A DNA stretch of 64,000 bases from Paenibacillus sp. OVF10 (GTDB lineage Bacteria; Bacillota; Bacilli; Paenibacillales; Paenibacillaceae). The translations under genes and the position numbers were made by a program. Under the pieces are notes generated by a model. That model was not told where the DNA came from. It worked only from the letters and a program-made list of their open reading frames with translations, and ran no database searches. Shown here piece by piece: positions 1 to 64,000 of this stretch. The number at the start of each line of letters is the position of its first letter. The first letter of the stretch is position 1. The stretch is from the NCBI GenBank assembly GCA_022836915.1, contig CP094668.1:5704001-5768000 (forward strand), read 5' to 3'.

Positions 1-648
1 AGCCTCTGCCGTCTCCTTCTCAGAAAATCCACCTTCCGGTCCAACCACGATTAATACTTCTGCACTTGCATCAGGTGCAAGCTGCTCTACAAACGGCTTC
101 AGTACATCTCTCAGCTGTTTACCGTTTTCTTTCTCATAACAATAACACACCAGGCTATAGCCCTCAAAAGAAGATAACAGCCCTTTCCAGGAAAGCGGCT
201 GCTCAACAGTTGGAATACGATTCCGGTGACTCTGTTCGGCAGCTTCCTTGGCAATTTTCCGCCACCGCTCCAACCGTTTGCCTTCTTTCTTGGCATCATA
301 TTGCACAATCGTACGTTCTGACAGGAAGGGTACAAATGATACCGCCCCAATCTCAGTACATCTCTGGATGACTGTTTCCATCTTGTCACCCTTGGGCAAA
401 CTCTGTGCCACGGTTACACGAATCCGTGCTTCATGGTCCATCTCGAGAGGTTCCACAATATTGGCAGTAACTTGGCCAACCTCAATGGTCTCAATTTCCA
501 CGAGTGCTTCTCTGGAGTTTCCGTCACTGACAATCAGTTTATCTCCAGGTTTACCACGCATGACCTTGCCGATATGGCGTGCATCATCACCTGTGATGAT
601 CACAGCGTGTTCATTAAACTGTTCTGCAGATACAAAATATCGCTGCAT
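1..648 (-). CDS. rsmE: 16S rRNA m3U1498 methyltransferase RsmE, C-terminus beyond window
   Basis: My own translation from an ATG at 648 begins MQRYFV and runs open to base 1, about 216 codons. It is a SPOUT-class methyltransferase that modifies U1498 of 16S rRNA. The N-terminal PUA-like part contains GDDARHIGKVMR, the middle KGDKMETVIQRCTEIGA, and the knot region LIVVGPEGGFSEKE, all hallmarks of RsmE. The family is about 245 residues, so roughly 30 are missing at the left edge. It is the last gene of the leftward chain prmA-M50 protease-rsmE, the usual Firmicute order downstream of dnaJ. No frameshift was seen. Confidence 0.93.
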   Translation of the reverse strand, partial: MQRYFVSAEQFNEHAVIITGDDARHIGKVMRGKPGDKLIVSDGNSREALVEIETIEVGQVTANIVEPLEMDHEARIRVTVAQSLPKGDKMETVIQRCTEIGAVSFVPFLSERTIVQYDAKKEGKRLERWRKIAKEAAEQSHRNRIPTVEQPLSWKGLLSSFEGYSLVCYCYEKENGKQLRDVLKPFVEQLAPDASAEVLIVVGPEGGFSEKETAEA

Positions 649-786
649 TAGTCAATCCACCCATTCTGTCCTGTTATGACTGGAATTCACCCCGCCTAAT
701 GACAAGCGTGAATCCAATCGCCACAGATGATCATACAACTTTTACGTGTTTCTGACCAGTATATCAGCCCAAAACACGATGCGCTT

Positions 787-1467
787 TTAGCGATATAATT
801 CAATAACCAGCTTTGCCAGATCCACATACATCGTTTGCGCAAACTCATACAAAGGTTGAATCGTCACATTTTGCAACGGAGGTATAACAAGAATCAATAG
901 GAAGATAAAAATAGACCATTGCTCCACCCCTTGCAGCTTGCGACTGATTGAAGGTGGCACTACATCTTCCAGAATCCGATAACCATCAAGCGGGGGCAAC
1001 GGAATCAAGTTAAACAGGAACAGGAAAAAGTTGGTTAAGTTAAAGATAGCGAAAAACGTTGTGATTGCTGTCAGCAACCGCTCATTATCAATGCCGCCGA
1101 GTGCTCCCGAACCAACCAGTGAAGCATAGATGATTGTACCGATGATCGCGAGCAACAGATTGCTCAGAGGCCCTGCTGCGGATACGATGATGCCCATCAA
1201 TCTAGGTTTGTCGAAGTTAGCACGATTAACCGGAACTGGACGTGCCCAACCAAAGCCGGCAATAATGAGCAACAGCACACCAAATAAGTCAAAGTGTACA
1301 ACCGGATTCAGTGTGACCCGACCCAACAGCTTGGCTGTTGGATCACCGAATTTGTTGGCAAAATACGCATGCGAGAATTCATGCACCGTAAATGCGATCA
1401 GGATGGTCAGCAGGAAAAACGGAAGCTGATCGATGGGATAACGAAAGAACGAATTCCAAAAGTCCAT
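787..1467 (-). CDS. Site-2-protease-type (M50) membrane zinc metallopeptidase
   Basis: A 226-residue integral membrane protein with the zinc-binding motif HEFSH at about residues 29-33 in the first membrane segment, and the second M50 signature NLIPLPPLDGY near residue 165. Several hydrophobic segments fill the rest. Members of this YwhC-like branch are compact M50 proteins of about 220 residues, and this one appears complete. The substrate is unknown. It lies 3 bases after prmA on the same strand, so the two are probably cotranscribed. Confidence 0.85.
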   Translation of the reverse strand: MDFWNSFFRYPIDQLPFFLLTILIAFTVHEFSHAYFANKFGDPTAKLLGRVTLNPVVHFDLFGVLLLIIAGFGWARPVPVNRANFDKPRLMGIIVSAAGPLSNLLLAIIGTIIYASLVGSGALGGIDNERLLTAITTFFAIFNLTNFFLFLFNLIPLPPLDGYRILEDVVPPSISRKLQGVEQWSIFIFLLILVIPPLQNVTIQPLYEFAQTMYVDLAKLVIELYR

Positions 1468-1470
1468 ACG

Positions 1471-2436
1471 TTACCCCTTTCTGGCTACAAACGCCAGCCA
1501 ATCCTCATCACGATGGATCGCACTCACTTCAAACCCGGTGGCTACCAGTGCATCATGTACAACCTGCTCTTTGTTCTTCCAAATGCCTGATACAATATAG
1601 GTTCCACCAGACTCAAGCGCATTATAGACATCGTCTACGAACAACAAAATGATTTCAGCCAGAATGTTCGCCACGACAACCTTAACCGGTAGTTGTACAC
1701 CAAGTGCAGGGTCCTGACTCCCGAGGACGGACAACAGATCACTCTCTTTAACTGTAATTTGTTGCTCCAACCCATTCAGTTCCACATTCTCCCTGGCACT
1801 GATTACCGCAACTGGATCAAGATCAAGCGCCAGTACATGTTTTGCCCCAAGTTTTATCGCTCCAATAGCCAAAATACCAGAACCTGTACCTACGTCAATG
1901 ACTTCCTCGCCGCCCTGAATAACCGTTTCCAGTGTACGCAAGCAGAGGGAGGTCGTTGGATGTGTTCCTGTACCAAAGGCCATGCCTGGATCAAGCTCAA
2001 TAATTTTCTCATCCGGACTTTCAGGCGTATACTCTTCCCACGTTGGCTTGATCGTCAGACGTTCCGATACACGTACCGGCTTGAAATATTGTTTCCAGGC
2101 TGTTGCCCAGTCATTTTCATCCACTGTACGCGTCTCATAACGAACCTCACCTGTATCAATTCCGAATTCGGAGAGTTCCTCGATTCTCGGATTAACTTCT
2201 GACTGTAGTGCATCCATGTCCGTACCTTCGGAGAAGTACCCTTTGATTACCGCAAAGCCTTCCGGAATATCATTCAAAGGAACGTCGTATAACTCACCAT
2301 ATGTCGTGTCCCGTTTTTTATTTAAAGTACCGGACTCTTCAATTGAAACCCCTCCAGCACCCGCTTCATGTAAAAAATTCGAAATCATCTCCACAGCTTC
2401 TTCTGTGGTATGTATTGTTAGTTCATGCCATAACAT
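1471..2436 (-). CDS. prmA: Ribosomal protein L11 methyltransferase PrmA
   Basis: 321 residues. It uses S-adenosylmethionine to trimethylate ribosomal protein L11. The start MLWHELTIHT was chosen over a longer upstream reading because GAGGAGG lies 8-9 bases before the ATG at 2436. The Rossmann SAM-binding motif is VIDVGTGSGILAIGAIKLG, preceded by DPGMAFGTGTHPTTSLCL and followed by the catalytic-domain motif VVANILAEII. These are the standard PrmA signatures, and the length is normal. It follows the dnaK-dnaJ cluster, as in other Firmicutes. Confidence 0.95.
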   Translation of the reverse strand: MLWHELTIHTTEEAVEMISNFLHEAGAGGVSIEESGTLNKKRDTTYGELYDVPLNDIPEGFAVIKGYFSEGTDMDALQSEVNPRIEELSEFGIDTGEVRYETRTVDENDWATAWKQYFKPVRVSERLTIKPTWEEYTPESPDEKIIELDPGMAFGTGTHPTTSLCLRTLETVIQGGEEVIDVGTGSGILAIGAIKLGAKHVLALDLDPVAVISARENVELNGLEQQITVKESDLLSVLGSQDPALGVQLPVKVVVANILAEIILLFVDDVYNALESGGTYIVSGIWKNKEQVVHDALVATGFEVSAIHRDEDWLAFVARKG

Positions 2437-2521
2437 ACTTGGTTTTTCCTCCTCATTTTTCAAACATCCCAACTATTGTACTACACAAGCTAGCCGGAGC
2501 ACAAAGCCACACCAGTAAAAG

Positions 2522-2568
2522 AAAAACAAAACAGGATATCCGCAGCCTGACTGCTCGAATATCCTGTC
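2522..2568 (-). terminator. Rho-independent terminator after the 2627-3019 gene
   Basis: Read on the minus strand, ACAGGATAT and ATATCCTGT form a stem, followed by TTTTGTTTTT. It separates the small stress-type genes from prmA. Confidence 0.75.
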
Positions 2569-2626
2569 ATCTATTCATACATATCTGTTTCATTTACTTC
2601 AGCATTTTGCATAATTCGAATCTCAC

Positions 2627-3019
2627 TTAGCAAAAACGCCCACCATTCTGCGTGATCATCTCAGCGGCTTGCGGGAGCGAATCGTTGGATACGGACACGG
2701 TCAGCAAAATTTCTTGTTTTAGCCTGTTTGCCGAATCCTCTTCGGGTGTATCATACACCTGACCATTGGACAGCATTTCCGTTTCATCACTAATCAGGGC
2801 AAGTACATTCAGTTCTCCACTAAATCCTCCAACGACGGCTGTAGGGGAATTATCGAAGCCCTTAACATCGTTTGAATCCAATGCAGACGCTTCATTGCCA
2901 AGGCTCTCGATACTCAATTGGTTTGGGTGCAACAATTCCAGGGCTCTGCGTGCAGACTCGGCCTCAGTCCAGCTTGTAAAAACAGCTTCGAGGGTCACTG
3001 CCGAGCGATCTTCAGTCAT
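2627..3019 (-). CDS. Hypothetical 130-aa protein, distant relative of the 3470-3847 product
   Basis: The start MTEDRSAVT at 3019 is preferred. It overlaps the stop of the small upstream gene (ATGACTGA) and has GGGAG just before it. A longer reading to 3118 would run through that upstream gene out of frame. The protein has an N-terminal alpha/beta pattern (VFTSWTEAESARRALELL) and ends LLTVSVSNDSLPQAAEMI-QNGGRFC. The C-terminal pattern LLTV.V..S...A...I...GG recurs in the neighbouring 125-aa protein, so the two are probably paralogous. It resembles the general-stress YflT-like fold, but that is inference. Function unknown. Confidence 0.7.
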   Translation of the reverse strand: MTEDRSAVTLEAVFTSWTEAESARRALELLHPNQLSIESLGNEASALDSNDVKGFDNSPTAVVGGFSGELNVLALISDETEMLSNGQVYDTPEEDSANRLKQEILLTVSVSNDSLPQAAEMITQNGGRFC

Positions 3020-3191
3020 GAAGCTCCCGTCCCTGACGTCGATCAGCCGCTTCACTGCGGCGTAGTGCTTCGATATCTTCATGATCCGCAGCTTCAGCGC
3101 TGAATTCCACGTCCTCATTTTTCGCGGATTGCATACGTTTCATCTTTTCCGTTTTTGTTAGAATCTTGCCTGGACGTTCATGTTCTGCCAT
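3012..3191 (-). CDS. Small YfhD-family protein (59 aa)
   Basis: A short gene with a very strong ribosome-binding site (GAAGGAGGAG 5-6 bases before the ATG at 3191). The product is basic at the N-terminus (PGKILTKTEKMKRMQ) and then acidic, with the stretch DVEFSAEAADHEDIEALRR followed by AADRRQ. That segment is the hallmark of the YfhD family of small Bacillales proteins, whose function is unknown. Its stop overlaps the next start by 8 bases, suggesting translational coupling. Confidence 0.72.
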   Translation of the reverse strand: MAEHERPGKILTKTEKMKRMQSAKNEDVEFSAEAADHEDIEALRRSEAADRRQGRELHD

Positions 3192-3279
3192 TGTAATGCT
3201 CCTCCTTCAAATTGTATAAGTTCAACTTAATCGTATTTACACTGACACTCCGATGACAGAACAACCTTCCGATCACTGT

Positions 3280-3329
3280 TATCCCCAGATTTTTTAACTC
3301 CCTTCTTCCAAAGGGAAAATCCGGGGATA
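3280..3329. terminator. Long inverted repeat, possible terminator
   Basis: TATCCCCAGATTTT pairs with AAAATCCGGGGATA across a 22-base loop containing its own CCCTT/AAGGG stem. It lies between two small minus-strand genes. There is no clear T-run, so termination is only possible, not certain. Confidence 0.4.
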
Positions 3330-3469
3330 GCGTATGCTTCGAAGTAGCTTTCTTGCGAAAGCTTTTAGGCGAACGCTTCGCTTCTTCAGGTTTTTTCTGT
3401 CCTCTCCGTTATTGTGTAAATGTTTAGATTGAATCTTATATTGTTGATCTAAATATATATTTCTTGAAA

Positions 3470-3847
3470 CTAGATCATTCCACCGGCTTGTTCGATTATA
3501 GACATAGCGCGGTGATGTACCGATTCATCTACGATGACCGTTAGTAATACATCCCTTCCCGTAGGTCCACCCTGTCCACCATCACTCATGCCGCTTGCAG
3601 AAGGGTCCGCCGCAGCCATGATTCCAGCACTGGCATTTGTTTGCATCGAATCGGGCACCCATGATGAAAAACTGCCGGAAACGCCCGGCTTGTAGGAAGC
3701 CCCGCTTGGTCCTACACCCGCATATCGGCTGAATCGATTAATCGACAGGTCCTCCACTCGCAATGCCTCCAGTTTTTTGGCTGCCCCTTGAGCCTGCTCC
3801 GGGCTGTGAAAGTACGCCAAAATATTTTTCTCGGTCATCCGCTTCAC
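3470..3847 (-). CDS. Hypothetical 125-aa protein
   Basis: Starts with GTG at 3847 or ATG at 3838; both have a purine-rich site upstream, so the start is open by three codons. The N-terminal pattern NILAYFHSPEQAQGAAKKLEAL fits a small alpha/beta domain, the middle is Gly/Ser rich, and the end is LLTVIVDESVHHRAMSIIEQAGG. It resembles the 2627-3019 protein at its C-terminus. Alone between dnaJ and the small stress genes. Function not recognised. Confidence 0.65.
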   Translation of the reverse strand: MKRMTEKNILAYFHSPEQAQGAAKKLEALRVEDLSINRFSRYAGVGPSGASYKPGVSGSFSSWVPDSMQTNASAGIMAAADPSASGMSDGGQGGPTGRDVLLTVIVDESVHHRAMSIIEQAGGMI

Positions 3848-4015
3848 CTGCTTCCCTAATTTCTCGCATATCAGCTATGCATATCATTCTCGCCATGCTA
3901 TCTTTCCGCAAGTTCGCTCAGAATATACCGAAATGCTCCCACAAATTGCTGTCGTTCTTTATAGCATAAATCCATGGATTTTGCCAAAATCACTGAAACA
4001 CTAAAAAAGGCGTAC

Positions 4016-4058
4016 AAAAAAGGACACCCTACGGTAAAAACCGCTGTGGTGTCCTTTT
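4016..4058 (-). terminator. Terminator of the hrcA-grpE-dnaK-dnaJ operon
   Basis: On the minus strand GGACACC pairs with GGTGTCC, with an inner CGGTttttACCG hairpin, followed by TTTTTT. It lies 20 bases after the dnaJ stop. Confidence 0.88.
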
Positions 4059-4078
4059 GGACTTGCTATATATTATTC

Positions 4079-5202
4079 TCAGTCGCCGCGGAAGGCTCGT
4101 TTCACTCTATCAAAGAAAGATTGTTCATGCTCATGTGTTTGCTCTCCATCCAGCGCAGCGATTTGGCGAAGCAGATCTTTCTGCTCGTCATTCAGCTTAC
4201 TAGGTGTAACTACAACCACTTTCACATGCTGATCCCCTTGCCCCATACCGCGCAGGCGTGGTACACCTTTGCCTTTGAGGCGGAAATACGTTCCCGTTTG
4301 TGTACCAGCTGGTACTTTCAACTTCACTTTTTCAGTCAACGTTGGGATTTCAACTTCATCTCCCAGAGCTGCCTGTGCAAAGGTAAGTGGGATTTCGCAA
4401 TAAATATCGTCACCTTCACGCTCGAAGAAATCATGTGATTTCACGCGAATGACAATATACAGATCTCCCGCTGGTCCGCCACGCAGGCCTCCTCGCCCTC
4501 ACCTGTCATACGCAGTTGCGCGCCATCATCTACACCCGCTGGAATGCGGACATGGATTTTGCGTTGCTTGCGGACTTTACCGCTACCACTGCACGTTGTA
4601 CATTTTTCTTTGATAATTTGGCCCGAACCACTACAGTTCGAACATGCACGGCGATTAACCATACGACCAAACGGTGTATTTTGCACGACTTCCTGCTGAC
4701 CGCTACCTTGGCAGACCGAGCAAGTTTCCGGTTTCGTTCCAGGTTTGGCACCTGAGCCATGACAGGTATCACAGCCTTCGGTACGCGGAATCGTAATATC
4801 GGTTTCTTTACCAAATACAGCTTCCTTGAACTCAATCGTCATCGTATACTGCAGGTCATTCCCCCGTTGCGGAGCATTTGGATCACGTCGTCCACCGCCA
4901 CCGCCGCCAAAGAACATGTCGAAGATGTCGCCAAATCCGCCGCCGCCAAAATCACCGCCACCACCGAATCCACCTTGATTCGGATCGACATGACCATATT
5001 GATCATATTGTGCACGCTTCTGACCGTCACTCACTACGTCGTAAGCTTCTTTAACTTCTTTAAATTTAGCTTCCGCATCAGCAGCCTTGTTTACGTCAGG
5101 GTGATACTGACGGGCAAGCTTACGGTAAGCCTTTTTAATCTCATCGTCGTTAGCCGTTTTACTAACGCCAAGCACCTCATAATAATCACGCTTTTCAGCC
5201 AC
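4079..5202 (-). CDS. dnaJ: Chaperone DnaJ (Hsp40), one-base frameshift in the sequence
   Basis: Co-chaperone that stimulates the DnaK ATPase. It starts with GTG at 5202. The J domain at about 1-70 contains YHPDVN; a Gly/Phe-rich linker follows, then four CxxCxGSG zinc motifs ([32 protein letters not shown]), then the substrate-binding domain. The frame breaks near 4490-4496, in the codons for [18 protein letters not shown]. One extra base restores a 374-residue protein of normal length, so I read this as a sequencing deletion rather than a pseudogene. Fourth gene of the hrcA operon. Confidence 0.93.
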
Positions 5203-5244
5203 TCTTCCACCCCCATATCATTCACCATATCGCACATCGTGACA

Positions 5245-5285
5245 AAAGGAAAGCCAAAGCGCGGGAGCCCCGGCTATGACTTTCC
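5245..5285 (-). terminator. Hairpin between dnaK and dnaJ
   Basis: On the minus strand GGAAAG and CTTTCC bracket a GC-rich inner hairpin and are followed by TTTT. It may be a partial terminator or processing site that lowers dnaJ relative to dnaK; that role is inferred. Confidence 0.5.
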
Positions 5286-5330
5286 TCTAATTCGAACGTC
5301 ACCGATGTTTAATTCGCGTAGAACTACGAA

Positions 5331-7189
<1,859 letters not shown>

Positions 7190-7334
7190 TCAACAATTTA
7201 AAATGAATGGGTCTGATCTGACCCTTATTTAGATGTTCATGTTGCTAATCGTGCTCTATGTGTACAAACCTTTATATTAAACTTCGCCCACATTGTTCAA
7301 CCACGGAGCCAACTCATTCCTTCCTATAAGGAAA

Positions 7335-7898
7335 TTATGAGCTGACTTTTACCATAGCTGGACGAAGCACTTTATCTTTCAGCATGTAGCCTTTTTGGAC
7401 TTCCTCAACAACGATACCTTCTTCGTACTCGTCGCTCTCCACTTGCATAATTGCTTGGTGGAATTCAGGATTGAACGGTTGTCCTACCGATTCCATAGCC
7501 GTCAGACCTTCATTATTCATCACGGTTTCCAATTGACGGAAAATCATTTGGATGCCTTTTGAGAAAGATTCGACCTCTGCTCCTTCCGGTACAGTAGCCA
7601 TGGCGCGCTCGAAGTTATCAATAACCGGTACCAGTTCGGTGACCAGCTTCATCGAAGCATATTTAGCCAATTCTTCTTTTTCCTTCTGCGTACGACGACG
7701 GAAGTTATCAAAATCAGCCTGTGCACGGACATAACGCTGCTGTTGCTCCTCAGCTTCTGCCTTCAGACGTGCAAGCTCATCCTGCTCCTGATCAGCCATC
7801 TCTTCAGCTTGTGCTTCTGCAGCGCCAGCTTCATTAATAGGCTCCTGCTCAGCTGCTGTTACCTCTTGTTCTTCTGTAAATGATTGCTCCTCTTTCAA
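7335..7898 (-). CDS. grpE: Nucleotide exchange factor GrpE
   Basis: 187 residues if started at the TTG at 7898, which sits 6 bases after AAGGAGGTG. A GTG three codons earlier lies inside that binding site and is less likely. The acidic, Gln/Glu-rich N-terminus and long helix (LARLKAEAEEQQQRYVRAQA) are followed by DFDNFRRRTQKEKEE and the beta domain EGIVVEEVQKGYMLKDKVLRPAMV, the standard GrpE signature. It releases ADP from DnaK. Lies between hrcA and dnaK. Confidence 0.93.
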   Translation of the reverse strand: MKEEQSFTEEQEVTAAEQEPINEAGAAEAQAEEMADQEQDELARLKAEAEEQQQRYVRAQADFDNFRRRTQKEKEELAKYASMKLVTELVPVIDNFERAMATVPEGAEVESFSKGIQMIFRQLETVMNNEGLTAMESVGQPFNPEFHQAIMQVESDEYEEGIVVEEVQKGYMLKDKVLRPAMVKVSS

Positions 7899-7942
7899 GA
7901 TGTTCACCTCCTTATACGAATGAAATGGTTCATTCCCGAATC

Positions 7943-8974
7943 TTATTTGAAACGATGTGTCAGCATCGCCGTCAAGTCACGGGATAGTGTATTTAGAATA
8001 TGAATGACACGTGCGTAATCCATCCGCGTGGGTCCTAGAATACCAATCGAACCCAAAGCCTCACCGTCCAATGAATAGGAGGCTGTAATCAGGCTGCAGT
8101 TGGCAAAGGCTTCATGATCATTTTCAGTGCCGATTCGCACTTGAATACCAGATCCACCCGGCACGGGCATCATCAATTTCATGAGTGTTGGTGTCTCTTC
8201 CAGCAGGTCAAGAATATCTTTTACCTTTTCGATATCTTTAAACTCCGGTTGAGTCAACATGTTGGTGGCACCACTGAGGAACAAACGATTATCATGTTCG
8301 TTGTCAAAGGCACTGTTCAGCACCTGCATAACTTCCTCGTAACGTGTAATATGCCGTTCCATCTCTTGCCCAAGTTCAGTATAGAGACGGGATTTCAATT
8401 TGTAAATTGGCACACCAACCAGCTTGGTGTTCAACAGTCGGACCACTTTCTCCATCTCGGCTACCGAGATTTCTGGAGGAATCTGGACCGTCTTGTTCTC
8501 CACCTGACCGGTATTGGTCACAATGATTGCCACAGCTTCACTTTCGTTCAGCGGAAGCAATTGGAAGTGGCGAAGGGACGTATGGAATACTTCCGGTCCA
8601 AGCAGGATCGAAGTATAATTCGTCATATGTGACAAAATATTGGATGCATGCTGAATAACTTGCTCCATGACGTTCAACTTTTCAGCGAAGAACGACTTCA
8701 GATCATCCAACTCCTGAGGCTCCACCTGATTCCAGGGAACCAAATGATCGACATAATATCGATAGCCTTTATGGGATGGAATGCGTCCAGCCGATGTATG
8801 CGGCTGTTCCAGAAAGCCCATATCTTCGAGGTCCGCCATTTCATTACGGATCGTCGCCGGACTGTATCCAACATCTCCCCTTTTGGAAATGCTCCGGGAC
8901 CCTACGGGCTCAGCTGAACGGATATAGTCATCCACTATAGCGTTCAGAATCATTCGTTGACGCTCTGTTAACAT
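7943..8974 (-). CDS. hrcA: Heat-inducible transcription repressor HrcA
   Basis: 343 residues. The start MLTERQRMILNAIVDDY at 8974 follows GGAGGG at good spacing; the reading could extend 12 codons upstream but without a better site. The N-terminal winged-helix DNA-binding domain includes GSRSISKRGDVGYSPATIRN, and the C-terminal domain ends LGPTRMDYARVIHILNTLSR. HrcA binds CIRCE, needs GroEL to stay active, and represses this operon and groES-groEL. A perfect CIRCE lies 40 bases upstream, so autoregulation follows directly. Confidence 0.96.
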   Translation of the reverse strand: MLTERQRMILNAIVDDYIRSAEPVGSRSISKRGDVGYSPATIRNEMADLEDMGFLEQPHTSAGRIPSHKGYRYYVDHLVPWNQVEPQELDDLKSFFAEKLNVMEQVIQHASNILSHMTNYTSILLGPEVFHTSLRHFQLLPLNESEAVAIIVTNTGQVENKTVQIPPEISVAEMEKVVRLLNTKLVGVPIYKLKSRLYTELGQEMERHITRYEEVMQVLNSAFDNEHDNRLFLSGATNMLTQPEFKDIEKVKDILDLLEETPTLMKLMMPVPGGSGIQVRIGTENDHEAFANCSLITASYSLDGEALGSIGILGPTRMDYARVIHILNTLSRDLTAMLTHRFK

Positions 8975-9014
8975 GGTGAGTATTCCCTCCTTCTGACTGT
9001 ACTGTCCCATGTCG

Positions 9015-9041
9015 TTAGCACTCCGGTTAGATGAGTGCTAA
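9015..9041 (-). promoter_or_regulatory. CIRCE operator
   Basis: Perfect inverted repeat TTAGCACTC-N9-GAGTGCTAA, the canonical HrcA binding site, just upstream of hrcA. Confidence 0.97.
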
Positions 9042-9166
9042 GCGGTAATACAAAAATACCAAACTGACGTGAACATTGTCAAGTGAGTTTGATGAGTGGG
9101 CTCATCTATTTATAGTATAGACCAATGTCGACGAGTCCTAACAACTTTATTGAACATACTTTGAAG

Positions 9167-9219
9167 TAAAAAGGACTGCATGTAGGGCAGAGGCTGACTC
9201 GGCTCAATTCATGCAGTCC
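9167..9219 (-). terminator. Terminator of the GNAT gene
   Basis: On the minus strand GGACTGCATG pairs with CATGCAGTCC across a long loop and is followed by TTTTT. It lies 10 bases beyond the stop at 9229. Confidence 0.75.
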
Positions 9220-9228
9220 ATTTAGTTG

Positions 9229-9699
9229 TTAGGCTGAAACGTTAAGCTCTTTTAATACCGCGATCTCATCGCAACAATCCTGCTTGCTGCAATGAACACA
9301 GTCGGTCCATACTTTCTCGGGGAAAATCTCTTTTTCCACCACGGCAAAGCCGTTTTTGAGGAAGAAGGATACTTCATATGTCAACGCCATAATCTTAGGA
9401 ATCTGTTGTTTCTCCGCTTCTTCTACCAGTCGGTCCAGCAATCGGGAGCCAATTCCGAGCCCTTTGTGTCCTTCCGAGATACCGAGTGATCTGACTTCCA
9501 CCAAATCATTCCCCAGACGACAAAGCGATCCGCAACCCACCACTTCACCATCAACTTCGGCTACAACAAAGTGCTCCAGCTGTCGGTGCAGTATTTCCCG
9601 TGATCGCGGAAGCATGATCCCACGCTCTGCATAGCCCTTAATCATTTCATACAGTGGTTCAACATCTTCCGGCACGGCTTTTCTGCATATTACCGACAT
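9229..9699 (-). CDS. GNAT N-acetyltransferase, N-acetylglutamate-synthase-like
   Basis: 156 residues. The acetyl-CoA loop is present as VRSLGISEGHKGLGIGSRLLDRLVEEA (about 70-95), and the tail EKVWTDCVHCSKQDCCDEIAV contains a Cys cluster typical of the short ArgA-like GNAT proteins in Bacillales. The likely reaction is acetylation of an amine, possibly glutamate for arginine synthesis, but the substrate cannot be read from sequence. It has its own terminator and lies between hemW and hrcA. Confidence 0.8.
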   Translation of the reverse strand: MSVICRKAVPEDVEPLYEMIKGYAERGIMLPRSREILHRQLEHFVVAEVDGEVVGCGSLCRLGNDLVEVRSLGISEGHKGLGIGSRLLDRLVEEAEKQQIPKIMALTYEVSFFLKNGFAVVEKEIFPEKVWTDCVHCSKQDCCDEIAVLKELNVSA

Positions 9700-9817
9700 C
9701 CTGCTCTCCTCCTATTACCAAGCTTTCCAGAGGAAAGCTGACTTCGTAGTTGTTAAATTAACACGCTCTGTAAAATCAATATGAATAAATATACAACAGA
9801 GCGTATAGAATTTCAAG

Positions 9818-11000
9818 CTATGAATTCAGCGATATGGACCCGATAAACTCCGCAAAAACGTCATTTCCGAACAGGATACCCTGCTCGCTCAGTCGGAAGC
9901 CGTCTGCCGTCCGCTCAAGCAGCCCTGCGTTCAACATTTTGCCCAAAGGCTTCGCAAACACTTCTTCCATGGACTCTCCGAACTGTTCGCTAAAACGTGA
10001 GGCCGAAGCCCTCCAACATTCTTAGTCCAACCATCAGATAATCTTCCATGGCCTCAGGGCGAGCAATCTCAAAATGATCCAGACGAGGCAGTCCTGCACG
10101 CGAAGCTTCAACATAAGGATTTATACCTTTAATATTCATATGCCGTTCGCGGCCTACATATCCATGCGCACCTGCACCCAGACCGTAGTAGTCCTCATTA
10201 CGCCAGTACGTAATATTGTGACGACTTTCGAAGCCCGGCTTGGCAAAGTTACTGATCTCGTATTGTCCATAGCCTGCTTCTTTCATACGTCTCATTAATA
10301 GAAGATACATCTCCAGCTCGTCATCTTCATGAGGAAGTGGCAACTGGTTCTTCTGATACAGTGTATGGAAAAGTGTATTCTCTTCCACTTTCAGGCTGTA
10401 GATGGAGTAATGCGGCAGATCCAGTTCCAGCGCTTTGTCGATACTCTCATTCAACATTTCAACAGTCTGGTTCGGCAAACCAAACATCAGGTCAATGGAC
10501 AGGTTATTCAATCCTGCTTTACGAGCATTCTCCAAACTGCGATATACATCATCCGTATTATGAATACGACCAATGCCTGTCAGCAGATCATTCTGAAACG
10601 CCTGCACGCCAAAGCTGACACGGTTGACGCCGCCTTCTTTCATCGCAGCAAGCTTCTCCGCATCCGTGGTTCCCGGGTTGGCTTCCATCGAAAATTCAAT
10701 ATCGTCCGCCCAATTTGGGAAATACGTCTTCACGGAACGAAGAAATACTGCCATCTCATCCGGTTTCAGAGCTGTTGGTGTACCCCCACCTACAAATATC
10801 GTCTTGATCTCACCCGGTGGATTGGCCTTAACTGTATGTTCCATCTCCCGTTCTAGCGCTTCGAGATATTGCATCACGGGCTGATCTTTCAGAACGTAGG
10901 AGTTAAAGTCGCAATAAAAACATTTATTCGTGCAAAAGGGAATGTGAAGATACACCGCTTGGGGCGCACCTGTCTTCCGGCTGTGTGCTGCCAATGTCAT
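9818..11000 (-). CDS. hemW: HemW (radical SAM heme chaperone), frameshift near the C-terminus
   Basis: Formerly called coproporphyrinogen III oxidase-like HemN. The radical SAM cluster motif CTNKCFYCDF lies at about 22-31, followed by FVGGGTPTAL and NRVSFGVQAFQ. The start at 11000 reads MTLAAHSRK. The frame breaks near 10003-10006. Downstream, the second frame reads SASRFSEQFGESMEEVF and continues to a TAG at 9818. Removing one T (or adding two bases) joins them into about 393 residues, the usual length. This is the one break in the backbone that looks like an insertion rather than a deletion. Confidence 0.9.
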
Positions 11001-11019
11001 GGCAAGTCCCCTCTATTTG

Positions 11020-11048
11020 AAAAAGGAAAGCCATCCGGCTTCCCTTTC
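11020..11048 (-). terminator. Terminator between lepA and hemW
   Basis: On the minus strand AAAGGGAAGCC-ggat-GGCTTTCCTTT with a T-rich end. It lies about 160 bases after the lepA stop and just before hemW. Confidence 0.75.
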
Positions 11049-11059
11049 AGCTTAGTTAT

Positions 11060-11201
11060 TTAATATTCTGTGTTGTAACCATGTTTGCAAGCAAACGTCC
11101 TACAATTCAATTTCGATACACACAATCTGTGTTGTACCCGAAAATGAATTTTCTTTAATCTAATTTGAATACACATATTCTGTGCTGTACCTCAAATTAG
11201 A
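11060..11201. repeat. Three CTGTGYTGTA repeats and an inverted repeat after lepA
   Basis: The decamer CTGTG(T/C)TGTA occurs three times, near 11068, 11127 and 11179, about 50-60 bases apart. The last copy lies in the loop of TCTAATTTGA...TCAAATTAGA (11159-11201), which begins 5 bases after the lepA stop. No T-run follows, so a terminator role is weak. Confidence 0.45.
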
Positions 11202-11205
11202 TTGT

Positions 11206-13020
11206 TTAATCATCAATTTTCAGTACCGCCATGAATGCCTCTTGTGGCACCTCAACGTTACCAACTTGCTTCATCCGCTTCTTACCTTCCTTCTGCTTCT
11301 CAAGCAGTTTCCGTTTCCGCGAGATGTCACCACCATAACACTTGGCAAGTACGTTTTTACGCATGGCTTTTACTGTTTCACGAGCAACGACCTTGGTGCC
11401 CACAGATGCCTGAATTGGCACCTCGAACATTTGCCGTGGAATCAGCTCGCGCAGTTTCTCACAGACAATGCGTCCGCGGTTATAGGCACGGTCACGGTGA
11501 ACGATGAAGGACAGAGCATCCACCTGTTCGCCATTGAGTACAATATCCATTTTTGCCAGATTGGACTGACGGTAACCGGACAACTCATAATCCAGGGATG
11601 CATATCCTTTGGTACCGGATTTCAACTGGTCGAAGAAGTCATATACAATCTCGGACAACGGAATCTCATAGGTAATGGTAACCCGGGTTGTGTCCAAATA
11701 TTCCATATTTACATATTCACCGCGTTTATTCTGACACAACTCCATAATGGTACCTACATAATCATTTGGTACGATAATATCTGCCTTGACGTACGGTTCC
11801 TCGACGTAATCAATCCGTCCCACCTCAGGATAGTTGGATGGGTTGTCGATTTTCATCACTTCACCATTGGTTAAGGTGACGTGATAGATTACACTTGGTG
11901 CCGTTGTGATCAACGGAATGTTAAACTCCCGCTCGATCCGCTCCTGGATAACGTCCATGTGTAGCAGTCCAAGGAATCCGCAACGGAATCCAAAACCGAG
12001 TGCACTGGATGTTTCCGGTTCAAAGCTCAGAGACGCATCGTTCAACTGCAATTTCTCCAACGCTTCACGCAGATCAACATAGTCCGATGTTTCGATCGGA
12101 TAGAGACCACAATACACCATTGGGTTAATTTTACGATAACCCGGCAAAGGTTCCGGTGTTGGATTTTTGGCATCCGTTACCGTATCCCCGACTTGTGTAT
12201 CGCCAACATGCCGGATACCTGCAACGATAAATCCAACATCCCCGACGTTCAGCTCGTCCACGATGGTCATACGAGGTTTGAACGCTCCAACTTCAATGAC
12301 TTCAAATGATTTACCTGTTGCCATCATTTTGATTTTGGAACCGGATTTGATTTTGCCATCAACAACACGCACATATACGATTACACCTTTGTACGGGTCA
12401 TAGTGCGAGTCAAAAATCAGCGCTTTCAAAGGCTGGTCAGGATCACCAGTCGGTGCCGGAACACTTTGCACCACTTGCTCCAAAATTTCTTTGATTCCGA
12501 TTCCTGATTTGGCCGAAGCCAAAACCGCATTACTTGTGTCCAAACCAATAACATCTTCCACTTCCTGCTTCACCCGTTCAGGATCAGCGCTTGGAAGGTC
12601 AATTTTGTTGATAACCGGTAAAATTTCAAGGTTGTTATCCAATGCCAGATACACGTTGGCAAGTGTTTGGGCTTCAATTCCCTGAGCCGCATCCACAACC
12701 AGCAGAGCACCTTCACATGCAGCAAGACTGCGTGATACTTCATATGTGAAGTCTACGTGTCCCGGTGTATCAATCAGATTCAATAAATACTCTTCACCGT
12801 CATCCGCTTTGTAAGTCAAGGCTACTGCTTGTAGCTTGATCGTTATTCCACGTTCGCGTTCAAGGTCCATTTTATCCAGAACTTGTTCCTGCATTTCACG
12901 TGAAGTGAGCGCACCTGTGTGCTCCAAGATCCGGTCCGCAAGTGTTGATTTGCCGTGATCTATATGTGCAATAATAGAAAAGTTACGAATTTTACGTTGT
13001 CTTGCCCGAATGTCAGTCAT
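11206..13020 (-). CDS. lepA: Translation elongation factor 4, LepA
   Basis: 604 residues, intact. Ribosome-associated GTPase. G1 is [14 protein letters not shown]3 is DTPGHVDF, and G4 is [12 protein letters not shown]; the C-terminal domain unique to LepA is seen in [23 protein letters not shown] and [16 protein letters not shown]. The length matches the family. One of the few long backbone genes in the window without a frameshift. It lies between spoIIP and hemW, as in other spore formers. Confidence 0.96.
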
Positions 13021-13155
13021 TCCTTACCCCCAGAAACAGCCTAGTGTCAATCACTTCATTATAACAGTTGAAGCACAGTGCATCAATCCCGTGATGTCTC
13101 AACTTTATAATAAAGTGTTATCATGCACTCCCAGAGGTTATATTGTACCTTAAAA

Positions 13156-13524
13156 TTATGGTATTTTATTCAGCAACGCCGCTAAAAGAGAGACCACCCA
13201 CTTGATTCCACTATGTGAGAGATTTTGCAATAGTCCAGCCGTTTTGTCTGCCAACACATCAACCGGAGCCTTATTTTGATCTGCCCCAAGCACTTGGCTT
13301 GGTGACTGAACAGGTACAAATGGGGGTTCTTTAATTTCCTTTTGGACAGGTGCAGTCGGAACAGATTCGGTAACCGATGAAGTTGGCTCAGTTGTCACAA
13401 CGGTTGACGTGCCTCCTGATGGATTGCCCATATGAAAGTTGCTGCCAGCCAGCTGCATTCCGAACAGAACACCCAGCAACATTAATACAGCCATGGATAA
13501 CAGTCTTTTACCGAATCTGGACAT
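13156..13524 (-). CDS. Hypothetical single-pass membrane protein (122 aa)
   Basis: Begins MSRFGKRLLSMAVLMLLGVL, a membrane anchor or uncleaved signal, followed by a Thr/Pro/Ser-rich linker and a short C-terminal segment ending WVVSLLAALLNKIP. There is no recognisable domain. It sits between spoIIP and lepA on the same strand, so a sporulation-related role is possible but unsupported by the sequence alone. Confidence 0.7.
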   Translation of the reverse strand: MSRFGKRLLSMAVLMLLGVLFGMQLAGSNFHMGNPSGGTSTVVTTEPTSSVTESVPTAPVQKEIKEPPFVPVQSPSQVLGADQNKAPVDVLADKTAGLLQNLSHSGIKWVVSLLAALLNKIP

Positions 13525-13577
13525 ATGCTTTGCCTCCTGTCACTCTACTATTTTTATCTTCTTTACATATATAATTC

Positions 13578-14871
13578 CTATCCACCCTGCGATGAGGTTT
13601 CCACACTGGCTTTGTCCACCTTCTGATCTTCCCAATACACTTGGGCAATCATGTCTGCTAGAATCTTCGATGTCCGTTGGAGCTCAGCTCCTGTGTTGTC
13701 GATGCCGCCAATCTCAATCAAAATGCTGTTGGGTGAAAGGGTTTGATTGTACTCTCCATTGTTAGCTCCTCCGCCATCCTTGCCCCACACACCACGGGAT
13801 ACCCCAGGATACTTGGCTTCCAGTTTCTTGTGAATTTTCGCTGCAAAGGCTTCATTCTGCCGCCAATTTGGATTTTCATGTCCAATAATGAAATACACTT
13901 TGGCATAGCCCAAGTCATTAATGGTGGTGGTTGTTTTGCCATGACGCTGTGAATCACGATGAATGTCTATGAGATACGTCAGATCATCATTTTGAGCGAG
14001 TGCCGCTTTTACCGTTTGACGGGAGTATTTATAAGAATAGTTCCAGTTATAATCCTTTACTTTAGTGGGATAATCATCCTTGGCGTGTTCTACGCCGATT
14101 CCCAGCTTCTCCAAACTGTCTGAGAGGTAGGTCCCCACTTGAAATACATTGCCTGTTGATTTGCCTGATGATGGATTATCACTTTTCGTACCTAGCAGTG
14201 GATTGTAACCTTCCCGTGGATGGGAATGATAGATAAGAATTGATTTTTTGCCTGTTGTCGGTGAGCCTGAATTGTCTTTCTCACCATTCTTCGCTGGGGG
14301 ATCCTCTTTACCTTCTCCATCTCCAGGCTCACTCGACTCAGGCGGATCCGTATTGTCCTGGCCTGGTGGAACATGCAGTTCACTACCGGGTTTCCCTCCA
14401 CCTGCGGAAGCCGTATCCGTAAGACCGGGACCGGGTTGATAATCTTCAGGAGCCTCGGCTTTTTCGTTACCAGATCCAGGACGGAGCAGAACAGGTTGGT
14501 TGGAACCCATGCCCGGCATTTCTCTCGCAATCAGGCTCTTGGGGTCTTGAGGATTTACATTCGTTAGTAATTGGAAAACAAAAGAGGTGAGATTTTCACC
14601 GGATATGGCAGAGGTCTGTTCCTTCTGGGTGAGATGAGGCATCTCCATACCGAGCATATCAACAAAAAAGCGGCTTGATACGGCACTCGCAAATCCTTTC
14701 ATGGAAGAAACGGGTGAATTATTCAAGCGTTTCTCTGCCATGCCCCCAGACCCAGTACGACAAAAAACAAGGCAGATATGATCATAAGCAACAACAACGT
14801 ACGGCCCATGGCCAGCACGTGCAGACATCTTTTTTCCACTTCCCAATATTCCAGGCCAATATCTTGTTCAT
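13578..14871 (-). CDS. spoIIP: Stage II sporulation protein P, two frameshifts in the N-terminus
   Basis: Peptidoglycan amidase/endopeptidase partner of SpoIID and SpoIIM during forespore engulfment. I place the start at 14871 (MNKILAWNIGKW, with AGGAG 7 bases before). Restoring one A in the A6 run at 14830-14835 and one G in the G5 run at 14743-14747 gives a continuous N-terminus with a membrane segment (RTLLLLMIISALFFVVLGLG) and a 431-residue protein. The catalytic domain contains ILIYHSHPREGYNP, TYLIDIHRDSQRH and NSILIEIGGIDNT, the SpoIIP zinc-site signatures. Both breaks are homopolymer contractions. Confidence 0.92.
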
Positions 14872-14964
14872 TCTGCTGTCTCCTTCCCTGCTGGACAACT
14901 CTTATACTTCAACTCTATGAGCCGGCCCAATTTGATAGAACAGGAAAATGAAAGATTCCAGAAA

Positions 14965-15000
14965 CAAAAAAGAAAGTCCGATAGATTCGGACCTTCTTCT
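14965..15000 (-). terminator. Terminator of gpr
   Basis: On the minus strand AGGTCCGAA-tcta-TCGGACTTT followed by CTTTTTTG. It begins 15 bases after the gpr stop. Confidence 0.82.
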
Positions 15001-15015
15001 CAGCAGTTTTAAGTT

Positions 15016-16016
15016 TTAATGTGTATAGGCGGCTACGTTATCCGGATTCACTGCATCGTGGAGTGCAGCGTTAAGTCCTGTAGCGATAACATTGGCAATT
15101 CCCTCAATAAACTCATCGATTTCCTTTGGGGTAACTATGAGGTCATGACCCAGTGGCTCAAGTACCTCTTTCACCAGACTCAAGCGATCTTGCTCACCGA
15201 TGTCGTCCAGCATACCCATGATCTGTTTGGTCTGATCCGTTTCCTGGCGAAAGTGTGAACGCATCATCTCAATCACATTGTTCACAATAGTGGACGCATA
15301 ACATACGGTTGGTACTCCAATGGCGATGCAAGGCACACCTAATATTTCACGAGTCAGGCCACGCCGTTTGTTTCCAATACCGGATCCCGGATGAATACCA
15401 ATGTCCGCTACCTGAATCGTTGTATTTACACGTTCCAAGGAACGGGAGGCCAGCGCATCAATCGCAATAATGGCATCCGGCTTGGTCCGATCTACAATCC
15501 CCTGTACGATGTCACTGGATTCAATGCCCGTTGTACCTAACACGCCGGGAGCAATCGCGCTGACTTCCCGATACCCTGGCGCTACCTGATCTGGCACCAA
15601 TTCGAAATACTGACGGGTTACCATCAGATTTTCCACAACAAGTGGACCGAGTGAATCCGGGGTGACATTCAAGTTGCCCAGGCCAACAATCAAGACCTTG
15701 GATGTTTTGTTGATTCCAGCTTTAACCATAAAATCTTCCATTTCACGTGTGAACTCGGCAGCAACTCGCTCTTGTAACTCGGTATCACCATTCCGTAGTG
15801 AAGGTACTTCCAAGGTGACATAGTGACCTTTCACCCGACCAATAGCCGTTGCTGCTTCTTCAGTCAGGACATCAATACGTGTAATCGTAATGCCCTCTTT
15901 TTCTCCACATCTTCCCGCAGTCCGGGGATCGTCTGTTTCTGTCCACCTTGCGCCATTTCCTTGGAGTCGATCGCCAAATCGGTACGAACTGTATAGTTTT
16001 GCAAATCCAGTGTCAT
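15016..16016 (-). CDS. gpr: Germination protease GPR, one-base frameshift in the sequence
   Basis: Cleaves small acid-soluble spore proteins during germination. The true start is the ATG at 16016 (MTLDLQNYTVRTDLAIDSKE), which includes the propeptide region. The frame breaks at the T5 run 15898-15902, i.e. in GAG AAA AAA GAG coding EKKEG. One extra A joins it to ITITRIDVLTEEAATAIGR and gives 333 residues. Conserved GPR segments are VLIVGLGNLNVTPDSLGPLV, AIAPGVLGTTGIESSDIV and IAIDALASR. Lies between spoIIP and rpsT, the usual order. Confidence 0.92.
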
Positions 16017-16190
16017 TCTGTCCCTGCCTCCTTACCGCATTTGAGCATATTGTGTGGGAAAAAGGGTTTCTTTATACAGCATGTCGAACATCGTAGGAAT
16101 ATCTGTTGCATTTTACATGCTAGCGTGATAGAATATTTTAAGTTGTGAAACGTTTGTATTCATGCAAATGCCTTACAGGAGGTGAATGTA

Positions 16191-16463
16191 ATGCCAAACA
16201 TCAAATCCGCTGTTAAACGCGTAAAAACGAGCGACAAGCGCCGCGCACTCAACGCTTCCCAGAAGTCTGCACTCCGTACAGCTGTTAAAGCTGCTGATGC
16301 TGCTCTGGTAAGTAACGAAGTTGATACTGCAAAAGCTGCGATTCAAGCTGCTTCCAAAAAGCTGGACAAGGCTGTAACTAAAGGTCTGGTTCATAAAAAT
16401 GCTGCAGCACGCAAAAAGTCTCGCTTGGCGAAAAAACTGAACGCTCTTTCCGCACAAGCGTAA
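16191..16463 (+). CDS. rpsT: 30S ribosomal protein S20
   Basis: 90 residues, start [18 protein letters not shown] at 16191 with AGGAGGTG 7-8 bases upstream; an apparent GTG three codons earlier lies in the binding site. It is a basic, helical 16S rRNA-binding protein ending [10 protein letters not shown]. The only plus-strand gene in this part of the backbone, divergent from gpr. Confidence 0.96.
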
Positions 16464-16487
16464 GAAGCGTTACTTATACGATCAATG

Positions 16488-16524
16488 GAAAAATCCTGAA
16501 CAGCATAGGCTTTCAGGATTTTTT
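16488..16524 (+). terminator. Terminator of rpsT
   Basis: AAATCCTGAA...TTCAGGATTTTTT, 25 bases after the rpsT stop. Confidence 0.9.
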
Positions 16525-16550
16525 AGTATCTGATTCGATAAGTATAAGAC

Positions 16551-16616
16551 ACAAACAAAAGCGACCTTTATTCCGATGATTAAACGATCATGGAGCAAAG
16601 GTCGCTTTGTTTGTTA
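16551..16616. terminator. Bidirectional terminator between rpsT and holA
   Basis: The long arms ACAAACAAAAGCGACCTTT and AAAGGTCGCTTTGTTTGT surround a loop of about 27 bases. It serves convergent rpsT and holA. Confidence 0.75.
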
Positions 16617-16651
16617 TTCACACTAGTAATCTATTACGTTTACGTGTCCAT

Positions 16652-17667
16652 TCAGGCACCAAGTCTCAATAAGAACAGCTCCAGACCAAGCACTTTATCC
16701 ACCGCTCCTGTTTTCATCTGGTAATCCAGTTCGCTGAGGTGACTCAAAATCATTCTCAGACGTTCCGGCTGAAATTTACGAGCTTGTTCACCCGCAATCT
16801 TAACAGCATACGGATGCAGACCAAGCTGACTGGCAATCTGCTGCTGGGAGTAACTTTGTTGGCCCAACTCTTTCACCTGGATCATGATCCGAAACTGACG
16901 TGCGATTAAAGTCGCAATTTTAATCGGTTCTTCCCGCTGCTTCAGCAACTCATAGAAAAGAGCCAACGCTTTCTCCAGTCGCAAATTAGCGAGTTCTTCG
17001 ACCAGCGAGAATACATTCTGCTCTGTACTACGGGCAACCAGTGACTCGATATCAGCACGCTTGATTGTCCCCCATTACCCGCAAACAAACATAACTTGTC
17101 TACTTCAGCAGACAGGGTCTGAAGACCTGTTCCTGCATAGCTGATCAACGTTTCCGCCGCTCCCGTCTCCAAGGAAACATCCCGCTGCTTCGCCAGTTTC
17201 ACTATCCAATTCAATAACTCATCTCCACTGAGTGGAGCAAAAGCAAGAACTACTGCCTGTTTCTTGACAGCCTTCACCAGTTTCTTACGCTCATCCAGCT
17301 TATCCCCTTGGGCCAAGAAAACAATCGTACTGTAATCTGCCGGATTTTCCATATATGTAAGCAGACGATCAACCTGATGTTCAATCTTGGATTCTTTACC
17401 TGCGGTGAACAGGCTCGCGTCCCTTACAATAATTAATTTGCGAGGAACGAGAAAAGGTACAGTCTCTGCTTCTTCAATAACGACCTCCACAGCCGTTTCA
17501 GACAAATCATATGGAATAATCGCAAAATCACGATGTTCTTCTTCAATAACCTGTTCTTTTAACATATCCGTAAATTGCTGTATCTGGTACTTCTCCGTTC
17601 CGTACAGCACATAGATCGGTGCCGTTTCTCCATTACGTATTGCCTTTGTTGCACTTTTTACATCCAT
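16652..17667 (-). CDS. holA: DNA polymerase III delta subunit, one-base frameshift in the sequence
   Basis: Clamp-loader subunit that opens the beta clamp. The start MDVKSATKAIRNGETAPIYV at 17667 leads into YGTEKYQIQQF. The frame breaks at the C5 run 17069-17073 (G5 on the coding strand). One added G links FAGNGG to TIKRADIESLVARSTEQNVF and then LEKALALFYELLKQ, giving 338 residues, the normal length. The gene is essential in bacteria, so a real disruption is unlikely. Opposes rpsT. Confidence 0.93.
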
Positions 17668-17720
17668 TCACGGCGCCTCCTTATCCCTCTTATCCTACCA
17701 GAAAAAACGCAAGACAACAA

Positions 17721-17756
17721 AGGGACCTTACATCCAGTTATGGATGAAGGTCCCCT
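17721..17756 (-). terminator. Terminator upstream of holA
   Basis: AGGGACCTTACATCC pairs with GGATGAAGGTCCCCT across a 6-base loop. On the minus strand it would end the sigma/anti-sigma transcript; the T-run is poor. Confidence 0.6.
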
Positions 17757-17923
17757 GTCCTACATCTATATAAACGCAGACACCAGCAGTTCTAGAAAAA
17801 GCCGGTGCGCGGTCATACGACGTCAGTTGTTTGAACTGAGATAGGACGTTTTGTTACTTCCACTATATGCTTGTCATACTGAAAATGTTCTTTCGTTTAG
17901 AGGAGCGCACTCCCCATTTTTAA

Positions 17924-19207
17924 TTATTTCGCAGGAGCTCCACCTGAAACAGCAGGTACATTAAACGAGTTCTTCGCCGTTGTTCCGTCCTTGTCCGTTT
18001 CGTAATTAAATAGAGTACCATCCTTGGACCAACTCGCTGACTTCAGTGTCCCCTCTATACTGCGTTGTTCAACCAAATTTAGAACATCCGGTTCATTGGC
18101 AGGTTTGGAGTATATGCTGAGTTGATCACCAATAAGCATAACTACATAGGAGCCGTCAGGTGATTTCCATTCTTTTGGTGCTGCCGTTGTAGTCATTCCC
18201 TGATCCGGTCCTGCCGCGAATCCTTTGTTTCCTCCAGAAGCGTCTGCACCTGCACTGGAATCAGGTACAGTATTACCTTCAACCGGAACATCTTCAGTCA
18301 TATTAGGTGTTGTATCCTGAGAAGTGAAGGATTTCGCATCTCCATTTTCCGTTTCTGTTACTCCATTCTCTTCCCCATCTGCAGAAGATTTAGGAGAATC
18401 TCCTGATCCCTGAATTCTCTGCTCAGAATCTTGGTTCTGAACCTGATTATTCTGATTATCGGTCGAAGGAGTTTTAGACGAATTATCCTGAGTTCCTTTA
18501 TTCCGAGCAGGTGTTGATTCGGTAGCCGGTTGTTGAGGTGCCGGATCTGATTGAACTTCAGGCTCCTGTACCTTATCTCCACCATTCTCTTCAGGAATTG
18601 TTTCTACGCCTTGGTTATCTGGTTCAGTTGGTGAAACATTCGATTGATCCACAAACACATCGTTGCTGCTTGGTTGGGGCGACGTGGCAGGATCAGAATT
18701 TTCAATACTCTTGCTCAATGGATTCTCATCCACATTGCCACTCTCTTGAGAAGCTCCAGAGCTCATCAGCATGGAATCGGCATTCTCAATCTGTTCAGGC
18801 TGGTATCCCCAGATGGCAAATCCCAAAACAACTGCTGCTGCCGCTGCACCCATGGACATACGTCCTGCCATTGAGTTAAGCCATTTTTGCTTCGTTTTCC
18901 GCTCACTTGAACGTTGTAAATTCTCAAATGCAGCGGGGACAGGATTCATTTCCTGTATGGTGCTACTTTGTTCCTTCCGTGCTTCGTCAATGGCATCAAG
19001 CTGTGGCATAATCGCATCAACCAGACTAAATTTCGGGCTTACTTGCGGTAATTCTTCCAGTTCTCTGGAAAGAGCTCTGAGTAAACTAAAATTCTCGGCG
19101 CACTCCGGACACTTCGCCACATGCTGTAGCATCTGCGCGGTTTCCGCCTCGCCCAGATCATGATCCAGATAGCGGTGCATCCATTCCACCACCTCTTCGC
19201 ATTTCAT
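17924..19207 (-). CDS. Membrane anti-sigma factor with zinc-finger domain
   Basis: 427 residues. The N-terminal zf-HC2 motif is seen as MKCEEVVEWMHRYLDHDL with later HVAKCPECAENF (H-x3-C-x2-C). A single membrane segment (AAAAAVVLGFAIWGY) lies near 130-145, followed by a long Ser/Thr/Pro/Asn-rich extracytoplasmic region and a C-terminal domain beginning EWKSPDGSYVVMLIGDQL. The start overlaps the sigma gene stop (ATGA), a classic ECF pair. It should hold the sigma factor at the membrane until a signal releases it; the signal is unknown. Confidence 0.85.
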   Translation of the reverse strand: MKCEEVVEWMHRYLDHDLGEAETAQMLQHVAKCPECAENFSLLRALSRELEELPQVSPKFSLVDAIMPQLDAIDEARKEQSSTIQEMNPVPAAFENLQRSSERKTKQKWLNSMAGRMSMGAAAAAVVLGFAIWGYQPEQIENADSMLMSSGASQESGNVDENPLSKSIENSDPATSPQPSSNDVFVDQSNVSPTEPDNQGVETIPEENGGDKVQEPEVQSDPAPQQPATESTPARNKGTQDNSSKTPSTDNQNNQVQNQDSEQRIQGSGDSPKSSADGEENGVTETENGDAKSFTSQDTTPNMTEDVPVEGNTVPDSSAGADASGGNKGFAAGPDQGMTTTAAPKEWKSPDGSYVVMLIGDQLSIYSKPANEPDVLNLVEQRSIEGTLKSASWSKDGTLFNYETDKDGTTAKNSFNVPAVSGGAPAK

Positions 19208-19752
19208 CCTGTCACACCACCTTTCTGATATTCCTGTAGTAGATTCTGTAATTGCTGTCTGGCTCTAAATAAATAAGATTTCACCGTATTCAACGGAAGA
19301 TCGAGACAATCCGCAATTTCATTGTAGGATAAGTCCTGCAAATATCTTAGAACAATAACGGTACGATGATGCTCGGGAAGCTTGTTGATCGCATCCTGAA
19401 TGTCTTGGGCCACATATGTAGACATGACCTCGTATTCCACATCCTGATTATCCTGAAAAACCATGTCATGTTCGTCAATGGAGACAGACGGCTTGGTTCT
19501 TCTGAATTTATCAATACAGATGTTCGTAACGATGCGTTGTACCCATGTTTTGAATTGGGCCTTTTCTTCGTATGAGTTGATTTTGGTGTAAATTCGGATC
19601 AACGCTTCCTGCGCAGCATCCAAAGCGTCCTGTTCATTATTTAGAATGTAATATGCGGTCCGATAGACATGTTGTTCAATCTCCCGCAATAGGGTAATTA
19701 GAGCGTCGCGATCGCCCGATTGAGCGGCTCTGATGAGTTCCGGCTCTACCAC
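19204..19752 (-). CDS. ECF-type RNA polymerase sigma factor (SigW-like)
   Basis: 182 residues. Region 2 is AAYYIL-type (YRTAYYILNNEQDALDAAQE, then FKTWVQRIVTNICIDKFRR) and region 4 is LPEHHRTVIVLRYLQDLSY, with the helix-turn-helix EIADCLDLPLNTVKSYLFRA. Paired with the anti-sigma gene by a 4-base overlap. Its closest type is the SigW/SigM group that governs envelope stress in Bacillales; the exact subgroup is inferred. Confidence 0.88.
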   Translation of the reverse strand: MVEPELIRAAQSGDRDALITLLREIEQHVYRTAYYILNNEQDALDAAQEALIRIYTKINSYEEKAQFKTWVQRIVTNICIDKFRRTKPSVSIDEHDMVFQDNQDVEYEVMSTYVAQDIQDAINKLPEHHRTVIVLRYLQDLSYNEIADCLDLPLNTVKSYLFRARQQLQNLLQEYQKGGVTG

Positions 19753-19781
19753 AAAGGATCCCCTCTCCCTGCAACCTTACA

Positions 19782-19808
19782 GACGTAATCATCAATAAAA
19801 TTGTTGCA
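19782..19808 (-). promoter_or_regulatory. Possible autoregulated ECF promoter
   Basis: On the minus strand TGCAAC, 17 bases, CGTC. This resembles the SigW-type TGAAAC-N16-CGTA promoter and sits just upstream of the sigma gene. Proposed by pattern only. Confidence 0.35.
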
Positions 19809-20101
19809 AAGTTAAGTATTTTTTTAATTTGCCATAACAAAATAACGGCGTATGTATTAGGGCCGCTGAAATCTTCTCTTAGAATAACAGAAATTGCATA
19901 ACGAGTCACCAAACGTATCCAAAAGGGATTCCATTACTTACACGACTCAATTCAAATGCAATGGCATACATTATAGCTAAGCACTTTTTTGGCTCCTAAA
20001 ATAAAAAAGTCGAAATTTGTCCAAATTTAAGCTGATTTTAATGCAATTTTCATGAAAATAGTGTATTGTAAATTTACATTCATAAACACGAGGTGATGAG
20101 C
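19809..20101. other. Intergenic region between the sigma gene and the 103-aa gene
   Basis: AT-rich divergent region. Apart from the candidate ECF promoter at its left edge and a GAGGTGATG binding site at the right edge, I see no further signal. Confidence 0.5.
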
Positions 20102-20404
20102 ATGCCAGCTCTTGCGAAAATTCAAGCTTTAAAAGAACAAATGCCCAAAGAATACCAAAGTATTTCCCACTTTGTGGAACATGCATTGGAGTCCATTGAT
20201 ACTCTGGTCGAGGAACATCGGAAGTACGTAGCTGCACAGGCATTATACGGCGATAAAATCGTTGGATCGGAAGAACGCTTGTACAGAGAAACCGTACTTG
20301 ATGTCAGAGCACAGCTGTTGATGACTCTTGAGAAAACGGTAGAAGATCTGTTGCACAAAGGCGATAAACACTGGAACAAACACTTTAAGGATGGCGTGGA
20401 GTAG
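20102..20404 (+). CDS. Hypothetical 100-aa helical protein
   Basis: The start MPALAKIQALKEQMPKEY at 20102 follows GAGGTG. It is an all-helical, charged soluble protein without a signal peptide or cysteines; the ending is KHWNKHFKDGVE. A strong terminator follows. I do not recognise the family. It is probably a core gene because base composition matches the backbone. Confidence 0.7.
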   Translation: MPALAKIQALKEQMPKEYQSISHFVEHALESIDTLVEEHRKYVAAQALYGDKIVGSEERLYRETVLDVRAQLLMTLEKTVEDLLHKGDKHWNKHFKDGVE

Positions 20405-20428
20405 TTCTTATATTTCTTCTACCATTTG

Positions 20429-20488
20429 AAAAAATGGCCCGTTTTCCGATATTCTCCTCGTGGAGTGTAACGGAAAGCGGGCTTTTTT
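20429..20488 (+). terminator. Terminator of the 100-aa gene
   Basis: GCCCGTTTTCCG pairs with CGGAAAGCGGGC, followed by TTTTTT. Confidence 0.92.
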
Positions 20489-20653
20489 GTGCTGTGCTGT
20501 AACCTGCAATCAAATGAAGTGATTAATTGGTATCATCTCAATCAGCATAAAATCGTTTAACTGTTTCCTCAACCTCTGTATGTTAAAATATAGTAACTCC
20601 CTTAGTTTATCTCTTGTTGAATATAGTTATTTAAGATGGAGGTCAATATTCGA

Positions 20654-20917
20654 ATGACAAAATCCCATAGAATCAATAGGCCGCGCGGAAAAATACTTGC
20701 AGCTGTATTAACTGCAGTCCTCATTTCACTTGCAATGGGGATATATCACTATGTCCCTATAGATGAAAGATTAGAGAATACTTACTATTATTCATTCGGG
20801 TATAAATTTGCGGTTGGATTATTGATTAACCTCGCTATTTTACTTTTCTTAATTACGCCACTTTCCATATTAGTGGATGGATTACTTTTATACAGAAAAA
20901 AGATAATACGTATATGA
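20654..20917 (+). CDS. Small membrane protein with two predicted membrane segments
   Basis: The start MTKSHRINRPRGK at 20654 has GGAGGT about 11 bases upstream. Two hydrophobic segments (ILAAVLTAVLISLAMGIYHY and AVGLLINLAILLFLITPLSI) give 87 residues. The stop overlaps the start of the next small membrane gene. Function unknown. Confidence 0.65.
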   Translation: MTKSHRINRPRGKILAAVLTAVLISLAMGIYHYVPIDERLENTYYYSFGYKFAVGLLINLAILLFLITPLSILVDGLLLYRKKIIRI

Positions 20918-21105
20918 GATTGATCGTTGCTATTGCAGCATATGTTCTATTAGGCTTCACAGGTGGGATCATCTACTCGATATTTACACGTAACTTCAAT
21001 ACTTTTTCTGCTCAAACTCTCTACATCATTGTAGGTTCTCTTGTCTTTTTAACCTTCCAGTTAGTATTAGATCGGCGTTTTTTCATTTATCACACCGATA
21101 AATAG
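20914..21105 (+). CDS. Small membrane protein (63 aa) coupled to the previous gene
   Basis: The start at 20914 overlaps the previous stop by 4 bases (ATGA). Two hydrophobic segments, ending DRRFFIYHTDK. The two genes look like one translational unit and may encode a two-subunit membrane complex; function unknown. Confidence 0.6.
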   Translation: MRLIVAIAAYVLLGFTGGIIYSIFTRNFNTFSAQTLYIIVGSLVFLTFQLVLDRRFFIYHTDK

Positions 21106-21116
21106 ATTGCCTGCCT

Positions 21117-22993
21117 TCACTCAACTCCAATCAACTTGTACCGGATATCAATCTTCCCATCTTTCACCCTCATCTGAACCTCTCCCATCTGATCTGTCCG
21201 ATAAATATCTGACCCGGTAGCTTCCAGACGTTCCATCACTCCCGGATTGGGATGCCCATATGTATTGTTAACTCCAGCAGATATCACAGCGGTTTTGGCA
21301 TTCCAGTATTGGAACCAGGCTTCGGTTGATGATGTTTTACTGCCATGATGAGCGACCTTTAGAACGTCAATGGATACAGACGACGACGCTGAAGCATCAT
21401 TTGAATCAATCTGCAATGGTCGTGTAAGTATCCTTTGTACAACTCCCTCTGTAACTCCAATATCTGCACCTTTCTGTTCAAACTGGGCAGCCAACGAGCC
21501 ATCCTGAATCATATAGAGCAGGTCCTGCTCGGCCGCAGCATCCATATCCCCAGTGAACAACATGGAAGTCCCGGCCATTTCCAGCAAAAAGACAACGGAA
21601 TCATGATTCTGATGTTCAGACACAGGCAAATTGCCTGATACATTTACATTGATATGTGCCAGATCCGGAGCTATAAAATGTAAACTCGTCTGCTTGTCAG
21701 CCTTATAGGACATGCCCTGCTGAATGGCGTACAGAGGAATTTTCCGTTCCATGGCTGTATTCAGTAATTTATCAAAGTTTTCTTTACCGCTGGTCGTGCC
21801 ATTAAACATGAAACGTTTAACTGGAATCTGTTCCAGCACAGCCTGTAGTCCTCCGGCATGATCCTGATCGGCATGCGTTACAATTACAGTGTCCAGTTGA
21901 TGGATGCCTCTCTTTTTCAATAGAGGAACAACCACCTTGGCTCCCACCTCATACGGATCACGCCTTGTTTTCCAAGATTGTTCGTTGTTCCCAAAACTAA
22001 CTGTTCCCCCGCCATCCACCAGAATGTGTTTGCCTTCCGGGGTTGTAATCAATGTGCTGTCTCCCTGACCAATATCCAAAAACTGCACAATGCCGGTTCC
22101 AGCAGGCTTGGGAGTCTGATATGCCCACCACAATCCAGCAACAAAGCTGATTGCGAGCAACCCGCACAACCATTGCTGAGCTTTACTCATTCGTTGATGC
22201 GCATAATAACCTGCACCTCGTGCAGTAAATGCACTTGTATACTCCGGCCAGGCAATACTGGCTCCTAATGTCGTTAATGAAGTTTCTTTTCCACCTACAC
22301 GATTCTTACCTTGATCCTGTGCCACGGTAGACATCGAAGAACGAATGCCCACATTCCCCATTGAAACTGAAGGTTGTCCCCTCACAAGAGGAGCCGTCTC
22401 TTCCTCAACAAACGCTGTTTCTTGCTGCTCACCATTGCCACGATGCAACAGGTAGAGTAAGGCATACAACACAGCATAATATGCGGCAATCCATAACAAG
22501 GGCGGTGTTGCCCAGATCAATACAAAACCTGGCAGGCTGTTCATCCACTCCACGCTTATAAATGTCAGTTGATTCAGTTGCATCGCAATCCATGCGAGAG
22601 GTTTCGCCAAGGGAACCCATATGAATGACAATAACATGGCGACCGTCCCCAGAGGTAATACAATAGCACTAATCAATGAAACAAGCAGAAAGTTGGCCAC
22701 AAATGAAAGTAATGAGAACTGATTGAAATAGAGAATGGTTACTGGAAACGAGATCAGCTGAGCGGTAACCGTTACGGATGCTGTTGCAGCCAGAGATTTC
22801 GGCCAGCCGCTGAACAGCCGGTTAATCAATGGCATGTAGATCATCAAACCTGCGGTCACGAGAAAAGATAACTGGAAGCTCACGCTTAGCAAAAAGTACG
22901 GGTCCCACCACATCATCAGCAACGCTGCTGCACTGATCATCTGAAGACCGTCTCTGGCGAGACCACGACGTGCCATATACAACCCAATCATGG
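21117..22993 (-). pseudogene. comEC: comEC, 5' part separated by the transposon insertion
   Basis: ComEC forms the DNA-uptake channel of competence. What remains is the end of the competence domain (LSVSFQLSFLVTAG and several membrane segments) and the C-terminal metallo-beta-lactamase domain (VQFLDIGQGDSTLI, then VIVTHADQDHAGG and DVLKVAHHGSKTSS). ComEC is normally 750-850 residues; here the reading enters from the right at TMIGLYMARRGLARDGLQ, and about the first 200-250 residues are absent. Upstream the reading soon meets TGA within AT-rich transposon-end repeats. The missing part is expected beyond the right edge of the window. Confidence 0.9.
22989..22993. other. Candidate 5-bp target-site duplication, left copy
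   Basis: CATGG directly precedes the candidate element terminus TGTAAGCC. Tn7-type elements duplicate 5 bp. The second copy would lie at the other element end, outside this window. Confidence 0.45.
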
Positions 22994-23187
22994 TGTAAGC
23001 CACCAGATTAAATGATAAAACGCATATCGAAAAACCGCGTCAAATCAACACCGCTCCCATAATAAATGATAAGTTGTCACCACTCCTAATGATAAGCACC
23101 GGACAAATTCCCAGTCACTTTGATAAATAGCGACAATTTGCAGAATTAATGATAAAGAACGTTTTTCGTCTCCAGAAAACATGATAA
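22994..23187. mobile_element. Left end of a Tn7/Tn5053-type transposon with six transposase-binding-site-like repeats
   Basis: The terminus TGTAAGCC is followed by six direct copies of CCA(G/T/C)-N6-TGATAA (the fifth has GCAG). TGATAA begins at 23013, 23067, 23090, 23121, 23150 and 23182; CCA begins exactly 10 bases before each. Spacing is 54, 23, 31, 29 and 32. Arrays of similarly spaced TnsB sites starting about 8 bp from a TGT end are the signature of Tn7-family ends. The array begins where comEC stops matching and base composition falls. Confidence 0.8.
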
Positions 23188-23223
23188 AGCCGTTATCATT
23201 ACCGTGAGAATGATAACGGCTTT
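23186..23223. repeat. Perfect 15-bp inverted repeat at the inner edge of the end array
   Basis: AAAGCCGTTATCATT and AATGATAACGGCTTT around an 8-base centre. It overlaps the sixth TGATAA repeat and supplies an inverted copy. It may be a terminator or a transposase/regulator site. Confidence 0.7.
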
Positions 23224-23233
23224 ACATTTTAAT

Positions 23234-23276
23234 GGTAAACAACCAATGAAGCATATTGCTTCATTGGTTGTTTACC
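23234..23276. repeat. Perfect 20-bp inverted repeat over the stop of the sigma-like gene
   Basis: Arms of 20 bases (GGTAAACAACCAATGAAGCA and its complement) are separated by TAT. It spans the TGA at 23261-23263, so it can end transcripts running towards the transposon tip; no T-run follows. Confidence 0.7.
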
Positions 23277-23614
23277 GAGTGGGGATCATTATCGATTGCT
23301 CTTTGAATTGCTTTTTCAATATAAGGTTTTAGAAACTCATTAATATCATCACCTTGATAATCAGTAATATGTTCAATTCCTTCATATAAACCCGCACCTG
23401 CTTCGTTGATCAAATCCATAAAATCTATCCCCAAACCAAGATAGTTGAAGCAAACATCTATTAAAAATACTTGTTTTGCCTTGCCTAATTTACATTTGGC
23501 ATCCTGATAACCTCTTTTGGATAATTCAATCAGAAGTGCCTCATGAATTAATAATTTTTTATGTTTTTCTACTTCATTTAAAAACACTTCGTCAATATCG
23601 CGCAACCCGATCAC
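23261..23614 (-). CDS. Small protein resembling sigma-70 region 2
   Basis: 117 residues, GTG at 23614 or TTG at 23605 after GAGGTG. The middle reads YLGLGIDFMDLINEAGAGL, then GIEHITDY, and finally an IEKAIQRAID helix. This matches the order of sigma-70 regions 2.1-2.3 (LDLIQEGNIGL, AVEKFDY, IRQAITRAI), but there is no region 4, so it would not act alone as a standard sigma factor. It is transcribed towards the element end. A role in controlling the cargo is possible; the sigma similarity is by eye. Confidence 0.6.
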   Translation of the reverse strand: MIGLRDIDEVFLNEVEKHKKLLIHEALLIELSKRGYQDAKCKLGKAKQVFLIDVCFNYLGLGIDFMDLINEAGAGLYEGIEHITDYQGDDINEFLKPYIEKAIQRAIDNDPHSVNNQ

Positions 23615-23704
23615 CTCTTTTACTAAGTTCTCCTGTAAAACTATAATTCTTCTTTATTCCTAATAAAATCCATTATAAAATGAAAGGAAAAAGGTGAGTG
23701 AGAT

Positions 23705-24409
23705 ATGACAGCTTTAATCGGATATTGTTTTGAGAATGGAGCTTTTTTAGTTGCTGATACAACAAGAATTGTAAATCATCCGAACACTTAAAATTATTGG
23801 GCTCATGTTCAAACGAATAAAGTTCATAAACTTACGGGATAAAATCGGTCTAGCTACTTGCCGTACTCCTATGGATGAAGCCCGATTAGCTTTACATTCC
23901 CAGATACGTTCAACCGATGGTGTTCAAAAAATTGTTAAGACGGCGATTAATTCATATAAACCTTTTTTGCTGAAGAATAACTTAGCCGACACTAACTTGT
24001 TTATTTTTGGTCATGAAAAAGGAATAGGGTTTATACGCCACTTAGTTTGGAATTCCTCTGACAACTTCGATGTTACTAATTATTCTCCTCGTTCCATTGT
24101 TTCGGACGGACTTCTTAGTGAAAATTCAATCGGAATTGCCCAATTGCTTTTCGAAGAAGCTAAACTCCCCTTAGGGGCTTTCAATTAAATTTTTGGGCAC
24201 AGTTGGTTATGGATAGATTAATAAAACATAGTGAACCAGGTTCTAGTTTGTTCGGTGTTAATCCTATCGGCTTTCCAATAGACTTAATGATATTTAGGGA
24301 AAATGAAAGGGAAAACTTTCAGGCTTACAAGAGAGTACCTATGCTTAATCCTATTTTAAGTACCCTGATAAAAGGTAAACTCTCACCAGATATCTTTACT
24401 ATTACGTAA
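23705..24409 (+). CDS. Proteasome-type Ntn hydrolase, reading frame interrupted
   Basis: Begins MTALIGYCFENGAFLVADTT after AAGGTGAG. Removing Met exposes Thr1, and Asp falls exactly at position 17 (LVADT), as in 20S proteasome beta subunits and HslV. A lysine in NKVHKLTDKIGLATC matches the region of Lys33, followed by MDEARLALHSQ. The continuation ends GKLSPDIFTIT. As given there is an in-frame TAA at 23789 and frame changes near 23838 and 24184; repaired, it is about 234 residues. These may be sequencing errors or decay. It lies directly upstream of the DUF429-like gene, so they look like one operon. Confidence 0.65.
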
Positions 24410-24427
24410 ATGAAAGAAGGGAATATT

Positions 24428-25323
24428 TTGAGTAATGTAGTAGTCTATGGTATCGACGCTGGAGCAAATTATGGGTGGGTTCGTTTGGAGTCGCACCCTG
24501 GAAATCTAGATAATTATTTACCGGAGATAAAATGTCATAAACCGAACTGCATTACAAAGTGTATCTGTAAACGAAAAAACGCAATAAGTAGTATAGACCG
24601 ATTAACAAACACAATGGACGGAAGTTTCTTTCAAGCGGGAAGGAAATATTCAGAAAAGTATAGAGTAGCAAGAGAAAATCAAACTACATTCATTGATGAT
24701 ACTCCTACATTAATAAATTTAATTCTCGCGGATCTGCAAAACTTAAAAAAGTGGCTGTTGGTATTGAAGCCCCAATGTGGTGTACAACAAATTTAACTAT
24801 CAGATTTCTGGAAGAAGGAAAGGGTGCTCATTGGTGGAATCCTGCTGCCTCTTCAGCAACAATTAATGCTATAAATATTGGTGTACAGATATTTAGTGGT
24901 CTAGGGGCATTGATTAAAAAGGGCTCGCTTCGTTCAACTACCGATATTAATCAGTGGTTATCTAGCAATCAATGCAACATTCTTTTATTTGAAGGCTTCG
25001 TATATGGTCAATACAAAATAGAGTCGATTCAATGGACGCAAAAACGACGAAAATCACATAAAGATAAGAAGAGTATAAGCATACATGATTTTAAGCCTCC
25101 AGAGGAGCATCTTTGGGATGCCTTTTTAGTAGCATCAGCCTTCTGGGAGTATCATTCATCAAGCATAAAATTACAGAATAACTTAGGAAATTACAAATCA
25201 ATAGTTCAACCAATAACTTATCAGGGAGATGTCCTCTCACACTGGCATACTATTCTAAGGAAAGCCCGCATCCCTCGTAATCCTGTATCAGATCAAGATT
25301 GCCTGATTTTATCCATTCAATAA
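24428..25323 (+). CDS. DUF429-like RNase H-fold protein, one-base frameshift
   Basis: I prefer the TTG at 24428, which has AAGGG 6 bases upstream. The first strand reads VVVYGIDAGANYGWVR, the middle strand VAVGIEAPMW, and the C-terminal helix HLWDAFLVASAFWEY. The order GID...(I/V)(D/E)(A/S)P...DA matches DUF429 predicted nucleases of the RNase H fold. The frame breaks in the A6 run near 24748-24753; one added A gives about 298 residues. A cluster CHKPNCITKCICKRKN could bind metal. The gene starts 18 bases after the Ntn hydrolase ends. Confidence 0.65.
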
Positions 25324-25611
25324 ATCAATCATTAAGTTAAATAACTACCGTCTATTCTTTCCCCAGTTCCAAATGATAGAATCGACCTCACATATGGACT
25401 AGCATAATCTTGCCTGTAATTGTTGTGGCACATGAGTAATCCAATAGTTACTCACCATTATCGTTTATTTTTTGTATATCTTGAGAATCATATTTTAGCG
25501 CTGGGCTAATTTTGTTGCCAGTACATAGCTTATGGCAAATATAATTAAACCCACAAAATCTTTGGGTGAACATCTATTTAACAGAATAATCTTAATGATT
25601 AAACCCCAATC

Positions 25612-25643
25612 GGGAGATCATCTTAACATGGTCTCCCTTTATT
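25612..25643 (+). terminator. Terminator downstream of the Ntn/DUF429 pair
   Basis: GGGAGA and TCTCCC arms followed by TTTATT. Confidence 0.6.
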
Positions 25644-25647
25644 ATGC

Positions 25648-25682
25648 AAAAAACAGCATGACTTCTTAAGTCATGCTGTTTC
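25648..25682 (-). terminator. Terminator of the first KAP NTPase gene
   Basis: On the minus strand AACAGCATGACTT-aag-AAGTCATGCTGTT followed by TTTTGC; immediately after the stop. Confidence 0.88.
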
Positions 25683-27381
25683 TCAGCGAATTAAACTTTT
25701 ATCAATAAGTGAATCAGCTGCAACAATAACTTCAATTCTCATATCACTTACGTATTTATTTAAATATCGGATTTTTTTATGAGAATCTTCTTTAACTGAA
25801 GACATAAACGAACCATACATACTCTCGAACCTCATGTACATATACTTCTTTTGATTCTTAACCGTTTTCATACTTGCGACAAAAAAGTTAGATTCATCCG
25901 GATTAAAATAGAATACAAAGAACCATCTTATATATTCATTAAAGGTTACTTTGTGTTCCATTGCTTCAAAATGAGATATAACGCTCTCCTTTGACAACAC
26001 CAACAAGTTTAGTATCCGCTTAACTTCTCTAGGGGTAATGTCTTTAATTTTTGTGATATCATTAATTATTGATATAATTGTAACTTTCTCTTCTGAATCA
26101 AAAAATTCGTCTGCTTAAGAAGTTTTTCTAAAAATGTACTATAATCTGAATGTTCATTTAAATAAACTGGAATTGAAATGTATTTCTGGAGATAATCATG
26201 CCCAAAGCTTAATTTATCATCTCGTGTTGCTTGGTCTTTCAGGAAAAATTGGTTGTTGTTCGCCAATGCTAATGCAACCAATTCTTCATTCATTGAAATG
26301 ACTTTGATAATTGAGTCTGATGATATGAACAATTGAAGTGCAGAAAAAATTCAACGATTGTTTTTTCTGAGCAACGGTCGAGTTCGTCAACAATAAGGAC
26401 AATATTTTCATCTTCTCTCAACCAAATTTTTATTAACTTATCAAGAGAATGTTTTACCTCTTCTCGTGTCCCTAACTTTGCTTTAAAGTCAGGCACAAGA
26501 ATTTGGTGTAACATTTTATTAGATAATGGTTTAATTATGAACATGAGCTTCTTAACGAATGGAACAATGAATTGATAAAAGCTGCCCACCAGTAACGTAG
26601 CTGAAACAAGATACACGTAGAGCTCTGTGTTTTCTATAGTATCGACTAAAGAATCATAGTTGCTAAACCATAATGAGTAAGCCACAGTGCATGCGATTAC
26701 TAACAGGACACTAAATATATACATCCCCTTATTGTTTTTAAATGATGGAAACAGACTGTTCCAAGCAAACTTGATTCGTCCACGAAACTTTGTTTCCGCA
26801 TCATATTTCATATACAATTCTTTTAATATTGAAAACCAAATCATTTTATGATCGTCGTATTCAGTTGGATTAAGCCTAACAATATACGACTTCTTATATT
26901 TGATTTCATGGTTGGGAATGTTTCGATTTATTCTCCGGTTAATCTCATTCAAATTCTTCTCAATTAGACCAACAAATGTAGACTTCCCCGCCCCCATTTT
27001 CCATAGATTCCGATAGCTAAAGGAGCAATCGTCTGTTTATTAGCAATAAGGCGAGCAAGGACATTAGCTTTGGAGTTTCTATCTAATAAATCCACTTCAC
27101 TTTCCTTGTCAATAAGAGCCGCTTCCAGCTCTAAATCGCTAGAGAAATTGGATATTTTGTTTTCATTCTCTTCCTGTATTTCAAGTTTTCTAATTTTTGA
27201 TTTTATAAGATCAGCTTCTCGACTTAGTTCGTCGAGATAAGCGTTTGGATTCTCATTCAGATTCGGCTCTTCATAGTGTTCTTCATCTGGTTCGCCCTGA
27301 AGTTGCCATACTAGATCATTTGTTTTTTTCTTACCTTTTCTAACTCTTCATTCAGAATTCTTTTTTGTCATCTAGACTCAT
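25683..27381 (-). CDS. KAP-family P-loop NTPase, copy 1, several homopolymer frameshifts
   Basis: Restored length about 567 residues, start MSLDDKK at 27381. There is an N-terminal coiled coil of about 130 residues, then Walker A IGIYGKWGAGKSTF, a two-segment membrane insert (MYIFSVLLVIACTVAYSLWF and YVYLVSATLLVGSFYQFIV), then Walker B ENIVLIVDELDRCSEKTIVE. This architecture is the KAP (Kidins220/ARMS/PifA) family. Breaks lie at A runs near 27345 and 27323, a G run near 26993, and T runs near 26345 and 26100. The PifA branch excludes phage. A clear paralogue lies at 36.0-37.8 kb. Confidence 0.85.
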
Positions 27382-27700
27382 TACAAACCGCCTAACCATC
27401 TAAATTTTATGGAGCCAGATCAATATATTGGCTAACCTACATTATCTTTGAAAAACAATAAGAAGATTATTTTACCATAATAGCCCTATGAAGTATATTA
27501 ATTAAGCACAGGAACATAGCCGTGACTATAGAAATAACAACCCTCACAATCATTCTAATAAGAATTACATTGTTTAAAGTAGAGAAAACCACTGAGTCAT
27601 TACTTTGTATAGCAATTCTCCTGTTCAAAGACACTCCTAACGATGTGCTGTCAACTGCACATTAATCATATACTAGAAGAAATATGAAAAAGGTGGTGTT
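27382..27700. other. Intergenic region before the ParB-like gene
   Basis: AT-rich divergent region; I see promoter-like TA-rich stretches but no convincing gene or hairpin. Confidence 0.4.
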
Positions 27701-28351
27701 GATTATCCTTGGTTTTCTAAAAAAAAACGTTGGTTACCATTTGAAAAAATTATGAAGAAGTACCCGGATGGAACGTATGAGGTATGTCATATTGGAATTC
27801 AGAAGGTGCACACAAAGGATATTATCGGACTCGGTTTACGACCAAGAGATATAGCAAATGATAATAAAATGAAACGACTTAGGCAATCCGTGGCTACAAA
27901 GGGTTGGAAAGATGAATCGCCTATAGATTTGCATTTGTATTTAATACCAGAAGGCAAATACACAGTTTGCTCAGGTGGAAATCATCGACCATATCTTGCT
28001 GACAAGTTACACATTCCTTCTATAGAAGCAGCAGTTGATGTGGTTATTCCAAAGGGTAAGATTACTGAAGATACCGCCAAAGCGATCGAGGCGTTAAGAA
28101 GGAATTATCAGATTTTAGAACATGAAGCCAATACATTTAATCACTATTTAAAAACGCAAAGATTTCAACGAAGTGGAAATAATCATGATCATGAGAAAAA
28201 GTTAGATGAAATGTATAATCAATTAACTCAAATCAATATCCAAATAAAATTGCTCCTTAAAACGGAAGCTTACCATCTGGGTTACATACCTAAGGATTGG
28301 TTTTTTCGGACTCATGAAAAAGTGAATAAACGAGAACGAAAAAAGGAATAG
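27701..28351 (+). CDS. ParB/sulfiredoxin-fold protein, N-terminus unresolved
   Basis: From the ATG at 27752 the product is 199 residues. The same frame is open back to 27701 and encodes YPWFSKKKRWLPFEKI, which looks like genuine protein, so the true start is probably just upstream near the AAGGTGG site and hidden by a frame error. The core LGLRPRDIANDNKMKRLRQSV, LIPEGKYTVCSGGNHRPYLA and LHIPSIEA matches ParB-N nuclease-like domains. The C-terminus is helical and basic. No ParA lies nearby, so partition is unlikely. Confidence 0.6.
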   Translation, partial: DYPWFSKKKRWLPFEKIMKKYPDGTYEVCHIGIQKVHTKDIIGLGLRPRDIANDNKMKRLRQSVATKGWKDESPIDLHLYLIPEGKYTVCSGGNHRPYLADKLHIPSIEAAVDVVIPKGKITEDTAKAIEALRRNYQILEHEANTFNHYLKTQRFQRSGNNHDHEKKLDEMYNQLTQINIQIKLLLKTEAYHLGYIPKDWFFRTHEKVNKRERKKE

Positions 28352-28380
28352 GGAACTCAGTTCAATTATATCCTTAAATA

Positions 28381-28407
28381 GAAAAAACTTATTTATCAAG
28401 TTTTTTC
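28381..28407 (+). terminator. Terminator of the ParB-like gene
   Basis: GAAAAAACTT-atttatc-AAGTTTTTTC. Confidence 0.7.
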
Positions 28408-28432
28408 GTTCAAGACACCCACTAAAAACCTA

Positions 28433-28472
28433 CAAATAAGCAGCCGATTATTTTGATCGGCTGCTTATTTGT
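28433..28472. terminator. Bidirectional terminator
   Basis: AAATAAGCAGCCGAT pairs with ATCGGCTGCTTATTT around a 7-base loop, between convergent genes. Confidence 0.85.
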
Positions 28473-28615
28473 ACTTAATGTGCTAATGTTTTGTTAGTTT
28501 AGATGCAATATTCCCCCAGGTGAACTTTCAACACTAATCTTTGATGATGTGAAATGAGAGCACTATCTTATATCTTATATCTAACAGTCAAGACATATTG
28601 TAATCGCTAGAGAAA

Positions 28616-28980
28616 TCAATTACACCCGTAACAATATATTTCTGTTCCAGTTCCATCATCCACAGGCTTAAAGCCTTTTTTGCTCCAAAATGCTTTGCTA
28701 TTAGAATCATTTACATAAACAAAAATTCTGTAATCTGATAAATCCTGAATTGCTTGATTGATAACCTTACTCCCCATCCGTGTTTTTTCTCAAACACTTC
28801 AAATTGCTCTATTTGTATACTGTCATCACCGTACATTCCTTCAGAACAATCAATTAATGCAATCTCTTTATCATTTTCAATTACCTTCATGGGGCAGACC
28901 GACATATACCACCCTAACTCTAAATTAAAGCGTTCTTTATACAATTCAACTTCCTGATCCGTTATACTTATAAATTCCAT
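28616..28980 (-). CDS. GNAT acetyltransferase, one-base frameshift
   Basis: Start MEFISITDQEVELYKERF at 28980. The first part ends in a short beta strand (IQIEQFEVFEKKH). After restoring a base near 28778 it continues MGSKVINQAIQDL and then VNDSNSKAFWSKKGFKPV, the acetyl-CoA loop and C-terminal strand of GNAT enzymes. About 121 residues, at the short end for the family. Substrate unknown. Confidence 0.7.
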
Positions 28981-29094
28981 ATTTCTATTCTCCCTCTGCA
29001 ATGTGATACAACTTTTATTGCTCAAGTCAATATATGGTCTTTATCTCAGAAAGGATTATGAAACTCATCATTAACTCAGTGTGTGTTTGTAAAG

Positions 29095-29691
29095 TTAATT
29101 ACTTTCATTTTCCCATTCCGAAAAATAATTAGAAAGCTCTCTTGCTGAATCATTATCAATATTTCCACTAAGTATTTGATTTAATCTTGCACCTTCCATA
29201 CTGGTATATTGAATTAGCAGTTCTTTGGCTAATCTAGCCGCTTCGATTTCAATTTCTCTTTCCTCGTAATTCAATTGATTTTGAATTTCCATTGTCTCTG
29301 CTGTTATTCTACCTTCTTCAAATTGTTTTATATGTACATATTCATGAGCGATTGCATTGAATACATATATTCTAGAGATTAATTCCATATCATGGGATCT
29401 ATGAATACGATGAGAAAAAACATCATTTATTCTAGCAACTATTGAACTAACATATAACTCAACCCCGTTTATTCTCCTGTATGAAGAAGTTAACAATAAA
29501 GCTCCAAAGGTATCTTGTACTATATAACCACCATCGCCTTCTTGATAAACGTTTGGAACAATTGGATATTGATCTATTGTACCCTCAATATTCAGTTCAG
29601 TTCGCACGAATAAAACAAAATCATTAACAATCTCACTTTCAATTATTTCGTTTATTAACATTTCATTTATGTAATTTCCTAAGAACGCCAT
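29095..29691 (-). CDS. Zincin-like putative metallopeptidase
   Basis: 198 residues from MAFLGNYINEML at 29691, which has AGGAAG upstream; a longer reading to 29760 has no site. The motif AIAHEYVHIKQFEEG is an HExxH zinc site, and the downstream EREIEIEAARLAKELL could give the third ligand. No signal peptide, so probably cytoplasmic, like ImmA-type proteases. ImmA proteins often regulate mobile-element genes through a repressor, but no such partner is adjacent. Family assignment is by motif only. Confidence 0.65.
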   Translation of the reverse strand: MAFLGNYINEMLINEIIESEIVNDFVLFVRTELNIEGTIDQYPIVPNVYQEGDGGYIVQDTFGALLLTSSYRRINGVELYVSSIVARINDVFSHRIHRSHDMELISRIYVFNAIAHEYVHIKQFEEGRITAETMEIQNQLNYEEREIEIEAARLAKELLIQYTSMEGARLNQILSGNIDNDSARELSNYFSEWENESN

Positions 29692-29859
29692 AAATATCTT
29701 CCTTTCAAATGTTTTTTGTCTATTATAGAATTTTTGGACAAACATCCAATAAAATTTCACTTTACTATTATATACGCTTTACTAATATTTAATTGAACAA
29801 ATCCTGCAATAGCCCATTAGAAATTTTTCAAAGGATATAATAGTACATGGAATAAAAAA

Positions 29860-29935
29860 ATGGGGCTGAAGTGTGTATGTATTGAAGGCTTGCCAGGAGT
29901 GGGAAAAACCGAGCTGGTTCCCGTTTGTGCCAGAT
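29860..29935 (+). pseudogene. 5' fragment of a P-loop kinase-like gene
   Basis: About 22-24 codons read MGLKCVCIEGLPGVGKTELV, a good Walker A motif, with a TATAAT about 20 bases before the start. The similarity stops abruptly and the following plus-strand reading is unrelated. Looks like the stump of a nucleoside-kinase-type gene cut by a recombination event. Confidence 0.5.
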
Positions 29936-29945
29936 ATCATTCCAT

Positions 29946-30530
29946 TTATATATTTTTTATACTAAATTTATTCATTTCAGGTTTCTTATTCCATGATCTA
30001 CCATGTTTTGGATTCCCACTCCCGTTCAATCCACCAACACAGAAAATTTTTGTTTTATTTGAGAGCAACATCTCTTTCAGTTTCTTTTTGCGCTCTTTAA
30101 TAGTAGACTCATCTACTCCTTTGCAATCACCATAAGCAAGTATAATTATATTTACTTTCTCTAAAACCTGTTTAATCCAAAGATCATTCTCTATTTTGTT
30201 TAAGATATCATTTGACTTCCCACTCAAATTAGATGGATTATTGTCAACATAAGACCACAGATTTAAGCAATGAACAACATCAAATTCTCGCATTCCGCAC
30301 CAACAAAGCACTTTTCCAATTGTGGAATCCGCTTTCCAGTGTCCTTGTGTAGTAATATCCGTCCAATTTGTGGAAGATCCATTCATTTGAATCACTGCGA
30401 CACTTTTTTTATTTGTTTTCTTTTTATTTTTAAGGCGAAATTCCAGTCCATAACGGTGATTTCCTAAAACATATATATAACCTTTTGGTTCTACATGAAC
30501 TAAATTATATAATTTTCTAGCTTTAGACAA
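29946..30530 (-). CDS. DUF1643-family protein
   Basis: 194 residues. The pattern AVIQMNGSSTNWTDITTQG, DVVHCLNLWSYVDNNPSNL, IIILAYGDCKG and VGGLNGSGNPKHG follows the DUF1643 order (NPS.a.., vvNLf.., aWG.., G.P.HP). The family is common in defence islands and on mobile elements; its activity is not established. The Arg/Lys-rich N-terminus suggests nucleic-acid contact. Start ATG at 30530. Confidence 0.7.
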   Translation of the reverse strand: MSKARKLYNLVHVEPKGYIYVLGNHRYGLEFRLKNKKKTNKKSVAVIQMNGSSTNWTDITTQGHWKADSTIGKVLCWCGMREFDVVHCLNLWSYVDNNPSNLSGKSNDILNKIENDLWIKQVLEKVNIIILAYGDCKGVDESTIKERKKKLKEMLLSNKTKIFCVGGLNGSGNPKHGRSWNKKPEMNKFSIKNI

Positions 30531-30608
30531 ATCTACTCCCCTTAATTGTTTTACCTAATAAGTAGTTGAACTATGTATTAAAAACGTGTTTCATTACCAA
30601 CCATCGCT

Positions 30609-30636
30609 AAAGGCACCTATTTAGCAGGTGCCTTTA
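30609..30636 (-). terminator. Terminator of the histone-fold operon
   Basis: AAAGGCACCT-atttagc-AGGTGCCTTT, ending at the stop codon of the membrane gene. Confidence 0.8.
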
Positions 30637-31881
30637 ATCTTCATATTCCCTATTTTTTCTTCTTACATATTTTTTGATTCTGCGATCCCAAGAAAAAACC
30701 CACAAACGCAATTGAGGGAAAATTCCGAAAAATATGAGAACTAGAAGCGATAAGACGCTGATTGATATATGTGTAATAAACCAAGCCTTACTTTGAGGGA
30801 AATTTTTCAGAGCCGAGTTATTTATGAAGATTAACTTAAGTGATGCATAAGCAGACAATATAACTGTAATAATGATAGGCACGATTTTAATTACTTCATT
30901 AATTAAAGATGCTTTAACTTTTTGAGTTAATATGCGGTGCTTAGCTGCCTTTTTATCAATCCATATTTGTAAATGATTTAAATGATATGATAACTTACTA
31001 TCTAAAGATTTTATACCGTTCTGAAAGGAGTGCATTTCAACACGATCTCCATTTATAACTTGGAACACTTTTTTGTTTTCGGTTTCATTTATGAAACAGT
31101 CTTTGATTATACTTTCAGGAAATAAGTATTCTATACTTTCAGGTCGAAATAATTCTTGTTGGTTAATTCGGATATAACCAAGCTCCCCTAAATACATACC
31201 TATTAGTCTATATACTTCCTCTCGGTAGTTTTTCTCTAAGTCGGAGGGAATGTTTATATAAGCATATAACTTAGATATAATTGGCTTGCTGTGTTCATTC
31301 AACCAATTAAAAAATCTGACTGCAGCAGACTGCTCTTGCAGAGGTACTGACCACATTATATAGTTTTGCTCTTTAATGGGTAGTTCTCCAATAAAAGATA
31401 CGTATATTGAATCAAATTGACCTTGTTGGTAATCTGAATCTTCTATATCTTTAACAATCAAGTTAATCTTAACTGTGTCCATACCAATATCTATTGGAAA
31501 GTGATAGTAATCAGATTGTCTTTCCATTTTGTTGAGGTCATCCGGTTGTAATGTTTTCCCTGAGCTGTGATAGATGGTTACCATCCAACACAATACAAGC
31601 GCCTTAGTATCAATTGTTCCTACGAGCAATTTTGTTTTTTCCACACGTTCATTTTCATTTTCATCTATGACGATTTCAGTCTTTTCCATTTCCTGCTCAT
31701 TCAAAATCCCCTTAACGCGAAGTGGTTCTAAAGCATCTCGAGGCTCAATTTTCATCAATTGAGTCCAAGGAGTTTTCAACGATGAAATATCTCGAAACTG
31801 TTGATGTTTTCCAAATTCATTCAAAATATTGTCGAGAAATTCTATTTCTGATTTCGACAATATAAAATCATCAATAAACAT
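30634..31881 (-). CDS. Membrane protein of the histone-fold operon
   Basis: I place the start at 31881 (MFIDDFILSKSEIEF), 1 base after the upstream stop and 6 bases after AAGGATG. About 415 residues, with a soluble N-terminal region of about 320 and two C-terminal membrane segments (VIKIVPIIITVILSAYASL and ISISVLSLLVLIFFGIF), then a basic cytoplasmic tail. No known domain. Third gene of a tightly packed operon with the 462-aa protein and the histone-fold protein, so it may anchor that complex to the membrane. Confidence 0.7.
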   Translation of the reverse strand: MFIDDFILSKSEIEFLDNILNEFGKHQQFRDISSLKTPWTQLMKIEPRDALEPLRVKGILNEQEMEKTEIVIDENENERVEKTKLLVGTIDTKALVLCWMVTIYHSSGKTLQPDDLNKMERQSDYYHFPIDIGMDTVKINLIVKDIEDSDYQQGQFDSIYVSFIGELPIKEQNYIMWSVPLQEQSAAVRFFNWLNEHSKPIISKLYAYINIPSDLEKNYREEVYRLIGMYLGELGYIRINQQELFRPESIEYLFPESIIKDCFINETENKKVFQVINGDRVEMHSFQNGIKSLDSKLSYHLNHLQIWIDKKAAKHRILTQKVKASLINEVIKIVPIIITVILSAYASLKLIFINNSALKNFPQSKAWFITHISISVLSLLVLIFFGIFPQLRLWVFSWDRRIKKYVRRKNREYED

Positions 31882-31882
31882 A

Positions 31883-33271
31883 CTATTCATCCTTCTGAAG
31901 ATGCTCGTATTGACCAATTAAATCCACTGCATCTCCGGTTGATTGGGCAGCTAAATACTGCAAAATCTGAACAGTTTTCCGTGCAATAGTCTCGCTTTTT
32001 GAACGATTCATTCTTTTAATTACTGTAAAGTAGTTTGTGTAGTAAGCATATAAGTTGGAGTAATTACTGGAAGATGATTGTAAAAATTCATCAGGCACGG
32101 TCTTCTTCTCATCATTCAATAAATATCCAATATTAAATATCACTGTGCTAACCAACTTAATTTCCCGGTGATCCATTGGCTTTCCTCTGTACTCATTCAC
32201 TACTCTCGATAAGTCATCTTTTATTGCCGTAACTCTTTTTGTGCGATGCGAAGGTAATGCTGCGGGAGAAATTTTTTTATATAGAGCTTCTATTTGAGTC
32301 GACATATCTTTATAATATTTTTCGGACAATACAACCCATTCAATATCCAAAATAATCCTATCCAGTACATCCGGTAGGACAAAGGTATCAATAATTAACT
32401 TACCATCCTCGGATATTTTTAAATTCACTCGGTGACCTTCCACTACACAAGTTGTGTTAAGTTCACTAATTGTAAGTGAGTCATTGCTTTGTATGGACTT
32501 CACCAAAGGATTCTCATAATTTATTTCATTAAGCCCGTGAATGATAAATCGAAGATCATCATCAGATCGATATCTTGGGGAGGACACGAGACCCTTTAAT
32601 CTTAATTGAATCATAATCAATTGAGCCTCGTCTAATAATATCTCTTCAATCTTTGGATCGTATGGTATAAAAAGTAGATAAATTACTTTAACTAATTCCT
32701 TGGACTGCCGGGTTGTACCATTTGGATTAAAAAGCGCTATAATTCCAGAGCCGAAATAGTAGCGTGCTTCAACGTATTCTGCATTAATTTCCCTAATAGG
32801 CACTGGTTCGTGTACAATTATTGAGTCTTCTATACGAAATTTTAAATCAAGATATGCTTCTCTATATGCTACTTCTTCAATAAATAAATCATATTTCAAG
32901 TTTGGATTGAAACTATCTATTTCAGTTATATTTCGGTTAATTAAACTGTTAATACGACTTCGAATTTCGTCAGTTACTGTTAAAGGAGCTACCTTAGATC
33001 GATAAAGCTTTATATTCATTCTATCCCCTTTACGTCCGTATTCATCAAACACTGGTCGTATAACGGTATGTAAACGATCAATATCTAGTTGATATGCCTG
33101 AGATAAACCTGTGTAGCAATTACTTTTATTCGCCTCCACGTTTTCAGTATCATCCTCGTCTAAACTATTAGCGTATTCTTTGAATACAGAAATAAAATCT
33201 GGAGCATATATTCGTTCATACATGTCTTTCACTGAATATTCTGATCGGAAGAAAAACGTTCTGGATGACAT
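31883..33271 (-). CDS. Uncharacterised 462-aa protein of the histone-fold operon
   Basis: Intact, start MSSRTFFFRSEYSVKDM with GGAGG upstream, 3 bases after the histone-fold gene. A soluble, mixed alpha/beta protein with no signal peptide or membrane segment, and no motif I recognise. The region NGTTRQSKELVKVIYLLFIP and the C-terminal helical part (NEYRGKPMDHREIKLVSTV) are notable for charge. Its stop abuts the membrane-protein gene, so the three are surely cotranslated. Confidence 0.7.
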   Translation of the reverse strand: MSSRTFFFRSEYSVKDMYERIYAPDFISVFKEYANSLDEDDTENVEANKSNCYTGLSQAYQLDIDRLHTVIRPVFDEYGRKGDRMNIKLYRSKVAPLTVTDEIRSRINSLINRNITEIDSFNPNLKYDLFIEEVAYREAYLDLKFRIEDSIIVHEPVPIREINAEYVEARYYFGSGIIALFNPNGTTRQSKELVKVIYLLFIPYDPKIEEILLDEAQLIMIQLRLKGLVSSPRYRSDDDLRFIIHGLNEINYENPLVKSIQSNDSLTISELNTTCVVEGHRVNLKISEDGKLIIDTFVLPDVLDRIILDIEWVVLSEKYYKDMSTQIEALYKKISPAALPSHRTKRVTAIKDDLSRVVNEYRGKPMDHREIKLVSTVIFNIGYLLNDEKKTVPDEFLQSSSSNYSNLYAYYTNYFTVIKRMNRSKSETIARKTVQILQYLAAQSTGDAVDLIGQYEHLQKDE

Positions 33272-33274
33272 TTT

Positions 33275-33664
33275 TTAAACCTCCATATGCCGCACCAAAG
33301 AGGCTTGAGCGACAATTTTTAATTGCTCCTTTTGGTTATCTAATTCAAGGATGATCTTATCTATGAATTCATGTGGTTGCATCAATTCTTCATAAGCGGT
33401 TTGCAAATCAGAATCATAGATTGTCGACCGCCCCTGACTTGCACATACCTCTTCAGCTCGTTTCACTAGCATGATTGTTATTTGTTCTAATTGTGCCATT
33501 AACATATCCTTAGCACCATTAGTTACTCGCGATGATGTTTTTGTACGAACAAATTTTGAAAGAGTTCCTTTACGGGATACCCGAATTGCCCCATCATCAT
33601 CTTCATGTTCGAACTCCTCTTCATCTAACGATTGAAATTCTTCTGCCTCAACGTTATATGCCAT
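33275..33664 (-). CDS. Histone-fold protein with acidic N-terminal tail
   Basis: 129 residues, ATG at 33664 after AAAGGGGAG. Residues about 1-40 are acidic (EEFEHEDDDGAIRV). Residues about 50-97 read SRVTNGAKDMLMAQLEQITI, a long helix MLVKRAEEVCASQG, then RSTIYDSDLQTAYEELM. This aligns with the archaeal histone pattern RVSDDA....L...LE, A..LA...GRKTI and DI..A, including the loop-2 motif GR.TI..xDL. A C-terminal helix follows. Founding gene of the operon; basic DNA-binding residues look sparse, so dimerisation or scaffold use is as likely as DNA wrapping. Confidence 0.7.
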   Translation of the reverse strand: MAYNVEAEEFQSLDEEEFEHEDDDGAIRVSRKGTLSKFVRTKTSSRVTNGAKDMLMAQLEQITIMLVKRAEEVCASQGRSTIYDSDLQTAYEELMQPHEFIDKIILELDNQKEQLKIVAQASLVRHMEV

Positions 33665-33976
33665 TAATATACTCCCCTTTCAATTGACTTCTCGTATGCT
33701 ACAAACAATTGATATGTTAAGCAAATATGATATTTTAAATTATATCAGATCTGCTATTTTCCAACAATATCCTGCCTAAGCCAATATATTTCATATGATT
33801 AACAGAACCGTTTAGCTAGCAATCAAATCATCTTTGCTAGTTGAGTTGTTCATATTTATCAGCAAGAAGATATTAACTTGATAGTAGTATTCAACTCGTT
33901 TTATGATAGCATCAGGTTAAATCATCAAACAAAGTCAAAAAATTCTGAATATTACAAAATACTTAGGAGGTAATAT
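33665..33976. other. Divergent promoter region between the histone-fold operon and the GmrSD-like gene
   Basis: AT-rich, no gene. Ribosome-binding sites lie at both edges; I see no clear operator. Confidence 0.5.
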
Positions 33977-35716
33977 ATGAAAGCCGAAGCACGATCGCTT
34001 ACTTTCCTGGCAAATGAAGGGGAGGTTAAGATTCCATTCTTCCAACGTGCATATGTATGGGACAAAACTAATTGGGAAGAGCTCATTTCCGAGCTATTGC
34101 AAAGTAGCAAAAGTCACTTCTTGGGATCGCTGATTCTTAAACAAATAGAAATACAAAGTGGAAGTACAAAGCAAGTACTCGTAATTGACGGGCAACAGCG
34201 TCTAACAACTTTGAGTATTCTTCTTCGAGCGCTATTCGACAGTTTTGACACATTTTTGCAGGAAAAGTGTCAGCAAGATGGAAAATTTGACGCTTGTCTT
34301 TTCTACAAAAAAGATATGTTTGATGATGACCTACTCGTTAAGATTGAACATTCCAAAATTGATAAAAAGTATTATCAACAGGTTATTAGAGGCGAGATTG
34401 TAGCAGATACTATCGACTTACATACTTGCAACAGCAATATCCTGAAATGTTATATATTCTTCGTTAATAGACTTGTTAATGTCTCACTCAAAGATCGGCA
34501 AACACTTTTCAACGACTTACTGAGCTCTACTAACAGTATTCTGGTTGTTATTGACCTAACAGAAGATGATGATGAACAAGCAATTTTTGATACAATTAAT
34601 AGCGCAGGCATGCGTCTGAGCAGTGCCGACATTGTAAAAAATGTCCTCTTCCAGCGGGCGTTTGAGCTACTCGGTAACCAAGAAGATGTAGAAACTTTAT
34701 ACCAGGATTCTTGGGAATCTGTATTCGCAAACGATGAACAATCGATTACATTCTGGGATACGGCTCGCTCAACTGGACGTATGATGCGTGACAATATTGA
34801 ATTATTACTTCACTCCATTGCTGTGATAGAAGGCTTCTTCGATCCCGAGAAACACTCCTTGTCTGATCTCTCTAACATATATAAAGAGCATATTAGAAGG
34901 CTTGATAAGAATGAGTTAACAAAGTTTATAAGAACCATTTCAGAATTTGCTAAACTTTACAGAGAGAAAATTATCGTATTTGAAAATAGCGACTTATTTG
35001 GCTTCACAGATTATAACAAACGACTCTTCCATGTTCTTAATGTTTGTGATGTATCTACGTTCCATCCTTATATTCTTTTCCTATATCGCAAGTATGAGGG
35101 CAACGAAACTGAACTTGCAGTGTCACTGAAAAAGTTAGAGACACTCGTTATACGCAGAACAGTTTGCAAATTAGAAACGAAAAATTACAACAAGCTATGT
35201 AAAGAATTAATTTCGGATTCCTCTAAAATAGATATTCTATTAGCAGAAGTGACCGATAATGATGTAAGTAACGGGCTGATGTCCATCAGTAATAAGCACG
35301 CAGCACTATTGTTATTTTGGGTCGAGTTGTTCCGGCGTAAGAACGACAAACGCTATGATAGAGATGAGTTAAAATACACTTACACTTTAGAGCACCTACT
35401 CCCTCAGAAGTGGGAAGAGCATTGGAGAAATGTGCCGATCATCGACGAGAACGGACAATCGATAAAAGATTGGGAAGAAGCCAAGAAATATCGTCATAAG
35501 CTCATCTACAGTATAGGTAACATGACTTTGTTAAAGAGTTCACTTAACTCATCACTTCGTAATTATGAATTCCAACGTAAAGTTGAAGGTGAAGGACGAA
35601 AGCGCGGGATCAAGCATTATGCTGAATTGGGCATAACCAAGTTGGACATAGTCACCAATTATGAATCGGGGATCACACGTGGAACGAATTCAAAATACGA
35701 GAGAGAACTAAGCTAA
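33977..35716 (+). CDS. GmrSD-like DUF262/DUF1524 restriction nuclease
   Basis: 579 residues, intact, AGGAGG before the ATG. The N-terminal DUF262 (ParB-fold) shows IPFFQRAYVWDKTNW and then LVIDGQQRLTTLSILL. The C-terminal DUF1524 HNH domain shows YTYTLEHLLPQKWEEHW and YSIGNMTLLKSSLN. A single fused protein of this design is a type IV, modification-dependent restriction enzyme in the GmrSD/BrxU group, cutting glucosylated or otherwise modified phage DNA. Usual size 550-700. It is monocistronic, with its own terminator. Confidence 0.88.
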   Translation: MKAEARSLTFLANEGEVKIPFFQRAYVWDKTNWEELISELLQSSKSHFLGSLILKQIEIQSGSTKQVLVIDGQQRLTTLSILLRALFDSFDTFLQEKCQQDGKFDACLFYKKDMFDDDLLVKIEHSKIDKKYYQQVIRGEIVADTIDLHTCNSNILKCYIFFVNRLVNVSLKDRQTLFNDLLSSTNSILVVIDLTEDDDEQAIFDTINSAGMRLSSADIVKNVLFQRAFELLGNQEDVETLYQDSWESVFANDEQSITFWDTARSTGRMMRDNIELLLHSIAVIEGFFDPEKHSLSDLSNIYKEHIRRLDKNELTKFIRTISEFAKLYREKIIVFENSDLFGFTDYNKRLFHVLNVCDVSTFHPYILFLYRKYEGNETELAVSLKKLETLVIRRTVCKLETKNYNKLCKELISDSSKIDILLAEVTDNDVSNGLMSISNKHAALLLFWVELFRRKNDKRYDRDELKYTYTLEHLLPQKWEEHWRNVPIIDENGQSIKDWEEAKKYRHKLIYSIGNMTLLKSSLNSSLRNYEFQRKVEGEGRKRGIKHYAELGITKLDIVTNYESGITRGTNSKYERELS

Positions 35717-36037
35717 TCACAGATGATGTGCTTAAAATCTGGACTATCGTATAGAAGCTATACTTTTACACTTTTATAATAGGTTATCTCTGTAGTTCCA
35801 GAGATAACCTATTATACTTATACGTGATGTATTAGCTACTTTAATAAATACATTCGTCATCTAAAATTAACTTTACCTGTCCTTCCATAACCTCGCTTGT
35901 TTTCAACAAAGTGAAGGAAACGTCTATCGCATCTTACCTGGTTCAGTTTCTGGAATAGAATATTTTGTTTGTTTTACTGAAGAGAAGATCCAAATTACTA
36001 TCACTTTCATGACTCAATTCAATGCAAACGCGTCAGC
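35717..36037. other. Intergenic region with one terminator
   Basis: No gene seen. It holds the hairpin at 35776-35815; the rest is AT-rich sequence between convergent genes. Confidence 0.5.
35776..35815 (+). terminator. Terminator of the GmrSD-like gene
   Basis: ATAATAGGTTATCTCT pairs perfectly with AGAGATAACCTATTAT around an 8-base loop. Confidence 0.8.
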
Positions 36038-37760
36038 TTAACTATTTACTTTTCCCATCGAAAAACTATTCAACATCAGTTCGGCTAGCAAAATACCATC
36101 TACTCGCATATCTTCAACAAATTCAAGAAGTATTAATTCTTTTCGATTATTTAATTCGGCTATGAAATTCGGAAGAATAATTTTAACTATTTGATGTTTG
36201 TTCCTTAATTGCGCGAGTAAGAGATTATTATAGAATAAATTTACATCTTTGGGATTGAAATAAGTAAATAGAAACCACCTTGTATATTCCTCAAAAGTTA
36301 TCTTTAGCTTGTATTTTTTACTTTCTATTGCGACTTTCTCTTTTGAGAATATCAGAAGGTTTATAATTTTCTTTATTTCTCGAGGCGTTAGTCGCCTTTT
36401 GTTAGCCGCAATTGAAAACATTTCAATGATCAAAGTCTTTTCTTTAGTTGAGAAAAATCCATTTCTTTCGTTTAGTGTAACCTCTATTAATGATTTATAC
36501 GATTGATTAATCGAAAGAAAGACAGATACATTAATGTATTTTTCTAAATAGTCATAACCGAATTGTATTCTTTCCTCTTTTGATGGCTGATATGACTCAA
36601 AATGAAAATTGTATTTACTGGCTAGTGCTAATGCTACTGTCTCGCTATTCATCGAAATAACATTTACAATGCCCTTAACAGATATAAATAGTTGTAAAGC
36701 TGAGAAAAATTCAACAATTGTTTTTTCAGAACATCTGTCTAATTCATCAACAAGTATTACAATCTTCTCATCCTCTTTTAACCAAACTTTCAAAAGATCA
36801 TTGAGAGATTCCTTAACTTCTTCCCTTACACCAAGTTTCAGTTTATATTTTGGCAATAGTATATGATCCAAAATTTTTGCTGAAAGAGGCTTAGTAAACA
36901 AGCTAATTTTTTTAATATGGGAATCACTACTTTGACAGTAGCAAATACAGCGAGAGACATTGATAAAATACTTTTCCAATAACCACTATTCTTGATTCCC
37001 TCAATTAAAGATTGATTCATACCAAAGTAGTGTATGGATAGAATGACAACAATACAAATCATTAACACATTATTAAGATATTTAGGCAATTCATTTTTTA
37101 ATGAAGGCAAAACATCTCTTAATGCATACTTGATCCTTCCTGTAATTTTGTGTTCTTTTTCATATTTCACATATAACTCTTTTAACAGTGAATACCATAT
37201 TTTATTTTGATCATCATATTCAGTAGGATTAAACTTAATCAAATATGTTTTATTATACTTCTCTTGAAAATCTTCTTTTTCTTCTTCGATAAGTTTATTT
37301 ATTTGCGAGAGCTGTTTTTCAATGAAACCTAAAAATGTGCTTTTACCAGCCCCCATTGCCCCGATATCCCTACTGTAATTGGGGAAGATGTGTGTTTGTT
37401 TGCTATCATCTGACTTATTATGATTGCCTGTGGTTCACGTGATAACAAATCATTATCACTCTCACTATCACTAACTATTGCTGATGAACTTGGTACAAAT
37501 CCCGCAAAATAATTTCTCTTCACTTCGTTTTCTTTTTCTAAATCCATAGCTCTTAATTCCGCTTCAACGTCACGAATCTTACTTTGAACTACCTCTAGTC
37601 TAAATTCAGGTTTTTTAATTTCATCTTCATAATGAGAGTAATCGTCATAATCATACGGATCACCATGAATTTCAAAGAATAGTTCATCTTCTTCTCTATT
37701 TAAATTTCTTAACTCATTTTCTTTTTCTTCTCTAACATTGTTGGCAGTATCATTTGGCAT
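36038..37760 (-). CDS. KAP-family P-loop NTPase, copy 2, two frameshifts
   Basis: Start MPNDTANNVREEK at 37760 (GGAGAG upstream). About 574 residues after adding one G at the G5 run near 37355 and one A near 36905. It has a coiled-coil N-terminus, Walker A VGISGQWGAGKSTFLGF, two membrane segments, Walker B EKIVILVDELDRCSEKTIVE, and an AAA lid-like C-terminus containing TPREIKKIINLLI. Clear paralogue of the 25.7-27.4 kb gene along its whole length, including FNPTEYDD and the Walker B block. Confidence 0.85.
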
Positions 37761-37851
37761 ACTTACTCTCCGCATTCAAATTTATTTTTAATACTATGGC
37801 TTTATTCATTATGTTCACTTTAAGAAACTAAAAAAATCAACTAAGAAAATT

Positions 37852-40810
37852 TCAAGTATTCCTTGTTGTGCGACAATGTGGAAAGTTTGTACATCCATAA
37901 AATTGTGCCCCGCTTCTGTTACTTCGCACCACCATATACCCCTTACATGTTCCACAACGAACCTGATTCTTGATAATCCTTATATCGCTATATGTACGAC
38001 GACATCCTGGGTGATTGCTGCACCCCAGAAATGTCTTGCCGCCCTTACCCTTACGCTCTACAAGAATGCCTGTATTACAAGTCAAACACTTCGGATTAGA
38101 GGCAATTGAGGTCTGACTTCCAGATAAAATAAGAGGTACCTTATAATCCTTAATTAATTCATTCACAAATACAGATTTTTCACGCTCTGGTACAACAATA
38201 AATAGTTCGTTTTCAGTTCGTGTCAAAGCGACATAAAACAAGCGCCTTTCTTCCGCAAATGCTAAAGAGTCAGGTGCTGTTAATACCCATTGAAGGACAG
38301 GATCATCTGACATACGATTCGGAAATCCCAACACAGCATTTCGACCATTAATTACAATCACATTATGGGCTTCTAATCCCTTAGATTTATGTACAGACAT
38401 GAAACTAAGCTGAAGAGATGGATATTTCTCGGATTTTATCAGATGCTTATTTATATCTACATTAAAGCCGTGATGACCATCCAGTTGTTTGATATCCATA
38501 TTGTTTCTTCCCAGTAACATGATAGTACTATTGACTCCGTATTTTTGGACAATACCTTCAATGATCGCATCAACTACATCTCCCATGTTATCTGAGAATG
38601 AATGTATTTTGATTGGCTGCGGAGTTGATTTGGAAGATTTGAGTTTTTTAGTCAGTTGCTTTTTATTTCGCATCACAAACTGACCGGCAATGTCTATGAG
38701 CTCTTGCGAGTTTCTGTAGGTTCGCTCAATTCTCATAGTTTCATAAGCGCCAAAATACTCCCCAAATCGTGTAAACAAATCTAGATCGCTGCCTGCAAAG
38801 CGATAAATGGACTGCCAGTCGTCTCCTACACACATAACCTTTGCACCGGTTTTATCTTTAATCGCCTTTACAAGTCCGAATCTACTTTTCGAAATATCCT
38901 GGTATTCATCAATGATGATATATCTATAATTGAAGTTTGATTCCGGCAAGCGAGCAATTCTGGTCGCTTCGTTAATCATATCGTTAAAATCAATTTTTCG
39001 TTCTTTAGCTATAGATACTTGGTAAAATTCATAAATAGGACGAACAATTTCAAAAAATAATTCCGTGCGTTTACGAAGAAAAGGGTTATTTTCGGATACA
39101 CGGTTTTCATGCTTTAAACGATCAAAATCAGTGCCGGAATACCCGCTCGATTTGAATAAATTGATAAAACTGCAAATCAGTTTTACAAACTCTTCAAACT
39201 GCTGATTATTCTGTCTCGAGCAAAGAAGCTCATACAAGTCAAGTGCATTAATTTCATTAAATTCAACACCATGTTCTTGTAAATTTTCACTTAGTTTTGA
39301 AAGCAACATGCCATCTTTATTGTAATAAGAAAAGGATTCAATGCATATTGTACCTTTCTCGGCATGCAGCCCTCGTTTCCAATGAACACCTTGAATATAT
39401 TTCTTCTCTTCAATCCCTTTTAACCAGGGAGCCCTCATCTGCTCAGTGACACCAAAATGCTCCAGATAAAGTCCATATTTAGTTAAATAAAAATCAGGTT
39501 GATATTGTCGAAACTCTTTCGTTGCAGTGTCATACTCATATTTTTTTCATATTCGTACTCAACCCCGTTTAAAAACAAAAAATTTGCAATCATGATCTCT
39601 TCTAAACTCTTCATCGTCTCACCTTTTAAGGTCTGGTGAGTACTATTCATACGTTGTAATTTGCTCTTTAAAGATTCAAAATCAAGTCCTCGCTGTGATT
39701 CATGATATTCACCTAGCGTTTCAAATTCCGAGCGGTCGCGTGGAATGTTAAAATAAACTCCAAAAAATTGAACAATATGTTGAAGTAACGCTGGTCTCGT
39801 TAAAATCTCACGGTCAAAGAAAGTTTGCACATAAGGTCTAAGCTCGTCGCTTATGCTTTGTTTGATGTTAACATGTTTTGCTATGATTCCATTGCCTAGC
39901 TTATGGAATGTTTTCACATCTACATTTACATGTAGTTTCTTGGAAATTCGTTCCTGCATCTCTCCAGCTGCTTTATTGGTAAATGAGATTAGAAGGATTT
40001 CCTCCGGTCTGACTTTTTTAATCTGAGTCAAGAATTTAACTTTGCCAGCGATTGTGAGTGTCTTTCCACTTCCTGCGCCAGCTAAAACTAAGTTGTTATC
40101 CTCATCGGTCAGAACAGCAATTCGTTGCTGCTCATCTAGTGATTTACCATCAATATCGTCAAAAAATGATGAATGAGTTTGAAGGTTAGCTCGTATGTAT
40201 TCCTTATTCCATAAGGAAAATTGAGCATCCTTATCGCTGAATATATCTTTAAACCCTTTTTGATGTGCACTAAGCTCATCTTCACCTGCTTGACGAAAAA
40301 ACAATACACTTCTTCATATTCTTTTGTAAAATGTAGTTTCTGAGAGTTCGTTATGTAATCTTGCTTAAACTGCCCAAGTTTACTAAGAGCATAATTAATT
40401 TTTTTGTTATATTTTGAGTTATGTGCCTGAATAATCTGTAATTGCTCCAGCGTACTTATATAGACTTGATACGATTCTTGTTGAACTCGCTCATAAAGCT
40501 GAACTATAGTCTTGTATTTAGAAGTTTTTAGCACCCATTTACTTAGTTTATTAAACTCTTGTTTTATTTTTTTGTGGACTTCAAAGGGATCTCCCTGATC
40601 TAAATAAACCTTATTTTGCATATAGCGATCGATAAATTGTTTGTGTTCTTTCTGGGATATAAATGCAGTACTTTTATCAAAAGTGTTCACTAATCTATTA
40701 GCTATTTTTACGGAACCATCTAGTGATTCAAGATATGTCTGTGTGCGATTCAATAATTTGTTTATCCTTGATTTATAAATCAGTCCCTTGAGGGTTTGGA
40801 GTATATGCAT
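37852..40810 (-). CDS. UvrD/Rep-type superfamily 1 helicase with topoisomerase zinc ribbons, two frameshifts
   Basis: About 986 residues when one A is added near 39545 and one T near 40300. A helical N-terminal region of about 220 residues is followed by Walker A LVLAGAGSGKTLTIAGK, motif II IIIDEYQDIS, motif III VGDDWQSIYRF, motif V SFMSVHKSKGLEAHNVI and motif VI YVALTRTENELFIV. Two C4 ribbons of the topoisomerase type close the protein (CLTCNTGILV and CGTCKGYMVV with GCSNHPGC and GCTNFPHC). This domain set is known in helicase IV-like proteins of defence islands. Confidence 0.9.
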
Positions 40811-40907
40811 GGCTGGTTCCCTTTCATGTTATATGTTCTTTAAGTTTACCACACCTTTCAAAACAAAATAAACGGCAGACCCTGTCTACCGTTCACTATA
40901 TAATTTT

Positions 40908-41279
40908 TCAACCTTCAAATTCCAATTCATCTTCAACTTGCTTTCCTTGTTCATCAGATATCGTTCTCAGTGATTTTCCAGTTTGAATATGCTCCCAACG
41001 ATCCGCACCTGCTCCAGGATGTCTGCCCATTACCATCGCAGCGCTTCCGCTTAAGCTAAAAGAAATGTCACTTAATACTACATAGAAGTTATTTCTCAAA
41101 ACAATCTTACCCTCTTTCAGCAAAACAGCACGTTGGTTAGCAATAAACCCTGACTTCACTTCATTAGCTGCCAATTGTGAACCAGGTTTTATTGTAATAT
41201 GCATACGTTCAGTGCTGGCATCCGGATTAAATTCAGCAAGCGCGAAACCATTCTTTTTCGGATCATACAGACGATACAT
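40908..41279 (-). CDS. DUF4357-domain protein
   Basis: 123 residues, AGGAGG before the ATG at 41279. The C-terminal half reads FYVVLSDISFSLSGSAAMVM, then GADRWEHIQTGKSL, matching the DUF4357 pattern F.F.SPSAAA..lG...NG...W....G.SL. DUF4357 is often attached to restriction or defence proteins as an accessory domain. Here it is a small independent protein upstream of the helicase gene. Confidence 0.7.
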   Translation of the reverse strand: MYRLYDPKKNGFALAEFNPDASTERMHITIKPGSQLAANEVKSGFIANQRAVLLKEGKIVLRNNFYVVLSDISFSLSGSAAMVMGRHPGAGADRWEHIQTGKSLRTISDEQGKQVEDELEFEG

Positions 41280-41313
41280 TAGCCGATTCCTCCTAATTAA
41301 ATTTCAGTCTTTA

Positions 41314-41654
41314 TCATGGTTGATACTTATTTTCTTCCCAATTAAACACACTCAGCAGAAGAGTCAGTGCCATTTTACGATCCACCTCGGTTCGTGTACT
41401 CAGCAACTCCACAATATGTGCTATATCGTCCTTGTGGTCCATTGGATCAATATAACGGAATAACTCATCTAACGTAATTCCTAGACCGTGTGATATCTTT
41501 TCTAAGCTCTCCACCGTGACGTTTTTTCTCCCCGTTCGACAGCACCAAGATAGTTAGTATGTAAACCAGCCCGCTCCGCTAATACCTCTTGACTAAGCCC
41601 TTGTTCCTTACGAATAAAACGAATTCGTTCTCCCAGTTTTTGAACCAGATTCAT
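41314..41654 (-). CDS. Xre-family HTH repressor, one-base frameshift
   Basis: The start at 41654 reads MNLVQKLGERIRFIRKEQGL, the HTH is SQEVLAERAGLHTNYLGAVE, and then ERGEKNVTVESLEKISHGLG. One A must be added near 41520-41526; restored length 113. Typical SinR/HigA-like DNA-binding domain with a short helical C-terminus. It is divergent from the secreted-protein gene at 41805, and three TAACAC half-sites lie between them, so it probably regulates both. Confidence 0.82.
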
Positions 41655-41707
41655 TTATCCTTCACCGCCCTCTTTATGACAAGCTTAATAGAGGGAAGGT
41701 TTTACAT

Positions 41708-41752
41708 TAACACTCTATAAGTGTTACTTGACTATTTTATAACACTTATAGA
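41708..41752. promoter_or_regulatory. Candidate operator with repeated TAACAC half-sites
   Basis: The 13-bp repeat TCTATAAGTGTTA (41714-41726) is mirrored exactly by TAACACTTATAGA (41740-41752) with 13 bases between. Another TAACAC at 41708 forms TAACAC-N7-GTGTTA. Located between the divergent Xre gene and the secreted-protein gene, the expected place for a repressor site. Confidence 0.6.
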
Positions 41753-41804
41753 TAATGTAAGCTGTGGATTACATTATCTTATTCATAGGGAGATGGTCAT
41801 TGAA

Positions 41805-42554
41805 ATGAAAAAGAACAAATTAACAAAGCTCAAGTATTTGTGCAGTGGTATCATTTTGGGGAGTGTGCTATTTACAGGAGTTTCGTACGCAGCTACAACA
41901 GCCAATATCGGGGTCAGTTTTTTACCGCTAAAATTCTTCGTAGACGGCGTGGAGAAACGTATGCCGGAAGGTCAACAAGGGTTTGTGTATAAGGGAGCAA
42001 CGTATGTGCCTCTCCGCTTTGTTTCAGAATCTCTTGGTAAGAGCGTAGGCTACGATGCTCCATCCTACTCGGTATATGTCGGTAAGCCTAAAGAAGGCAC
42101 TGTCACCTACCTTGAACAAATGAAAACTCATGCCTCTAATAACCAAGGTTCCAAAACCGTGGACACCTTTACAACCAATTTGGGAACCCAGTTCAATCAC
42201 GGCATTTATCTTACAGGTTCCGCTTTTGGTGGTAGTGATTCGACTGGGTATGGTTACGGTAAAGCGAACTATGTCGTAAATACATATCTTTTAGATGGCA
42301 ATTACAAAACCTTTGAAGCCTTCCTGGCTCCGTCCTCTAAATGGAACACCCTCGCCAAGAATGATAATCTCGGTAGTTTAAAAATCTATGCGGATGACAA
42401 ACTCGTTTACACAAGTGGCGCTGTTGCTTCAGATCTTAAAGCTCCCATTAACATCAATGTTGACTTAACTGGTGTTTTAAACTTGAAAGTGGAATTCAAA
42501 CAAAACCAAGAAGACAGCGAATTAGGACTTCTAGAAGCTAAATTCATTCAATAA
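41805..42554 (+). CDS. Secreted protein with copper-amine-oxidase N-terminal-type stalk domain and NPCBM-like domain
   Basis: 249 residues from MKKNKLTKLKYLCSGIIL, a signal peptide ending ...VSYAA. The first domain (LPLKFFVDGVEKR, YKGATYVPLRFVSESLGKSV) is the Paenibacillus surface stalk domain. The second (YGYGKANYVVNTYLLDGNYK, TFEAFLAP, and ADDKLVYTSG) resembles NPCBM/galactose-binding modules of cell-surface proteins. Probably extracellular or wall-associated. Not obviously a defence gene. Confidence 0.8.
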   Translation: MKKNKLTKLKYLCSGIILGSVLFTGVSYAATTANIGVSFLPLKFFVDGVEKRMPEGQQGFVYKGATYVPLRFVSESLGKSVGYDAPSYSVYVGKPKEGTVTYLEQMKTHASNNQGSKTVDTFTTNLGTQFNHGIYLTGSAFGGSDSTGYGYGKANYVVNTYLLDGNYKTFEAFLAPSSKWNTLAKNDNLGSLKIYADDKLVYTSGAVASDLKAPININVDLTGVLNLKVEFKQNQEDSELGLLEAKFIQ

Positions 42555-42578
42555 GACTCTCGTGTATTCAAATAAAGA

Positions 42579-42617
42579 AGGAGCTCTATTCCAATGAAGC
42601 GGAATAGAGCTCTTTTT
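42579..42617 (+). terminator. Terminator of the secreted-protein gene
   Basis: GAGCTCTATTCC pairs with GGAATAGAGCTC, followed by TTTTTA. Confidence 0.9.
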
Positions 42618-42770
42618 ACTTTTATATGTTCCTATCGTCTGCTAGACGAAATGAAATACCTTACCTGACTTACATGAAAGCCATTGCCTCATAAAATGTG
42701 TAGAGCAAAGGAATTTTTGAGAATCGCTTTCTTCAATCAACAAACCTAGTTACCATCATTGCAAACATTT

Positions 42771-44590
42771 TTAGGATTCTTTGTTTTCTTCAATCCAAGA
42801 CGAAACCTCTTCTAATAATTCCAAAAATCCTGTGATTTGTTCTTGATCAATCTCAGGAAATAGCTGAATAAAAGTAAATGGATGCCCTTCTATCTTTATA
42901 TCTACATCATGGTCTCTTGAATAAACACATAAAACTCGATCAACAACAGGTCTACGGTAACTTGCTGCTGTATGTTTACCACTATAAAAAATAGTACTGT
43001 ACTTCGATAACTGGGAGTATACATGGCTTGAGTAATTGGCATTGTGTAGTGATTTGTATCTACGATGTTTTGCATCCATTGCAAGAGTAGAAAGGAAGAC
43101 GGGTTGCTCTTCGTTATAATACAAATCAATGCGAATGTCAGGCTGAATTAGGCGAGGAGAAAAAAGAATTCTCCTCTTGCTTTCGCATCTTCAGGCATGT
43201 AAATCACCTTATCGTACCAAACATGTACAATAAACTCTTCACTTTCGAGTTCCATACAAAAACCAGAGGGCAATTCACGCAACTCATCTATGTTATATAC
43301 ACTTCTCACCGAAAAGCCAACTCTTCGTAGGATCTCCACCATTTGAAAGAAAACGAACTGCTCATAGACTTTCCAAGTGGGCTTTAATACCCTTATAAAA
43401 TGATTACTTCTCTCCTCACCGATGAGGGACTTTTTACTTTGATCATACAAGTCGTGAATCAATCGATAGTGCATATCTTTTAATTCGGGTTTTCTTTGAG
43501 ATCTACTGACTTGGGATAGTTCTGTGGAGGATAATGTATAACTAATACGCCCATGCACATTTTTGATAATTTCCATCCACTTAGCTAGAATATTCCTTTG
43601 CTTATCAGCTTTTTTGATTACATCATTTAGGCGATAAATAATTGATCTTACTGAATCTTTTGACTCTTTAGAGACTTCTCTATTATAAATCCATGAGTTT
43701 ATTCTTTCCTCGTGCTGTTTCTTTTCTTCCTCACTACTTTTGATAATATGTTGCTGTTTTTCCCAGTCCGTCTGTATTTCTTCCCCAATGTGATTAAGTT
43801 CGTTTTTCCATAATTGAAGTATATGCTTAATCCATTGGTTTACAGGGATATCAATAACGAGTGTTTTCTTCTTATTCAAAGCATAGGGGGACGCACTCAT
43901 TTCTTTCCACCGCAAGCTTTTTGAATCAACCTTTCGCTCATAGGTATTTACCGTGTATGCTGTTCTCACTTCTGTTTTCAAATTCCGTTCTAAATTGGTA
44001 AGAGCAGCATAGAGTCGATCCTTTTCATTCATTAACTTTAATACATAATCATAATATAATTTTGAATTAAGAATTTCATATTCATTTCCTGTAGATTTAC
44101 TTGTAAAAACCAGTTCATAACTAATACCTTCAATTTCCTGCTCGAGAACCAAATGCATATGCTGGACCTGCTCTTTAGATAGGTGAATGGGTACAACCAA
44201 GATGGCAGATGAATAAATTTTCCCGTTATAATGTACTTCAAAGTAATATACACCAAGTCTCCACGGAAATACCTGTTGTCTCTCATGTTTAAATATATAG
44301 GTCTGGTCCAATGAATTTGATAAGTTAACTTCTAAAAATACTGGATCACCATCATCACTATAAATACTGCTCTCTATAACCATTTTGCCTACTGGATCTG
44401 GCTCGTATCCATCTCTCGCATAAAGCCTGACACCAATCGGAACCGCCTCCTTTACAGGTAAGAGGTCCTCAAACGACTTTGGTGAAACACCCCCGCGATT
44501 CCAGAACTCTTTTACTTGCTTTGTGTTACCTCGTGTATGATCGGTAAAAAACTCCAAGACGAACGGGAGTGATTCAGCACTATAATGCAT
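42771..44590 (-). CDS. McrC-like DUF2357/PD-(D/E)XK nuclease, one-base frameshift
   Basis: 606 residues after restoring one T in the T6 run near 43165-43170. The N-terminal DUF2357 region has the long coiled helix around residues 270-350, and the C-terminal nuclease reads PRLIQPDIRIDLYY followed by FLSTLAMDAKHRRY, giving the PD...(D/E)xK catalytic set (D of QPDI, D and K of DAKH). These proteins pair with McrB-type AAA+ ATPases. Its start overlaps the mcrB-like stop by 11 bases. Confidence 0.82.
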
Positions 44591-46561
44591 ATCCGTTCCT
44601 CGTCAATTCCTTAGCCTTCTGCTCAAGAAAGCCTAAAGATGTCTTGAAATCATCCTCACCGTTAGAAACCGTTTGTTCCTCTAATAGAAGTCTCGCTATA
44701 CTCCCTAATTGATACGCCTTGTTACTTCCGAATTCATAACTTCCAACCAGTTCTTGAATCTGTTCTCGATGACCTCTAATTTTTGTAAGTATCCTTTGTT
44801 TAATTTGATAATCAAATGCTGTTTTTCTAGTTACAAACGGATTACCTTCGCTAACCTCAGGTATGTTAGAAAGGTAGAGACCAATTGCTTTAGCAATTCG
44901 ATAGCTTATGCCTGTTTGTGAGTCATATTCTCTCATTAGTTCATGCAGCCGATCTAATAATGATATTTCACTTTCTTCCAAATGAGATTCCTTTGCTACC
45001 CAATCTGTTCGATAAATATTCCGTGATACTGTTGTTTCTTTGTCAAATGAATTATTTATTTCTTTTTCTACTTCTGCACCGAATCCAAGCTTTTCAAGGA
45101 AAATAACATTCATTCGATCTAACATTCGATTAGAAAAATCCTTAGTGGTTTCATCAAAATTTGCTGTTCCAACAAATAAGACATTGTCATTAATCATAAT
45201 TCCATCAGTCAACTTTCGATTATGACAGATTGATTCTTTACTGAACAAACGAAGTTTCCTTTGATCTTTTGGCAGTTCTAAAAGAGAAATAAAGGGAGAA
45301 AAATAATGTTCTACTTGACCTAAATTCATCTCATCGAAAAGAACCATATGTAGCTCATCTTTATACTGACTTGCACGCTCCAAAAACGACACTAAACCTG
45401 TTTCGCTTTCCATATAAAGACCCATTTGATGGTTTAAATACCCGAGAATATCAGAAGGTTCTGTATATGAAGGTGATATTGGTACAATAAGGAGATTTAC
45501 ATCTTTTTCAAGTCCTAATGCTTTTGCATAAAGAAGTGCTAGTTGCGTTTTTCCAGTGCCACTCATTCCACCTAGCACAGCCATTTTTTCTGTTTTAAGA
45601 GCTGTATGGAAATTTACAAGCGCCTCTTCTTCTTGATAGACCAGCTTTTCTTCGGAAGCATAGTACTTGAGTCTAGAAATAAAATCTGATTCAGATAAAG
45701 ATGTTTTAGTAGCTATTATTTTTCTTCTTTTTTTATTGGCAACGGGTCTGTTTGAACCAAATGCGTCCCTCTGTGGTTAAGTAGGTCTCTTAGATTACTT
45801 GCGTACGAAGCCGCTATAAACCCTATTTCCCTGTATGGGCTTTTTACGTGACTCCAAAAATTCTCAATCTCACTTACTGCTAATTTCTTAATAACCTGAG
45901 GTTTCTGTGCGTAGTAAAGGTTAATATTATTGCCTGAAATAAACACATCTTGTTCCGGAATAAAGTATAAATACCCATCACAAAGTATGAACTCAGGGAT
46001 CTCCATATGAGTCGGATAATAAGGTATTTGAATAGGGGCTTTATCTAATAAAGATCTTTCAAACCTTACGGCAGGAACACCCTTTTTTACCTGAGGAATA
46101 GCCACATAGTTATTGGCTTCAACTTTATCATCAGATACAAGAACAATTTCGAAATTATAATGGTATTTATGAGTTGTACTATCATTTCTAAAATTTAATT
46201 TTGGTTTAAATAATATGAGTTTCCCTTCTAAGTGCTTGTGCAAAAGCTGAACCTTGTCCTCCATCGTATTTGACGGGTCGTAATATTTAATGCTCTGCAA
46301 ATATCGACTATTAAAATCATCAAAAGAAACGTAGCACTCTTTTTCATGTTTTCCAATTTCCCTTAGTATCTTGGGTTCTTCACTGATTGCTTGTAGATAA
46401 AACACAGCATTATTTTCATTGCGATGGCTAATTGTCACAGCCTTTCGTTCCCTACCTAAGGGTGGTAAACGATCTGGATCAGATTCATCTGCAAGTCTCC
46501 CTAATATATAACAATCACTAAGTTCGCGCTTTACTTTTTCATTTACCTCAATTGTCATCAT
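44580..46561 (-). CDS. McrB-like AAA+ ATPase with N-terminal recognition-type domain, one-base frameshift
   Basis: About 660 residues once one A is added in the A7 run near 45722-45730. The N-terminal 280 residues have no motif I know. The AAA+ part shows Walker A AVLGGMSGTGKTQLALL, Walker B HMVLFDEMNLGQVEHYFS and the sensor LFVGTANFDETTKDFSNRM, which places it in the McrB/MoxR clade and binds GTP or ATP. It lies between the coiled-coil protein and the McrC-like nuclease, with ATGA overlaps on both sides. Confidence 0.82.
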
Positions 46562-47851
46562 ATCGCATATTCCTCCGTAGTATCTCTATCTATCGTTTGT
46601 ATATATTGTTTTAATAGCTCTATATAATCACTGTACTCTTCAAAGTAGAATCCGTTTTCAAGAAAGTAATTCCGTATTTGTAACCATTCTTGTGTGTTCG
46701 TGAATGCTTGCCTATCAATAAACCATGTTTTATTTTTAAGTTTGATAATGTTTCCACTTTGTTTTTCCTTTAACAAGAATTTTTTTGAAAATATAGATTT
46801 TCTAAACATTTCTTTTATCCGGGGATCCGGCTGTTCTGTAATAATCACTGCATTAGATGAAACTGGTACAAGTTCCTCAAAAGCCCTTTGATCTTCTCTG
46901 CATCCAATCTCTTTTGGCTTAGTAACCCAGCTTCTTTCTTTAAACATTCCAGTTCCGTCTGTATAGTAAGAAATGACTTATCTGTTTCCACTTGTTTTTT
47001 TGTTAGTTGTTCAAAGTCTCTTTCAAGTTGATCATACTGTTTGTTTTTTTCATCTAACTCATGGGACAGATCCACTAACTGTTGATTTGAGACTGTTGTT
47101 TCATTTTGAAGTAGTTGGGACTTATCAATTAATTTCTTTTCTTTTTCTGTCAAATACATTGAATAAGCAGTTTCCCTTAATTGCTCCTGCTCGGGCAATA
47201 GTGAAACAATACCAAGAAACATATCAAAAGGTTCCAACCTTGCTACATAATTAAGCTTTGATACTTGACTTTCTTTTTCTAGAAGATCTATTTTAATATT
47301 CTCCATCTTTTCTGTTTCGCCGATTGAGGCAATAAAGTTAACATACGTATCGACAGTTGGATAAGATTTGTGTGCACGAATTCGCAACAACGCTTTTTCT
47401 ACTTGTTCTTCTTCATTTACGTTAACAACACCCTGAAAAACAGGCTTTTTATCAGTTGCATTTTTGCTTATCATCTCAAAATTATCCATGTAATGTTCGT
47501 TGTGCCATTCATAAACTAAGGCTAATTTCTGATATGTCCTTAACTGAGCATGAAAATTCAGTTCAACCACAAGCTCATCAAAAGGCAAATCTCTCCACTC
47601 TGGAGGCAAACTGTCTTTTACATCATCTACGACTTCAGCATAGAACAAATGCATAGGTATTTTTCCCGTAGCATTTTCTTAGCTCCAATGCCACGGACTA
47701 ACGCAGAGGAAACTAAGGACCGAAGTTGTTCTACAGGACGAGTGTGAAGCTTGTCCTTACGAAATCCATCAATTGATAAGTTGAACAGATTGCATATATT
47801 CAGCAAGTCTGATTTTAGTAACAGTCTCGGTAACCATTCACTTTCATGCAT
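46558..47851 (-). CDS. Coiled-coil protein, first gene of the McrBC-like operon, two frameshifts
   Basis: Start at 47851 with GAGGAGG upstream. About 431 residues after adding one A near 47664 and one G near 46885. An N-terminal helical domain (RPVEQLRSLVSSALVRGIG) is followed by a long coiled coil (EKEKKLIDKSQLLQNE to QTELECLKKE) and a C-terminal domain ending DRDTTEEYAI. I do not know the family. The position upstream of an McrB/McrC-like pair recalls coiled-coil partners of CoCoNuT-type type IV systems, an inference. Confidence 0.6.
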
Positions 47852-48103
47852 TTCTTTTCCTCCTCTTTTACTTACTAAGTATAATATGTATAACATCTTA
47901 CAGACAACGATAAAAAGACTGCTATATTTTAAAAATAAAACCTTTGAAGTATAAACAGTCTGTGTTATGAGAGGAACCAGGGTAACATTCTATGCGTTTA
48001 GACTTAAGACATCTACTTCACCATCAAACTTCTTATAACTTCAATTTTAGTATCAGAACTGCTCTTAAGTATTACGTTGAGGAGAAAAGAATATCTCATA
48101 TGT

Positions 48104-48131
48104 AAAACAAGCGCCAATGGCGCTTGTTTTA
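48104..48131 (-). terminator. Terminator of the transposition gene operon
   Basis: AAAACAAGCGCC-aat-GGCGCTTGTTTT, 12 bases after the tnsC stop. On the minus strand the T-run is poor (TTTTAC). On the plus side it is followed by a direct duplication of TTATTCAGCTTG. Confidence 0.72.
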
Positions 48132-48142
48132 TTCAGCTTGTT

Positions 48143-49068
48143 TTATTCAGCTTGCTTCCTCAGCAAGTGTACGTCTCTCATCGCGAATGGATTTAATTCC
48201 TTACCATCATTAATGTGACTGATGCGCTCGTAGGCTCTTGCCAAATCGCCCAGCTCAATACGTTCTGCATTTCGAGACAGAGCGTTTTTAGCAGCTTGAC
48301 GAAGTAGTAACATGATGGAGTGCATAGCTCCGTTCGTCGCGTACATGAATCGTTCACAGCACTCTTCATCCGCTAAATTGGAGGTCGACTCAAAAACCGT
48401 TGTTATCTTTTTATCAAGTTCAAACATCAGACGCTGAAACTCGGTACGATCCTCTTCCGTTTCCAAACTGAACGGTCGGATCTCTTCTCGAATTACCCGG
48501 CGGTTGAGCTGAGGATTCAGGTCAAGGACTTCCGTTGCTTCGCTTAGCCCAAAAATATAACCGGTATCTGGGTTTGAACCATAAGTGATTTAAACCAATC
48601 CGTCACCCCTAACATAACTTTGCGGCGATCACGATCTACGAAATGCTGAAACTCATCGAGCATAATTAACTCAACACGATTTTTTCGGATCAATTTGATT
48701 AAGCGATCTCCTTTCTGTGCAACAGTCCCTTTATTGGGATACGGATCTTTCAGTTCCTGAAGCAGACGTTCTGTTAGTATCGTGTACTTGACTGGGGAAG
48801 GAAGGCTCAAGTGAAGAATATTTTGAGTCGAATAACGTATGCCCTCAACGACATCGCTGCTCACATGCATGTGTCTACCAATATACGTTTTGAGTAACGT
48901 TGTCTTTCCACTACCTGTATCCCCATGGATAAGAAGGGAACTTGGGGCATCGGAATATAGAGATTCCTGGTGAATCTCTTCAATTGCATCCATTGCCTTT
49001 TTGAATCTTGGATGAATCACCCGAATGCTATCTATAAATTTAAGCTTGTCATGATCAATGGTTTTCAT
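48143..49068 (-). CDS. tnsC: TnsC/TniB-like AAA+ transposition regulator, one-base frameshift
   Basis: 308 residues after adding one G near 48546-48550. Walker A LLIHGDTGSGKTTLLKTYIG and Walker B VELIMLDEFQHFVDRD are clear, followed by the sensor region IPVIFLG and then the lid LSEATEVLDLNPQLNRRVI. The length fits TniB rather than the longer TnsC of Tn7. It would link target choice by TniQ to the transposase. The start overlaps tnsB by 4 bases. Confidence 0.88.
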
Positions 49069-51018
49069 TTACTGATTACCTCCCAGTCTGAATCATTTGC
49101 TTTTTCCAGCATCTTAAACGCCTTTCTCTCCTCCACAGCGGCTTGCACTTCCTTATCCACGCTCTCTTTTTGCTTCTTCTCAATGATTTGAGCAGAAGAA
49201 AGCTGAGTGTGTGCAGCTGCCCGAGCCCCTTTGGTCAGCTTCATTTCCTTTGCAACCTCCTCCATAAAACGCTCCTTAGCTTGAGCGAGGGCAAGCTGAT
49301 TGGCTTGGCTGTTTGCCTGACGAATCCGTTTTAAAATACAGTCATGACTAAATTCGGTTAAACCTTTGGAGTATTCCTGATCGCTATTAGGTACCTCCAG
49401 ATACCGTTTATCCCGTTCGTCATAAACAAAAATTTTTGACATGTCATACGGGTCATATTTAAATCGTACATGGGCAGCTCCTTTTTAAGTAAATGAAATT
49501 TCAGGTTTTGGAGCTCAGCCGAGTTATAGAACATATACTTGTACTGAATCCCCGCACGCTGTATGCATGCGTTTTCTCGAAGTTTACCAAAAATAATGTG
49601 CCAATCAGGGATAGCGTATAGTAGCGGCGGTGATCCCCATTGGGCAATGCCGGATTGCCACAGTTCACTGGGTATACCTTTCACGCCGCGATGCGGCTGC
49701 TGCAGATATTCATCGATGACCCACCGATGAATAAGCTTCAAAAAAGTATGGTAACCCACAACTGCGTTTTTTTCTGGGTTGTAATCCTTTTTTGCATGAC
49801 ATTCGAAAATGTCGTACCTGGTGTTTTGTGAAAGAGTTGCTGATTCATCGTACGAAACGTGCGTTCCACCGTTCCTTTGTACCAAGGCTTACGGGGAGGA
49901 CAGTAGTCTGGTATAATCCCCAGCTGAGCACATGTATCTTTGAGCGAACGACTTTGAAATTCTTTGCCGTTGTCCATTCGCAGCACTTTAGGCACCCCAA
50001 ACATATTCCACTCGTTTTTGATATCTGGATACAGCTCTTTTACATACGTCTTCGGTGTCATGGCATGTAGTAAGCATTTCATCACGGAGACATACGATGG
50101 AGAATGAAATGCAACGTAGATGCCTGCAATAGCCCCCGTCATCTTATCAACGGCAAGGGTAAGCCATGGTCTGCCTAAAGGCAGTCCTGTCTCGTCATCT
50201 ACTACAAACAAATCCATTTTCGTATGGTCGATTTCGAGAACATCAAAGGGTTGTTTCGGCTTCTGAAGAACGGCTACACTGCCTAGCTTGTCAAAAGCAT
50301 ATTTCTCCCCTTCTCGTTTTTCCATCATCTGATGCGGATCTCTATCTTTAATACGTCTAGTGATCGTGTTATAAGATGGTAATTCCATTTTATCTCGCTC
50401 TTCTCGAAACCTGTTTTTCTTATCAATCTCCACAAGAACTTTTGCATGTAAATCCTTGGCTGTAATGCGCTCTCTTTTCGCATACACGTTGTCGATGCAG
50501 TGATCGATAACCATCTCAATCTCTGGAGAAAGCCTTGTCCCGGTTCCTCTTTGCAGCGTATTTGGCACAAGGGACGTAATATCTTGTCCACTATCTAAGA
50601 AAGTGTAAAGCCATCTTCGCAGCGTCAAAGGTTCGATATTCACTCCTTCTAATTTGAGTTCTTTAACACGATGCTCAAGTTTTGGCTGAATGTTCTTGCG
50701 TGACTCCGATAAAAATGGCTGAATGGCATGATACCGTGTACGCGCTATTTCCTTATGATCATCCGGCAGCATGGAAAAATCAATGATCCGATTTTCCCGA
50801 AGACCTAGCTCCATAAGTTGCGTGGAAGAGCCGGTGACTTCAAAGCGAATGATGCCTTTTCCATATAAAGCAATCAATTCACTTTGATCCATCGTGATCT
50901 CCTTGTTCTCCGCTAAATTCTTGATAATAAAATGACCTGGCAGTGTTTCTTTTTGTATTTCGAAGACTACGTCTTCTTTCTGAAAACGAGTTCCTCTGAT
51001 GAGACTAATCGTTTGCAT
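49065..51018 (-). CDS. tnsB: TnsB/TniA-like DDE transposase, two frameshifts
   Basis: 651 residues, start MQTISLIRGTRFQKEDVVFE after AAAGGAGC. The catalytic core reads VLEIDHTKMDLFVVDD (first D), VLRMDNGKEFQSRS (second D) and KPWYKGTVERTFRTMNQQ (E). The C-terminal beta barrel resumes as ...VRFKYDPYDMSKIFVYD. Frame breaks occur at A runs near 49790 and 49484. No sign of real decay. It binds the end repeats and cuts the element 3' ends. Confidence 0.9.
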
Positions 51019-51021
51019 GTT

Positions 51022-51872
51022 TTATGCTCCTTTCTTTCGGCTCGTTGAGTTCAAGTTGTAAAACTTAGCAAAATCTGAAAATGAAATAACAACATCTTTG
51101 AATGACTTAATAACTGAACTTGTCTTGGCTCCTTGAATTCGACCACTCAAAACCGCTTGTACCACATCACTGAAACTTGCATGGTAATACAAAGCCGTAA
51201 TGTCGTGTTGAGCAAGTGGAATCCATTTCCCTTTCTTATCCTTCATCGAAGAACAAGCCGCGTTCAAACGTACTAGCAGATCTTCCACTGCTTTTGGCAT
51301 AAATACACGTCTGCCAAAGCCATCCTTTTCAGGACCATGGTCCATGACCAATAGCTTCGACTGAGCCAGTTTGACCACCATTTTCAAGGAAATACCAAGT
51401 TGTTCTCCTACCTCCCCGGTTGTGAGTAATTGTGACCGCTTTTGGGCTAGGGCTTCGACCTCGGCTCGCTCTACGAGTGTAATTTTCTTCTCACCAAAGC
51501 GTTTCTCATTAAAAGTTAGAAGCCCAAGTTCTTTAAACTGATGCAGACGAATATCATCACAGTGTAGGATTTTTGCCTGGCGTAAAGAAGAGAGCAATAT
51601 TTTCGCTCGTCTTCCTTGGTCGCGGTAAGCATACGAACAAACTCATTGTGGTGATCGTTATGCACATCTAGATAAAGTTTCCGGTGTACATAGAATTTTT
51701 CGTTGTCAATAAGCTTGTCAAAGATCTCTCGCTTGGCTCGTGTACTGGATTTTGTACGCTGTGCTGCTTTTACAAGCTCCACTTGATAAACAACATCCTT
51801 AAAATACATGGAGGGTGCAGTGAGCAGTTCATGTGCAAGTGTTGATAAAACAGTGAACATTCGGTTGCTCAT
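51022..51872 (-). CDS. HTH-containing protein behind TniQ, possibly its C-terminal half, one-base frameshift
   Basis: 283 residues if one A is added near 51600. There are two helix-turn-helix-like regions (DDIRLHQFKELGLLTFNEKR and TTGEVGEQLGISLKMVVKLA). The domain order parallels the C-terminal half of the other TniQ at 53.9 kb. Its start overlaps the TniQ stop (ATGA) and has its own GGAG. If one A is missing from the A5 run at 51872-51876, the two would be a single 531-residue TnsD-like protein. No TnsA-type nuclease motif is present. Confidence 0.7.
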
Positions 51873-52615
51873 TTTTCTCCTTTGACCAGATTGTAATTTA
51901 GACGCTGAACATCTAAATTAAGATCCGGACACGGGAGCACTTGCACTGGCATGTTGTCTAGCATCTTCATGAACAAGTGAAGCCCTTCAAAATATTGTTG
52001 TGGTGATAATGTATGTCCACCTTCAACAGGGACTAAGCTGAGCTTGCCATTTAAAGCATCTTGAATGGTCTTTTGCGCCGCCAAAACTCGAGGAGGCGGA
52101 GTCTCTGTAGTTATCAAGTCTGCATAACCAAATCCGCAATTACATCCTCTGCCAATGAGATTATCCAAACGTATGACACGGCTACAGCAAGGACAATGCT
52201 CTACGAGCTGCACCTCATGCTTCAAACAAACGCCGAAAAGAGCAACATCCCAGCTGAGCCGATGATACCAAGCTTCCTCTAAGCATCTGGGGCAATACTT
52301 TGTTTTCGTTTGATGATAATGCTGCATGAACTGACGTTGTGTTGGCGACACTCCACCAAATAAAACTGCATCAAATTGGTTTAGCATATGCCTCTCTAAA
52401 TTGGAGTACCCGTGCACTTGTAACAGATCGACAAGCGGCTTATTCCAAAGGGTGTTTTCTTTGAAATAATTCAAGTTCGCACGGTAATCAAACCACCTCT
52501 CCCCTCTATTTATAAGTGTTTGCAACGTTTGGTGACCATTCTCTTTTGCCATACGTAGTGCCAAACTCATAAAACTTTCATCCTCATTTGCAATGGGTAA
52601 AAGCTGAAGCAACAT
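51869..52615 (-). CDS. tniQ: TniQ-family target-selection protein 1
   Basis: 248 residues, start MLLQLLPIANEDESFMSLAL at 52615 with AGGAGGG. TniQ landmarks are ESFMSLALRMAKENG, CPRCLEEAWYHRLSWDVALF, VCLKHEVQLVEHCPCC and a second pair CNCGF, i.e. the zinc-binding CPxC...H...CPxC pattern. It chooses the insertion site together with TnsC. It ends where the HTH protein starts; see that entry for the possible fusion. Confidence 0.88.
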   Translation of the reverse strand: MLLQLLPIANEDESFMSLALRMAKENGHQTLQTLINRGERWFDYRANLNYFKENTLWNKPLVDLLQVHGYSNLERHMLNQFDAVLFGGVSPTQRQFMQHYHQTKTKYCPRCLEEAWYHRLSWDVALFGVCLKHEVQLVEHCPCCSRVIRLDNLIGRGCNCGFGYADLITTETPPPRVLAAQKTIQDALNGKLSLVPVEGGHTLSPQQYFEGLHLFMKMLDNMPVQVLPCPDLNLDVQRLNYNLVKGEK

Positions 52616-52753
52616 CGTAACCCTCCTACTATATTCATATGTGGAAAAATTATGACTGATGTTGGGACACATCTGATTGCTTTCCACAAATTAATCATAG
52701 TCTCGGAACCGACTTTTTCGACTTTTGAATTTTTATTATATTTTTACCAATAC

Positions 52754-52784
52754 AAAAAAAAGGCGCTAAAACAGCGCCTTTTGA
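52754..52784 (-). terminator. Terminator of the Xre gene
   Basis: On the minus strand AAGGCGCT-gttt-AGCGCCTT followed by TTTTTT. Confidence 0.9.
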
Positions 52785-52804
52785 TGTTTTCAGTTAAGCA
52801 GTTC

Positions 52805-53690
52805 TTAATCTGCTTGTTTATGATTTTTATTCCGGTAGATGATGAAATCCAGATATTCTGAAATATCATTCAGTGTCGTTTGTATACCTGCTGGATAACT
52901 AGTGAGTGCTTTTCGAAGTTGTTCAATGATATGCTGATAAGATACCAGGACCTCATTATCAACCTTAAATCCCTTGTCTTCGTCCTCCTGGTGAAGCTCA
53001 TCTTGCTTTAGAAGTGAGTCTAATTCTTTGATGGGTTGTGAAATATAATCTTTGTCGATTTTATCTGATAACATGGCTAGCTTACGAAGTAAACTTTTGA
53101 GTTCGGCTTCCGAATATTGTTTCATGAGGTCATCCATAATTTTTCTAAACGGTGTCCAATCCATCAATTCAGATTGCTCTGCTGGCACTGACAATGGATT
53201 GGAAGCTGCAAAGTTATCCATATCCCACTTGATGTTTTGGATAATATCTTTAAGTGAGATATTCAATTTTGCTTGAATCATTAATAAGCTCTCTATATTA
53301 AGAGAGACTTGTCCATTTATAATCTGAGACATTGCTGAATCTGATATTCCTAGTGCTTTCGCTGCCTCTTTCTGCAGTATCCCTTTGTCAGCAAGTTGCT
53401 GCCTTAGATTACTTCCGACCTTTTGCTGTAATTCCGGATAAGATCCAAAAGAAAAGACTTCTGCAGTACTTCTTCTCATATCTTTGTTTACAGCAGACAG
53501 TATTACTTCCATGCTCCCCATAATAAGCTCTCTTCCCACTGCGACGAATCAATCTAAATTGCTGCAATTCTTCCTTCATATGACTTTTATACGAATGAGG
53601 GTACATGATATACAATTCATCTTCTATTTCATCAAGTATCTTTTTAAATTTGGAGAAAGGGATTATGTCCCAATCATATTTTTCATTCAT
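52805..53690 (-). CDS. Xre-family HTH protein in the transposition operon, one-base frameshift
   Basis: Read as one 294-residue gene from MNEKYDWDIIPFSKFKKILD at 53690, after removing one G near 53520; otherwise two readings would overlap by 130 bases with nonsense in one. The HTH is KEAAKALGISDSAMSQIING (about residues 110-130), followed by an acidic helical C-terminus. It sits between the two tniQ genes, and is probably a repressor or immunity-type regulator of the element. It could instead be two proteins with the second starting near 53510. Confidence 0.62.
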
Positions 53691-53912
53691 AAGTCGCCCT
53701 CCAATATGATAGTTAATTCAAGTTTTAACGAAATAACTTATGTAATTACATCAATTTAAAAATTAAAAAGATGGTCACTTACATTATCAATAACATCCAT
53801 AATAGAAAAAGATGTAAGTCTCTCATATTTGTGGATTAGCTATTTTTATATATTTCTATCCTCTTATTTTAATTTTATACATATAAAACAGGTTACATCA
53901 GTGTTTATAAAC

Positions 53913-53936
53913 AAAAAGATCTCTTAACAGAGATCT
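53913..53936 (-). terminator. Terminator of the second tniQ gene
   Basis: On the minus strand AGATCTCT-gtta-AGAGATCT... followed by TTTTTG. It overlaps the stop codon. Confidence 0.75.
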
Positions 53937-55661
53937 ACAGTCCTAGAAGAGTTTTAATTTCGTGCCGATCAACAATATATTTTTTGGTCAACCCATGAAA
54001 GCCATCATGTAATGCGCCTTCTTGAAACCACTTTTGAATGACAGTTTTGGATAAACCATACTCAGAGCAAGTTTGATTAATGGTCATATATCGCAGCTGT
54101 ATACGTTCTATACACTTGGGATCATAATACGATATTCTTCGCTTTCCAGATGTATAGTATAATTCCTCTTTCGGCTGAAGTATCCCTAAGCGTTCCAGAC
54201 CTAAGAGAGTAGTATAATCCACTTTTAACAATCGCTCTACTTGTTCTTTTGTATATCCTTTTTGTTCACGTCTTCGATGGATCAGAAGGATGCGGCAAGA
54301 TAGCAGTTCCTCATTAGAGAAGGTCGCATCCGTGAGTTTCCCATTCTTTACTGGGCACACTGGCTTAATTTTTCCTTGTAGAATCATTTCTACGAGTTCC
54401 ACAAGTTTTAATTTATATGACCTAAACTGCCTTAAGAATTCATACAAGGTTCTCCCATGACTCTCAGCCTGGTACGCTCCTCGAACATTCTCAAGGAATA
54501 GTTCAAACTCCCTTTCATTGATGTAATATTGACTTCTCTTGAACTGGTACAGAGTTAGTAAATTCTTGTTTATAAATTCATTGAGCTGAACTTTGTCACT
54601 TATCCCCAATCTATTCGCTGCCTCTGAGCGGCGTATAAATCCTTCTGCCGGAACTTCTTGATCCAAAATAATATAATGATTCGCTGCACAAGCCACCTTG
54701 GATTCTTTACGGGAATGCTTCTGCAGCGTATTCGCTACCATCCGTGGAATAGAGGATTTTTGAATACCGTGAGAAGGGATGTATAGCAGAGGAGCGAGAT
54801 GCTTGAAAACTGGTTTTAGTCCGGCGTCATACTGAAGTTGAAGACATGCCTTGATTTTGATGTTTCTTATTTTAGGTGATAGATCACTTATGCGTCCCAT
54901 TGTATTTTTGAAGTTAACAGGGAAATCAGACAGCAAATGATATACATTTGTGTGAAGATGATACGCGCTTTCATTGTTAGAGCGATACTTTTTGTATTTT
55001 TAAATGCATTTAAAACATAGCTGTTGTTAGCGACACTCTGATTTCCTTGTAATAGATGACTCAGCCGGTTAGCCAGCATAAGATAGCCCTTCACCCTAAT
55101 GCCTTTTAAAATGGGCAATTGATCAGATTCAGCTATCCCTGAGCGTACCAAAGATTGAATCCATACCTGTGCCTGCAAACTTAGCGGATCTGAAATCACT
55201 GGTCCTTCAGCATAAGAAAATACTCCTTCACAGTGGGGACAGACATCAATGATAAAATGATCCATTGAGATCTTCTCTTTACAACGAACACAATAATCAA
55301 GCAGTAGTTCATTATGTTCCAGGCAAATGCTTACCGGTTCAATATTCCACATACTTTGATGATATACTCCTCGTTCTTTGACGCAAGATGGGCAATATTT
55401 AACCGAATTTCGATTGATAAGTTTGGGGGCTTTTCCCCATTTATTATGAGAGTGGCTTTCTAATGTGGAAACGGGGATGCCCGTCCATGCTGATACTACT
55501 CCCAGTGCCTTCCGGTTAAAAATGTTATTTCGAATATCCGAAACGCTCGCATCCCAATCCTTCGCAAAGCCTCTGATGTTTGTGTACCCATTCGCGTAAA
55601 TAAAACGTAATACGAAACTTATCAAACTTTCATCCTTCTCAATATCAGGTACAATGTTCAT
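53935..55661 (-). CDS. tniQ: TnsD/TniQ-like target-selection protein 2, one-base frameshift
   Basis: 575 residues from MNIVPDIEKDESLISFVLRF at 55661. The N-terminal TniQ domain has CPSCVKERGVYHQSMWNIEP, CLEHNELLLDYCVRCK and CPHCEGVF. The frame breaks near 54943; one base joins it to the C-terminal DNA-binding part with three HTH-like segments (RSEAANRLGISDKVQLNEFI, YTKEQVERLLKVDYTTLLGL and CSEYGLSKTVIQKWFQEG). The long, DNA-binding C-terminus is the TnsD layout for a fixed attachment site; comEC is the obvious candidate. Divergent from the secreted-protein operon. Confidence 0.85.
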
Positions 55662-55845
55662 TTCATATCTACCTCTCTTTTCAATTAAATGAGAGCTATT
55701 ATATGAAAGTATCGCATTTTTTATCACAAGAGGCTTGATCCCAAACAACAACTGGAAAATTGTACTGATGGATCTATTCCCTTTATTTGTGATAGTATCG
55801 CTAATGTTGTGTACATAACAAAAACATTGTTGGGGGTTTACTTAA

Positions 55846-56511
55846 TTGCGGAAAAAGAAAGTTTTAATATCACTTGGAGGACTATTTCTCCTCGTCACTA
55901 GCTTAAGTTTATTTGCAGGGGTGGGTGCTGCTTCTAAACCAGTTACATTTGATGCTTCAACTCCGATTACATTTACTACTCAGGAAGACTTTAATGCCAA
56001 AAAAATCCCACCTGGCTTTGATAAGAAAGAAAATATTGAAACCGGCAAAAAATTAGGCATTGATGTGAAATCAGCACAAAGCGAAGCGACCACTTTCACT
56101 AAAAAATTGCGGGCAGTTTTCAATAAAGATTCAATAACCGTAAATCAAGAACTTACAAGTGATGGAGACTACCTTGTTGGAAGCGGTGGTAGTATTGACC
56201 TTAATATGGATGGTCAGAAACATAACTTATCCATTTTAAGTTCTTTGGTCTCTCATTTTGAATTAAAAAATGGCACTCATCTGTTAACTGGAAGTTTCGA
56301 AACTGAAATCAAACAAGATGATGGTACTCTCGTTCCATCCACAGTTAGTTTCACAAGTATTGTCGAAACCGGGGAAGGAATTTACAGCGTAACTATGGGC
56401 ACCATTGAAGATGGACCCGTTGTACTCATGTTTGGTGATGATAGCTTTGCGACGCAAGAAATTCGTGACATCATCAGAGGGCAAGCCAACTTTGAGGAGG
56501 ATGCTCTCTAA
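55846..56511 (+). CDS. Secreted protein, first gene of a three-gene operon
   Basis: The start is TTG at 55846 (RKKKVLISLGGLFLLVTSL follows), after GGGGG. A signal peptide with probable cleavage after ...GVGAA, then an Asp/Thr-rich extracellular domain of about 190 residues without cysteine. The motif DLNMDGQKHNLSIL and the end RGQANFEEDAL are not ones I recognise. Its stop overlaps the next start (ATGA). Confidence 0.65.
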   Translation: MRKKKVLISLGGLFLLVTSLSLFAGVGAASKPVTFDASTPITFTTQEDFNAKKIPPGFDKKENIETGKKLGIDVKSAQSEATTFTKKLRAVFNKDSITVNQELTSDGDYLVGSGGSIDLNMDGQKHNLSILSSLVSHFELKNGTHLLTGSFETEIKQDDGTLVPSTVSFTSIVETGEGIYSVTMGTIEDGPVVLMFGDDSFATQEIRDIIRGQANFEEDAL

Positions 56512-57284
56512 TGAAAAATATGAACAAATCCAGTATCGCAATTGTTATAGCTTTGATCATTTTCACTGCTATCTCCTCCGCACCTGCACAAGCTCAAAAT
56601 ATGGGGGAATACTACCACAAAGGAAATGCGTATAGCAGTTACTACGACAGTGGAAATCAAGCCATTAATGGCTGGAGTACGGTCGTTATGGCTACTTCCT
56701 CAAGAATGGCTAGTCAAGGCAGTCTAGGGTATACATCGATACAAGCGTGGGCAAGACTGGATACTCTTAACGCTCAATACAGCCCTTACTATGCACCAAC
56801 AGTTGTTGCCATTGAGACCAAGATGAAAACAACGACGACAAGTAGCGATAGAGACTTTTATTTGATCCAAACCAATCCTGGTCATAATGTGAAGAAACAT
56901 TCCGTGGATTCGTTTATTTTTGATTTGATTGATTATAGAATTCCTGGAGTAAGTTTGGTGGGTAAGTTAGCAGAGAACTTTGCCAATGGTTTTACTTCGG
57001 GGACGGAGCAAAACTTATCCAATCCCAAAAACGGTACCTTAACATTCTTAAATCCAACTAATGCTAGTTTGTCTAACAACATTAGTTGGAAAGATGCTAA
57101 CCAGGTTATCGGTTCCAAAAAGAATTCTGGGGCAGCAGCAGAATTCCACTTCACTGTGGCAAATGGGAATCAAATTAACGTTGCACCTCAAGCTCGGGTA
57201 CAATATGGATTATATACAACCAACACCATAATTCCTATTAAATTGTGGTCAAACTATGCTTACGTGAACCACACGTTGAATTAA
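56511..57284 (+). CDS. Secreted protein, second gene of the operon
   Basis: 257 residues with a classic signal peptide (MNKSSIAIVIALIIFTAIS, then APAQAQ). The mature part is Tyr/Asn/Ser rich (YYHKGNAYSSYYDSGNQAIN) and probably beta structured. No catalytic motif and no wall anchor. It may be cell-surface or pilin-like, but I do not recognise a family. The next start overlaps the stop. Confidence 0.65.
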   Translation: MKNMNKSSIAIVIALIIFTAISSAPAQAQNMGEYYHKGNAYSSYYDSGNQAINGWSTVVMATSSRMASQGSLGYTSIQAWARLDTLNAQYSPYYAPTVVAIETKMKTTTTSSDRDFYLIQTNPGHNVKKHSVDSFIFDLIDYRIPGVSLVGKLAENFANGFTSGTEQNLSNPKNGTLTFLNPTNASLSNNISWKDANQVIGSKKNSGAAAEFHFTVANGNQINVAPQARVQYGLYTTNTIIPIKLWSNYAYVNHTLN

Positions 57285-57808
57285 TGATGATGAAAAAACA
57301 ATCTAAGGTCATCATAGTTGTTGTCGTTCTCTTGATCATTGCTGCCTCAACTATTGTTTTAATTGAGAACTCAATCAGTAAGAAAGAACTTGAAGTTAAT
57401 TCGAAGTATTATACTGGTTTTGTTTCGAGAGTACAAAAATTAGATGATACACTTTCTCAAACCAGTGAGATAGAGACTAATAATGAAGTTGAGCAAATGT
57501 TTGAAGTGTATACTTCCATTATTTTAGTGAATGACCAATTAACTCTCTTACAAGAAAATACTAAAACTTTTCCCGAACTAAATGTTCTTATCAATGACTT
57601 TTTAATATTCAGAGGTGAATACGGTTATCTTGTAAGAGATCAATTAAAAGGTAGTCGTGCAGATTCTGAAGTCCTCATGAAAGTGGTCAAACAGATCAAA
57701 TTCTTCTTGACTGACTTGCCAAACGAATACGAGAATTCGAAGGAATTTTCGGATCAGTTTAGTAAAGCTTCTGAACATATTAAACCATTAATACATCTTA
57801 ATTTCTAA
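57284..57808 (+). CDS. Membrane-anchored protein, third gene of the operon
   Basis: The first of three tandem ATG codons overlaps the previous TAA. One N-terminal membrane segment (VIIVVVVLLIIAASTIVLI), then an extracytoplasmic helical domain of about 140 residues. A terminator follows 7 bases later, closing the operon. Function unknown. Confidence 0.65.
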   Translation: MMMKKQSKVIIVVVVLLIIAASTIVLIENSISKKELEVNSKYYTGFVSRVQKLDDTLSQTSEIETNNEVEQMFEVYTSIILVNDQLTLLQENTKTFPELNVLINDFLIFRGEYGYLVRDQLKGSRADSEVLMKVVKQIKFFLTDLPNEYENSKEFSDQFSKASEHIKPLIHLNF

Positions 57809-57814
57809 TTTATT

Positions 57815-57841
57815 TGAGCCGCAGTTGCGGCTCATTTTTTT
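57815..57841 (+). terminator. Terminator of the secreted-protein operon
   Basis: GAGCCGCA and TGCGGCTC arms followed by ATTTTTTT. Confidence 0.92.
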
Positions 57842-57893
57842 GTTCTCGAGGATGTTGTACCTTTCTTATGACTGTCCGTTGGGTACATTTCAG

Positions 57894-58079
57894 CTAACTT
57901 CTAACAATAAACTGACAACTTTCTTTGATGTAGTGATTCCCACCAATAACAACCGTTTTCAATGTCTGACGTTCAATGATTCCTCCTTCATCCAAAAATT
58001 CATCTTGCTGATATACAATAACATGCCATTTGTTCTGAATGGCTTTCTCAAAATGCAAAGCTTTATGTAAAAGTTCCAC
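57894..58079 (-). CDS. Possible small hypothetical protein (61 aa)
   Basis: GTG at 58079 with AAAAGGGGA upstream; an earlier TTG at 58109 would extend it by ten residues. The reading (VELLHKALHFEKAIQNKWHV) shows a helix followed by short strands ending QFIVRS. Not recognised; small and supported only by the binding site and codon pattern. Confidence 0.4.
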   Translation of the reverse strand: MELLHKALHFEKAIQNKWHVIVYQQDEFLDEGGIIERQTLKTVVIGGNHYIKESCQFIVRS

Positions 58080-58267
58080 GTATACAATCCCCTTTTCTGC
58101 AAGTATCAAACAATGCTTAAACTATTGTAATGAAGATTGAAATATATCCAAACAAATAGCACATACTAAAATTATTAGGATGAATATAGGATAAATACGA
58201 AAGTTTGATTTTAATAGTTACCGAAAATCAAAATAATTTCATCTAACTCATAAAAGGAGAAAGGTAC

Positions 58268-58677
58268 ATGGATTTTAATATAGAATCAATTGATAAAAAG
58301 AAAAAGATATAGGCAAAATGGTTAATGAGCTTATGCGCCTTAATTTCTCTTGGTGGAAAAACCAAGGTGATCCTGCCATTTATGAAGCTTTCTGCACCAG
58401 ACTTAATGAGCTTGGGTCAGAATCCATTGAAGTAGCTGAATCGTATTTTTTACGTCTAAATGCTTGGACTAAGCAACACGGATATGAATATCAAAGATTA
58501 CACCGGTTTCAAATAAGGCTTTTGATTGCTGAAGCTGTCATTGATATAAAGGTGAATGATCACGATTATGAGTTTTATTTGCTCGTCAATGACAAGCCCA
58601 GGAGATTATTCAAAAATCCAGCGGATATTGAGCCGTGGATTGAAAATGAATTCTTACCTTCATTGAAAGGACCTTAG
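58268..58677 (+). CDS. Hypothetical 136-aa protein, one-base frameshift
   Basis: Start MDFNIESIDKKKK after AAAGGAG. Adding one A in the A run near 58300 links it to MVNELMRLNFSWWKNQGDPA. The rest is a soluble alpha/beta protein with FYLLVNDKPRRLFKNPADIE and EFLPSLKGP. No known family; low cysteine, no signal. Confidence 0.6.
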
Positions 58678-58747
58678 GCTTCAATAAACTTAATGTTTAT
58701 AAACTGATGACAAAAAAACAAGCATGAAGTACTACACATATGGTGCA

Positions 58748-58792
58748 AACAAAAGCTCAGAGCATGTGCCTCTGAGCTTTTGTTTGTTTTTG
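58748..58792. terminator. Bidirectional terminator
   Basis: AACAAAAGCTCAGAG pairs with CTCTGAGCTTTTGTT, followed by TGTTTTT; between convergent genes. Confidence 0.88.
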
Positions 58793-58803
58793 GTCGTCAA
58801 ATC

Positions 58804-59393
58804 TTATTCTTTCGACTTTGTTGTTATTTCTAAAAATCGCATATACGGTTGTCCGTACATTGTGAAGTATAAGTCCCCTATCTTCGTTTCAATAATTTTG
58901 CCTTGCTTTGTTGCTTTTGAAGCATTCAAATCCACCCACGCAGCCAAGGTTTTAAACTCTTCTGAGTCCTTACTAAAGAAAGGGAACTTGTAAACTTGCA
59001 ATGCCGCTTTCGTCGTCGCTTCAACTACTTTTGGGTTCGTTGGTGCGTCAAGATTGTTTAGATCGATATATCCTGATGCATCCACAAGAACTTCTACCCA
59101 ATCAATCTGATCATTATCGCGAGTATGGTAAATATCGAACCGAACTTCAAGCTTTTCTTGCTTATAGATCCCAACGTACGCATCAAGCATTTTTAAACGC
59201 TCACTGCGAACTTCATAACCGCTATCAATCAATGATTTCTTCATGGCACTGGCGGTAAATTTGAAAGGCGTTACTGCTGAGAAACTGGATACATGGGAAG
59301 ATGTCTCTTTTTCTTTGCAGAGATGCCGTATCCGACGGAAATGGCTAAAATCAGCACAATTACTGCATGTGATACTTTAATTTTTTTATTCAT
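58804..59393 (-). CDS. Membrane-anchored hypothetical protein, one-base frameshift
   Basis: 196 residues after adding one A near 59310. An N-terminal anchor (VSHAVIVLILAISVGYGI) is followed by SHVSSFSAVTPFKFTASAMK and a domain with DIYHTRDNDQIDWVEVLVDA. It ends MYGQPYMRFLEITTKSKE. No family recognised. It lies just downstream of the UvrD-type helicase gene on the same strand. Confidence 0.6.
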
Positions 59394-59459
59394 ACTGATT
59401 ATTCCCCTCACTGTCTGACGAGTGAAAACTGAAGGACCCAAATTCATGATAGATTGGTT

Positions 59460-61847
59460 TTAGCCATTCATTAACGGCATTTTTAACTCTTTAATAAAAA
59501 TAGACCTCTTACTTGGTTTGTCTTGAATCGTTTTTGGGAAAGTAACATAGAGATTATTCTTCGCCCTGGTTGCAGCTACATACATTAATCTCCGTTCCTC
59601 CTCGTGTGTGGTCGGGGGCTCTGCCTTTTCCTTGCATTCATTCATATCAACGCTGCTCAATGCTACTGCACGACTAGAAGGTAAAGCTCCGTCATTCACA
59701 CCAATGACAAAGACATTATTAAAAGCAAGTCCTTTACTTTTATGGATCGTTAAAAAGTATAGTGCATTGTATTCACCCTTGTGATATAGCTTCAAATGAT
59801 TTTTCATACTTTCACTTTTTTCTTTAAGTCTTTGATGATACGCATTCAAATCACGCCAGGACTTGTAAATTGTACATTCTTTTTTAATCCAATCCGTCTC
59901 TTCTTTCGATAAATTCTTCTTATTTTTTGGAAAAAGTAGAAGTGGCTCAATGAACTCCAACACCTTAACTGGCTTCTTTTTAATGAGCTTGAAAATGCCG
60001 TTCAAATAATTTTCAAGCAACGTAATATCATTGCCTTTTCTGTAATTCTTAACGTACTCAACAAACTCCCGAAGCAAATGTTGAACATTTGAGAAATGGT
60101 TTTGTTCCAGAAATGTATTCAACTCTTGATTCTTGATGTAATAAGCCTTGCCTATGTTAAGCAATACCGGTTTCCAACTCGACTGGACTGATGGATTTAC
60201 TCCCATTAATTCTGACCAGATATCAAAAGCGCTTTTCAATTCAGGAATATTAAAGATTCCCATTACATCAGCATTGTTTTCAATCACATAAGGTATACCT
60301 CGATTATCAAGCACTTGGTAAACACTTTGTAACTGACCGACAGAACGATATAGGATCGTGGAAAGAGTATAATTTACAGGCTCTATTTTATCTTTAAATT
60401 CAAAAGGCTTCTCTTCGCCTAACTTTTGAGCTTTTAAAATGATCCAGTTTGCTTCATCAACTTGGTCTGCTGCTGCCCAAACAAAAGCATCACCTTCAGC
60501 TTTGTGAAAGGGGGTCATTGATTTCTCAATTCTATCGTGAGCGTTCGAGACAATCACTCGATTTCCAGCCTGAACAATGTTCTGTTTGGAGCGATAGTTC
60601 ATCATTAATTCAATGGTATATGTGTCATAAACCTCATGGAATTGTTTGATGAATTTAGGGTCCGACCCACGAAATGCATATATACTTTGGTCATCGTCCC
60701 CGACAATAATCAACTTAGCTCCATTGCCATCAGGTGGTGAAATAAGTTTCAAAATATCCATCTGTAACGGATTGATATCTTGGAATTCATCAACGAATAT
60801 GTAATCAAATTTATTTTGAATGAACTTACGAGCGGACTCATATTGTTGTAGGGCTCGATATAGGTTAAGAAGAAAATCATCAAACAAAACAATCTGCTGT
60901 TCAGTCCTTATTTGGATAAATTCCATATATAAATCATAAAACCGTTTGTGAATCGGATATTCTGATTCGGGTTCGAGACCATCGTAATATTTAGCTACAT
61001 AAGCCATCATTTCTTCGGGGCTACAGCCAATGTTAGTCCAATAATTTATCCTTTCACGTATTGTTTTTTCTCCTTCTTTATCGAACTGAAACAGATAATA
61101 CTTTTTTAAGAGGTGCTGAAATAATTTGCTTGCCTTTTCATCACTATCTTTTTTCTTTTGACCAGTGACTCCAACAGATGCGAGCGCTGGCACTATCTTA
61201 AGAAGTTGTTCAAATAAGGACCTGAAGACACCATGAAAAGTTCCAATCATCACCTTCGAATTATCTGTCCCCAAAAATAAATTCACACGTTCTTTCATTT
61301 CTTCTGCTGCTTTTCTAGTGAACGTAACCATGCATATCTTGGATGCTTCAACATTTTCCATCGTCGTCAAATATGCTGTTTTCGCACATATCGTTTCGGT
61401 TTTCCCACTTCCAGCTCCGGCTATAATTCTTAAACTTCTTTCCAATGGATATCGAATTGCTTCCACTTGATTTTGATTGAAAGGATTTCCTTTGATCTGT
61501 TCTATATGGTCGAAGAAGTTTTTATCTACATCCCATTCATCAATCAGTTTCTCATTGGATAAGCTTGTTACTTCTCCGTACTGATCTTTATATATTTCAT
61601 TACTTTCAACCACTCTTCCGATCAGTAGCCTCAATTCCTGCATTTCCTTTTCATTTTTTAGAATGTAAGCTTGCAGCTTTTTATTCTCATTAAGTAATTG
61701 CTTTATTTTAGTGGCTTTAGCTGCTAATTTGTTTTGCAAAACTGAATTTTCTTCGTGCAAACTTTGGTTTTTTAAGGATAAAGTCTCTATCTCCGACACT
61801 AACTTATCTCTATCCGTAAGTTTATTAAGTAATCTTTGAAAAGGCAT
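59460..61847 (-). CDS. UvrD-type superfamily 1 helicase with N-terminal coiled coil
   Basis: 795 residues, intact. A coiled coil of about 90 residues precedes the Q-like motif NPFNQNQVEAIRYP, Walker A RIIAGAGSGKTETICAKT, motif II FVDEFQDINPLQMDI, motif III IVGDDDQSIYAFRG, motif V TIHKSKGLAFNNVFVIGVND and motif VI MYVAATRAKNNLYV. No exonuclease domain. It is a second, differently built helicase from the one at 38-41 kb. A degenerate copy of its 3' end lies at 63.84-64.0 kb. Confidence 0.9.
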   Translation of the reverse strand: MPFQRLLNKLTDRDKLVSEIETLSLKNQSLHEENSVLQNKLAAKATKIKQLLNENKKLQAYILKNEKEMQELRLLIGRVVESNEIYKDQYGEVTSLSNEKLIDEWDVDKNFFDHIEQIKGNPFNQNQVEAIRYPLERSLRIIAGAGSGKTETICAKTAYLTTMENVEASKICMVTFTRKAAEEMKERVNLFLGTDNSKVMIGTFHGVFRSLFEQLLKIVPALASVGVTGQKKKDSDEKASKLFQHLLKKYYLFQFDKEGEKTIRERINYWTNIGCSPEEMMAYVAKYYDGLEPESEYPIHKRFYDLYMEFIQIRTEQQIVLFDDFLLNLYRALQQYESARKFIQNKFDYIFVDEFQDINPLQMDILKLISPPDGNGAKLIIVGDDDQSIYAFRGSDPKFIKQFHEVYDTYTIELMMNYRSKQNIVQAGNRVIVSNAHDRIEKSMTPFHKAEGDAFVWAAADQVDEANWIILKAQKLGEEKPFEFKDKIEPVNYTLSTILYRSVGQLQSVYQVLDNRGIPYVIENNADVMGIFNIPELKSAFDIWSELMGVNPSVQSSWKPVLLNIGKAYYIKNQELNTFLEQNHFSNVQHLLREFVEYVKNYRKGNDITLLENYLNGIFKLIKKKPVKVLEFIEPLLLFPKNKKNLSKEETDWIKKECTIYKSWRDLNAYHQRLKEKSESMKNHLKLYHKGEYNALYFLTIHKSKGLAFNNVFVIGVNDGALPSSRAVALSSVDMNECKEKAEPPTTHEEERRLMYVAATRAKNNLYVTFPKTIQDKPSKRSIFIKELKMPLMNG

Positions 61848-62162
61848 CTCTTTTCTCCCTATAACTTAGTGTAATGATGTTACATAGCTTCTACTCTACT
61901 TCTGCGATTGTCAATGAACATACTTGGTACTCACTTTTGATTTTTACAGAATAAAGCATAGTTGTAAACATAAATGATGGAAATTTCTAGTTGCACAAGA
62001 ATTCAATCCTAAAGATAGCGTCTATATACGGAAATTTTTGTTTATAATATTCTATAAATTTCACATTGTACTGAATCGTAATAAAAAAGCCTGTGTTCCA
62101 TATCACTTGGAATACAGGCTTTAGTCCCACTTAATATAAAAATCGAGCTCTTTAATTTCACA
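61848..62162. other. Intergenic region with one terminator
   Basis: AT-rich, no gene. Contains the hairpin at 62083-62122 that ends the membrane-protein gene. Confidence 0.5.
62083..62122 (-). terminator. Terminator of the 219-aa membrane protein gene
   Basis: On the minus strand AAAGCCTGTATTCC...GGAACACAGGCTTTTTT. Confidence 0.85.
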
Positions 62163-62822
62163 TCAAATACTATTTATTTTTTTGATATTTAGAGAAGATA
62201 GTACAATACCAGCCATGTAGGACAGCATAGTTATATCAATAATTTTGTTGATACAAAAATGAAAAAATTGGATGATGTGCATCGAAGGTGTCTTTCTAAC
62301 AAAAGTGTCCATGTTGATATAGAAAGAGTCTGTAGGCATAGGAATTGCAAAATGAAGACAAAATGCATAATAAAATACCTTCACATAATTGCGGTATAGT
62401 AACCACATATCTGATGTCGTGTCAAACTGAGCTGGCTTCATACTTGAAAAGGTTATATATACTAGCGAATAGCACAAATCAGCAAATACGATAGTGATAA
62501 TAATTTTAAAAAACAGCTTTTGAATTCCAAGTCTCCCCATATCTTTCACATCAGTAATTTTAGAGTCATAGAAAATCATTTTAATAAGATAATCTATTAT
62601 AAATATTGCAATTATTATCGAAAAAGCGGTAATACTAATATAAATCATTAAACTGGACTCTAAATCCAACTGCAAATCTAATATCATTAAAGATAATGCG
62701 TCATTTGGGTAAAGACTCACATACCAAAAAACAAACAAGAAAAAAACATGATAAACATAAAGAAACCAACAAACCATACTACTAACTTTAATAACATTGT
62801 TAAATTTAATGGCATCCCACAT
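62163..62822 (-). CDS. Multi-pass membrane protein (219 aa)
   Basis: At least four hydrophobic segments (MVCWFLYVYHVFFLFVFWYV, SLMIYISITAFSIIIAIFII, FFKIIITIVFADLCYSLVY and a C-terminal pair). Very low GC and codon use unlike the backbone. No enzyme motif. Small integral proteins like this are common in defence islands as pore-type effectors, but nothing here shows that function. Confidence 0.6.
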   Translation of the reverse strand: MWDAIKFNNVIKVSSMVCWFLYVYHVFFLFVFWYVSLYPNDALSLMILDLQLDLESSLMIYISITAFSIIIAIFIIDYLIKMIFYDSKITDVKDMGRLGIQKLFFKIIITIVFADLCYSLVYITFSSMKPAQFDTTSDMWLLYRNYVKVFYYAFCLHFAIPMPTDSFYINMDTFVRKTPSMHIIQFFHFCINKIIDITMLSYMAGIVLSSLNIKKINSI

Positions 62823-62926
62823 TTTTCATGTAGAAATGACTCAAATTTATCACCAAGAAACTCAAATATTTTATAACTGAAGAAAGTTATTGTAATTAAA
62901 CCGATTAGGAAGTAAAAAGAACTATA

Positions 62927-63163
62927 TTAATTTAATATTGTCAACGAAAATATCACAACACAAAATGGAGCAAAAGTATACTTTCTCCATACAGAACTGT
63001 TCACATTGGATTTATTATTAACGATTACATATATAGTAAACATAAATGCACAAACAATACATATTAAAAATCTCGTAACTGTTTCTTCTTCCACTATGTA
63101 AATTAGATACACGTACAGCCATGGCACTGCTCTTAAGAACTTATCTAAATTAGTCCAACTCAT
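62927..63163 (-). CDS. Small membrane protein (78 aa)
   Basis: Start MSWTNLDKFLRAVPW at 63163. Two hydrophobic segments (WLYVYLIYIVEEE and FLICIVCAFMFTIYVIV) and a C-terminal one. It lies on the same strand as the larger membrane protein, about 100 bases upstream. Function unknown. Confidence 0.5.
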   Translation of the reverse strand: MSWTNLDKFLRAVPWLYVYLIYIVEEETVTRFLICIVCAFMFTIYVIVNNKSNVNSSVWRKYTFAPFCVVIFSLTILN

Positions 63164-63317
63164 TAATATAAATTCTCCCCCACTATAAAAACTGAATTAT
63201 AAATCCACTTCAGCAGAGAGTATACATTTATATAACTGCTAATTTGTTATTGTTCAATTACCCCTCATGTTAGATACCCCTTTTTGGGGTAATAATACAA
63301 TAAATATCCTCTTACAC

Positions 63318-63836
63318 TTATGTTTCTCTCCAGATTTTTTTAGAAACATCAAAATTTATTTTTATAGTCTTACTTACTGTTGTATTCTGATGGTTATCCT
63401 CTACCACATGATAATCCCCCTGGTGTGAGTTACAATGTGGACAAATATGCATGACATATTTATCTCCAGTCATTTTACTAAAACGCTCTTGTAGCTTCAC
63501 TCCAAAACGATTTGCTAATTCAATCATTGTACTCGGTTTACTATATGCCAAATCACTGATTACTGGGTAACCCTCTCTTAGTTCATTGATAACTTCAGGA
63601 TTAAATAATAATAAAATATCCATTTCTCCCTTGCAGGACCAACATTTGTACCCTGTGCGCACCTCTACATCCCATTCAAAAGATTCGGGGTACTCTTGGG
63701 ACACTACTTCTATGTAATAAATATATTCATCTTTCTCAGTCAGTCCCTTCTCATTCATCCACTTAAAATAACTAGGATTGAGGCTAAATACTTCTTCAAC
63801 AGATCTACCTTTATATTTACCAAATGTCATTTCCAT
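63318..63836 (-). CDS. ExoX-C-terminal-like domain protein with zinc ribbons
   Basis: 172 residues, start MEMTFGKYKGRSVEEVFSLN at 63836. The N-terminal FGKYKGRS...PSYFKWMNEKG matches the small domain found at the C-terminus of ExoX-type exonucleases. Two CxxC pairs follow (CWSCKG and CPHCNSH), suggesting one zinc site. No exonuclease motifs, so it is an isolated accessory domain. Placed directly beside the degenerate helicase remnant. Confidence 0.65.
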   Translation of the reverse strand: MEMTFGKYKGRSVEEVFSLNPSYFKWMNEKGLTEKDEYIYYIEVVSQEYPESFEWDVEVRTGYKCWSCKGEMDILLLFNPEVINELREGYPVISDLAYSKPSTMIELANRFGVKLQERFSKMTGDKYVMHICPHCNSHQGDYHVVEDNHQNTTVSKTIKINFDVSKKIWRET

Positions 63837-63839
63837 AGC

Positions 63840-64000
63840 TTATTCACCCAATTTTTAATGGCATTTTTAATTCTATTATAAAAACAGTCTGCTCACTTGA
63901 TTTGTTTTAGAGAAAATACATATAAATTATTCTTTGCTCTCGTAGCAGCTACTTCAATCTACGTTCCTCATGTGTGGATCATTGATGATACGCCATCACA
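63840..64000 (-). pseudogene. Degenerate 3' end of a UvrD-type helicase gene
   Basis: The minus-strand reading contains VAATRAKNNLYVFSLKQIK and, earlier, remnants of the EERR block (HT*GT*IE), followed by stops and NRIKNAIKNW. It is a decayed copy of motif VI and the tail of the 59,460-61,847 helicase (EEERRLMYVAATRAKNNLYV). Several stops and gaps, so not a sequencing artefact of one base. It runs off the window. Confidence 0.75.

Follow-up and report, generated by a model that had tools for sequence, protein, structure and literature searches.

A histone-containing three-gene operon in a moving Paenibacillus defence island: a candidate RexAB-like module

The locus

On the minus strand of the window, the 64,000-nucleotide stretch of Paenibacillus sp. 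OVF10 DNA analysed here, ORF analysis places three intact, tightly packed genes at 33664-30634. The features of the locus are as follows.

29946..30530, minus strand: DUF1643 protein, outside the unit; downstream in both Paenibacillus genomes that carry the operon
30609..30635, minus strand: 9-bp perfect inverted repeat, possible terminator; repeat arms 30609-30617 and 30627-30635
30634..31881, minus strand: gene 3, membrane protein, 415 aa from the ATG at 31881; from ORF and hydrophobicity
31883..33271, minus strand: gene 2, 462 aa, homologue of the haloarchaeal second gene; from ORF and profile comparison
33275..33664, minus strand: gene 1, histone-fold protein, 129 aa; from ORF, PF00808 and haloarchaeal profile
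33665..33976, no strand assigned: intergenic spacer separating the histone operon from the divergent GmrSD gene, which should hold the operon promoter
33977..35716, plus strand: GmrSD-type restriction enzyme, outside the unit; adjoins the operon in both Paenibacillus genomes

With the ATG start of gene 3, the genes stand 3 and 1 bases apart, as an earlier note on this DNA had them; a TTG at 31917 is also open and would yield a protein of 427 aa (30634..31917). The terminator that the note had the three genes share is not borne out: the 9-bp repeat overlaps the gene 3 stop codon, lacks a T run and drew no call in a terminator scan. A promoter scan of 33665..33976 made no minus-strand call. Pairwise comparison of the two Paenibacillus copies gives dN/dS values of 0.093, 0.117 and 0.162, and all three genes are under purifying selection in Paenibacillus (dN/dS 0.09-0.16).

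A published operon type and its distribution

The earlier note held the gene set to be undescribed and knew of no system coupling a histone to a membrane protein. Neither claim survives, since an operon that does so has been in print since 2024: Schwab et al. (PMC11390915) describe an "RdgC histone" operon in Bacillus and Halobacteria that encodes a histone, a second protein they name RdgC-like and a transmembrane protein, and the passages of their paper on this operon give it no function. Among the organisms in which they report it is Haloferax volcanii. The Paenibacillus operon shares with it the order histone, second gene (there RdgC-like), transmembrane protein, the C-terminal extension of the histone, and the occurrence of low-similarity sequences in Bacillus-type bacteria and haloarchaea. 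The Paenibacillus host, the defence island with its Tni genes and the recent interspecies transfer go beyond those passages, and the comparison here is with haloarchaeal copies. What we add is the placement of the Paenibacillus copy in a moving defence island and the purifying selection on all three genes. The Bacillus copy named by Schwab et al. was sought; the rRNA signature tried was exact in 0 of 398 genomes, and two guessed related groups, one of 2 genomes and one of 1, gave no match.

A search for the same triple elsewhere, as the earlier note had proposed, found it at six loci besides that of the window, five of them on haloarchaeal plasmids and one in a second Paenibacillus genome. All six keep the three genes, and gene order is identical at 7/7 loci; the Natronomonas gomsonensis copy has its second gene broken into two ORFs. 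Genes 1 and 2 overlap at 5/5 haloarchaeal loci, genes 2 and 3 at 3/5. The family is a rare one, present in 2 of 394 Paenibacillaceae genomes, that of the window counted. The haloarchaeal copies were found via gene 1, Paenibacillus genes 2 and 3 having no match among plasmids; gene 2 had 0 matches in 50,697 phage records and 0 relatives in viral contigs. Plasmid matches in Escherichia albertii (E 5) and Rhizobium (E 0.9, 25% cover) were dropped as chance. GmrSD and DUF1643 have no match at the haloarchaeal loci, and a GmrSD-linked two-enzyme system was rejected because GmrSD is unmatched there. A fourth operon gene was also rejected: small downstream ORFs at three haloarchaeal loci share no significant similarity with one another, and DUF1643 is unmatched at these loci.

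Could the operon serve the replicon that carries it? The histone and RdgC-like protein might coat DNA, or clamp it, close to the origin of a plasmid or island while the membrane protein tethers it, forming a membrane-anchored, centromere-like complex that aids partition or replication. All five haloarchaeal copies lie on plasmids, a location that is a sampling effect because haloarchaea were searched only through plasmid, phage and viral collections. For three plasmid copies the distance to a Cdc6-lid match is 2.4, 3.6 and 2.4 kb. Set against random placement, this gives a combined p of 0.011, a value that overstates independence because loci L007 and L011 have a backbone-gene run in common and at least an ArdC-type gene links L008 and L009 to these two. 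L009 and L010 are 29.6 and 17.6 kb from a Cdc6 match. A ParA gene adjoins the L008 operon, and the RdgC fold resembles, according to the literature, CENP-N/L (Chl4/Iml3), a binder of the centromeric histone. Against this, the window operon resides in a chromosome-sized contig of 7.24 Mb, and no replication or partition genes were recognised among the island ORFs scanned. We regard replicon maintenance as unlikely.

Gene 1 encodes a histone-fold protein

The acidic gene 1 protein (net charge -11) consists of an N-terminal tail that is itself acidic (residues 1-29, charge -11), the histone fold at about residues 32-95 and a C-terminal extension of ~34 aa. Its PF00808 match scores 22.6 bits where the cutoff is 21.4, which is weak evidence when taken alone. 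Of 398 Bacilli genomes, 3 gave a PF00808 match; the two matches besides gene 1 were rejected as chance frames, one antisense and one with stops. What decides in favour of a histone fold is a profile built from the five haloarchaeal operon histones, which picks gene 1 out of 268 window ORFs with E 1.8e-17. PF00808 is matched at E <= 1 by 7/7 operon histones, the window protein exceeding the curated cutoff, and alignment of Paenibacillus with haloarchaeal gene 1 by hhalign gives a probability of 97.2 and E 3e-11, far over 40 shuffles. Judged by sequence, the histone fold proposed in the earlier note stands, as does its archaeal helix 2/loop 2 pattern GR.TI...D, present as GRSTIYDSD.

Fold and motif are shared with archaeal nucleosomal histones (PF00808); the acidic tail, the C-terminal extension, the fixed operon partners and the rarity are not. 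An ordinary nucleosomal histone was therefore rejected, gene 1 being acidic, rare and tied to fixed partners. The passages of Schwab et al. on the operon histone report a C-terminal extension and a predicted tetramer, a coiled-coil bundle formed through the C-terminal helix (PMC11390915).

The same passages compare operon histones to DNA-bridging coiled-coil histones and describe RdgC as a presumed modulator of RecA (PMC11390915). Both statements would suit a chromatin-type silencer or recombination modulator, in which island DNA is bridged by the histone, RecA is held in check by the RdgC-like protein, and the membrane protein does no more than position the complex. Such a role seems quite unlikely to us: the histone carries a net charge of -11, a general organiser would be expected in more than 2 of 394 genomes of the family, and the constant membrane partner is left unexplained. 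Expression is also called low in those passages of Schwab et al., though the gene ranked in the top 14 to 37% (PMC11390915).

Genes 2 and 3

The haloarchaeal gene 2 profile finds Paenibacillus gene 2 among the 268 window ORFs at E 1.4e-17, and hhalign, applied to four haloarchaeal sequences with the split one left out, gives a probability of 97.9 and E 3.4e-13, far over 40 shuffles. On these alignments, the bacterial and haloarchaeal copies of genes 1 and 2 are homologous. Gene 2 has no membrane-like stretch and likely encodes the second DNA-binding protein of the operon. Its profile scored 17.6 against RdgC (29 sequences) and 15.6 against RexA (4 sequences), with the best of 30 shuffles at 22.7 and 19.8; the RexA-RdgC positive control was undetected too, which makes the comparison an insensitive one. 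The profile had no match below E 0.35 among PDB sequences, and AlphaFold2 models of genes 2 and 3, built from two near-identical sequences (window and L002), were unusable (mean pLDDT 37.2 and 37.4).

In the gene 3 protein, about 320 residues precede two hydrophobic stretches (roughly 322-354 and 365-398), and the chain ends in a basic tail; a further, marginal hydrophobic stretch lies at 85-103. The two C-terminal stretches bear out its earlier description as a membrane protein, and these regions are kept in 7/7 gene 3 proteins, always in third position. Sequence comparison of Paenibacillus with haloarchaeal gene 3 gave E 0.46 by profile and an hhalign probability of 6.4; across the domains, position and topology agree, and sequence does so barely.

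A modular, mobile defence island

The confirmed GmrSD neighbour upholds the setting proposed earlier, a defence island beside a restriction enzyme. Island genes near the operon include, besides GmrSD, KAP-type NTPases, a UvrD-type helicase and TniA/TniB/TniQ-type genes, with a repressor-type HTH by the Tni genes 19 kb from the operon; a PDC-M26A-like AAA protein adjoins a DUF2357 protein. In P. polysaccharolyticus, the neighbours are LmuA-like, CAP12/Pycsar TIR, FRG and QatA-like proteins. PADLOC-type neighbours occur at 3/5 haloarchaeal loci, a count of annotation-picked neighbours (13 tested, chosen from 121 listed features). Each operon protein, searched against PADLOC-DB 2.0.0, matched 0 families at E <= 1, and a PHROGs scan of 10 window proteins left the operon proteins unmatched and found no virion, lysis or packaging family. 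A weak ParB-HTH match, below the cutoff, was seen at 27752-28351.

Between the two Paenibacillus, dS is 0.106-0.160 for the operon and runs from 0.63 to saturated for nine left-flank genes. Because operon dS is far below left-flank dS, the island is taken to have crossed species recently. The Paenibacillus operon resides in a modular, horizontally moving defence island. No convincing terminal repeats were found around the Tni genes, which leaves the candidate description "cargo of a Tn7-like transposon" unsupported.

A RexAB-like abortive infection system?

What does the operon do? At a probability of about 0.48, we propose that it is one DNA-sensing, membrane-acting module that resembles the RexAB exclusion system and acts by abortive infection. 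The histone, probably a tetramer via its C-terminal helix, and an RdgC-like ring or clamp would assemble on DNA and mark or sense abnormal forms, be they intermediates of phage replication or recombination, or plasmid DNA entering the cell. The loaded complex would then touch the soluble part of the gene 3 protein, whose two-helix membrane hairpin would oligomerise or open, causing membrane damage and halting growth before the invader matures. This reading draws on the gene order conserved at 7/7 loci, the homology of genes 1 and 2, purifying selection, the recent island transfer, the defence neighbours, the topology of gene 3 and the RexAB analogy itself.

RexA binds DNA, has the RdgC fold and has a membrane protein as its partner, and data on Pseudomonas putida RexAB suggest that infection is aborted via membrane damage (PMC11077077, PMC12894663). 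The architecture proposed as shared is one of sensor and membrane effector, with a DNA-binding protein, assigned the RdgC fold in the literature, encoded next to a membrane protein. The differences are considerable. The operon has three genes, not two, a histone among them. RexB is a smaller inner-membrane protein with four predicted membrane helices (PMC11077077, PMC12894663), whereas the 415-aa gene 3 protein has two main stretches after about 320 residues. RexAB lies in prophages, often by a CI-like repressor, and the operon is flanked by GmrSD and DUF1643. No sequence similarity of gene 2 to RexA was detected, nor was any within the RexA-RdgC control pair. Two findings on RexAB count against the RexAB-like reading: no depolarisation was detected on activation of P. 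putida RexB, and in RexA mutants DNA binding and exclusion were uncorrelated (PMC11077077, PMC12894663). It is weakened further by the lack of a PADLOC match, of an RdgC or RexA profile signal for gene 2 and of usable AlphaFold models, by a cross-domain homology of gene 3 that sequence alone does not show, by neighbours picked by annotation with no background rate, and by the rarity of the family (2/394) and the position of 3/5 haloarchaeal copies beside replication genes.

Would the cell have to die? A complex that compacted the DNA of a phage or plasmid at the membrane, or sequestered it there, would give anti-plasmid or phage-DNA-trapping defence and leave the cell unharmed. The genomic evidence for trapping is the same as for the RexAB-like reading, and histone bridging would suit it; nothing in the data separates trapping from abortive infection. 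We judge it decidedly improbable.

Returning to the RexAB-like module, a wider version, which we hold to be doubtful, makes it an immune device of bacteria and haloarchaea whose sensor, made up of a tetrameric histone and an RdgC-fold clamp, would recognise the DNA of an invader and activate a membrane effector with two helices. It could be a relic of, or a parallel to, the building blocks of the RdgC-fold and histone complex in the kinetochore. There, RdgC-fold CENP-N/L pairs with the centromeric histone CENP-A. According to the literature, CENP-N/CENP-L (Chl4/Iml3) of the eukaryotic inner kinetochore, as we propose for the operon, sets an RdgC-like fold to work with a histone on DNA; it differs in being eukaryotic and in having no membrane protein, and the apparent likeness is at the level of the fold only. 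If true, a histone has been recruited into immunity, histones join the prokaryotic immune components, and the histone and RdgC-fold pairing bears on the origin of kinetochore parts. Defence-island placement and purifying selection supply a concrete, testable hypothesis for an operon type that the published description, in its passages on the operon, presents with no function. The gene 3 hairpin also recalls two-helix effectors, a likeness in topology only, with PycTM a neighbour and not a relative.

Operon organization and the histone-fold protein

The operon comprises three intact genes spanning 33664-30634:

33275-33664, minus strand: gene 1, 5'-most, 129 aa
Between genes 1 and 3, minus strand: gene 2, 462 aa
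Ending at 30634, minus strand: gene 3, the last gene, encoding a membrane protein

Two starts are open for gene 3: TTG 31917, which would make it overlap gene 2, and ATG 31881, 1 base past the end of gene 2. We prefer the ATG since three haloarchaeal gene 3 products (loci L007, L009 and L011) start near the corresponding place; with this start, the intergenic gaps of 3 and 1 bases given in the earlier note are correct. A 9-bp perfect inverted repeat (30609-30617/30627-30635) overlaps the gene 3 stop codon but lacks a T run and received no call in the terminator scan, so the common terminator also proposed there is possible only.

Is gene 1 a real histone? The Pfam model CBFD_NFYB_HMF covers residues 41-90 with 22.6 bits against a cutoff of 21.4, a score weak on its own because two of the three matches across Bacilli (3 of 398 genomes) are chance frames. 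Searched against the 268 window ORFs, a profile built from gene 1 of five haloarchaeal operons picks out the window copy at E 1.8e-17 (runner-up 0.035), and profile-profile comparison of Paenibacillus with haloarchaea gives a probability of 97.2 (E 3e-11, score 65.4, against a top score of 16.5 in 40 column shuffles). PF00808 is matched at E <= 1 by all seven members, from the window, Paenibacillus polysaccharolyticus and five haloarchaeal plasmids. The profiles bear out the histone fold first claimed for the 129-aa protein, and on sequence grounds we regard gene 1 as a real histone-fold protein. Residues 1-29 form an acidic tail of charge -11, followed by the core (30-95, charge +2) and a C-terminal extension. 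The net charge of -11, in a histone from outside the halophiles, comes nearly all from the N-terminal tail, which is possibly autoinhibitory or partner-binding.

Relatives and prior description

The operon family is rare in the genomes and replicons searched. Among 394 Paenibacillaceae genomes two carry gene 2, the source genome counted, and among 398 Bacilli genomes the source genome alone does; its peptide patterns led to Paenibacillus polysaccharolyticus BL9 (locus L002, 97% identity). In a search of 72,556 plasmid records, neither gene 2 nor gene 3 from Paenibacillus had a match, and gene 1 weakly matched two haloarchaeal plasmids (E 0.01 and 0.2). Gene 2 of one of these, used as query, identified five plasmids, from Natronomonas gomsonensis, Halorussus aquaticus, Haloterrigena salifodinae, Haladaptatus halobius and Halobaculum roseum. 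The earlier note had suggested looking for the gene triple elsewhere; it is present in identical order on all five. The exclusively plasmid location is a sampling effect, as the search for haloarchaeal copies covered plasmid, phage and viral collections. In all five loci genes 1 and 2 share 8-11 bases; genes 2 and 3 overlap in three and are 35 and 94 bases apart in the remaining two. The N. gomsonensis gene 2 (L007 12311-13782) consists of two ORFs with a 4-base overlap and a junction at profile positions 216/217. This is either a frameshift or a genuine division of the gene where two domains meet.

When ORFs of at least 80 codons were compared across the seven loci (window portion 20001-52000), only genes 1 and 2 were common to all, and gene 3 connected the five haloarchaeal loci. 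Profile-profile comparison, with the split Natronomonas gene excluded, indicates that bacterial and archaeal gene 2 copies are homologous (probability 97.9, E 3.4e-13, 358 columns). For gene 3, the profile search gave E 0.46 and the profile-profile comparison a probability of 6.4, with a collinear alignment scoring 28.4, barely above the top shuffle (26.0). It is counted as a member for its position and topology; sequence homology across domains is not established. All seven gene 3 proteins have two C-terminal hydrophobic regions, and both Paenibacillus proteins have an extra marginal hydrophobic stretch at 85-103.

The operon type, first put forward as a candidate for an undescribed system, has already been described: Schwab et al. 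2024 (PMC11390915) gave the name 'RdgC histones' to proteins of some Bacillus and Halobacteria. The excerpts of that paper state no function for the operon, and the words defence and defense are absent from it. Its Bacillus copies were not found in the genome samples searched. Our literature search (preprints lay outside its scope, and later work may exist) found the term 'RdgC histone' nowhere else, and no paper linking a histone-fold protein, a transmembrane protein and a phage defense system.

The Paenibacillus island

Neighbours of the operon include GmrSD, a UvrD-type helicase spread over two ORFs, and the following:

36038-36979: KAP-type NTPase piece matching the QatA and PDC-S20 models
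43148-45584: PDC-M26A-like AAA_5 protein adjoining a DUF2357 protein
48544-55751: TniB, TniA-type integrase and TniQ, apparently frameshifted; a Tn7-like module adjoining the defence island

The AAA_5/DUF2357 pair is presumably McrBC-like; no PADLOC model matches the DUF2357 protein. Split ORFs of KAP NTPases and the helicase were seen at 25683-26997, 36038-37775 and 37852-40304, the KAP copy at 26-27 kb corresponding to an intact 567-aa protein in L002, from which the GmrSD C end also differs. These differences reflect either decay or assembly indels; the host genome is a single 7.24-Mb contig of completeness 89.42. The same island occurs in P. polysaccharolyticus, where some of the modules differ (LmuA-like, CAP12/Pycsar TIR and FRG proteins) and the ORFs corresponding to the Tni genes are longer (island stretch L053, 411-8688): ORFs of 308 and 651 aa stand where the window has TniB and integrase pieces, followed by ORFs of 552 and 609 aa, the latter matching TniQ. 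Anti-MGE defence genes are enriched in Tn7-like cargo (Benler et al., PMC8649781). Since no element ends were found around the Tni genes, the status of the operon island as such cargo is unproven.

GmrSD, the operon and a DUF1643 gene lie in one block (29915-35757) over which window and L002 DNA are 94% identical, and the modules on both sides diverge more. Synonymous divergence from P. polysaccharolyticus was compared for 37 window ORFs. Genes 1, 2 and 3 stand at 0.106, 0.115 and 0.160. In the left flank, which runs up to a competence-type gene at 21117, the nine genes that have a counterpart lie between 0.63 and saturation; the island therefore moved between the two species recently. Five more left ORFs have no counterpart, values for fifteen other common genes lie between 0.025 and 0.53, two matches are distant, and three ORFs within 27752-45584 are unmatched. 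With dN/dS of 0.093, 0.117 and 0.162, all three operon genes are maintained at the protein level, whereas several of their neighbours look disrupted in the window assembly.

Proposed function

What might such an operon do? The published systems that we found pairing an RdgC-fold DNA binder with a membrane protein are of RexAB types, and by this analogy the operon may be a RexAB-like device to which a histone has been added, a reading to which we assign a probability of just under one half. Given a histone fold, a partner that the literature makes RdgC-like, and a membrane protein, it would sense DNA through the first two and act at the membrane through gene 3. RexA has an RdgC structure and binds DNA, and RexB, a membrane protein, has four helices (PMC11077077). 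Pseudomonas putida RexAB halts growth with membrane damage and no detected depolarisation (PMC12894663); the comparison made there is of its RexA with lambda RexA, and RdgC is not mentioned. Membership in RexAB itself was rejected: gene 3 has two C-terminal hydrophobic regions where RexB has four helices, and the operon lies outside a prophage setting. In profile comparison, gene 2 scored within the range of shuffled decoys against both RdgC and RexA, and the control pair of RexA with RdgC likewise went undetected.

An unlikely but attractive alternative is a maintenance or tether complex, as CENP-N/L, built on the RdgC fold, binds the centromeric histone (PMC4080450). Cdc6-lid matches lie 2.4, 3.6 and 2.4 kb from the operon in three of the five haloarchaeal loci and at 29.6 and 17.6 kb in the remaining two, which speaks against reading the operon as defence alone. 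Their combined p is 0.011 under random placement, but the loci are not independent, because L007 and L011 have a run of backbone genes in common with each other and at least an ArdC-type gene in common with L008 and L009.

Thirteen haloarchaeal neighbours, picked by annotation from 121 features in the five stretches, were tested with PADLOC, and six matched:

L007 (N. gomsonensis): helicase (C3a139, DrmD and other models); type IIG/DrmMI-like methylase
L009: two PycC cyclases and PycTM
L011: type IIG-like methylase

The seven without a match were one in L007, one in L008, three in L009 (including an annotated HEPN protein) and both tested in L010. L008 carries annotated HicAB and PIN genes. 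At L009 4043-6313, the two PycC-matching cyclase-domain proteins and the PycTM-type effector form a Pycsar-type set on an archaeal plasmid.
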